In this document: one piece after another, positions 1 through 29,244 of the stretch | Layout of the letters: every line of letters begins with the position of its first letter | Position numbering within the stretch: position 1 is the stretch's first letter | Origin: a virus | IMG/VR virus record: IMGVR_UViG_3300024999_002110 | Span: 1 to 29,244 of that record | Direction: 5' to 3' (one strand) | DNA length: 29,244 bases | Program-made: the position numbers and the translations under genes | Notes under the pieces: generated by a model | The model's database searches: none | What the model saw: only the letters and a program-made list of their open reading frames with translations | Told to the model about the DNA's origin: nothing

Positions 1-45
1 TGCATGTGTTAGGGAATGAAGAAAAATTACATGTATTATAAAGTT

Positions 46-93
46 AATATTTATACCCTCTAGAAAATTTAAAAACTAGAGGGTATAAATATT
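46..93. terminator. Long perfect inverted repeat, probable bidirectional terminator
   Basis: Arms 46-63 and 76-93 are perfectly complementary over 18 bp (core TACCCTCTAG) with a 12-nt AT loop. It lies just beyond the 3' end of the minus-strand 89-aa gene, where an operon terminator is expected. A run of seven T follows 15 nt later on the plus strand, and there is no strong T run on the minus side. It could instead be a protein-binding dyad. Confidence 0.55.
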
Positions 94-124
94 TAAAATT
101 AAATTAATTTTTTTAATTCTCTTT

Positions 125-394
125 CTACGATCCTTCATATTTATCACTAACTAACTCAAACGGTTTATTATTTAATTTACACCACAATTTAATATTTTGA
201 ATTGTATATGGATTAGATTTATGAAATTTTCGTGGATTAATACCTTTTTTTATCCATGTAAATTGAGAATAATAAAAATATCCATCTTTGTCTTTTAAAA
301 TTAATTTACTAATTGCACTTATATACTCTTTACTAATTAATTCATATCCTAATTCACTAATAATTTTATTTACATATTCAATATTATAAGCCAT
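125..394 (-). CDS. Stand-alone 89-aa copy of an endonuclease accessory module
   Basis: This small protein is a single module of the kind found inside the 531-aa zinc-ribbon/endonuclease protein encoded at 25976-27571. Its last 28 residues (NPYTIQNIKLWCKLNN and onward to YEGS) match residues of that protein almost one for one, and the DNA under this stretch is also nearly identical. The copy stops immediately after EGS, where the long protein continues with a lysine-rich stretch and the first cysteines of its next zinc ribbon. It has its own ATG with a GGAAAGGA ribosome binding site, so it may be translated. No catalytic residues and no cysteine pairs are present, so nuclease activity is not expected. 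It could be a functional single-domain DNA-binding protein or the debris of a homing gene that was partly copied. No function is assigned. Confidence 0.6.
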   Translation of the reverse strand: MAYNIEYVNKIISELGYELISKEYISAISKLILKDKDGYFYYSQFTWIKKGINPRKFHKSNPYTIQNIKLWCKLNNKPFELVSDKYEGS

Positions 395-435
395 AATTTG
401 TCAAATCCTTTCCTTTATAAAGATTTAAAAAATGG

Positions 436-475
436 AATGAGGGACTAAACTGTAAAGGTCAGTTAGTCCCTCATT
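436..475 (-). terminator. Hairpin followed by T run (minus-strand terminator)
   Basis: Arms 436-452 and 460-475 pair over about 16 bp (AATGAGGGACTAA against TTAGTCCCTCATT) with one bulge. Read on the minus strand the hairpin is followed by a T tract at about 427-434. It sits between the helicase gene and the 89-aa gene and should end transcripts coming from the helicase operon. Confidence 0.65.
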
Positions 476-540
476 TTACCCAACATTGAGTTAGCTACCT
501 CAAATGTCAGAACCAAATTAACTTCATTATCATCAAACAA

Positions 541-568
541 CAAAGACACCTAGAAATAGGTGTCTTTG
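541..568. terminator. Perfect 11-bp stem, probable terminator
   Basis: CAAAGACACCT (541-551) and AGGTGTCTTTG (558-568) form a perfect stem with a 6-nt loop. It is one of three different hairpins packed into 436-673 downstream of the helicase gene. T-rich but interrupted sequence follows on the minus strand. Confidence 0.6.
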
Positions 569-615
569 AATAAAATTATATTTACATTTTAATTTTTTTC
601 TTACAATAATTTTAA

Positions 616-673
616 TTAGGGACAATATTAGCACAAGCCTTTTTATAGAGGTTTGCACAATTATTGTCCCTAA
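616..673. terminator. Long imperfect hairpin directly downstream of the helicase gene
   Basis: TTAGGGACAAT (616-626) pairs perfectly with ATTGTCCCTAA (663-673). The interior (GCACAAGCC against GGTTTGCAC) pairs partially with internal loops. It starts 23 nt after the helicase stop codon, so a terminator or RNA 3'-stabilising structure is the simplest reading. The 395-695 interval contains only these hairpins and no gene. Confidence 0.5.
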
Positions 674-695
674 ATTTATATTGCAAAAATTATAA

Positions 696-2144
696 TTATA
701 TTTTCTCAATTATCCAATATCTTTTATTATTACTTTTCTTAGGTATAATTGTATAATTTAAATTAATCATTTTTAATCCTTCATTTAATTTACTATAACT
801 TTTTTGCAATTTTCTATTAACTTTTAAATCTATTTTTTCAATTAACTTCTTTTGCTCTTCTTTAAATAATTTCTTACCAACAATAGATTCTAAATATTTT
901 TCTAATTCATCTATTTTATTTTGTTCTTCTATTACTCTATAAAAATCAATACCGAAAATATTTTTCAAGTATTCACAATAACCATACTTACCAAAATCCT
1001 TTATTAATTCAATTTCTTTTAAATCTTCTTCACATTTAAAAACCATTAGACCATTTATTTTCTTAGTACTTTTATCATTTTCTTTAACTACAGCATCATA
1101 AACTATATTTGAAAAATCATATTGACGAGGAAATTCTAATATAAACTCTTTAATAGTATGTTTTTTTAAGAAATTAGCCATCAATAATCTTTTCTTTATT
1201 TGTGTTTCCTTACCACCTAGAAAATTATTACTAATTATTTTTATGTATAAATTTATATTATCATTTTCATTTTGAATTCTCTTTCTTCCTATGCATTGGA
1301 TTAACGTACCTGTATCTTCAACTTCACATACTATGTGTTTTAATTCTAGATCAATTAAATTCACTCCTGCATCAAAGCATGTAGTAGTTATTAATATTAA
1401 ATCTTCAAATTTTTCATTGGTGAGCATGTTTTTAATTTTTTCTTTATCAACATATTTATAATAATCACTATTATTTTTACTACAATTAAATAAACAATAA
1501 TCTTTATATTTATTATATAATTCATATGCTTTCTTTGCAGATTGAATAAAGAATATTGCTTTCTCTTTTCTTTCAATTATTTCTTCCATAAAATTTTCAA
1601 ATGTATCATCATTATAGAAAAAAGATAAACTATTAATAAAATTAAATTCAATTGGCAATTCATAATCTATAGTTTCTATATCTTTAAATTCATTAATATA
1701 TCTTTTCATATCATCACCTGTCGCACTCATAAATATTTTTGTAACAAACTGTTGACCTAATATTAAATCAAGTGACATATCAGTAGTTTTTGAAAATGCT
1801 GCATCACTCATAAAATAATGAAATTCATCACAAACAATATATTGATACTCACTTAAATCATTTTTATATCTATGTAATTCTTTATATTCTAATTTTTGAT
1901 ATGTCTTAATATCAATTACATCAGTCTTATTATCTCTAGTAATTTCATTAATAAATTGTTCAGTACAATTGCATCTATGTATTAACATTAATATTCTTTT
2001 ATTTCCTTGTTTTGCAATATTATATAATGAATTTTTAATTAACCAACTTTTCCCAATTCCTGTTCCTGCTTTTACAGTAATACAATCTCCTGCACCCCAT
2101 TTTTCTATTTCTTCTATTGTTACAACATCACTTACTCTTAGCAT
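696..2144 (-). CDS. SF2 helicase-like ATPase (DEAD/DEAH type)
   Basis: A 482-aa protein with the ordered motifs of superfamily 2 helicases: Walker A GTGIGKSW near residue 30, Walker B/motif II DEFH near 106, motif III SAT near 140, a motif V-like segment with TTTCFDAGVNL near 265, and motif VI QCIGRKR near 285. The first part therefore forms two RecA-like domains that would couple ATP hydrolysis to movement on, or remodelling of, DNA or RNA. The last 170 residues are lysine- and glutamate-rich and unassigned. The start is the ATG after an excellent GGGAGG site. It follows the 95-aa gene by 27 nt and probably shares its transcript. Phage helicases of this general form serve replication, recombination or transcription. 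The sequence does not say which. No nuclease or zinc domain is visible. Confidence 0.8.
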   Translation of the reverse strand: MLRVSDVVTIEEIEKWGAGDCITVKAGTGIGKSWLIKNSLYNIAKQGNKRILMLIHRCNCTEQFINEITRDNKTDVIDIKTYQKLEYKELHRYKNDLSEYQYIVCDEFHYFMSDAAFSKTTDMSLDLILGQQFVTKIFMSATGDDMKRYINEFKDIETIDYELPIEFNFINSLSFFYNDDTFENFMEEIIERKEKAIFFIQSAKKAYELYNKYKDYCLFNCSKNNSDYYKYVDKEKIKNMLTNEKFEDLILITTTCFDAGVNLIDLELKHIVCEVEDTGTLIQCIGRKRIQNENDNINLYIKIISNNFLGGKETQIKKRLLMANFLKKHTIKEFILEFPRQYDFSNIVYDAVVKENDKSTKKINGLMVFKCEEDLKEIELIKDFGKYGYCEYLKNIFGIDFYRVIEEQNKIDELEKYLESIVGKKLFKEEQKKLIEKIDLKVNRKLQKSYSKLNEGLKMINLNYTIIPKKSNNKRYWIIEKI

Positions 2145-2171
2145 AATTAAATGCCTCCCTTATCACATATT

Positions 2172-2459
2172 TTACTTACTCTTACTCTTACTTCTCAAAT
2201 AATCACACAAATATCCCTTTACAACTTTCAATACAATATTTTTTGATTGACCAAATTTTTTAGGATTAACTTGAATACCATTATTTTGAAAATCCTTAAA
2301 CAAACTAATTAATTCTTCTCTGATTCCTTCAAAATGTAGAAATACTTTTGCTTTATTGCCACGTTTCTCAACAATATCAAATCCGATAATTTCATAACCT
2401 AAATAATGCAAATAGGAACAAAAATTAGAATCAGAATATCTGAATAAAACTTTTTCCAT
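2172..2459 (-). CDS. Small DUF5659-like phage protein
   Basis: A 95-aa protein. The start at 2459 is chosen because AAAGGAGTG lies 10 nt upstream. A longer reading from 2516 would start inside a terminator hairpin. The body (SDSNFCSYLHYLGYEIIGF, then a charged turn, then VFLHFEG and a helix ending in NPKKFGQSKNIVLKVVKGYL) has the layout of the DUF5659 family as I remember it: a short beta sheet, an acidic helix and a C-terminal helix, found in many small phage proteins of unknown role. That family match is from memory and is tentative. The C-terminus is a Ser-Lys repeat (RSKSKSK), which suggests nucleic-acid contact. It is the first gene of a two-gene unit with the helicase and lies directly behind an intrinsic terminator. 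Confidence 0.7.
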   Translation of the reverse strand: MEKVLFRYSDSNFCSYLHYLGYEIIGFDIVEKRGNKAKVFLHFEGIREELISLFKDFQNNGIQVNPKKFGQSKNIVLKVVKGYLCDYLRSKSKSK

Positions 2460-2494
2460 AATTAAATGCACTCCTTTAATATTATTTTTATTTA

Positions 2495-2531
2495 AAAAAC
2501 AAAAAAGAGAGGACACAATAATCCTCTCTTT
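2495..2531 (-). terminator. Intrinsic terminator in the leader of the 95-aa/helicase operon
   Basis: AAAGAGAGGA and TCCTCTCTTT (2504-2513 and 2522-2531) form a perfect 10-bp stem with an 8-nt loop. On the minus strand it is followed by TTTTTTGTTTTTT (2506-2495). This is a textbook terminator, yet it lies only about 25 nt upstream of the ribosome binding site of the next gene on the same strand, so it either ends an upstream transcript or acts as an attenuator. Confidence 0.85.
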
Positions 2532-2534
2532 AAC

Positions 2535-2573
2535 TCACCTATATAAAAACCATAAATCAAAAATAAACTCCAT
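2535..2573 (-). other. Candidate 12-codon leader peptide
   Basis: An ATG at 2573 opens a short frame MEFIFDLWFLYR ending in TGA at 2535, four nucleotides before the terminator stem. Short leader ORFs in this position are typical of attenuators, but the only ribosome-binding-like sequence (GGGTGA) is very close to the ATG and there is no run of regulatory codons. Low confidence. Confidence 0.25.
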
Positions 2574-2760
2574 ATTTCACCCAAATTAACCACTCAATTC
2601 CCTATAACCTACATTTTATCCTAATCAAAATAAACTCTCGAAATAACCGTAAAATATCGCTATATTATTAAAATTCCAAATATATCCAATCTACAAACTC
2701 TTATAAATCAATAGTTTATTGAGTATGAAATTTTAGTAAAAATTATCTAAAATTAAAATA

Positions 2761-2789
2761 TATTTACTATCGACCTGTAAAAATATCAA
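2761..2789 (-). promoter_or_regulatory. Candidate sigma-A promoter for the helicase operon leader
   Basis: Read on the minus strand: TTGATA (2789-2784), 17-nt spacer, TAAATA (2766-2761). It would give a leader of roughly 290 nt before the 95-aa gene, crossing the terminator at 2495-2531. The rest of 2532-2893 shows no gene and no riboswitch I recognise. Confidence 0.4.
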
Positions 2790-2893
2790 TAAAAAATATT
2801 TTAAAATTTTAGTTATAAGTTTGTTCCTATTTGAATATATATAAATTGTGGGAAACAAATGTTAGCGAGAAGGATAAGACAGAAAAAATCCTG

Positions 2894-2935
2894 AAGTATA
2901 ACCCTTGCTATAATAAGCAAGGGTTATACTTTTTT
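2894..2935. terminator. Perfect 16-bp hairpin with T run, bidirectional terminator
   Basis: Arms 2894-2909 and 2916-2931 (AAGTATAACCCTTGCT and its complement) are perfectly paired around a 6-nt loop. Six T follow on the plus strand (2930-2935). A shorter T tract follows on the minus strand after CAGGA. It probably ends the 5531-3020 cassette. The stronger T run points to plus-strand transcripts, for which no gene is visible. Confidence 0.75.
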
Positions 2936-3019
2936 GAATATTAAATTTAAAAAATTGACATGAAACAACAATTTCATTTTCATTTCCATTTACCAAGCTA
3001 ACGCACCTTCGTTAGTTTG

Positions 3020-4090
3020 CTAATACCTCACCTCAATAACATTAGATGGCACATCCTGAAAACTAATTGCACGATAAAATTTACTACCAATACCTACCGA
3101 ATCAATAACATCAGACATACCTCGCATATCTGTCCATGTTGTACCATCAGTTGATTTTTGAAGAGTTTTAAAAACTATCATATTATGTCTGAATTTAAGT
3201 GTAATTAACCCATTCTTATTTTCGCTAATAATTTCCAAGCAGTTAACATTTGGGAATATTTCATTAATTGAAGCCGATAATGAATTAGTGTTTACCGCAT
3301 TGGATTTACCGCTAAGATATAAAGGATATGGTAGTGTATTATACCAAAGTGCTGAGTTTTGCGATAATGGTCTTTTACGTGGATATAATGCATAAATGCA
3401 AGAATAAAAAAGTCCACCATTTAAAACTTGCACATCATTACTTTTCCACCAATTGAAAAATGCTTCACCGTATTGGTCGTAACCTGTATCGGTTTCGATA
3501 TCTGTTGTACCGCTTTTATAAGTTAAGGCATCCTTCAAACCTTTTCTATAATATGCTTCTAATTCGACGGGAGAAGCAGGAGTTACACCATCAGGTAGTA
3601 GTACATATGAATTACACATTGAAGAATACCATATCCACTTATTAAACTCTGGACAAAACACGCATGAACTCGTATCAGCTTGGGATGAATCCATCGTTTT
3701 ACCCGTGATTGACATAGTTTGTACACCATATGCTGCCAGAATCCCGTTAAAAACAGAAGATATTGTGCTACATATAAAACCTGGGCCTTTACCACCGTTT
3801 AAAGCAGCATTATCATCCCTTATTTTTAGGTTATTCATTGCAGTATTTGGGGAGGCAGGTATATCATCTGCCCCTTTTTCATAAAACTTTTGAAAAACAT
3901 ATGCACCAATTACTTTGGCCTTATCGAAGGTTATATCATCCATATTTGGTTCAGTTAGACCAAAAGCCGAAAAACCGTTTACACCTTGCATATATGCACG
4001 AATACGATACCCGTCGCCTTGATTCGGATGTTCAAACATAGTTGGTAGTTGTCCCGGTGAAGTTAACTTGCTATTACCCAATATAATCAT
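3020..4090 (-). CDS. Transglutaminase-fold protein with degenerate catalytic triad, phage surface cassette
   Basis: A 356-aa protein whose middle (about residues 55-180) follows the pattern of the transglutaminase/cysteine-protease superfamily: a helix before GFICSTISSVFNGILAAYG, where the Cys sits at the N-terminus of a long helix as the nucleophile does, then the strand VQTMSITG, then CVFCPEFNKWIWYSS. In active members that last segment begins with His and ends in Asp-Pro. Here the His position is Cys and the Asp position is Ser. This suggests a pseudo-enzyme used for binding, for example as a spike domain, but the alignment is by eye. The C-terminal 80 residues look like a beta-sandwich module (KSTDGTTWTDM). 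The start ATG overlaps the TGA of the upstream gene (ATGA) with GAGGTGAT as ribosome binding site. It is the last gene of the high-GC cassette. There is no signal peptide or membrane segment. Confidence 0.6.
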   Translation of the reverse strand: MIILGNSKLTSPGQLPTMFEHPNQGDGYRIRAYMQGVNGFSAFGLTEPNMDDITFDKAKVIGAYVFQKFYEKGADDIPASPNTAMNNLKIRDDNAALNGGKGPGFICSTISSVFNGILAAYGVQTMSITGKTMDSSQADTSSCVFCPEFNKWIWYSSMCNSYVLLPDGVTPASPVELEAYYRKGLKDALTYKSGTTDIETDTGYDQYGEAFFNWWKSNDVQVLNGGLFYSCIYALYPRKRPLSQNSALWYNTLPYPLYLSGKSNAVNTNSLSASINEIFPNVNCLEIISENKNGLITLKFRHNMIVFKTLQKSTDGTTWTDMRGMSDVIDSVGIGSKFYRAISFQDVPSNVIEVRY

Positions 4091-5112
4091 GCAATTATCA
4101 CCTCACCACCAAAGATTGGTCTACCAGGAAGTCTAAATAAATCGCAGGAATACCCGGCTGTTGCACCACCTAGAACTTGTGGTATGGATGTCGTATTCAC
4201 TGTAGTTGCAACAAATAATACTAATTCATTAGGCAAAAATAATGCATCATGAATAGGGTTATCTAATTTTCGTATTACTTTTGCTATTGCGAAATATGCA
4301 GCTACATATGAAGTAGGATTGGAAGTCAAAGGATTTGAGTTAAGTCTAAATGTATTGTTTAATATTTTTAACCCTCTACGGTTTGCCACTGTGGTACTAA
4401 AAGATAAAACTTGCGAAGATGGATTTGGTGAGTCAAATGTACTCACCCAGGGAAGCCATGCAAACCTACATGATTGACCGCCAGTGGTAACAATTACTGA
4501 GCCTACAAATGCGGTATCACAATCAGCCGTATAATCAAGTGGTAACTTTGCAATTATAGGTAACGACGTATCGACGGAAATTGAATTCAGGTAGCTATCA
4601 GCAAGTACCATTATTTTGCCTGGATCATAAACAATTTTTACAAGGGAATTAGATGGGGTATATGCACTTAATTGTTCCATTAATCCCTGATATGGTACAC
4701 CTATACATACGACTTCCCATGTTTTTTCTGTTCCATCACTTACAGTGGTTAAAGTTATTTCTTTTTTTTGAATGTTTAATGCCGAATATAGATTGGTTGT
4801 TTTTGTAGGGTCAGCAGTTAAATCATAAACTGATATAATTTCGGATACATAAGCTTTATCCGTTTTAAAAGTATCGTTATCCGTATTTGCTACCGCAGAA
4901 AAACTACTATACATAGGTATTACTAATTTGTTAGTCGCAGTTGTAGCTGTAAATTGTAATACGTATGTTCTAGCAGGTCTTTCGATATCCAATGATTTTT
5001 TAGGTTCGAGAAAATATGACATTGCATTTTGAAATATATCGCCTAATGCTAGTCTTGGTCTATCAGCAAAATTAATTGTGTTTTTACGGTAAAAAGGGGC
5101 AAATCCAAACAT
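4087..5112 (-). CDS. Unknown 341-aa protein of the high-GC cassette, probable virion surface component
   Basis: The start is the ATG at 5112 (MFGFAPFYRKNTINF), preceded by GAGGAGG. A longer frame to 5247 only overlaps the upstream gene. The ATG shares its A with the TAA of the 139-aa gene, and its own TGA overlaps the ATG of the next gene, so all three genes are translationally coupled. The sequence is rich in Thr, Ser, Val and Ala with alternating hydrophobic residues, which suggests a mostly beta-strand structural protein. It has no signal peptide, no transmembrane segment and only a few scattered cysteines. I recognise no family. By position between a tail-type connector protein and the transglutaminase-fold protein it is probably a fibre or baseplate part, but this is inferred from context alone. 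The base composition is clearly less AT-rich than the neighbouring tail genes. Confidence 0.6.
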   Translation of the reverse strand: MFGFAPFYRKNTINFADRPRLALGDIFQNAMSYFLEPKKSLDIERPARTYVLQFTATTATNKLVIPMYSSFSAVANTDNDTFKTDKAYVSEIISVYDLTADPTKTTNLYSALNIQKKEITLTTVSDGTEKTWEVVCIGVPYQGLMEQLSAYTPSNSLVKIVYDPGKIMVLADSYLNSISVDTSLPIIAKLPLDYTADCDTAFVGSVIVTTGGQSCRFAWLPWVSTFDSPNPSSQVLSFSTTVANRRGLKILNNTFRLNSNPLTSNPTSYVAAYFAIAKVIRKLDNPIHDALFLPNELVLFVATTVNTTSIPQVLGGATAGYSCDLFRLPGRPIFGGEVIIA

Positions 5113-5531
5113 TATATCAACCTCCTCACAATACAGGAGATTCCTGACGGAATGGTTACTTCTGTATTTGGGGTGCCACCTATAGGTGAACGTATAAAGC
5201 CAGCAGGAAATGTTAATGTAATTCCATTTATAATAAAATCTTGCCAAATCTCTTCTTCGTGATATATTTCAATTGCATATATTGATTCAGAAAAAGTAAT
5301 TATATTTGAAATAGCATCAGTATTTTTTTTCTGCTCTGCAATTTTGCTACCAGTTAGTTGGACTTTAGCACTTCCACTAAACAATAAATTATAAATACCA
5401 CTTAACCAACCTCTGATTCCAACTCCTCCAGTTGGTTGATTTACTCCAGTAGCATCAGTCCCATCTTGTGACGGACTTCCTGGGAGAGAAGTTATTTTAA
5501 CATTGTCATTTTTAAATTCAAAATTACTCAT
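5112..5531 (-). CDS. Tail/baseplate accessory protein with DGTDATGVNQPTGG motif
   Basis: A 139-aa protein starting at an ATG behind AAGGAGG. Its N-terminal half carries DGTDATGVNQPTGGVGIRGW followed by LSGIYNLLFSGSAKVQLTGS, a sequence pattern that recurs in Firmicute phage tail and fibre proteins. I know it from memory as part of structural genes, not as a defined domain. The second half (FSESIYAIEIYHEE onward, ending PSGISCIVRRL) is beta-rich and may be a small attachment or trimerisation module. It is the first gene of the coupled three-gene cassette and probably anchors the two following products to the virion. Confidence 0.6.
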   Translation of the reverse strand: MSNFEFKNDNVKITSLPGSPSQDGTDATGVNQPTGGVGIRGWLSGIYNLLFSGSAKVQLTGSKIAEQKKNTDAISNIITFSESIYAIEIYHEEEIWQDFIINGITLTFPAGFIRSPIGGTPNTEVTIPSGISCIVRRLI

Positions 5532-5861
5532 GTTGCTGTAAACCTCCTTTTTATTTATTTTATATTTATTATATTAATAATTTAATCTATGAATTTTGAT
5601 AATTTAGGTATAAAAATATTAAAAATAATTGCTTCATTTTTATTTATAATTATATTAAACAGTTTGCTTATTATTCCATACAATTTATTTTTATATTTTA
5701 AAATACTGGTTCTCCTTTTATTATTATTATTATTATTTATTAATCTACTTCTTGAAAATTTATATCATGTTTACAAAAATATTCCTTAATATATTCCTTG
5801 ATTTATTAATCTACATATAATATAATATAAAAATCAAGCTGCAAGTTAATTTCAAATCCAT

Positions 5862-5905
5862 AAAAACATTAGGGGAAAATATGTATTTAAAATCCTAATG
5901 TTTTT
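5862..5905. terminator. 12-bp hairpin with flanking A/T runs, bidirectional terminator
   Basis: AAAAACATTAGG (5862-5873) pairs with CCTAATGTTTTT (5894-5905) around a 20-nt loop, with T runs on both strands. It lies between the TnpB element and the high-GC cassette. The 5532-6100 interval holds this hairpin, the one at 5996-6048 and AT-rich filler. No convincing gene is seen. Confidence 0.65.
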
Positions 5906-5995
5906 TACTTTTTTATTATCCAAATTTGACTTCCTACTTAACTTGTACTATAATAATATCTAACATAATATTAATTCTTCGCAATTAACTTTCTG

Positions 5996-6048
5996 CAAAA
6001 CAACACTAGAATTGGATATTCATCTTATCTAGTGTTGTTTTGTTTTTT
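5996..6048. terminator. Perfect 15-bp hairpin with T run
   Basis: CAAAACAACACTAGA (5996-6010) and TCTAGTGTTGTTTTG (6028-6042) are perfectly complementary, followed on the plus strand by TTTTTT (6043-6048). It lies just outside the presumed right end of the TnpB element and may insulate phage genes from it. Confidence 0.7.
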
Positions 6049-6100
6049 ATTTTAATTTAAAAGTAATAGTGTCAAGTATTTTTACCTTATCCCCTATCCT

Positions 6101-6309
6101 GAACCTCTGCACGAGATAAATCTCGGCAGGTTCTTATTTATTTAAACTTCTCATATACTCTCATTTATAAATATTATACATATTTACATTTTACAACATA
6201 TATGAACTAATTTAATTTAATAAGAATTTTACTATCAATTAGTCTATTGACTAAATTAACGATAGTATCAAGCCCGATTCTCGACTTGTTTACAATAGTT
6301 TAAATTAGA
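6101..6309 (-). ncRNA. Candidate omega-RNA / right-end structured region of the TnpB element
   Basis: TnpB proteins use a guide RNA encoded at the 3' end of tnpB and the right end of the element. Here two hairpins follow the stop codon. The first is 6231-6266, with ACTATC/GATAGT and TTAGTC/GACTAA as nested stems. The second is 6101-6133, with GAACC/GGTTC, TGC/GCA and CGAGA/TCTCG, GC-rich in an AT-rich setting. If the second hairpin is the RNA scaffold end, the guide would start just below 6101. This is inference from family knowledge. Confidence 0.4.
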
Positions 6310-7782
6310 TTAAATTACATTCTTTAATCCATTACTTAAATCTATGCTTTTCAATCTTTCTATTTCAATATCATGTAATAATTTAAACTTATCAAATTCA
6401 CTAAAACATAATTCTCTATTAATTGTTTTTAAATCATTGTTCACATTCATAATAAGAAATGCACTATAAAGATCACGTTGAATTTTAAATTCCCCAAAAT
6501 CATTCCACCGTTCTGATAAATCCTTTTTATTATATTCGTTAGTTATATGATTATACTGACTTGCTTTAATGCTATAAGTATTAATTTTATATAATTGTGT
6601 TCCATTCCATTTAAGTTTATTATCTAAAATTTTTAAAAACATTGAAGGTGCTTTATTTGCTAAACTTTTGCCAAATCGTTTCTTTTTATTAAATTTACCT
6701 GTTTTATCATTAATAGTAGTATTTTTACTTCTTTTCTGCAATCCCTTATAATTCATATCCTCAACATAAAATTTATCACCTAAATTTAATATCTTATTTG
6801 CTAAAATATTATGTGATTGCTTCCTTAATACTGATTGTTTTCTAAATAATTCTTTTCTAATATTCTTAATTTTAATATAATGATTGCTATAAATCCATTT
6901 ATCCTTATTGCCTTTAATTATAGTACCATTCTCATTATATTTATTAGGATTAGTAACACGTTTGCTTCTGTCCATTTTTCTTTGAAGTAATTTAATTTCT
7001 CTGTCTATTTTATTAATTTCAGGTGCTAATTCTAACAATTTAATATCATATTGACTACTATAAGCAATCGTTTGTGTACCAATATCAATTCCAACAGAAC
7101 CAGTTCCTATTTGTCCTTTAATTTCTCCAGTTTCTTTATGAATCTTAATAGGAGGAATACCTTCTAAAATTAATTGAACATAATAATGATATTTACCTTT
7201 AATCATATCTCTTTTAATTCTACAATATTTGATATTATCTTGAATTGCCATATGAGCATAGACATCATTATCTTTAATTATTACTGGAATTTTTAATCCA
7301 TTCCAAATTAATAAATTAGTTTTAATATCATATCTAATTCCACTTTTATTCCATTTACCTTCAATACTTTTTAATTCATCATATTTAATAAAATTAACTT
7401 TTTTAGCAGTATGAAACATTAATTTTTCAAAAGTAGAATATGCTCTTGATGCTAATTTTTGGCAAGTTAGACTATCAATATTATCCTTAAAATGTTTATA
7501 CATTGGTTTAACAAATTCATGAAGTGAATATTCATTAATATTATAAAGTTTATTCAAATCATTAAATTGTTTGTTTCTATTTTTACCTTTAGGCAATTTA
7601 CTAATTCTTGTATATTCCTTAGATTCCCTCATATGATTATATCTTTTTATAATTTCACCTAAACAAACATTATATATTTGTCTACATATATTAAATCGTT
7701 TATTTAAAATATCTTCTTGATATATTTCTGTATTTAAAGGAAGAGTTAGAACATAATTTGATTTTGAATTATCTTTACTCAT
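6310..7782 (-). CDS. tnpB: TnpB-like RNA-guided nuclease lacking the zinc knuckle
   Basis: A 490-aa OrfB/TnpB-family protein. The RuvC-like triad can be read: Asp in GIDIGT near residue 231, Glu in YVEDMN near 339 and Asp in QRDLYSAF near 435. In usual TnpB proteins a CxxC...CxxC zinc knuckle lies between the second and third motifs. Here that segment (KASQYNHITNEYNKKDLSERW) contains no cysteine at all, so this belongs to a zinc-less branch, while the catalytic triad appears intact. The N-terminal 200 residues are basic and match the position of the RNA/DNA-recognition lobe. It starts at an ATG behind AAGGAGGTGA and has its own TTGCAT-17-TATAAT promoter. TnpB cuts DNA next to a short motif under guide-RNA control and helps the element persist. 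No tnpA partner is present. Longer than the common 370-430 aa form. Confidence 0.85.
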   Translation of the reverse strand: MSKDNSKSNYVLTLPLNTEIYQEDILNKRFNICRQIYNVCLGEIIKRYNHMRESKEYTRISKLPKGKNRNKQFNDLNKLYNINEYSLHEFVKPMYKHFKDNIDSLTCQKLASRAYSTFEKLMFHTAKKVNFIKYDELKSIEGKWNKSGIRYDIKTNLLIWNGLKIPVIIKDNDVYAHMAIQDNIKYCRIKRDMIKGKYHYYVQLILEGIPPIKIHKETGEIKGQIGTGSVGIDIGTQTIAYSSQYDIKLLELAPEINKIDREIKLLQRKMDRSKRVTNPNKYNENGTIIKGNKDKWIYSNHYIKIKNIRKELFRKQSVLRKQSHNILANKILNLGDKFYVEDMNYKGLQKRSKNTTINDKTGKFNKKKRFGKSLANKAPSMFLKILDNKLKWNGTQLYKINTYSIKASQYNHITNEYNKKDLSERWNDFGEFKIQRDLYSAFLIMNVNNDLKTINRELCFSEFDKFKLLHDIEIERLKSIDLSNGLKNVI

Positions 7783-7822
7783 AAATATTCACCTCCTTGA
7801 TATTTATTTTATAATTTTATTA

Positions 7823-7851
7823 ATTATACCATATATTAAATTAATATGCAA
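7823..7851 (-). promoter_or_regulatory. Sigma-A promoter of tnpB
   Basis: Minus strand: TTGCAT (7851-7846), exactly 17 nt, TATAAT (7828-7823), placed about 40 nt before the tnpB start codon. Near-consensus, so the gene need not rely on read-through from the lysis genes. Confidence 0.75.
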
Positions 7852-7878
7852 GAATTTTATTTATAATTTATATAGAAC

Positions 7879-7919
7879 GCCATTCATCCTCACATGCTAA
7901 AGCATGGAGGCTTTCTGGC
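7879..7919. repeat. IS200/IS605-type end hairpin
   Basis: A nested imperfect palindrome: GCCA/TGGC outside, CCTC/GAGG in the middle and CATGC/GCATG around a TAAA loop. This layout is common at ends of IS200/IS605 elements. Next to it, 7921-7984 is a purine-rich, GC-richer tract on the plus strand unlike the phage DNA. It is either the left end of this element or the 3' scaffold end of an older TnpB element. Confidence 0.5.
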
Positions 7920-7984
7920 TAACTCTTGTAAAAATGAAAGTGGGGAAGGAGCGAGAGAAGACAGTGTGTAAAAGGTAGAGGAGG

Positions 7985-8338
7985 TTATTTTACTTCTCCA
8001 CTAATATCAGCATTAGATTTAATATTACTACTATCACTATTATTTTTATTCATTAATGTTTCGACCGATTTTACACTTACACTCGCTAAAATTATTCCAT
8101 TAATAAAATTTATAAAAATTGCTTCACCATTGAATATATTTTCTCCTAAAAAATGTTTAGATAAAAATAGTAAAAACTCAGAAATCATGAAAACTAGGTA
8201 TTTCGTAGATAATGTTTTACCAAACGCTTTTTTATAGATGTTATCTACAATGTCTTTAAAATATTGTACTAGTAATACAACTACTAGAATTAAAGTTGTA
8301 ATAGTAGATAGATTCTGAATTGAAATAAATTGTTCCAT
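7985..8338 (-). CDS. Holin-like small membrane protein
   Basis: A 117-aa protein with hydrophobic segments at about residues 11-30 (TITTLILVVVLLVQYF), 48-65 (YLVFMISEFLLFLSKHFLG) and 73-95 (AIFINFINGIILASVSV), followed by a polar Asn/Ser-rich tail. Small size, two or three membrane spans, a charged C-terminus and position directly downstream of the endolysin gene fit a class I or II holin, which would form lesions in the cell membrane and release the amidase at lysis. The ATG at 8338 is preferred over a GTG at 8350 because AAAGGAG is then 11-12 nt upstream instead of touching the start. The exact holin family is not identified. Confidence 0.7.
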   Translation of the reverse strand: MEQFISIQNLSTITTLILVVVLLVQYFKDIVDNIYKKAFGKTLSTKYLVFMISEFLLFLSKHFLGENIFNGEAIFINFINGIILASVSVKSVETLMNKNNSDSSNIKSNADISGEVK

Positions 8339-8381
8339 AATAGAACACACTCCTTTAATATTTAATTATATTAATTTTATC

Positions 8382-9161
8382 TTATTTATTATTTATTTTC
8401 TCTAACAATCTTGCCATCATAGTAAATAACAACCAATTATCAGTTTTTTCATCCATTTTATTACTCCATAAATTACCATCATTAATAATCCCATTTTTAA
8501 TTAAACTATCCAATGAATTAATTCCTGCGTCTTTCATCCATTTTTCTATTGCCATATCAATTAATTCCTCCTTGTTATTATTTGTATTTAAATTTTCTGT
8601 TACTTTTAATTGTAAATTAAAACATTTAACTAATCCATTTACAATCGAATCTGCTAATCCATCTAAAAACTTATTATCTTTAAGTAATTTAGCATTATTA
8701 GATGAAGATACAAATAAATTCTCTAATAAAATTGCTGGCATATTACTTTCACGTAAAATATGAAAATTACTTTTCTTCATACCACGATCAATTACATTAT
8801 AATTTTTCAAATAACTCATTACTTCATTATGTATTACCTTTTGATATTCTATAGATTTGCTAGAAGGATTAGTATAAATATGTGATTCCCAACCACTTGC
8901 ATTAATATTTGTTGCTGAATTACAATGGAAACTAATAAGATAATCAGCATTAATTTTATTAGCATATTTTGTTCTATCAGATAATTGACCTCTAGGTAAT
9001 ACTATAATTTCACAAATGTATTTATTTTGTAGACGATCTATTACTTCATTAGAAATAATTTCATTTAAATTTGCTTCTATCAAATTATTCCCACAAGCAC
9101 CTGGATCATTTAATTTATACTGTGGAGTTATTCCATGACCTATATCTACCAAAATTATCAT
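8382..9161 (-). CDS. Endolysin, N-acetylmuramoyl-L-alanine amidase (Amidase_3)
   Basis: A 259-aa lysin that should cut the bond between N-acetylmuramic acid and L-alanine in peptidoglycan. The Amidase_3 signature is clear: VDIGHG with the first zinc His near residue 9, a Glu in NLIEANLNE near 29, SFHCN with the third zinc ligand near 75, and the catalytic Glu in LLENLF near 146. The domain ends around residue 180. After an Asn-rich linker there is a C-terminal region of about 60 residues (EKWMKDAGINSLDSLIKNG, then LWSNK, then LLFTMMARLL) resembling the small helical wall-binding or targeting tails of clostridial lysins. No signal peptide, consistent with holin-dependent release. ATG follows AAAAGGAGGAA. 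It lies between the XhlA-like and holin-like genes. Confidence 0.9.
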   Translation of the reverse strand: MIILVDIGHGITPQYKLNDPGACGNNLIEANLNEIISNEVIDRLQNKYICEIIVLPRGQLSDRTKYANKINADYLISFHCNSATNINASGWESHIYTNPSSKSIEYQKVIHNEVMSYLKNYNVIDRGMKKSNFHILRESNMPAILLENLFVSSSNNAKLLKDNKFLDGLADSIVNGLVKCFNLQLKVTENLNTNNNKEELIDMAIEKWMKDAGINSLDSLIKNGIINDGNLWSNKMDEKTDNWLLFTMMARLLEKINNK

Positions 9162-9197
9162 ATTTTAAATTCCTCCTTTTAATTTAACAAATTTCAA

Positions 9198-9659
9198 TTA
9201 CTTCACTGCCATGTAAATACTCCCACCAATAGTTGCCAAACCTCCGAAAAATAAAATTATTTGTATATATACCTTACTTTTCCCATCAATTTTTGCCACC
9301 TCAACTTTAGTAGAATTGTCTTGTTTGTTCATAAGTAAGTTATTCAATCCTGATAGCATGGCATTATGATTGGTTAACATTTGCCCCTCGATCTTATCCA
9401 TACTTTTTTTTAGGGATTCCTGACCTTGTTTAACATTATTTAATGTTTCATTATTCTTGGCAAATTCGATTTCTATACTTCTCAATCGTTCATCATGAGA
9501 CTTTATTCGCTCATCTACTTCATTAAAACGCTCTTTAATTTCAATAGTATTCACTTTACAACCATCTCCTTCCGAAATTTCATCAATTCCATTATAAAGA
9601 CTTCCACAAAAATTCCTATCAATCTTATCATTCTTATAATTATTTTCACTATTTATCAT
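9198..9659 (-). CDS. XhlA-like lysis-associated membrane protein
   Basis: A 153-aa protein with a long amphipathic coiled coil (about residues 38-110, heptads such as IKERFNEVDERIKSHDERLRS) and one C-terminal membrane span (VYIQIILFFGGLATIGGSIYMAV). This is the architecture of haemolysin XhlA proteins of Bacillus and related prophages, which act with a holin and an amidase in host lysis. The N-terminal 35 residues are polar and unassigned. It is the first gene of the lysis cassette, 36 nt ahead of the endolysin. GAGAGGTG precedes the ATG. The role is inferred from architecture and neighbourhood. Confidence 0.7.
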   Translation of the reverse strand: MINSENNYKNDKIDRNFCGSLYNGIDEISEGDGCKVNTIEIKERFNEVDERIKSHDERLRSIEIEFAKNNETLNNVKQGQESLKKSMDKIEGQMLTNHNAMLSGLNNLLMNKQDNSTKVEVAKIDGKSKVYIQIILFFGGLATIGGSIYMAVK

Positions 9660-9738
9660 AAAACAATTGACACCTCTCTTATTATGTTATATAATTATAA
9701 TCACACAATAATAAGTGCATTTTATTATTGCTGTTAAT

Positions 9739-9773
9739 AACTACAATGGAATGAGAGTGATTCCATTGTAGTT
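9739..9773. terminator. Perfect 14-bp hairpin between tail and lysis genes
   Basis: AACTACAATGGAAT (9739-9752) and ATTCCATTGTAGTT (9760-9773) are perfectly complementary around GAGAGTG. No strong T run follows on either side, so this may be an RNA-processing or stability structure instead of a full terminator. Confidence 0.5.
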
Positions 9774-9843
9774 TCAAAATACATATTAAACTAATCATAA
9801 TTCAACATTGCAACAATCTAACAATCTAAAATAAAATTAATCT

Positions 9844-9907
9844 TAGAATCTCAATTAAATCTCCGCGAGAGCCTACGAGCACCAGAGAGGTTTATATTGA
9901 GATTCTA
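9844..9907 (-). ncRNA. Candidate structured RNA: long stem with GC-rich apical loop
   Basis: TAGAATCTCAAT (9844-9855) pairs with ATTGAGATTCTA (9896-9907). Inside it TAAA pairs with TTTA and TCTC with GAGA, giving about 20 pairs. The apical 21 nt (9864-9884) are two-thirds G+C inside otherwise very AT-rich DNA. It lies in the 300-nt gap between the 367-aa tail gene and the lysis genes. The strand is assumed from the neighbours. It could be a late-mRNA control element, a small RNA or the remnant end of a transposon. Confidence 0.35.
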
Positions 9908-9959
9908 TTTATATTTTTAAACATATTTCTAATAACACAATTCTAATTCCATAATCAAT

Positions 9960-11063
9960 TTATACCACCATATAACTTATTCCTTCACCACTTACAGAAG
10001 AATCTATGTATATTAAATTTGCGTTAGACACTTCAATTGTTCTATATTCTAATTTTTCAATTTCTACTCCATAGACAGTAGAAGATACATCACTTCCACC
10101 AATGTAAATATATCCTGTATTTGCTCTTTTAGCAGTTATTGTTACTTTTTTACAAGAAATACCAGGTAATTGTACTCTGGTTCCAGCAGTAGTAACATTA
10201 ATAGTTGCGCCTGTTAATGTACCACTACTAATTATTTTCATACTACCAGGATTAACATCAGTAAACTTTTCTGTTCCATCTGCATTAATAGGCACTATTT
10301 TACCAATATTAGCAGTACCACTTGGAATAGGGTTAGTTATCTCAATAGGTAATGCACCAGTACCATCCCCTTGTAATTGTTTTATAATACCTTTTGAAAA
10401 AGCAATTAAACTACCAGATAATGTAGGATCTATAATTGGACTATCTGCTTTTAATCCAATACCAACAATACCACCATCAGATGAATTTATACTACCAGGA
10501 TTTAGACTAGTAAATATTTCTGTTCCTGAAGAATTTTTATTTACTATTCCATTTGTAACCCCAGGAGTAGTTTGATCAATTTTAACACTAGGGATATTAT
10601 TTATTTCAACAACATTATTATCGCTATTTAGTGCCATTGCTTTACCTAATACAGTAATATTACCACTTGTATAAGAAGTAATTTCTGCTCTAATTTTTAA
10701 CAAACAATTACAATTAACCTTATAAATACCAGGAGAAGTAATTAATGATAAAATATTATTATCATCTTTAGTTACTTTTATTGGTACAAAATTAGCACCA
10801 TCTACACTTCCTTTTACAGTTATTTCTCCTACAAATGTTCCTGTTACTTGTAATTTTACTGTCCCATACCCATCAACTGTAAAATCTACACCATTGCCTA
10901 TTGCTGAAGCAGAATCTTGTAGAATTAAATTCTTAGGTTTAGCAGAATGTATCATTACATATTGAGAATTGCTTTCGCCTTTAATTTCTGTATACTGTAA
11001 ACTATTAGCATCTAAAATTTGTGGTACAAAATTACCATCTTGGTCTGTAATTAAAACTGCCAA
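9960..11063 (-). CDS. Phage tail/fibre structural protein, beta-rich
   Basis: A 367-aa protein that starts at TTG (11063), as no ATG or GTG lies nearby and AAAGGAGTGA is placed 9 nt upstream. The first 150 residues resemble a jelly-roll-like domain (FTVDGYGTVKLQVTGTFVGEITVKGSVDGANFVPI). Then two related segments follow: GIVNKNSSGTEIFTSLNPGS and KIVPINADGTEKFTDVNPGS, a repeated unit of about 90 residues. The C-terminal 90 residues (TVYGVEIEKLEYRTIEVSNANLIYI) look like a tip domain reporting a sugar- or surface-binding role. Such repeats are usual in baseplate-attached fibres. It is the last gene of the long tail operon. No catalytic motif is seen. Confidence 0.65.
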   Translation of the reverse strand: MAVLITDQDGNFVPQILDANSLQYTEIKGESNSQYVMIHSAKPKNLILQDSASAIGNGVDFTVDGYGTVKLQVTGTFVGEITVKGSVDGANFVPIKVTKDDNNILSLITSPGIYKVNCNCLLKIRAEITSYTSGNITVLGKAMALNSDNNVVEINNIPSVKIDQTTPGVTNGIVNKNSSGTEIFTSLNPGSINSSDGGIVGIGLKADSPIIDPTLSGSLIAFSKGIIKQLQGDGTGALPIEITNPIPSGTANIGKIVPINADGTEKFTDVNPGSMKIISSGTLTGATINVTTAGTRVQLPGISCKKVTITAKRANTGYIYIGGSDVSSTVYGVEIEKLEYRTIEVSNANLIYIDSSVSGEGISYMVV

Positions 11064-11089
11064 ATATATTCACTCCTTTTATATTAATA

Positions 11090-11449
11090 TTATAAATATG
11101 GATATATTTTAGGTATTTTACTACCTACAGATACATTAAAATTATTCTGATTACTTTTATTTCCAAATATATTTAATTGTAATATTTCCGCATTTATTAT
11201 TTCTACAGTAATAAATTTAGTTTTATCTGTTGTATTTATAATATTGCTAAATTCATTTAGTCCTTCTAGTTCTGATATTTCATAAATATTATTACTAATC
11301 ATTATATTATAAATATTAAATTCTCTAACTATATAACTAGAAAGAGTATTACTTGTAATAACTTTCCCATACAAGTAATACTCTTCATTAGAATTCACGT
11401 TCATTTTATAAAATTTCTGATTAGATATTTCTGATAAAATTAAATCCAT
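11090..11449 (-). CDS. Unknown 119-aa tail-operon protein
   Basis: The ATG at 11449 (MDLILSEISNQKFYK) is chosen because GAGGTGG lies 11 nt upstream. An alternative GTG at 11464 would overlap that ribosome binding site. The protein is Asn- and Ile-rich, has no cysteine, membrane span or signal peptide, and is predicted to be mainly beta-strand (YYLYGKVITSNTLSSYIVREF). It sits between the 1822-aa spike protein and the 367-aa fibre protein, so a small chaperone, adaptor or baseplate role is likely. I do not recognise the family. Confidence 0.55.
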   Translation of the reverse strand: MDLILSEISNQKFYKMNVNSNEEYYLYGKVITSNTLSSYIVREFNIYNIMISNNIYEISELEGLNEFSNIINTTDKTKFITVEIINAEILQLNIFGNKSNQNNFNVSVGSKIPKIYPYL

Positions 11450-11470
11450 ATAATCAATTACCACCTCATT

Positions 11471-14400
11471 TTAAGGTCTAATTTTAACCAATACTAAACC
11501 TTGTCTTCTAGCAACACTTATTGTACCAGAATAATTATTACCTCTCATTGTATACCAAGTACCAGAAGGTAAAATATAAGATTGTGTAACTTCGTTCATA
11601 TTTAATAATGCTACACAATTATCAAACTTTCTACTAAATAAACCATTATTCAATTGATAATCTTCTAATGGATTTCCAGTAGTAATAAAACATTCAGGTT
11701 GCATTTGTTCATGCCAGTTGCTTCCGTATGTATCTGATCCCCAATCTGAATGACAATAATAAGCATTTTTATGTTTACCCATTAAAAATCCTGCCAAACT
11801 AAACATTCTAGCAGGATATAATTCACTTGAACTTCTAGCAAGAGCAACTACCCATTTATCATTTTCTCCACACCATTTTATAAAATCTATTTCATTTTTT
11901 ATGAATTCTAAATCAAATCCTTCTGTTGTAATGACATCTGGATTTGTTGTCCAAGTATATAACCAAGTTTCTAATAAATATCCATCAAATGGCATTGCAA
12001 GTAATTTTGTATCTTCTACAAGTGTTCCATCTAAATTAAAATCTCTAGCACATCCGAAATTAGTCGTAAGATATTTACCTTGTCTGTGCAATTCATTTGC
12101 TAATAATTGCATTCTATTAGCACTAGAAGATAATCTCTCATAAACACTTCTAAAATTTAGTAATTGACTTGCTTCTGCTGACCAGTTAAAATCTACAAGA
12201 GTACCATAACTTTCTCCCCAAAAATCATCAATATATATTCCATCTGACCATATTTCTCTTTCTCTGATTAATCTATCGACATACCATTGTACTGTTTCAA
12301 GGTTTTTCCAATCATAATAGTATCTACCATCACCAAAAGGACTAGAAAATCCAGTTGCATCTACGCAAAACCATTCCTTACGTTGTGCCATAATCTCTTG
12401 CCATCCTATTTGATTTGGATAATCTGATAAATCATCAAAATAATGAAATAAAAATAATTCAGGGTATAATTTATATATTACGTCAGCTTTTACATTTGAC
12501 CAATCAGATATAGGACTATAGTGCATATCATAGTCAAGCATTTGCTTTTGGTTATATACTGTAGGACGAAAAACTTCCCATCTGCCTATTCTTTTTGTTA
12601 CATCAGGTAATATTTTTTGTATTTTAGGTACAATAACTTCAGCATATAAATTATTAATATTTGTAGGCAAATTATTTTCTATTATTGGTTCTTGCAAATT
12701 ATCTAAAACAAGTGGATAAATAGTAAGAGTTTTAGAATCAGTGATACCTTCATATGATGCATTAATTGTTATTTCACTAGATATAGATGGTAATGTATAA
12801 ATAGCATTGGATAATCCAATTGAATTAGTTGGTAATGATATAATACTGCCAATATTTGGAGATATAGAGTAATTAACTGTAAGATTTTTCTGTTCAACAT
12901 TATTCCCATTATATTTTAATTGTGAATATAATTTAATTTGTTTAATTGTTTCAGTATTTAATTCTGTATAAGGTATTGTTAATTCTACATCATCTACAAT
13001 AGGAATATCTTGTTCTTCTATCACAATTATATCATCTACCCAAATAATTCCTGTTCCACCTCTACCAATATCTATTATTATATCTATTTCTTTAATTGTT
13101 TTTGTTGGAATAAATTCAAAATTTAATTGTGTCCAATCAAATGTATCTGAAGGCCATATCTGAGCAGTACCCAATGGATTCCATTCACTTGTATCATCTG
13201 TATATTTAATCCAAGTCTCAAACCATAAATTTGCACCATTTATACAATTTTCACCTTTTGCCCAAGCATTAAATATAACCTTTTTAGGTGTAATTTGATT
13301 TAAAGTAACTGTTTGTTCTATTTGTGTATATCTACAATCAATTCTATCAATATTAAATTTGCAAGATAAAGGAGTAGAATGATATATATTTGAATCTATA
13401 CTTATACCTAATCCTGTAACATCTTCATCTGACATATTTGTGCCATAATTAGACCATCCAGATAATTGTAAAGAAAAATCATTATTTGAAATATTATTAA
13501 TTGTAACTATAGGTATTATACTACAATTTTCAATCCAGTTATATTCACCTTGAAATACCCAAAATCTTAATTTTGCTTTAATATATCCTGTAGTATTAGG
13601 TTCAAATAATACTTTATATTGATTACCTATATTGGATACTGTGATATATTTATATACGGTTAAATCTTGATTATCATTCGCATCATAATAATGCAATGAT
13701 ATTTGTAAATTAGAGGAAATAATATTCTCTCTTTTAAAATAAAATCCTACTTCCAAATTGTCTCCAACATTCACATCGAACTTTTGAGATTGAACAATAA
13801 CCCAATTATCTGTTATGTCATCATATATTGGAGGAGTAATTTTAAATGCTTTACCAGATGATTGTATTATAGGATTTTCAATATTTGTTACAGTAGCGTT
13901 CACTCCAACACTTGACCCATATACTTCCCATCCAGAAGGAATTGTAGAATTGACAGGATAAATAGAATAATTACCATTATATAAATGCTCAAATGTTTGA
14001 ATGGGAGAATCTTCCTCTTTTAAACTTAAAGCATTCATAAAATATGTAATTCCTTGTGAATCACTACCATATACTAAATATCTAAAATCTACTTCAATTG
14101 CATCAATAGGTGCTTGTAAAATAATTTGATTTAAATTATATGTTATTGTATATGGAATTGTATAAAATTCTTCATCTCCTGATCCATCACTAGTATTAAA
14201 TTGTATCCCTAATAATCCGTTAGAATTAGCAGTAGATTTAGTATATATTGAGAAATTATATTGTCTGCCACCAATTATAGGAACATTAGATTTATTTATA
14301 CTTTTCCATGATGCTTTAGGAAAATTAAAATACATTGATCTTGTACCATCAATTGCTACTTCATTAGAAAATCCACTATCTACAATAGAATCACCATAAA

Positions 14401-16939
14401 TATTAAATCCTGAAGGGAAAGTTGTACCATCTTCAAAAGTTCCATTTGCTAATAATTCTGGATATTCTGGTTCTATAATTTCTCCTGGTAATTGTATTCT
14501 ATTTATTGTTGGTTTTTGTGGATTATTTCCCAAATAATATTCTTTATCTAATTTAGCATAATAATTATTAGCATATATTCTATAAACTGCAATTGTAAAA
14601 TCTGTTGCAACTACTAAATTTATACCTATTATATTCCAAGATGTTATACCTATTATTGGTATATCTATATATTGTATAATATTTCCACTTAAATCAAATA
14701 CAATAAATTTATTTTGATTATTATCATAAGTTATTAATTTATCATAATATAATGACAATCCTTTACAATCAAATGATCCTTTAATATTAAAGTTATTTGT
14801 AATATTCCCTATTAAATTAAATATTTTCACTATTCCAGAATTTGATATTCTTGCAATATGATTATCATTAATAAAACAAAAATCTGTAAATCCAATATTG
14901 CCAGAATATGTTATTGTATTAGATAAATTATATACATCACCAATATTATTCATATACCATAATTCATCATTAAAATAAGATAATGCTACAATATTTATTT
15001 CTGATTCTATTAAATTTAATTTATTAGGGACAAATATATCTGATTCATAAATACCTGAATCTGTAGTAATATAATATTTATTTGCATGAGATAAATATAA
15101 TATAGAATTAATATCTTCATCAACAGAATAAATAGCATTCACATTTTCCACAGGAATACTACCATTGTCAAATATTATTTTATGATTAACATTATCTATA
15201 TTCCATAATTTTGCCGTATTTGTTATAGAAGGATAACCAGATAATAAATTTGTACCTGTATCATAATAGATATATCCATTATTTCTTAATTGCTCAGCAG
15301 ATATTTCAGCAACTAAATGATTCTGTCCATCATTCCATATTAATTTTTTAACTCCTGCAACGCTATACTCCCAAGGTTGAATAGTGTCTTCATTTTGTGT
15401 CATATATATTTTATAACTTGTCGCACCATCAACTGGACAAATTTCTATAGGAACACAATTAGTATTTGAAATAGCATCTGTTATTGCTCTTACTTCATTT
15501 GATCTGTCAGTCTCACCAAAAGAAGTACATGCAGTAACACAATAATATCTAGTATTATTTGCAGGAATATTTCCTCCTGTAGTCACTAACCATCTATCAG
15601 GATGAACAATATGAGGTATTCTTAAATACTGATCAGTATTTATATTATTTACTTCTATTTCTGAAATATTATTATTCCAAGGAGATATAGTATACTCAGT
15701 ATCATTTATTTTTGTCATTTCTGAATTTTGTAATAATGTAAATGATTTAAATGTATTAGAAGCAATAAATTCTCCTATTAATCCATCTGTTATAAACGAT
15801 ACACTATTATTATCTTTAATATCTAATTCTACATGATTAATATTTATAATATTGTCAAGATTAATTACATTTGTGCTATCAATATTATTACTAGGTATTT
15901 CTAATATGTTTTTATTTGAATTAATATTAATTGTATTAGAAGATAATAATGGTTCAGAAACTAATAAAACACCACCTATATATCCATTATCTCCACTAAT
16001 ATTAGTGATTTCAATATCTACTTTTTCAGAATATAATGTATTCATAATATAAATAATATCTGTTTGCCATTGATTACTTGTCTCTATATTGATAATTTTT
16101 TCATTAATTATATTTCTATATCTATCTAATAGTTTAATATTTACTTGAAAATTAGTTACTCCTAAACTCATAGAATATATAGTTATTTTTTGTTTTAGTA
16201 ATCCTTTGTCAATGCAAATATTATTTTGACTTATAGAACTATTATTTTGCATAAACATAGAATTTGTGCCAATAGGATTAATTTCTTCTATAATTGTTGA
16301 ATTTACACAATCCCATCCTGTAGGAATAATATCATCACTTGAATAAAAAAAATTAGAATTCATAATAACATTTTCTATAGGTAAACTTACTTGTGGAATA
16401 TCTAATTCTTCTAAAGTAAATCCACCATACCATGCTTTACCTACTGAAAATCCTCTATGTAATATATGAAAAAATAAATATTTTACTGGTCTTGAAGGAA
16501 TAAAAGTTTTTTTCTTAAAAGTAAAATCATAAGTCCCCTCATCAAAAGTTAAATTACCTCCACCAACAGCAGGCCAACCAGGAGGATAACCAATAAACCC
16601 AACATTTATGATTGGATTACCTGTGCAATTTTCAGCAGATACATAAGCAGATACTCTAATTGGTTTAACTTCTGTTTGATTAATTGCTATTACCTGTGTT
16701 ATACCACCAGATTGTTGTACTAATAGGTTAGTAATATCAAGCATAATAGATTTACCACCAGAGGGAGGAGATAGGGTACTCCAATCTGCCCCACTCGAAT
16801 CAAATCTGCCATAATCGCAACCCCCAAGGTAAAACCAGTAATCAGGAGAAATACCATTTCCTCCTAAAGTATCACATATTCCATTATTAGCATAGCAATG
16901 ATCAGAAGGATCATATGGAAAATTACCTTCACTGTCCAT
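11471..16939 (-). CDS. Giant multidomain tail spike with C-terminal glycoside-hydrolase-like TIM barrel
   Basis: At least 1822 aa. By eye: two beta-sandwich modules (residues about 1-330), an FN3-like module (about 440-550, YYCVTACTSFGETDRSNEV), a beta-propeller-like run of short repeats (about 590-800), three carbohydrate-binding-like jelly rolls, each with an N..F/GW signature (about 830-980, 985-1140, 1150-1305), an Ig-like domain (about 1323-1407), and a C-terminal barrel (about 1450-1790). The barrel carries DGIYIDDFWGE near 1568 and GYLLETW near 1655, as in the hypothetical glycosyl hydrolase family GHL15; these acidic residues are the likely catalytic pair. It probably binds and cuts a cell-surface glycan during adsorption. 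The ATG at 16939 has no good ribosome binding site, and the frame stays open upstream to 16999, where an ATC lies 7 nt behind AGGTG, so the true start may be further upstream. Confidence 0.8.
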   Translation of the reverse strand: MDSEGNFPYDPSDHCYANNGICDTLGGNGISPDYWFYLGGCDYGRFDSSGADWSTLSPPSGGKSIMLDITNLLVQQSGGITQVIAINQTEVKPIRVSAYVSAENCTGNPIINVGFIGYPPGWPAVGGGNLTFDEGTYDFTFKKKTFIPSRPVKYLFFHILHRGFSVGKAWYGGFTLEELDIPQVSLPIENVIMNSNFFYSSDDIIPTGWDCVNSTIIEEINPIGTNSMFMQNNSSISQNNICIDKGLLKQKITIYSMSLGVTNFQVNIKLLDRYRNIINEKIINIETSNQWQTDIIYIMNTLYSEKVDIEITNISGDNGYIGGVLLVSEPLLSSNTININSNKNILEIPSNNIDSTNVINLDNIININHVELDIKDNNSVSFITDGLIGEFIASNTFKSFTLLQNSEMTKINDTEYTISPWNNNISEIEVNNINTDQYLRIPHIVHPDRWLVTTGGNIPANNTRYYCVTACTSFGETDRSNEVRAITDAISNTNCVPIEICPVDGATSYKIYMTQNEDTIQPWEYSVAGVKKLIWNDGQNHLVAEISAEQLRNNGYIYYDTGTNLLSGYPSITNTAKLWNIDNVNHKIIFDNGSIPVENVNAIYSVDEDINSILYLSHANKYYITTDSGIYESDIFVPNKLNLIESEINIVALSYFNDELWYMNNIGDVYNLSNTITYSGNIGFTDFCFINDNHIARISNSGIVKIFNLIGNITNNFNIKGSFDCKGLSLYYDKLITYDNNQNKFIVFDLSGNIIQYIDIPIIGITSWNIIGINLVVATDFTIAVYRIYANNYYAKLDKEYYLGNNPQKPTINRIQLPGEIIEPEYPELLANGTFEDGTTFPSGFNIYGDSIVDSGFSNEVAIDGTRSMYFNFPKASWKSINKSNVPIIGGRQYNFSIYTKSTANSNGLLGIQFNTSDGSGDEEFYTIPYTITYNLNQIILQAPIDAIEVDFRYLVYGSDSQGITYFMNALSLKEEDSPIQTFEHLYNGNYSIYPVNSTIPSGWEVYGSSVGVNATVTNIENPIIQSSGKAFKITPPIYDDITDNWVIVQSQKFDVNVGDNLEVGFYFKRENIISSNLQISLHYYDANDNQDLTVYKYITVSNIGNQYKVLFEPNTTGYIKAKLRFWVFQGEYNWIENCSIIPIVTINNISNNDFSLQLSGWSNYGTNMSDEDVTGLGISIDSNIYHSTPLSCKFNIDRIDCRYTQIEQTVTLNQITPKKVIFNAWAKGENCINGANLWFETWIKYTDDTSEWNPLGTAQIWPSDTFDWTQLNFEFIPTKTIKEIDIIIDIGRGGTGIIWVDDIIVIEEQDIPIVDDVELTIPYTELNTETIKQIKLYSQLKYNGNNVEQKNLTVNYSISPNIGSIISLPTNSIGLSNAIYTLPSISSEITINASYEGITDSKTLTIYPLVLDNLQEPIIENNLPTNINNLYAEVIVPKIQKILPDVTKRIGRWEVFRPTVYNQKQMLDYDMHYSPISDWSNVKADVIYKLYPELFLFHYFDDLSDYPNQIGWQEIMAQRKEWFCVDATGFSSPFGDGRYYYDWKNLETVQWYVDRLIREREIWSDGIYIDDFWGESYGTLVDFNWSAEASQLLNFRSVYERLSSSANRMQLLANELHRQGKYLTTNFGCARDFNLDGTLVEDTKLLAMPFDGYLLETWLYTWTTNPDVITTEGFDLEFIKNEIDFIKWCGENDKWVVALARSSSELYPARMFSLAGFLMGKHKNAYYCHSDWGSDTYGSNWHEQMQPECFITTGNPLEDYQLNNGLFSRKFDNCVALLNMNEVTQSYILPSGTWYTMRGNNYSGTISVARRQGLVLVKIRP

Positions 16940-17029
16940 TACTTGAATATTCCCAAACGTACTAATGGTTAAATCAGGATTATATAATAGATTTGCGATT
17001 TAAAATCACCTACTTTGCAATATACTAAA

Positions 17030-17536
17030 TTATATTTCTTGTATTTGAATCCAAGTTGTACTACTATTAACTGGTGCAACATTAGCAGTAAATACAATTT
17101 TCCCCTTATTAAATTTAGGAAAACATTGAAAAGCACCATAAACAATTTTACTATTATCAGGACATATAAATGATATTTCTGTACCTGTGCCATCATACCA
17201 TTTAAACCAATCTCCTGATGCAACTTCATTTTCAAATGTAACAGTTAATGCTTGATTTTGATTATTATTTATAGCAATCAATATTGCTTTATTTGATACA
17301 GGAATTTCTATACTATCAGTTAATTTAATTCCATTCCAAGCAATTGTTGTTCTTTGTAAAAATGTTTTATTTTCACTACTTAAAGTTGTATCAACTGGCA
17401 ATCTATTTAATTCATTAACTCCTGTAATGCCATCTTCTTGATACATTTTACACGGTATTACAAAGTCATTACCATTATTAACTACTTCAACTGTTCCTGT
17501 TATTAAATTAAAATCTTGTGGAAATGTAAAAGGCAT
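17030..17536 (-). CDS. Tail-operon protein of 168 aa, unknown
   Basis: Begins MPFTFPQDFNLITGTVEVV, with AAAGGAG 14 nt upstream of the ATG. It reads as a beta-rich structural protein: an N-terminal strand-rich half and a second half (FENEVASGDWFKWYDGTGTEISF, then KIVFTANVAP) that suggests a small jelly roll with exposed aromatics. No catalytic residues, signal or membrane segment. It is placed between small tail proteins and the giant spike and is in the same reading frame as the spike, separated by stop codons at 17030 and 17000. Probably a baseplate or fibre-connector part. Family not recognised. Confidence 0.55.
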   Translation of the reverse strand: MPFTFPQDFNLITGTVEVVNNGNDFVIPCKMYQEDGITGVNELNRLPVDTTLSSENKTFLQRTTIAWNGIKLTDSIEIPVSNKAILIAINNNQNQALTVTFENEVASGDWFKWYDGTGTEISFICPDNSKIVYGAFQCFPKFNKGKIVFTANVAPVNSSTTWIQIQEI

Positions 17537-17560
17537 TTAATTATCATCTACTCCTTTCAT

Positions 17561-17836
17561 TTATGTAATTATTAATGTTTTTGCACAAGTATGAATATTA
17601 TAATTATATTGTATTTTAAATTTAGAAGCATCAGAATCATTCTCATTAACTAATTTAATACATCTAATATTCTCTTTATGTATAATTCTTAATGGACTTC
17701 CTACTGCTTCATTTGTAATAGGTATTTGTAATATTTCATTATTGTTATATATATTCAATTCTCCTAATTGTGTATAATTAGATTGTGTGTCTATATTTCT
17801 TCCTGGCATACACCCACCTATAAATACGTTTGGCAA
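17561..17836 (-). CDS. Tail-operon protein of 91 aa, unknown (TTG start)
   Basis: TTG at 17836 gives LPNVFIGGCMPGRNIDTQSN (first residue read as Met). GAAGGTG lies 6 nt upstream, whereas the GTG at 17845 would be part of that site. The protein is short, Asn- and Ile-rich and beta-like (ELNIYNNNEILQIPIT, then SPLRIIHKENIRCIKLV). Spacing to both neighbours is under 30 nt, so it is in the tail operon. No family is recognised. A head-fibre or baseplate decoration protein is possible. Confidence 0.5.
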   Translation of the reverse strand: MPNVFIGGCMPGRNIDTQSNYTQLGELNIYNNNEILQIPITNEAVGSPLRIIHKENIRCIKLVNENDSDASKFKIQYNYNIHTCAKTLIIT

Positions 17837-17853
17837 AATATTCACCTTCTTTT

Positions 17854-18468
17854 TTAATTAATTAACCACATTCTACCATTAAATAAATCATCTGTAGGGT
17901 TATTACTTCTTACTTCAATACTAGTTATATTTGAAGCATCTTCTATGTAATCCCATATATCACCATTATATCTGTATATTTTATTAGTAGATTTTACTTG
18001 TACTCTCCAACCAATTTCAGGAGTTGAATATATAGTATCAAGATCAGAAAAATTTGTTACAGGTGGTTTATATATTATTTTAGTATTGTCTACAACATCT
18101 TGAAGAGTTTCTGTTATATCTCCATTAGAATCAATTTGAGTGAATACTCTTGATGAATTTAAATACATACTACCTGTTCCCATATAAGAATATAATTGAG
18201 TTAATCCATTATTTAAAGAATTATGATAAACTATACCTTGATTATAATCAACATAAAATTGATTTTCACTAGGATTATTAGAAGTAGTTTCAATCCAAGT
18301 TATATCATTTCCTACAATTTGTACTTTATTAGCGTATTCAGGAATTTCAGAAAGAATTACTTTAGAATTTACAATTTGCTGATTCTCATTTATTTGTAAA
18401 AAAGGGTCTGTAGAATCTCCTTTTCTTCTTCTTGAAATAATCGAAGTTTGAAAATCAAAAACAGACAT
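17854..18468 (-). CDS. Phage tail/fibre structural protein, 204 aa
   Basis: Starts at the ATG at 18468 (MSVFDFQTSIISRRRKGD), which has GGAGGAG 9 nt upstream; the ATG at 18486 lies in that site. Typical minor-structural features can be seen: FYVDYNQGIVYHNSLNNG, a beta segment repeated in many Firmicute tail-fibre proteins, and WRVQVKSTNKIYRYNGDIWDY, a short motif often found where a fibre carries a disc- or carbohydrate-binding domain. The upstream gene ends only 18 nt before, so translation is probably coupled. The function is assigned from pattern and position. Confidence 0.6.
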   Translation of the reverse strand: MSVFDFQTSIISRRRKGDSTDPFLQINENQQIVNSKVILSEIPEYANKVQIVGNDITWIETTSNNPSENQFYVDYNQGIVYHNSLNNGLTQLYSYMGTGSMYLNSSRVFTQIDSNGDITETLQDVVDNTKIIYKPPVTNFSDLDTIYSTPEIGWRVQVKSTNKIYRYNGDIWDYIEDASNITSIEVRSNNPTDDLFNGRMWLIN

Positions 18469-18485
18469 ACAATCACACTCCTCCA

Positions 18486-19679
18486 TTAAATTATATTATT
18501 TAAACAACTTACTAAATCATTTAAATCACTTGCTCTTAAATCATCTGCGTCTTCATCATCTATAACATCACTAATTCCTAATTTTGTTGTTGGCAAATTT
18601 GTTCCATTCATTGGGAGAATGGCATTTCTTGATTCATTGAACATACTTGCATAAAATATATTACCACTATAAGCAATTGTAAAATTAATAGTAGATAAAT
18701 TTTTGTACTGTCTAAATAGATTTATTTTACTATTTAAATTATTCCATTCATAATAAATTAAATTTGTTGCTGGATCACCTTGTATTTTTGGCGTATCCCA
18801 AGAAAAATTACTTGGCCTTGCATCAGTTGTTACATATAAATCATTTGACCAATAATAACTATTTAACCAACTATCTTCAGGAAATACATGATAACTTGAT
18901 AAAGCATTAAATTTATATTCTGTATCTGGAGATAAATTTGTAAATGTTACTATTCTATCACCAGAATTATAACCATCATAATATATTCTTTGTATTTGTG
19001 ATAATACACCATTTAAATATAAATATACTTCTATTTGTGTCCAATTTCCTATCATTCCATCTGCTAGTCTAATATCAATAGTATATGTTGAAACAGCAGA
19101 CATAGTAATATTACCTGGAGATTTAGGAGTGGTTACATAATCACCTTCATCTCCATATGAGGAAACACCTTGAGAATTTTCTGCTCTTACATCAAAATAA
19201 TATCTATATCCATATAATGTATTATTTAAAGTATAATATGTATTATAAATTGGAGTTGCATATTGCCATCCACTATTGCCTATATATGCTAAAGTATAAA
19301 AATCAGCATAATCAGAAGGATTCCAATTAATTCTAAATGTACCTTCTCCTTGATTAGTTACCCAAGGTGTTCCTGAAGGTGTTTCTGGCGCAGGAGTATC
19401 TGTTATTTCTGAAATATAATATCCATCTCCACCAATAACATACCACGCACCTTGATAGTATGCTTTACAACAAAAACTATACCATGTATCAGGTGATAAT
19501 CCATCATATGTAAACACATTACCACCTACACCTGTTTGACCACGCCAAGCATAAGGGTCTTCTGGATCAGTTCCTACATACCAAGCAAAATCATCATACT
19601 CAGATAATGGATATTGTAAACCATCTGCATAAACTGTAATTGATGTTGATGTTATATTACTTGTTGATAACCATGACAT
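18486..19679 (-). CDS. Tail fibre protein with fibronectin III-like repeats
   Basis: A 397-aa protein with three or four FN3-like beta-sandwich modules, recognisable by the recurring end pattern L-S-P-D-T-x-Y-x-F: GLSPDTWYSFCCKAYY near residue 68, YGYRYYFDVRAENSQGVSSYG near 155, and NLSPDTEYKFNALSSYH near 250. The last 100 residues (ATNLIYYEWNNLNSKINLF, ending DDLRASDLNDLVSCLNNI) form a separate domain that may trimerise or attach to the next protein. FN3 modules are common in phage tail tubes and fibres and bind cell-surface glycans weakly. AGGTGA stands 9 nt before the ATG. It is the first gene of the long fibre operon that continues down to 9960. Confidence 0.7.
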   Translation of the reverse strand: MSWLSTSNITSTSITVYADGLQYPLSEYDDFAWYVGTDPEDPYAWRGQTGVGGNVFTYDGLSPDTWYSFCCKAYYQGAWYVIGGDGYYISEITDTPAPETPSGTPWVTNQGEGTFRINWNPSDYADFYTLAYIGNSGWQYATPIYNTYYTLNNTLYGYRYYFDVRAENSQGVSSYGDEGDYVTTPKSPGNITMSAVSTYTIDIRLADGMIGNWTQIEVYLYLNGVLSQIQRIYYDGYNSGDRIVTFTNLSPDTEYKFNALSSYHVFPEDSWLNSYYWSNDLYVTTDARPSNFSWDTPKIQGDPATNLIYYEWNNLNSKINLFRQYKNLSTINFTIAYSGNIFYASMFNESRNAILPMNGTNLPTTKLGISDVIDDEDADDLRASDLNDLVSCLNNII

Positions 19680-19714
19680 TTATATTATTCACCTACTTTA
19701 AAAATACAAATAAA

Positions 19715-19757
19715 ATATAATAGATTTAATATTTGTTATATATTAAATCTATTATAT
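19715..19757. terminator. 18-bp AT-only inverted repeat before the fibre operon
   Basis: Arms 19715-19732 and 19740-19757 (core AATAGATTTAATAT) are perfectly complementary around a 7-nt spacer. It lies between the 71-aa gene and the FN3 fibre gene. Being almost pure A/T the stem is weak, so a protein-binding operator is as likely as a terminator. No clear promoter is seen in the 120-nt gap. Confidence 0.4.
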
Positions 19758-19799
19758 AAATATTATGTTATTTATAGTTAATTATAGTATTATAATTAC

Positions 19800-20015
19800 T
19801 TATTTAACATTTTCTAATTGTATTAACATATCTTTATATTTAATAATATCAGTATCAATCCTATTAATTTCTAATTGAAGATTATTTTTTCTTGCTCCCA
19901 AGTCAATTAATTGTTTATAGATAAATTCAGGTGTTATTGTTTGTTCTTGAACAACTGTTTGCCTTACTTTCATTACACCATTATCATTAATTATTTCCAT
20001 AGTATTGTCTGCCAT
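19800..20015 (-). CDS. Small coiled-coil protein, 71 aa
   Basis: Begins MADNTMEIINDNGVMKV behind AAAGGAGGAA. The second half (IYKQLIDLGARKNNLQLEI and on to the end) is one continuous amphipathic helix, likely a coiled coil, and the first part is a short beta hairpin. Small proteins of this kind occur among tail genes as adaptors, but they also occur as nucleic-acid-associated proteins. It stands alone, with a 120-nt gap before the fibre operon and a divergent promoter region upstream. No family recognised. Confidence 0.55.
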   Translation of the reverse strand: MADNTMEIINDNGVMKVRQTVVQEQTITPEFIYKQLIDLGARKNNLQLEINRIDTDIIKYKDMLIQLENVK

Positions 20016-20136
20016 TAGGGAATTCCTCCTTTAAATTTAAATTTTATTTGTAGTTTAATTTGTAATTTAATAATAAATCATAATAAATTTATAATAATTA
20101 TATTTATCGACATTAAAACACATATACCAACATTCT

Positions 20137-20166
20137 TTGTCAAAGGAAATGACTCCTGACTATAGA
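20137..20166 (+). promoter_or_regulatory. Plus-strand promoter of the 69-aa gene
   Basis: TTGTCA (20137-20142), 18-nt spacer, TATAGA (20161-20166), 28 nt before the start codon. The -35 sequence read on the other strand is TTGACA, so an overlapping minus-strand promoter toward the 71-aa gene is conceivable, but no matching -10 is convincing. Confidence 0.5.
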
Positions 20167-20193
20167 ATTAACATAGAGAAAGGAGGTGGTATA

Positions 20194-20403
20194 ATGAGTA
20201 TAGGTGGATTTAGAATGCCACAAATACCATCAATTGAAACTGATAGTGATTGTGAACATATTCCAATTTGTGAAAAACTAGATATAATTACAAAAGATTG
20301 TTTTAGAGGAGTGCATCCTATGAGAAGATGCAATCAAGGTCAATATGCTCAAATTAAAATTCTTTCAATGATTCTAAATCGACTCCCATCCCAACAAGAA
20401 TAA
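20194..20403 (+). CDS. Unknown 69-aa protein on the plus strand
   Basis: The start ATG (MSIGGFRMPQIPSIETD) has a perfect AAAGGAGGTG site, and a promoter lies just upstream, so this is a real gene running against its surroundings. The protein contains CEHIPIC and two further cysteines (DCFRG and RRCNQG), an arrangement that could bind a metal ion, followed by an amphipathic helix (YAQIKILSMILNRL). No signal peptide or membrane span. Its 3' end overlaps that of the minus-strand 52-aa gene by 50 nt, which would allow antisense interference between them. No family recognised. Confidence 0.65.
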   Translation: MSIGGFRMPQIPSIETDSDCEHIPICEKLDIITKDCFRGVHPMRRCNQGQYAQIKILSMILNRLPSQQE

Positions 20404-20512
20404 ATTTTTGTAATTCTTTTATTTTTAAAATTTCTATAAACATACTTTCCAACTGTTCTTTAAGAGCAGTTTCTTTTTGTTCATTTGTTTGGACAGTTTT
20501 TTCTTTATTCAT
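20354..20512 (-). CDS. Unknown 52-aa protein
   Basis: A short frame starting at an ATG (MNKEKTVQTNEQKETALKEQ) 8 nt behind AAAAAGGAGTG and ending at TAA 20354. The product is a charged N-terminal helix followed by a more hydrophobic helix (LESMFIEILKIKELQKFILV). It follows the terminator of the antirepressor operon, so it must depend on read-through or its own weak promoter. The good ribosome binding site and normal amino-acid content argue that it is a gene. Function unknown. Confidence 0.5.
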   Translation of the reverse strand: MNKEKTVQTNEQKETALKEQLESMFIEILKIKELQKFILVGMGVDLESLKEF

Positions 20513-20555
20513 AATAAAAACACTCCTTTTTATTTTATTTTATTATATTTGATTA

Positions 20556-20583
20556 AAATAAAAAGACCTCTTAATGAGGTCTT
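20556..20583 (-). terminator. Intrinsic terminator of the antirepressor operon
   Basis: AAGACCTC (20563-20570) and GAGGTCTT (20576-20583) form a perfect 8-bp stem with a 5-nt loop, followed on the minus strand by TTTTTATTTT. It is 25 nt beyond the antirepressor stop codon. Confidence 0.85.
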
Positions 20584-20607
20584 AATTGTTAACACATTTT
20601 AATTAAA

Positions 20608-21303
20608 TTAATTAACTTTATTCTCAAGTAGATTAACATTCTTTTTATTCCAACGCTTTAGAATATACTGAATACCCTTTGGTGTCACAAGTGTAACCGG
20701 AATATCCACAATTTCACCTTTTATATACATAGATTTTATAATCACTAAAAAGTATCCAGCGTCGATAAATTGTTGTCTAGGTATATTATGTCTTTCCTTT
20801 TTCGACATTAATATATCTTCACTTCTGAGAAAGGCGAACATTTTATTCCTGCCTTTGAGTTTTAATACTTTAGCAACTTGGAGCATTGTGAAGTTGCTCC
20901 TTGTGTTAATTACTTGGTTATAGAATTCTATTTTAGGTTGTTGTTCCTCTAGTTTTTGTTGGAGCAGTATTAATTCTCCTTTCCTTAAACCTTCTAAAAG
21001 ATTCCAAACCCAATCCATAAAAGCATTTGCATTTGACTGTCTACTCCAACGACATATTTCATAAATACCTCTTGCTTCGTATAAATATGTGTTTCTTCCG
21101 TTTACCAAAGTGGTAAATGAATATTTATCAAGTCGCTCTTTATGCCTATCATGAATTTTCCCAATTGCAGTCATCGGATCTGAGTATTCCAAAGCAATCC
21201 CCATTTGTTCTCTTGTCATAAAAATATCATTATTAATATTTCTATATAAATCACATACAGTACCCTGAAAATTTTCACTCTTATATAATACTAAATCATT
21301 CAT
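20608..21303 (-). CDS. Phage antirepressor, BRO-N plus KilAC (ANT) domains
   Basis: 231 aa from the ATG at 21303 (MNDLVLYKSENFQGTVCDLY), which overlaps the end of the upstream gene by 8 nt and uses GGTGAG as ribosome binding site. Residues about 1-105 form a BRO-N DNA-binding domain (FMTREQMGIALEY, then NTYLYEARGIYEICRWSR). Residues about 130-220 form a KilAC/ANT domain (NFTMLQVAKVLKLKGRNKMF, FLRSEDIL, then GIQYILKRW). Proteins of this build are made by temperate phages to antagonise the lysogeny repressor or to switch genes directly. Here the natural partner is the XRE repressor 600 nt upstream. It shares a promoter with the zinc-ribbon gene. Confidence 0.85.
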   Translation of the reverse strand: MNDLVLYKSENFQGTVCDLYRNINNDIFMTREQMGIALEYSDPMTAIGKIHDRHKERLDKYSFTTLVNGRNTYLYEARGIYEICRWSRQSNANAFMDWVWNLLEGLRKGELILLQQKLEEQQPKIEFYNQVINTRSNFTMLQVAKVLKLKGRNKMFAFLRSEDILMSKKERHNIPRQQFIDAGYFLVIIKSMYIKGEIVDIPVTLVTPKGIQYILKRWNKKNVNLLENKVN

Positions 21304-21790
21304 CTTGCTCACCAACTTCTCCAACGAAGCTAAAAATACAACTGTCACAAAAATCTAAAGAATTAACAATTTCACCACTATTTTCTCCATCATCATAATG
21401 ACTTCCGTAATTAATACTGCCACTGTGGACTCTCCATATTGTTTCTTCTGGCACTAATATTTCTTTGCCACATTTATAACATCTAGGATATATAAATTTT
21501 CTTTCTAATGTACAGACACCAACTATGTAGTCATTAGTTTTAATAGAAACCACATCAAAATAAAAATCATTATTCAAATTAGATATTGAATTAATTTTAC
21601 TTAACTCAATAGAAGTTACTACACAATCATCCTCTGATTGATCATGAAATTGGATATATTCATCTGTTAATTGGTAGGAGAATGAGTTATAAACGTAAGT
21701 TGCTGATAGTGTATTATTTAGTAAAGAGTGGAAACTTATTTCACATTTTCTGTCTACGAATTGGTTTAGTAGATTATAGTTATTCTTCAT
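21296..21790 (-). CDS. Zinc-ribbon protein of 164 aa, unknown
   Basis: Begins MKNNYNLLNQFVDRKCEISF behind GGAGGAG. The first 100 residues look like a small beta-barrel (FYFDVVSIKTNDYIVGVCTL). The end carries CYKCGKE and, after 35 residues rich in Gly, Asp and His, FCDSC, which together make a plausible four-cysteine zinc site. It is translationally coupled to the antirepressor, so both are under the promoter at 21855-21883. A role in modulating repressor or host RNA polymerase would suit this place, but no family is recognised and this is only context. Confidence 0.6.
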   Translation of the reverse strand: MKNNYNLLNQFVDRKCEISFHSLLNNTLSATYVYNSFSYQLTDEYIQFHDQSEDDCVVTSIELSKINSISNLNNDFYFDVVSIKTNDYIVGVCTLERKFIYPRCYKCGKEILVPEETIWRVHSGSINYGSHYDDGENSGEIVNSLDFCDSCIFSFVGEVGEQDE

Positions 21791-21844
21791 AATAAAAACT
21801 CCTCCATTTAATTTAATTATAAGGTGCGTAAATCAAAATCAACC

Positions 21845-21883
21845 TTACAATCATATTGTAATAGAAGAGTTTCATTTTGTCAA
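21845..21883 (-). promoter_or_regulatory. Promoter with overlapping operator for the zinc-ribbon/antirepressor operon
   Basis: Minus strand: TTGACA (21883-21878), exactly 17 nt, TACAAT (21860-21855). A perfect palindrome TTACAAT-CAT-ATTGTAA (21845-21861) covers the -10 element, the place where a repressor would block transcription. The XRE repressor next door is the obvious candidate ligand. Confidence 0.7.
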
Positions 21884-21919
21884 TAATAACTTTACAAAAT
21901 TAATAATAAAAATTTCTAT

Positions 21920-22144
21920 TTAGTCTTTGATAATTTTACATTCATATAAATCTGTTATTTTACAATCTAAAGCGTAAGCTATTTTTTCTAATGATTGTAT
22001 AGTAGGGTTATCTGATTTTTCAAGTGAATTGAGATTTTGTCTACTAACACCTGCTTTATTAGCAATAAAAGTTCTGCTTGTTCCATACTTTGCTTGATAC
22101 TCATTTATTCTTTCTTCTATTTTATTGGTTATTTTAATCTTCAT
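21920..22144 (-). CDS. XRE-family (Cro/CI-type) repressor, short form
   Basis: 74 aa from the ATG at 22144 (MKIKITNKIEERINEYQAKY). The helix-turn-helix is clear: TSRTFIANKAGVSRQNLNSLE, then NPTIQSLEKIAYALDCKITDLYE, the standard XRE core that ends with a helix after a conserved Leu-Tyr. There is no C-terminal peptidase domain, so induction would not follow the RecA/LexA route; an antirepressor is the expected switch. A GTG start 21 nt upstream is possible. It is transcribed separately from the antirepressor operon, and an imperfect dyad overlaps its weak promoter, which suggests autoregulation. Confidence 0.85.
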   Translation of the reverse strand: MKIKITNKIEERINEYQAKYGTSRTFIANKAGVSRQNLNSLEKSDNPTIQSLEKIAYALDCKITDLYECKIIKD

Positions 22145-22169
22145 ATAAACCACACCATCCTTCACCTAT

Positions 22170-22199
22170 ATTATACTACAACTACGTATGTATCGGTAG
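22170..22199 (-). promoter_or_regulatory. Repressor promoter and imperfect operator dyad
   Basis: Minus-strand TATAAT (22175-22170) precedes the XRE gene. The -35 is poor. An imperfect 18-bp dyad (CTACGTATG/TATCGGTAG, 22182-22199) covers the spacer and -35 region. No second copy is seen in the window. Confidence 0.4.
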
Positions 22200-22326
22200 G
22201 TGAATGTTTGTTAATACTATAATACAATATGGAAGGGAATATGTCAAGTAAATTGTCAATATAATTATTTTTTTATTTTGTTAATATAGATAGCAATTTA
22301 CCATTTATTTTTTGCAATATACACAT

Positions 22327-22355
22327 TTGCATTACCATATAATTTATGGTATAAT
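22327..22355 (+). promoter_or_regulatory. Promoter with palindromic spacer for the stalk-domain gene
   Basis: TTGCAT (22327-22332), 17 nt, TATAAT (22350-22355). The spacer contains ACCATA-TAATT-TATGGT, a perfect 6-bp dyad, so a dimeric regulator could sit between -35 and -10. AAAAGGAGAG follows before the ATG. Confidence 0.75.
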
Positions 22356-22390
22356 AATACAAAACTAAATTTAAAAAGGAGAGTAATATT

Positions 22391-22969
22391 ATGTTTAAAA
22401 TTAACAATAAGAATATTCAGAAAATTAAATATTTTAGTTTAGGATTAATTACAAGTAGTTTATTATTTTCTTCAGTTACTTTTGCTGATAACTCTGCTAT
22501 AAAAATTTATTTAAATGGCAAACTACTTGAAAATGCAGAAGTTATCAATGTTAATAATTCTACTTATTTGCCTGTGAGAAAATTATGTGAAGCATTAAAA
22601 ATGAAAGTTAATTTTGATAGTGCAAATAATAGTGTGATTATTGATAGTAGTGATATAGATGTTAATAACATACAAACTAAACAAATTCAAGAAAATCAAA
22701 AATCTCAACAACAAAATAGTATTAATAATACATCTAATGATATTAAAGAAACTACTTATAATGGAATTAAATCAATTAATATTAATGGAAAAACATATTT
22801 TAATGGTAGAGAATATAATATTAAATTTCCTGGTATTCTAAATTGGGACAATAAAAAACAAAAAGCGTATATTAAAACAGATAATGAACATATAGAAATA
22901 GAAAATTTGCCAGAAAATATTCAATTATTATATGGACAAAGTTATTTTAATATTAAATATTATAGATAA
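22391..22969 (+). CDS. Secreted stalk-domain (copper amine oxidase N-terminal-like) protein
   Basis: A 192-aa protein with a typical signal peptide: basic KINNKNIQKIKYF, a hydrophobic core LGLITSSLLFSSV and a cleavage site TFA/DN at residue 32. The mature part begins IKIYLNGKLLENAEVINVNN, then STYLPVRKLCEALKMKVNFD, then NNSVIIDSS, the pattern of the copper amine oxidase N-terminal / stalk domain that is abundant in secreted proteins of Clostridia. After a Gln/Asn-rich linker a second beta-domain follows (GIKSININGKTYFNGREYNI). No LPXTG, lipobox or choline-binding repeat, so it is probably secreted or wall-associated by other means. It has its own promoter and runs opposite to the tail genes, ending 2 nt from the Tal stop, which is typical of a lysogenic-conversion gene. 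Confidence 0.8.
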   Translation: MFKINNKNIQKIKYFSLGLITSSLLFSSVTFADNSAIKIYLNGKLLENAEVINVNNSTYLPVRKLCEALKMKVNFDSANNSVIIDSSDIDVNNIQTKQIQENQKSQQQNSINNTSNDIKETTYNGIKSININGKTYFNGREYNIKFPGILNWDNKKQKAYIKTDNEHIEIENLPENIQLLYGQSYFNIKYYR

Positions 22970-22971
22970 TA

Positions 22972-25917
22972 TTAACCAAGTTTAGCAACTAATGGTTGAT
23001 CCAATCTATTAACTCCTGAATATACACCACCAAGAGCAGTTAAATAAATTGCATTTGCATTAGGAGTATAAAACATACCATCACCTGTAGAACCCCATGT
23101 TACACCACTATTAAAATCAAGTGGATTTAAAATTAATTGATTCCCGACAGAACAATCTGTCCCAACATCAATAGTTGTATCAGTCGTAAGACTCCCAGCA
23201 GTTACAGTACCTAAATTTGCAGTAATTGCAGATAATGTATTTACACTAATTTTATCTGCACTTACACTATTGTCAGATAAATAATAACCATTAATTTTAG
23301 TATTTAATTCACTTAAAATATCTATACCTTGTATTCTTAATGTATTACAATCAATATCACCTGTAACTTCTGCATCTTCTGCATGAAGGAATCCACCAGG
23401 AGTTACTCTAAATTCAGCATTAAGGAATGTACTCGCACCTAAATATAAACCATTTTCATCAATATGGGTTTCTCCAGCAGTACCAGAATTAATCTCGACA
23501 TAACCTTTTGTTACCAAATTACCATCGTTATTTATATAGAATAAATCATCCCACACTGGGGCTTCAATCGTTCCAGTATTTTTTTGGATCTTTATGCCGT
23601 TTGAAATATTCATTATTATTCTACTCTTACTATCTGTTTTAGTTATTATTAATGACATATCTTCAATATTTACACCATTTTGGTCTACAGAAAAATTGCC
23701 TGCTTCATTGGTTATTGTTAATATTGTAGATGCAACAATTTGGCCAATTAACTTATGTGCATATACCCCCGACCCATCAATTGCAATATCTAAAGAATTC
23801 CATCCGTTGGTTGTTAGTGCAATTATTCCATGCATAAGACGAATTGCCTTTTGAACATCATCAGGATTCGTTATGGTTATTCCTCTACCATTTATTTCTA
23901 CTGATTCATTTACTCCTGCTAATATTTCTCTTAAAGATGAATCCCATTTATTATTTAATATATCATTTACATCACTTTTAATATCATTAGCACTATTCCA
24001 TCCAAATTTATTTTGCTCAACTGTAATCCCTGCATTTATACTTTGATTTAGCATCTGTAAATATTTGTCTTTATTTTGATTTATATCTTTTAAGTTACTA
24101 ATTATTACAGAGATATTACTATTTTCAAAATCATATGTAATTTCATTAATTTTTGCTTTCACATTGACATTGAATTTATCGTATCGTATATTTACAATTT
24201 CTGACAATTGTAACTTATCCCTATCATATTGACAACCAATGTCAATGCAACCAAATAAATCCACTATATCAATCTCGATTATTGTCGCAGGCTGATAGAT
24301 TTTTGCAAATTCCAATTTCCCCCAATTTAACAATTCTTGGACATCCGAAATATACTCATTTCTTACTTCTTTCTTAATTATAAATGACCTTTTTAATTCT
24401 AATATTTGTTCTGGTGTAAAATTATTACTCACAGATAAAAGATCAGTTAATATATTCATCTGAATATTTATATTACTAATTTGATTCTCTAAACCATTAT
24501 TAACTTTACTACCAATAGTACAAGTAACTCCTGTGCTATCTGTATCAGTAAATGTAATATCAAAATTTGCTTGATCTTTGGTTGTAAAATAAATTATACT
24601 GACAGTATCATTAATAACACTACATTTAAAGATAGGAATTAGAGGGAATTTATTATCATAATTATAATATATACTATTAATATAGTTATTTATTTTTGTA
24701 GCAACAGTATTTATTGTATCTCCTAAAACTACTGGAATATCTATTACCTTATCATCAATAGTTAAATTAATATTACCATCAACAATACATGGATTAGTAA
24801 TTGTAATATCCACTAATATCGAGTTAATATCTTTATATTTATTATCTAATTCTATTTGTTTATTATTTCTATCTGTGATAAGTGTAGATGTGTCTAAATT
24901 ATTTGCTTGCCCAATATCAATAGCATCTAAAATTACATACATTTCTGTTTTTAAATCTGTTAAATCAGTATTTGCAGTATTTAATGTTTCTTGCAATGTT
25001 ATTTTTTGTGTTAGTAAACTATTATATTCTCCTTCTTTTGAAGATAATAGATCATTGTAATCTAATATAGAATTCGCTAAATCATCCGACATGTAATCGC
25101 TATGAATTAATACATTTTTATTTTCGTCCCTAGAGAATGGATATAAAAAATAAGTAAAATTCTGCAAAAATGGCATCCCTGTAGTGTTAGAACTGGCAAT
25201 AGATATATTATCTTTACCATAAATATACAATTGTGTACAAAATGAATCAGGATCTATTGTATTATTTATTGATTTTAAATATTTACCGTATGCGAAAGAT
25301 AATCCCCTATCTAATCCGTATGTCTCAATATCATACAGACTAACAGTATAATTTATTGTATCAAATACAACTAATGCCCCAAAGGTATTAGCTATATCAT
25401 CACATATAGTATCTAAGGCAGTCTTTCCAGAAATATCAAATTGTCGAAACATAATGTCGAATTTTGTATCTATATGTCCAATTATCCATGTAGTGTCGCT
25501 TAAAATATCCGTCAACACAGTAGTAGCATTAATAGAATCAGTTGTTTTATATCCATTTATAATTTCATTATTTAACAAATAAGCCAAAGAAAAACAAGTA
25601 ATATTTTTTATTGCTGTGTTATCTTCAGTGTCGTTATCTTCTGGCAAATTTATAATAAAATATTCAACATAATCATTTAAAACAAATTTAATTAAATACC
25701 TATGTTTGAGTAAATTATAATTCGGATTCACAATATATTCATGATTTATATCTTTATAATAATTTAACGAAAATGAGAGTTCATTTATTGATGATAATTT
25801 TAAATTTAGTGTAATATTAAAAGCATCTGATAACTTGCCAATTATAGATAAATTTGGTTTACATACATATAAATCTGGTTTTTGTCCAATTTTTGAATAA
25901 TCAATTTCAAATGACAA
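22972..25917 (-). CDS. Tail-associated protein (Tal / prophage tail-endopeptidase-like), TTG start
   Basis: 981 aa from the TTG at 25917, with AGGTG 7 nt upstream and no ATG nearby. The N-terminal 250 residues (SIIGKLSDAFNITLNLKLSSINELSFSL, then INGYKTTDSI, then GKTALDTICDDIANTFGALVVFD) resemble the phage minor structural protein N-terminal region, a gp27-like hub fold. A coiled coil lies near residues 290-370, a second beta-region reaches to about 620, and the C-terminal third is fibre-like with repeats of Asn-Asn-Asp-Gly and SVDQNGVNIED. No lysozyme or peptidase motif is seen. It should close the tail tube and carry the receptor-binding parts. It is the largest hub component and starts the tail-tip region of the operon. 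Confidence 0.8.
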   Translation of the reverse strand: MSFEIDYSKIGQKPDLYVCKPNLSIIGKLSDAFNITLNLKLSSINELSFSLNYYKDINHEYIVNPNYNLLKHRYLIKFVLNDYVEYFIINLPEDNDTEDNTAIKNITCFSLAYLLNNEIINGYKTTDSINATTVLTDILSDTTWIIGHIDTKFDIMFRQFDISGKTALDTICDDIANTFGALVVFDTINYTVSLYDIETYGLDRGLSFAYGKYLKSINNTIDPDSFCTQLYIYGKDNISIASSNTTGMPFLQNFTYFLYPFSRDENKNVLIHSDYMSDDLANSILDYNDLLSSKEGEYNSLLTQKITLQETLNTANTDLTDLKTEMYVILDAIDIGQANNLDTSTLITDRNNKQIELDNKYKDINSILVDITITNPCIVDGNINLTIDDKVIDIPVVLGDTINTVATKINNYINSIYYNYDNKFPLIPIFKCSVINDTVSIIYFTTKDQANFDITFTDTDSTGVTCTIGSKVNNGLENQISNINIQMNILTDLLSVSNNFTPEQILELKRSFIIKKEVRNEYISDVQELLNWGKLEFAKIYQPATIIEIDIVDLFGCIDIGCQYDRDKLQLSEIVNIRYDKFNVNVKAKINEITYDFENSNISVIISNLKDINQNKDKYLQMLNQSINAGITVEQNKFGWNSANDIKSDVNDILNNKWDSSLREILAGVNESVEINGRGITITNPDDVQKAIRLMHGIIALTTNGWNSLDIAIDGSGVYAHKLIGQIVASTILTITNEAGNFSVDQNGVNIEDMSLIITKTDSKSRIIMNISNGIKIQKNTGTIEAPVWDDLFYINNDGNLVTKGYVEINSGTAGETHIDENGLYLGASTFLNAEFRVTPGGFLHAEDAEVTGDIDCNTLRIQGIDILSELNTKINGYYLSDNSVSADKISVNTLSAITANLGTVTAGSLTTDTTIDVGTDCSVGNQLILNPLDFNSGVTWGSTGDGMFYTPNANAIYLTALGGVYSGVNRLDQPLVAKLG

Positions 25918-25975
25918 TAAATTTCACCTAACTTTCTTTATTATTATTTAAATATATAGAGATTTGTATTAATTG

Positions 25976-27571
25976 TTAGTTAAAAATGTATTTATTTAAT
26001 ATTTCTTCAATATTATCAAAATCCCAATACCATATTTCAAGTAAATTTATATTATTATTCCATGCATAAATACATTTTCTTTGATCGTGTTCTAATTGTT
26101 TTTTAAATTGTTCTTCTGATTCATGGAATCCTGGTATATATTTTTCATGCTGTTCACCTTGATATTCAATCAATAAATTTAATTTGGGTATGTAAAAATC
26201 ATAAGATAATAAACCATTTCCCAAACCTACTAAACCATTAAATTTCATTTGAGGAATAAAATAATTCTTATTATATTTATCTTCATCAATTAAATTATCA
26301 AAATCTTCTTGTGATATTTTAATCCAATTTTTATTAATTAATATTCTATCTATTTCTTTTTCACCTTTACTTTTACAGCATTCAGGACAACCAAATCCAC
26401 TATTTCTACTATAAATATATGCTTCCCATTCATGCTCACATTCTTTACATACCCACCAAGCGTATTTGCCACTGTTGGGACAAAACTCTTCAGGTCTTTT
26501 TTCATTCTTCTTATAATCCCATTCTTCACATAATTCAGGATTATTAACTAGTAAATTATAGTCTTTTGAAGGTAATTGTCCTGCACAATAAGGGCAACCA
26601 CAACCAGAATTTCTACTATTAATTGTCGCAGGCCACTCATGTCCTTTATCACATTGCCACCAAATATCTTTACTACCACTTACAGTAACATCAAAAGGAG
26701 TCAAATCACCGTTCAACGTAGGATGCCACTGTTTTGCAAGTTCAGGGTTTTTAGTTGCAAGACAATTGGATAAGGCAATTTGTTTACCAACACAAACTCC
26801 ACAACCTTGATTATTTGTTATTATTTGATCTATACTTGCTCTAAATTCTTCTCCACAATTTTCTTTTAAACATTTCCATTTTAATTTCTTTTTACTTCCT
26901 TCATATGTATCACTTAATAATTCAAACGGTTTATTATTTAATTTACACCATAGTTTTATATTTTGTATTGTATAAGGATTAGATTTATTGAATTTATCTG
27001 GTGTAGTTTTTTGTTGTAAATCATTCCATGTTATAAAATAATAATAATCTTCATTATCTTTTAATATAAGTTTTGAAGCAGAATTAACATATTCATCACT
27101 TATTAATTCATAATTTAAATTACGTATAAATTTTTTAACTTGTTCATATGTAAGTTTTGAATTTTCTATACGTTTAATATTTTGACAAATAGGACACTTT
27201 GTACCACTTAAAAAACTATGTGGTGTAACAGGCCATTCATGATCGCATTTATTATGTTTTATCAATATATTTGTTTTATTATTTATATATTCACCAATAA
27301 CTTCATATTCATCACCAACTAATTGATAAACTTCTTCTTTAAATTGTTTTGTATCTTTTTTATTATTGCCAGAACACTTAGTACATCTAATATTTTTATT
27401 TAAAAAACTATCAGGATAAATACTCCATTCATAATTACTACAACTTTCATTATTATGCCTAATCTTAACTTTTATTCTAGCATTAATATATTCGTCTAAT
27501 ATAGTATATTCATCCCCAACTAAATTATATACTGCTTGTAAAAATTCATCGTTAGTTCTTTTTCTTGGCAT
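25976..27571 (-). CDS. Zinc-ribbon plus PD-(D/E)XK endonuclease-like protein, probable free-standing homing gene
   Basis: 531 aa. Two N-terminal modules (residues about 1-65 and 70-140) have the DUF723-like layout: DEYTILDEYINARIKVKI, a zinc pair CTKC, then EYEVIGEYINNKTNILIKH, a pair CPIC. A middle module (about 145-235, ending KLNNKPFELLSDTYEG) is the one copied at 125-394. Then two or three CxxC zinc ribbons follow (CGVC, CPYC, CPEC) resembling DUF4379. The last 125 residues contain GEKEIDRIL, YDFYIPKLNLLIEYQGEQHE, and EHDQRKCIYAWNNN, the pattern of a PD-(D/E)XK nuclease (Asp near 455, Glu-x-Gln near 469). Genes of this type move by cutting phage DNA beside themselves. ATG follows AAGGAGG. 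It is placed directly upstream of the Tal gene. Confidence 0.8.
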   Translation of the reverse strand: MPRKRTNDEFLQAVYNLVGDEYTILDEYINARIKVKIRHNNESCSNYEWSIYPDSFLNKNIRCTKCSGNNKKDTKQFKEEVYQLVGDEYEVIGEYINNKTNILIKHNKCDHEWPVTPHSFLSGTKCPICQNIKRIENSKLTYEQVKKFIRNLNYELISDEYVNSASKLILKDNEDYYYFITWNDLQQKTTPDKFNKSNPYTIQNIKLWCKLNNKPFELLSDTYEGSKKKLKWKCLKENCGEEFRASIDQIITNNQGCGVCVGKQIALSNCLATKNPELAKQWHPTLNGDLTPFDVTVSGSKDIWWQCDKGHEWPATINSRNSGCGCPYCAGQLPSKDYNLLVNNPELCEEWDYKKNEKRPEEFCPNSGKYAWWVCKECEHEWEAYIYSRNSGFGCPECCKSKGEKEIDRILINKNWIKISQEDFDNLIDEDKYNKNYFIPQMKFNGLVGLGNGLLSYDFYIPKLNLLIEYQGEQHEKYIPGFHESEEQFKKQLEHDQRKCIYAWNNNINLLEIWYWDFDNIEEILNKYIFN

Positions 27572-27621
27572 ATTAAATTAAATCCTCCTTATTTATAAAT
27601 ATTATAATATTATTCCTCACT

Positions 27622-27664
27622 CAAAAATAAAAATAGAGATGGGTAGAGAGGAGGTTCTACCCAT
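27622..27664 (-). terminator. Intrinsic terminator upstream of the endonuclease gene
   Basis: ATGGGTAG and CTACCCAT (27639-27646 and 27657-27664) form an 8-bp stem followed on the minus strand by CTCTATTTTTATTTTT. A smaller hairpin GTAGG/CCTAC (27671-27689) stands before it. It ends transcripts from the two small genes above. Confidence 0.8.
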
Positions 27665-27735
27665 TTTTCAGTAGGTTAATTACTCCTACCTATCCCTATA
27701 AAATTATATTCATAATTAATCAATCAATCAAACAA

Positions 27736-27939
27736 TTAAAATCTACCAGTCAATTCAAACTTTTCAATCTGCTGACCAGTATACTTACCATCGCAAAAAT
27801 TCTCAAATTCCTTATAATTTAAATCAGTAAAAAATTTTATTTCAACACTCAAAGCATACGCAATATGACAATATTTGTAATTGCACAGCATTAAATTTTC
27901 TGAACCTTCTGCCATAATTATCGGTTTTCTCGCTAACAT
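27736..27939 (-). CDS. Unknown 67-aa protein
   Basis: The start ATG at 27939 (MLARKPIIMAEGSENLML) lies 8 nt behind AGGAGG; an in-frame TTG two codons earlier is too close. Contains CNYKYC and a third cysteine (FCDGKY), an acidic middle and an aromatic-rich end. No signal peptide, membrane span or known motif. It is 12 nt downstream of the 107-aa gene and shares its transcript, ended by the terminator at 27622-27664. Probably an accessory phage protein. Confidence 0.55.
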   Translation of the reverse strand: MLARKPIIMAEGSENLMLCNYKYCHIAYALSVEIKFFTDLNYKEFENFCDGKYTGQQIEKFELTGRF

Positions 27940-27951
27940 TCTCAATCCCTC

Positions 27952-28275
27952 CTAATAATTATACTCAACAAATATTTCCGTAAAATCAATCATACTTAAA
28001 ACAATTTGTTCAGCATTCATACTAGGAGCGAAAGAATTCCTATGTATGTCCAGAATATCAGACTGATTAATTAGCAAATTCTTATACTCATTTTCTTCGT
28101 CATAATTTTCAAAACCAAACTGGTATTTCCCATTTACAAAACTAAGGAACTCAAAACCATCATACAGCACGTTCACAATAACCGTTTCTGTTTTAACTTC
28201 CAACCATACAGGCTTTCCTAACAATCCTTCCATAATTTCTTCAAATTGTAAATTAGTTAATTGATTGTATTCCAT
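27952..28275 (-). CDS. Unknown acidic 107-aa protein
   Basis: Begins MEYNQLTNLQFEEIMEGLLG; AAAAGGAG is about 10 nt upstream of the ATG at 28275. The product is strongly acidic (ENYDEENEY), has no cysteine and looks like a mixed alpha/beta fold: helix, strands VWLEVKTETVIVNVLYDG and FLSFVNGKYQFGF, helix. Small acidic proteins of phages often bind host enzymes or mimic DNA, but nothing here proves it. It has its own promoter (28335-28363) and is followed by the 67-aa gene. No family recognised. Confidence 0.55.
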   Translation of the reverse strand: MEYNQLTNLQFEEIMEGLLGKPVWLEVKTETVIVNVLYDGFEFLSFVNGKYQFGFENYDEENEYKNLLINQSDILDIHRNSFAPSMNAEQIVLSMIDFTEIFVEYNY

Positions 28276-28334
28276 AAAATAAAACAACTCCTTTTCTAAT
28301 ATTGTAAGGGAAAACTTATCCTTTACTTGATATT

Positions 28335-28363
28335 AGTATAAAGGAATTTGCTTGGGTATACAA
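28335..28363 (-). promoter_or_regulatory. Promoter of the 107-aa/67-aa operon
   Basis: Minus strand: TTGTAT (28363-28358), 17 nt, TATACT (28340-28335). A dyad TCCTTTA/TAAAGGA (28319-28325 and 28339-28345) spans the -10 and start site and may be an operator. The rest of 28276-28453 shows only a short direct repeat (AAATAACTAT twice). Confidence 0.6.
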
Positions 28364-28453
28364 ATCTGTTAACCCATCATATTCGGTTAAATAACTATAT
28401 TATGGTTGAATATCATCAAATAACTATTATTTACATAGAATATCTCTATATTC

Positions 28454-28798
28454 CTAAATATCCTTACTATTCAAATAATCATTAATATATTTTTCCATCT
28501 CATAAATCTTTTGCTGTATGCGTACTAATTCCAATATTAATTGTTCAGTATCCTCTAAATTAGAATCATTAATTTTATTTGTATATATTTTATGTTGAAG
28601 AATTTCTTTATCACAAAATAATTCTCTCAATTTATTAATTGAATCCAAATATTCAGGTTGTTCTTTATCCAAAAATATAGTAATAATATCTCTAACAAAA
28701 TCTGAAACATTTTTACCTTGTTTCTTAGCTGTAGATTCAATACGCTTTTTTAATCCAGGTGTTACTCTTATTATTAATTTATCATCTTTAACTGCCAT
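28454..28798 (-). CDS. Ribbon-helix-helix DNA-binding protein
   Basis: 114 aa starting at the ATG at 28798 (MAVKDDKLIIRVTPGLKKRI), 9 nt behind AAGGAG. The N-terminal 45 residues are a classic ribbon-helix-helix: strand KLIIRVTPGLK, helix KKRIESTAKKQG, then SDFVRDIITIFLD. The remaining 65 residues form a coiled coil (EDTEQLILELVRIQQKIYEME). RHH proteins of this type bind operators as dimers of dimers and serve as antitoxins or plasmid copy/partition regulators. It lies downstream of a PIN-domain gene but is not coupled to it, and two promoters and a large inverted repeat stand between them. Confidence 0.8.
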   Translation of the reverse strand: MAVKDDKLIIRVTPGLKKRIESTAKKQGKNVSDFVRDIITIFLDKEQPEYLDSINKLRELFCDKEILQHKIYTNKINDSNLEDTEQLILELVRIQQKIYEMEKYINDYLNSKDI

Positions 28799-28822
28799 CA
28801 CAACTCACTCCTTATCCACTAT

Positions 28823-28851
28823 ATTATACACTATGCATATGTAATTTTCAA
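28823..28851 (-). promoter_or_regulatory. Proximal promoter of the RHH gene
   Basis: Minus strand: TTGAAA (28851-28846), exactly 17 nt, TATAAT (28828-28823), 25 nt before the start codon. Near-consensus. Confidence 0.75.
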
Positions 28852-28936
28852 AAGTAGAAAGGAAGCAACATATCAAATCATAGTAACACATCAAACCCAC
28901 TAAACCAATACTAAACCAACTAAAAATTCTAATATC

Positions 28937-29019
28937 ATATTAACATACCTATCACATAAAGTCAAGTATAATTATTTTTATATTCTATTAACAAAGGCAA
29001 TAATAATTATACTTGACTT
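28937..29019 (-). promoter_or_regulatory. Distal promoter with perfect 18-bp inverted repeat
   Basis: Arms 28959-28976 and 29002-29019 (core GTCAAGTATAATTATT) are perfectly complementary around a 25-nt spacer. The lower arm supplies TTGACT (28965-28960) as -35 of a minus-strand promoter with TAATAT (28942-28937) after 17 nt. A dimeric regulator, possibly the RHH protein itself, could bind both arms; a weak terminator for the PIN gene is the alternative. Confidence 0.55.
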
Positions 29020-29051
29020 ATACACATACCAACATTCAAATTAACTAACTA

Positions 29052-29243
29052 TCAACTAACACAACCTTTAACATTCTCATTCTCTTCATTCTTGCTTTTC
29101 TCATTCTCATCTTTAACCATCTCACAAAAATCTTTCGCACTCAAAACTTTAAATCCTAAACTATCAATATTGTGCATACCACTTTTAAAATCATCTGAAA
29201 TTAAATAGTTTGCTTTACCTTTCATTGCACATTTTAAAAACAT
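29052..29243 (-). CDS. C-terminal end of a PIN-domain protein (partial, runs off the window)
   Basis: Only the last 63 codons are in the window, ending at TAA 29052; the frame is still open at the window edge, so the Met at 29243 is probably internal. KCAMKGKANYLISDDFKSGM followed by LGFKVLSAKDFCEMV matches the end of PIN-domain proteins of the COG1569-type toxin family (pattern A-D-Y-x-V-T-x-D, then a strand and 'S-P-x-E-F'). The tail of Lys, Glu and Asn is low complexity. PIN proteins are RNases and usually toxins paired with an antitoxin. Whether the RHH gene downstream is its partner cannot be decided from here. Confidence 0.6.
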   Translation of the reverse strand: MFLKCAMKGKANYLISDDFKSGMHNIDSLGFKVLSAKDFCEMVKDENEKSKNEENENVKGCVS

Positions 29244-29244
29244 A

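Follow-up and report, generated by a model that had tools for sequence, protein, structure and literature searches.

We consider it reasonably probable that three overlapping genes on the minus strand of a metagenomic phage sequence form a moron-type accessory cassette, exchanged laterally and used for display on the virion, which consists of an adaptor and two probable outboard proteins. The DNA analyzed, hereafter the window, is the entire 29,244-base virus record IMGVR_UViG_3300024999_002110. It encodes a Tal-like tail protein (22972-25917) with Prophage_tail and YOMG_N domains, and because this protein has 26-38% identity to its counterparts in large Bacillus, Brevibacillus, Alicyclobacillus and SPbeta-type siphophages, we infer that the window represents part of a large siphophage whose host is Firmicute-like and AT-rich. 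The tail genes are followed by a holin/endolysin set at 7985-9161, by a TnpB gene at 6310-7782 and by the cassette. The cassette is thus placed past the lysis genes and outside the tail operon, a position that counts against a role in the virion. Two other proteins of the window deserve mention. A structural protein of 1822 aa (11471-16939) carries a C-terminal glycosyl-hydrolase-like GHL15 domain (PF14885, 2.6e-10) and is possibly a virion polysaccharide depolymerase. A protein with a Copper amine oxidase N-terminal domain and an apparent signal peptide is encoded at 22391-22969 on the plus strand, adjoining the Tal gene on the opposite strand, and a similar domain is, by eye, seemingly fused to the endolysin of a related phage described below (G004; L014:1282-2205).

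The cassette is one coupled translation unit with its own terminator. It comprises gene 1 (P0003, 139 aa, 5112-5531), which is adaptor-like, gene 2 (P0002, 341 aa, 4087-5112), which is beta-rich by composition only, and gene 3 (P0001, 356 aa, 3020-4090), all on the minus strand. Gene 1 has AAAAAGGAGGTTTACAGCAACATG, and each of the three genes is preceded by a Shine-Dalgarno sequence forming a good ribosome-binding site. The ATG of gene 2 at 5112 overlaps the stop codon of gene 1 in a TAATG junction reading GAGGAGGTTGATATAATG, and the ATGA junction reads GGTGAGGTGATAATTGCATGA; the reading frames and overlaps given in the preliminary description are therefore confirmed in the sequence. Overlaps of these types are ordinary in the window, another being found at 17854-18486/18486-19679. 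An intrinsic terminator (2894-2931, minus strand) with a 16-bp stem and a T-rich tail closes the transcription unit. Promoter-like sites were found at chance level, 48 compared to 42 in shuffled sequences. All three proteins have many T, S, V, I, Y and F residues, and none of them contains a signal peptide or a transmembrane segment, which argues against a host-surface protein of the lysogenic-conversion kind.

A scan with the Tal protein produced two phage contigs in which the site of the cassette could be compared, G002 (70,790 bases) and G004 (106,330 bases). G002 is 99.7% identical to the window over positions 7931-29244 and has neither the cassette nor the TnpB gene, while G004 is a cousin phage with a Tal protein that is 78% identical. 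In G002 the sequences homologous to 2181-2684 and 5923-6053 are joined by approximately 160 bp, and in G004 a TnpB gene sits between the same flanks as the cassette. The site is bordered by the lysis genes on one side and by a small conserved gene on the other, and the flanking proteins are related to those of G002 (90% identity for the gene at 2172-2516 and 92% for the holin-like gene). One border of the variable site is a downstream conserved flank (2535-2733) common to G002 and G004, and the lysis-side flank (5923-6053, plus strand) is a conserved promoter and terminator unit, a candidate small RNA that is described below; the cassette-free allele of G002 connects this flank with 2535-2684. 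A further flank (5555-5650, minus strand), common to the window and G004, stands directly before the ribosome-binding site of the cassette and contains the in-frame remnant of a small gene, ending ...IFIPKLSKFID-stop; the match of this flank scores 90.6 bits compared to at most 56 for shuffled sequences. Two other interpretations of this flank were rejected: it is not a promoter, being the end of the small reading frame, and its resemblance to a repeated TnpB left end, with a second copy before another TnpB-like gene of G004, is a 49-bit match within the shuffle range. When more alleles with the conserved flank were sought in viral contigs, only G002 and G004 were obtained, and none of the seven related contigs contains P0001 or P0002.

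The three phages show mosaicism close to the cassette, and the identity to G002 falls abruptly from 99.7% to a mosaic pattern at about position 7931. This point marks a recombination border that separates the lysis genes from the remainder. Because of the mosaicism, gain and loss of the cassette are not strictly polarised, and it is the base composition that favours a gain over a loss. The idea of an acquired block is upheld in the form of an insertion exchanged laterally, as a phage 99.7% identical over 7931-29244 lacks it and its composition is atypical, and the three genes probably came in by exchange as a single block.

The compositional contrast had originally been drawn from two rows of sequence, and both counts are correct (29 G+C of 60 in row 4441-4500 and 11 of 60 in row 14521-14580). 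The rows were hand-picked, as counts of 11 or fewer occur in 71 of the 487 rows and the 1822-aa tail gene reaches 31 of 60 at 16770, but the contrast survives when the whole cassette is compared: its 2512-base stretch has 35.6% GC, and the highest value for such a stretch elsewhere in the window is 28.7%. The cassette genes have approximately 35% GC compared to 26% for resident genes, with GC3 values of 0.22 and 0.13, and all of 145 open reading frames of at least 100 aa in two contigs of related phages stay below 34% GC, the composition of the cassette being the most GC-rich among the phages sampled. When the cassette proteins were re-encoded with resident codons the GC content was 31.7%, and the amino-acid content thus accounts for approximately 60% of the GC excess. 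For the whole cassette the synonymous GC3 deviates with z = 8.7. Composition alone is no proof of import, since a few resident genes are equally deviant in codon choice (20608-21348 with z = 6.3, 9198-9659 with z = 4.8 and 27952-28287 with z = 4.5); these include an anti-repressor. The further proposal that the donor came from a less AT-rich host is not supported, as the relatives of gene 1 are found on contigs with 25-26% GC and no relatives of genes 2 and 3 were found from which a donor could be named.

Relatives of gene 1 were found only in three contigs, G008, G009 and G010 (loci L020, L022 and L024), and are approximately 40-47% identical to P0003. The similarity comprises two blocks, one reading DGTDATGVNQPTGGVGIRGWLSGIYN at about residues 21-57 and a C-terminal domain at about residues 64-137 that includes IGGTPNTEVTI. 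A scan of genome contigs with the gene 1 family gave no match; within the window, the structural-region gene at 9960-11063 shares a linker motif with the family. The three contigs belong to a different phage lineage, which shares almost nothing but HNH endonuclease genes with the phage of the window and those related to it. The gene 1 relative of G009 and G010 comes after virion structural genes (phrog_6123 and phrog_2729), and G010 also has portal-like (phrog_2739) and Collar-domain genes nearby, while G008 begins inside the relative and retains the same downstream partner. This partner, present in all three contigs, is a protein of 349-353 aa with weak resemblance to the phrog_4577 tail protein (1e-7) and to DUF1565, and it is unrelated to P0002 (hhalign probability 0.1). 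The order of the locus is similar to that of the cassette in that a short protein with both shared blocks precedes one of approximately 350 aa after virion genes, but the genes are 20-25 bp apart and do not overlap, there is no third gene, and GC3 is low. As neither P0001 nor P0002 is found beside the gene 1 relative in these contigs, the expectation that the three genes always travel together is contradicted. Gene 1 belongs to a small modular family that occurs with different partners; its product is a laterally shared protein of the adaptor type, and it behaves as an exchangeable adaptor.

The products of genes 2 and 3 are orphans in all the collections searched. Neither of these nor P0003 had a meaningful match in Pfam, PHROGs, NCBIfam, PADLOC, the PDB or phage and plasmid records, and tblastn against phages and plasmids likewise gave no match for the cassette proteins. 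Scans of viral contigs with whole and partial P0001 and P0002 sequences, and of genome contigs with P0001, were also negative, and we claim no family membership for genes 2 and 3. For gene 3 a transglutaminase fold had been proposed. By eye, P0001 has GFICSTISSVFNGILAAYGV followed by strand pairs, with Cys107 at the start of a helix, an order resembling the Cys helix and beta arrangement of the Transglutaminase-like superfamily (PF01841), and single-sequence AlphaFold models of the protein and its core show a helix and then three strands, at pLDDT values of 37-43, a confidence too low for use. A Foldseek search with these models gave no match, the Transglut_core profile did not match P0001 up to E = 10 and was not found in the Pfam scan, and the only histidines are His21 and His302, so that the putative core has no His at the catalytic position or close to it. 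P0001 is therefore unlikely to work as a Cys-His-Asp enzyme, and the proposed fold is not supported. That gene 3 encodes a degenerate transglutaminase-fold (pseudo)enzyme on the virion would be compatible with a display cassette; we regard it as improbable, the arrangement seen by eye and in the models being opposed by the missing profile and fold matches and by the lack of any histidine between residues 22 and 301. More speculative still, and quite doubtful, is that genes 2 and 3 represent two new virion families, in which a degenerate cysteine-protease- or transglutaminase-like domain with a Cys and no catalytic His would be carried on a swappable adaptor as a head for binding or for thiol-dependent attachment.

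In the arrangement that we favour, gene 1 would encode a short virion adaptor attaching to the particle, and the products of genes 2 and 3 would sit on it as outboard surface proteins, made at levels matched to gene 1 by means of the translational coupling. These proteins would add a binding or display function, e.g. toward the host cell wall, a capsule or particles, and the cassette would be dispensable for the core particle. We infer the association of the trio with the virion from sequence comparison, and the display unit put forward in the preliminary description is plausible, because the only relatives of gene 1 lie in virion-gene clusters. For genes 2 and 3, which lack a detectable relative or fold, placement in the virion is guilt by association. 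Morons are autonomous accessory phage genes, each placed between two genes that stand side by side in related phages. The cassette resembles them in its absence from a close relative at a colinear site, its atypical composition, its own terminator and its compact transcription unit, and it differs in having three coupled genes of which the first is of a virion type, rather than a lysogenic-conversion gene. With respect to the proposed role only, it may also be likened to T4 Hoc, T5 pb10, N4 gp17 and phi29 gp8.5, although no sequence or structural similarity to the cassette proteins was found. These are virion decoration and head- or tail-fibre proteins, a class of dispensable surface proteins that aid adhesion and show evidence of horizontal transfer (PMC7602432).

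The most serious alternative, which we nevertheless consider unlikely, is that the cassette acts inside the infected cell, e.g. against host defence or competing phages, and is not part of the virion. Accessory cargo is common between lysis genes and early-type genes in phages, and the cassette lies in just such a position outside the tail operon; its genes are orphans, and the sibling alleles hold TnpB or nothing, with no structural genes. An intracellular role is disfavoured by the absence of a PADLOC match, by the virion clusters around the gene 1 relatives and, weakly, by the amino-acid bias of the sequences noted above, which is often seen in structural proteins. Somewhat less probable again is that the genes are a tail or virion module of the usual kind, native to the phage group and lost by G002 and G004 with no import involved. 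The mosaic relation of G002 to the window below 7931, the small number of phages for polarising gain and loss, the large contribution of amino-acid content to the GC excess and the small-gene remnant that G004 also carries in frame are all in line with such a loss, but the cassette is found in no other related contig, its synonymous codon usage deviates strongly, and the gene 1 family is present in an unrelated lineage. Finally, in a metagenomic record the abrupt drop in identity near 7931 could signal an assembly chimera in which cassette DNA from another organism was joined to the phage. We hold this to be very improbable, as the sequences on either side of the cassette have homologues in G002 and G004 and come in the order expected, with the high protein identities to G002 given above.

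Laterally exchanged accessory virion genes are already well known as a phenomenon. What a display cassette at this site would add is a natural pair of phages, near-identical over 21 kb and with the cassette in one only, that would allow a direct test of how an accessory surface cassette influences adsorption. It would also suggest that unrelated phages reuse an adaptor domain with different partners, and two protein families without known relatives would be placed.

The site and its surroundings contain two further kinds of element. The candidate small RNA in the lysis-side flank (5923-6053, plus strand) recurs in the related phages at L010:18892-19012 and L014:2815-2690. It has a TTGACT-17-TATAAT promoter, a transcript of approximately 90 nt and a terminator hairpin, is antisense to late genes, and corresponds to no Rfam family; four pairs of the hairpin are altered on both sides among the three phages. 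The TnpB region of the window (6099-7927) is missing at the exact corresponding point in G004, and the TnpB gene at the cassette site in that phage (L014:3216-4505) is a different one. G004 has another TnpB-like gene between replication genes (58883-60097), and the TnpB gene of the window gives a weak score against Cas12f/Cas12u models.
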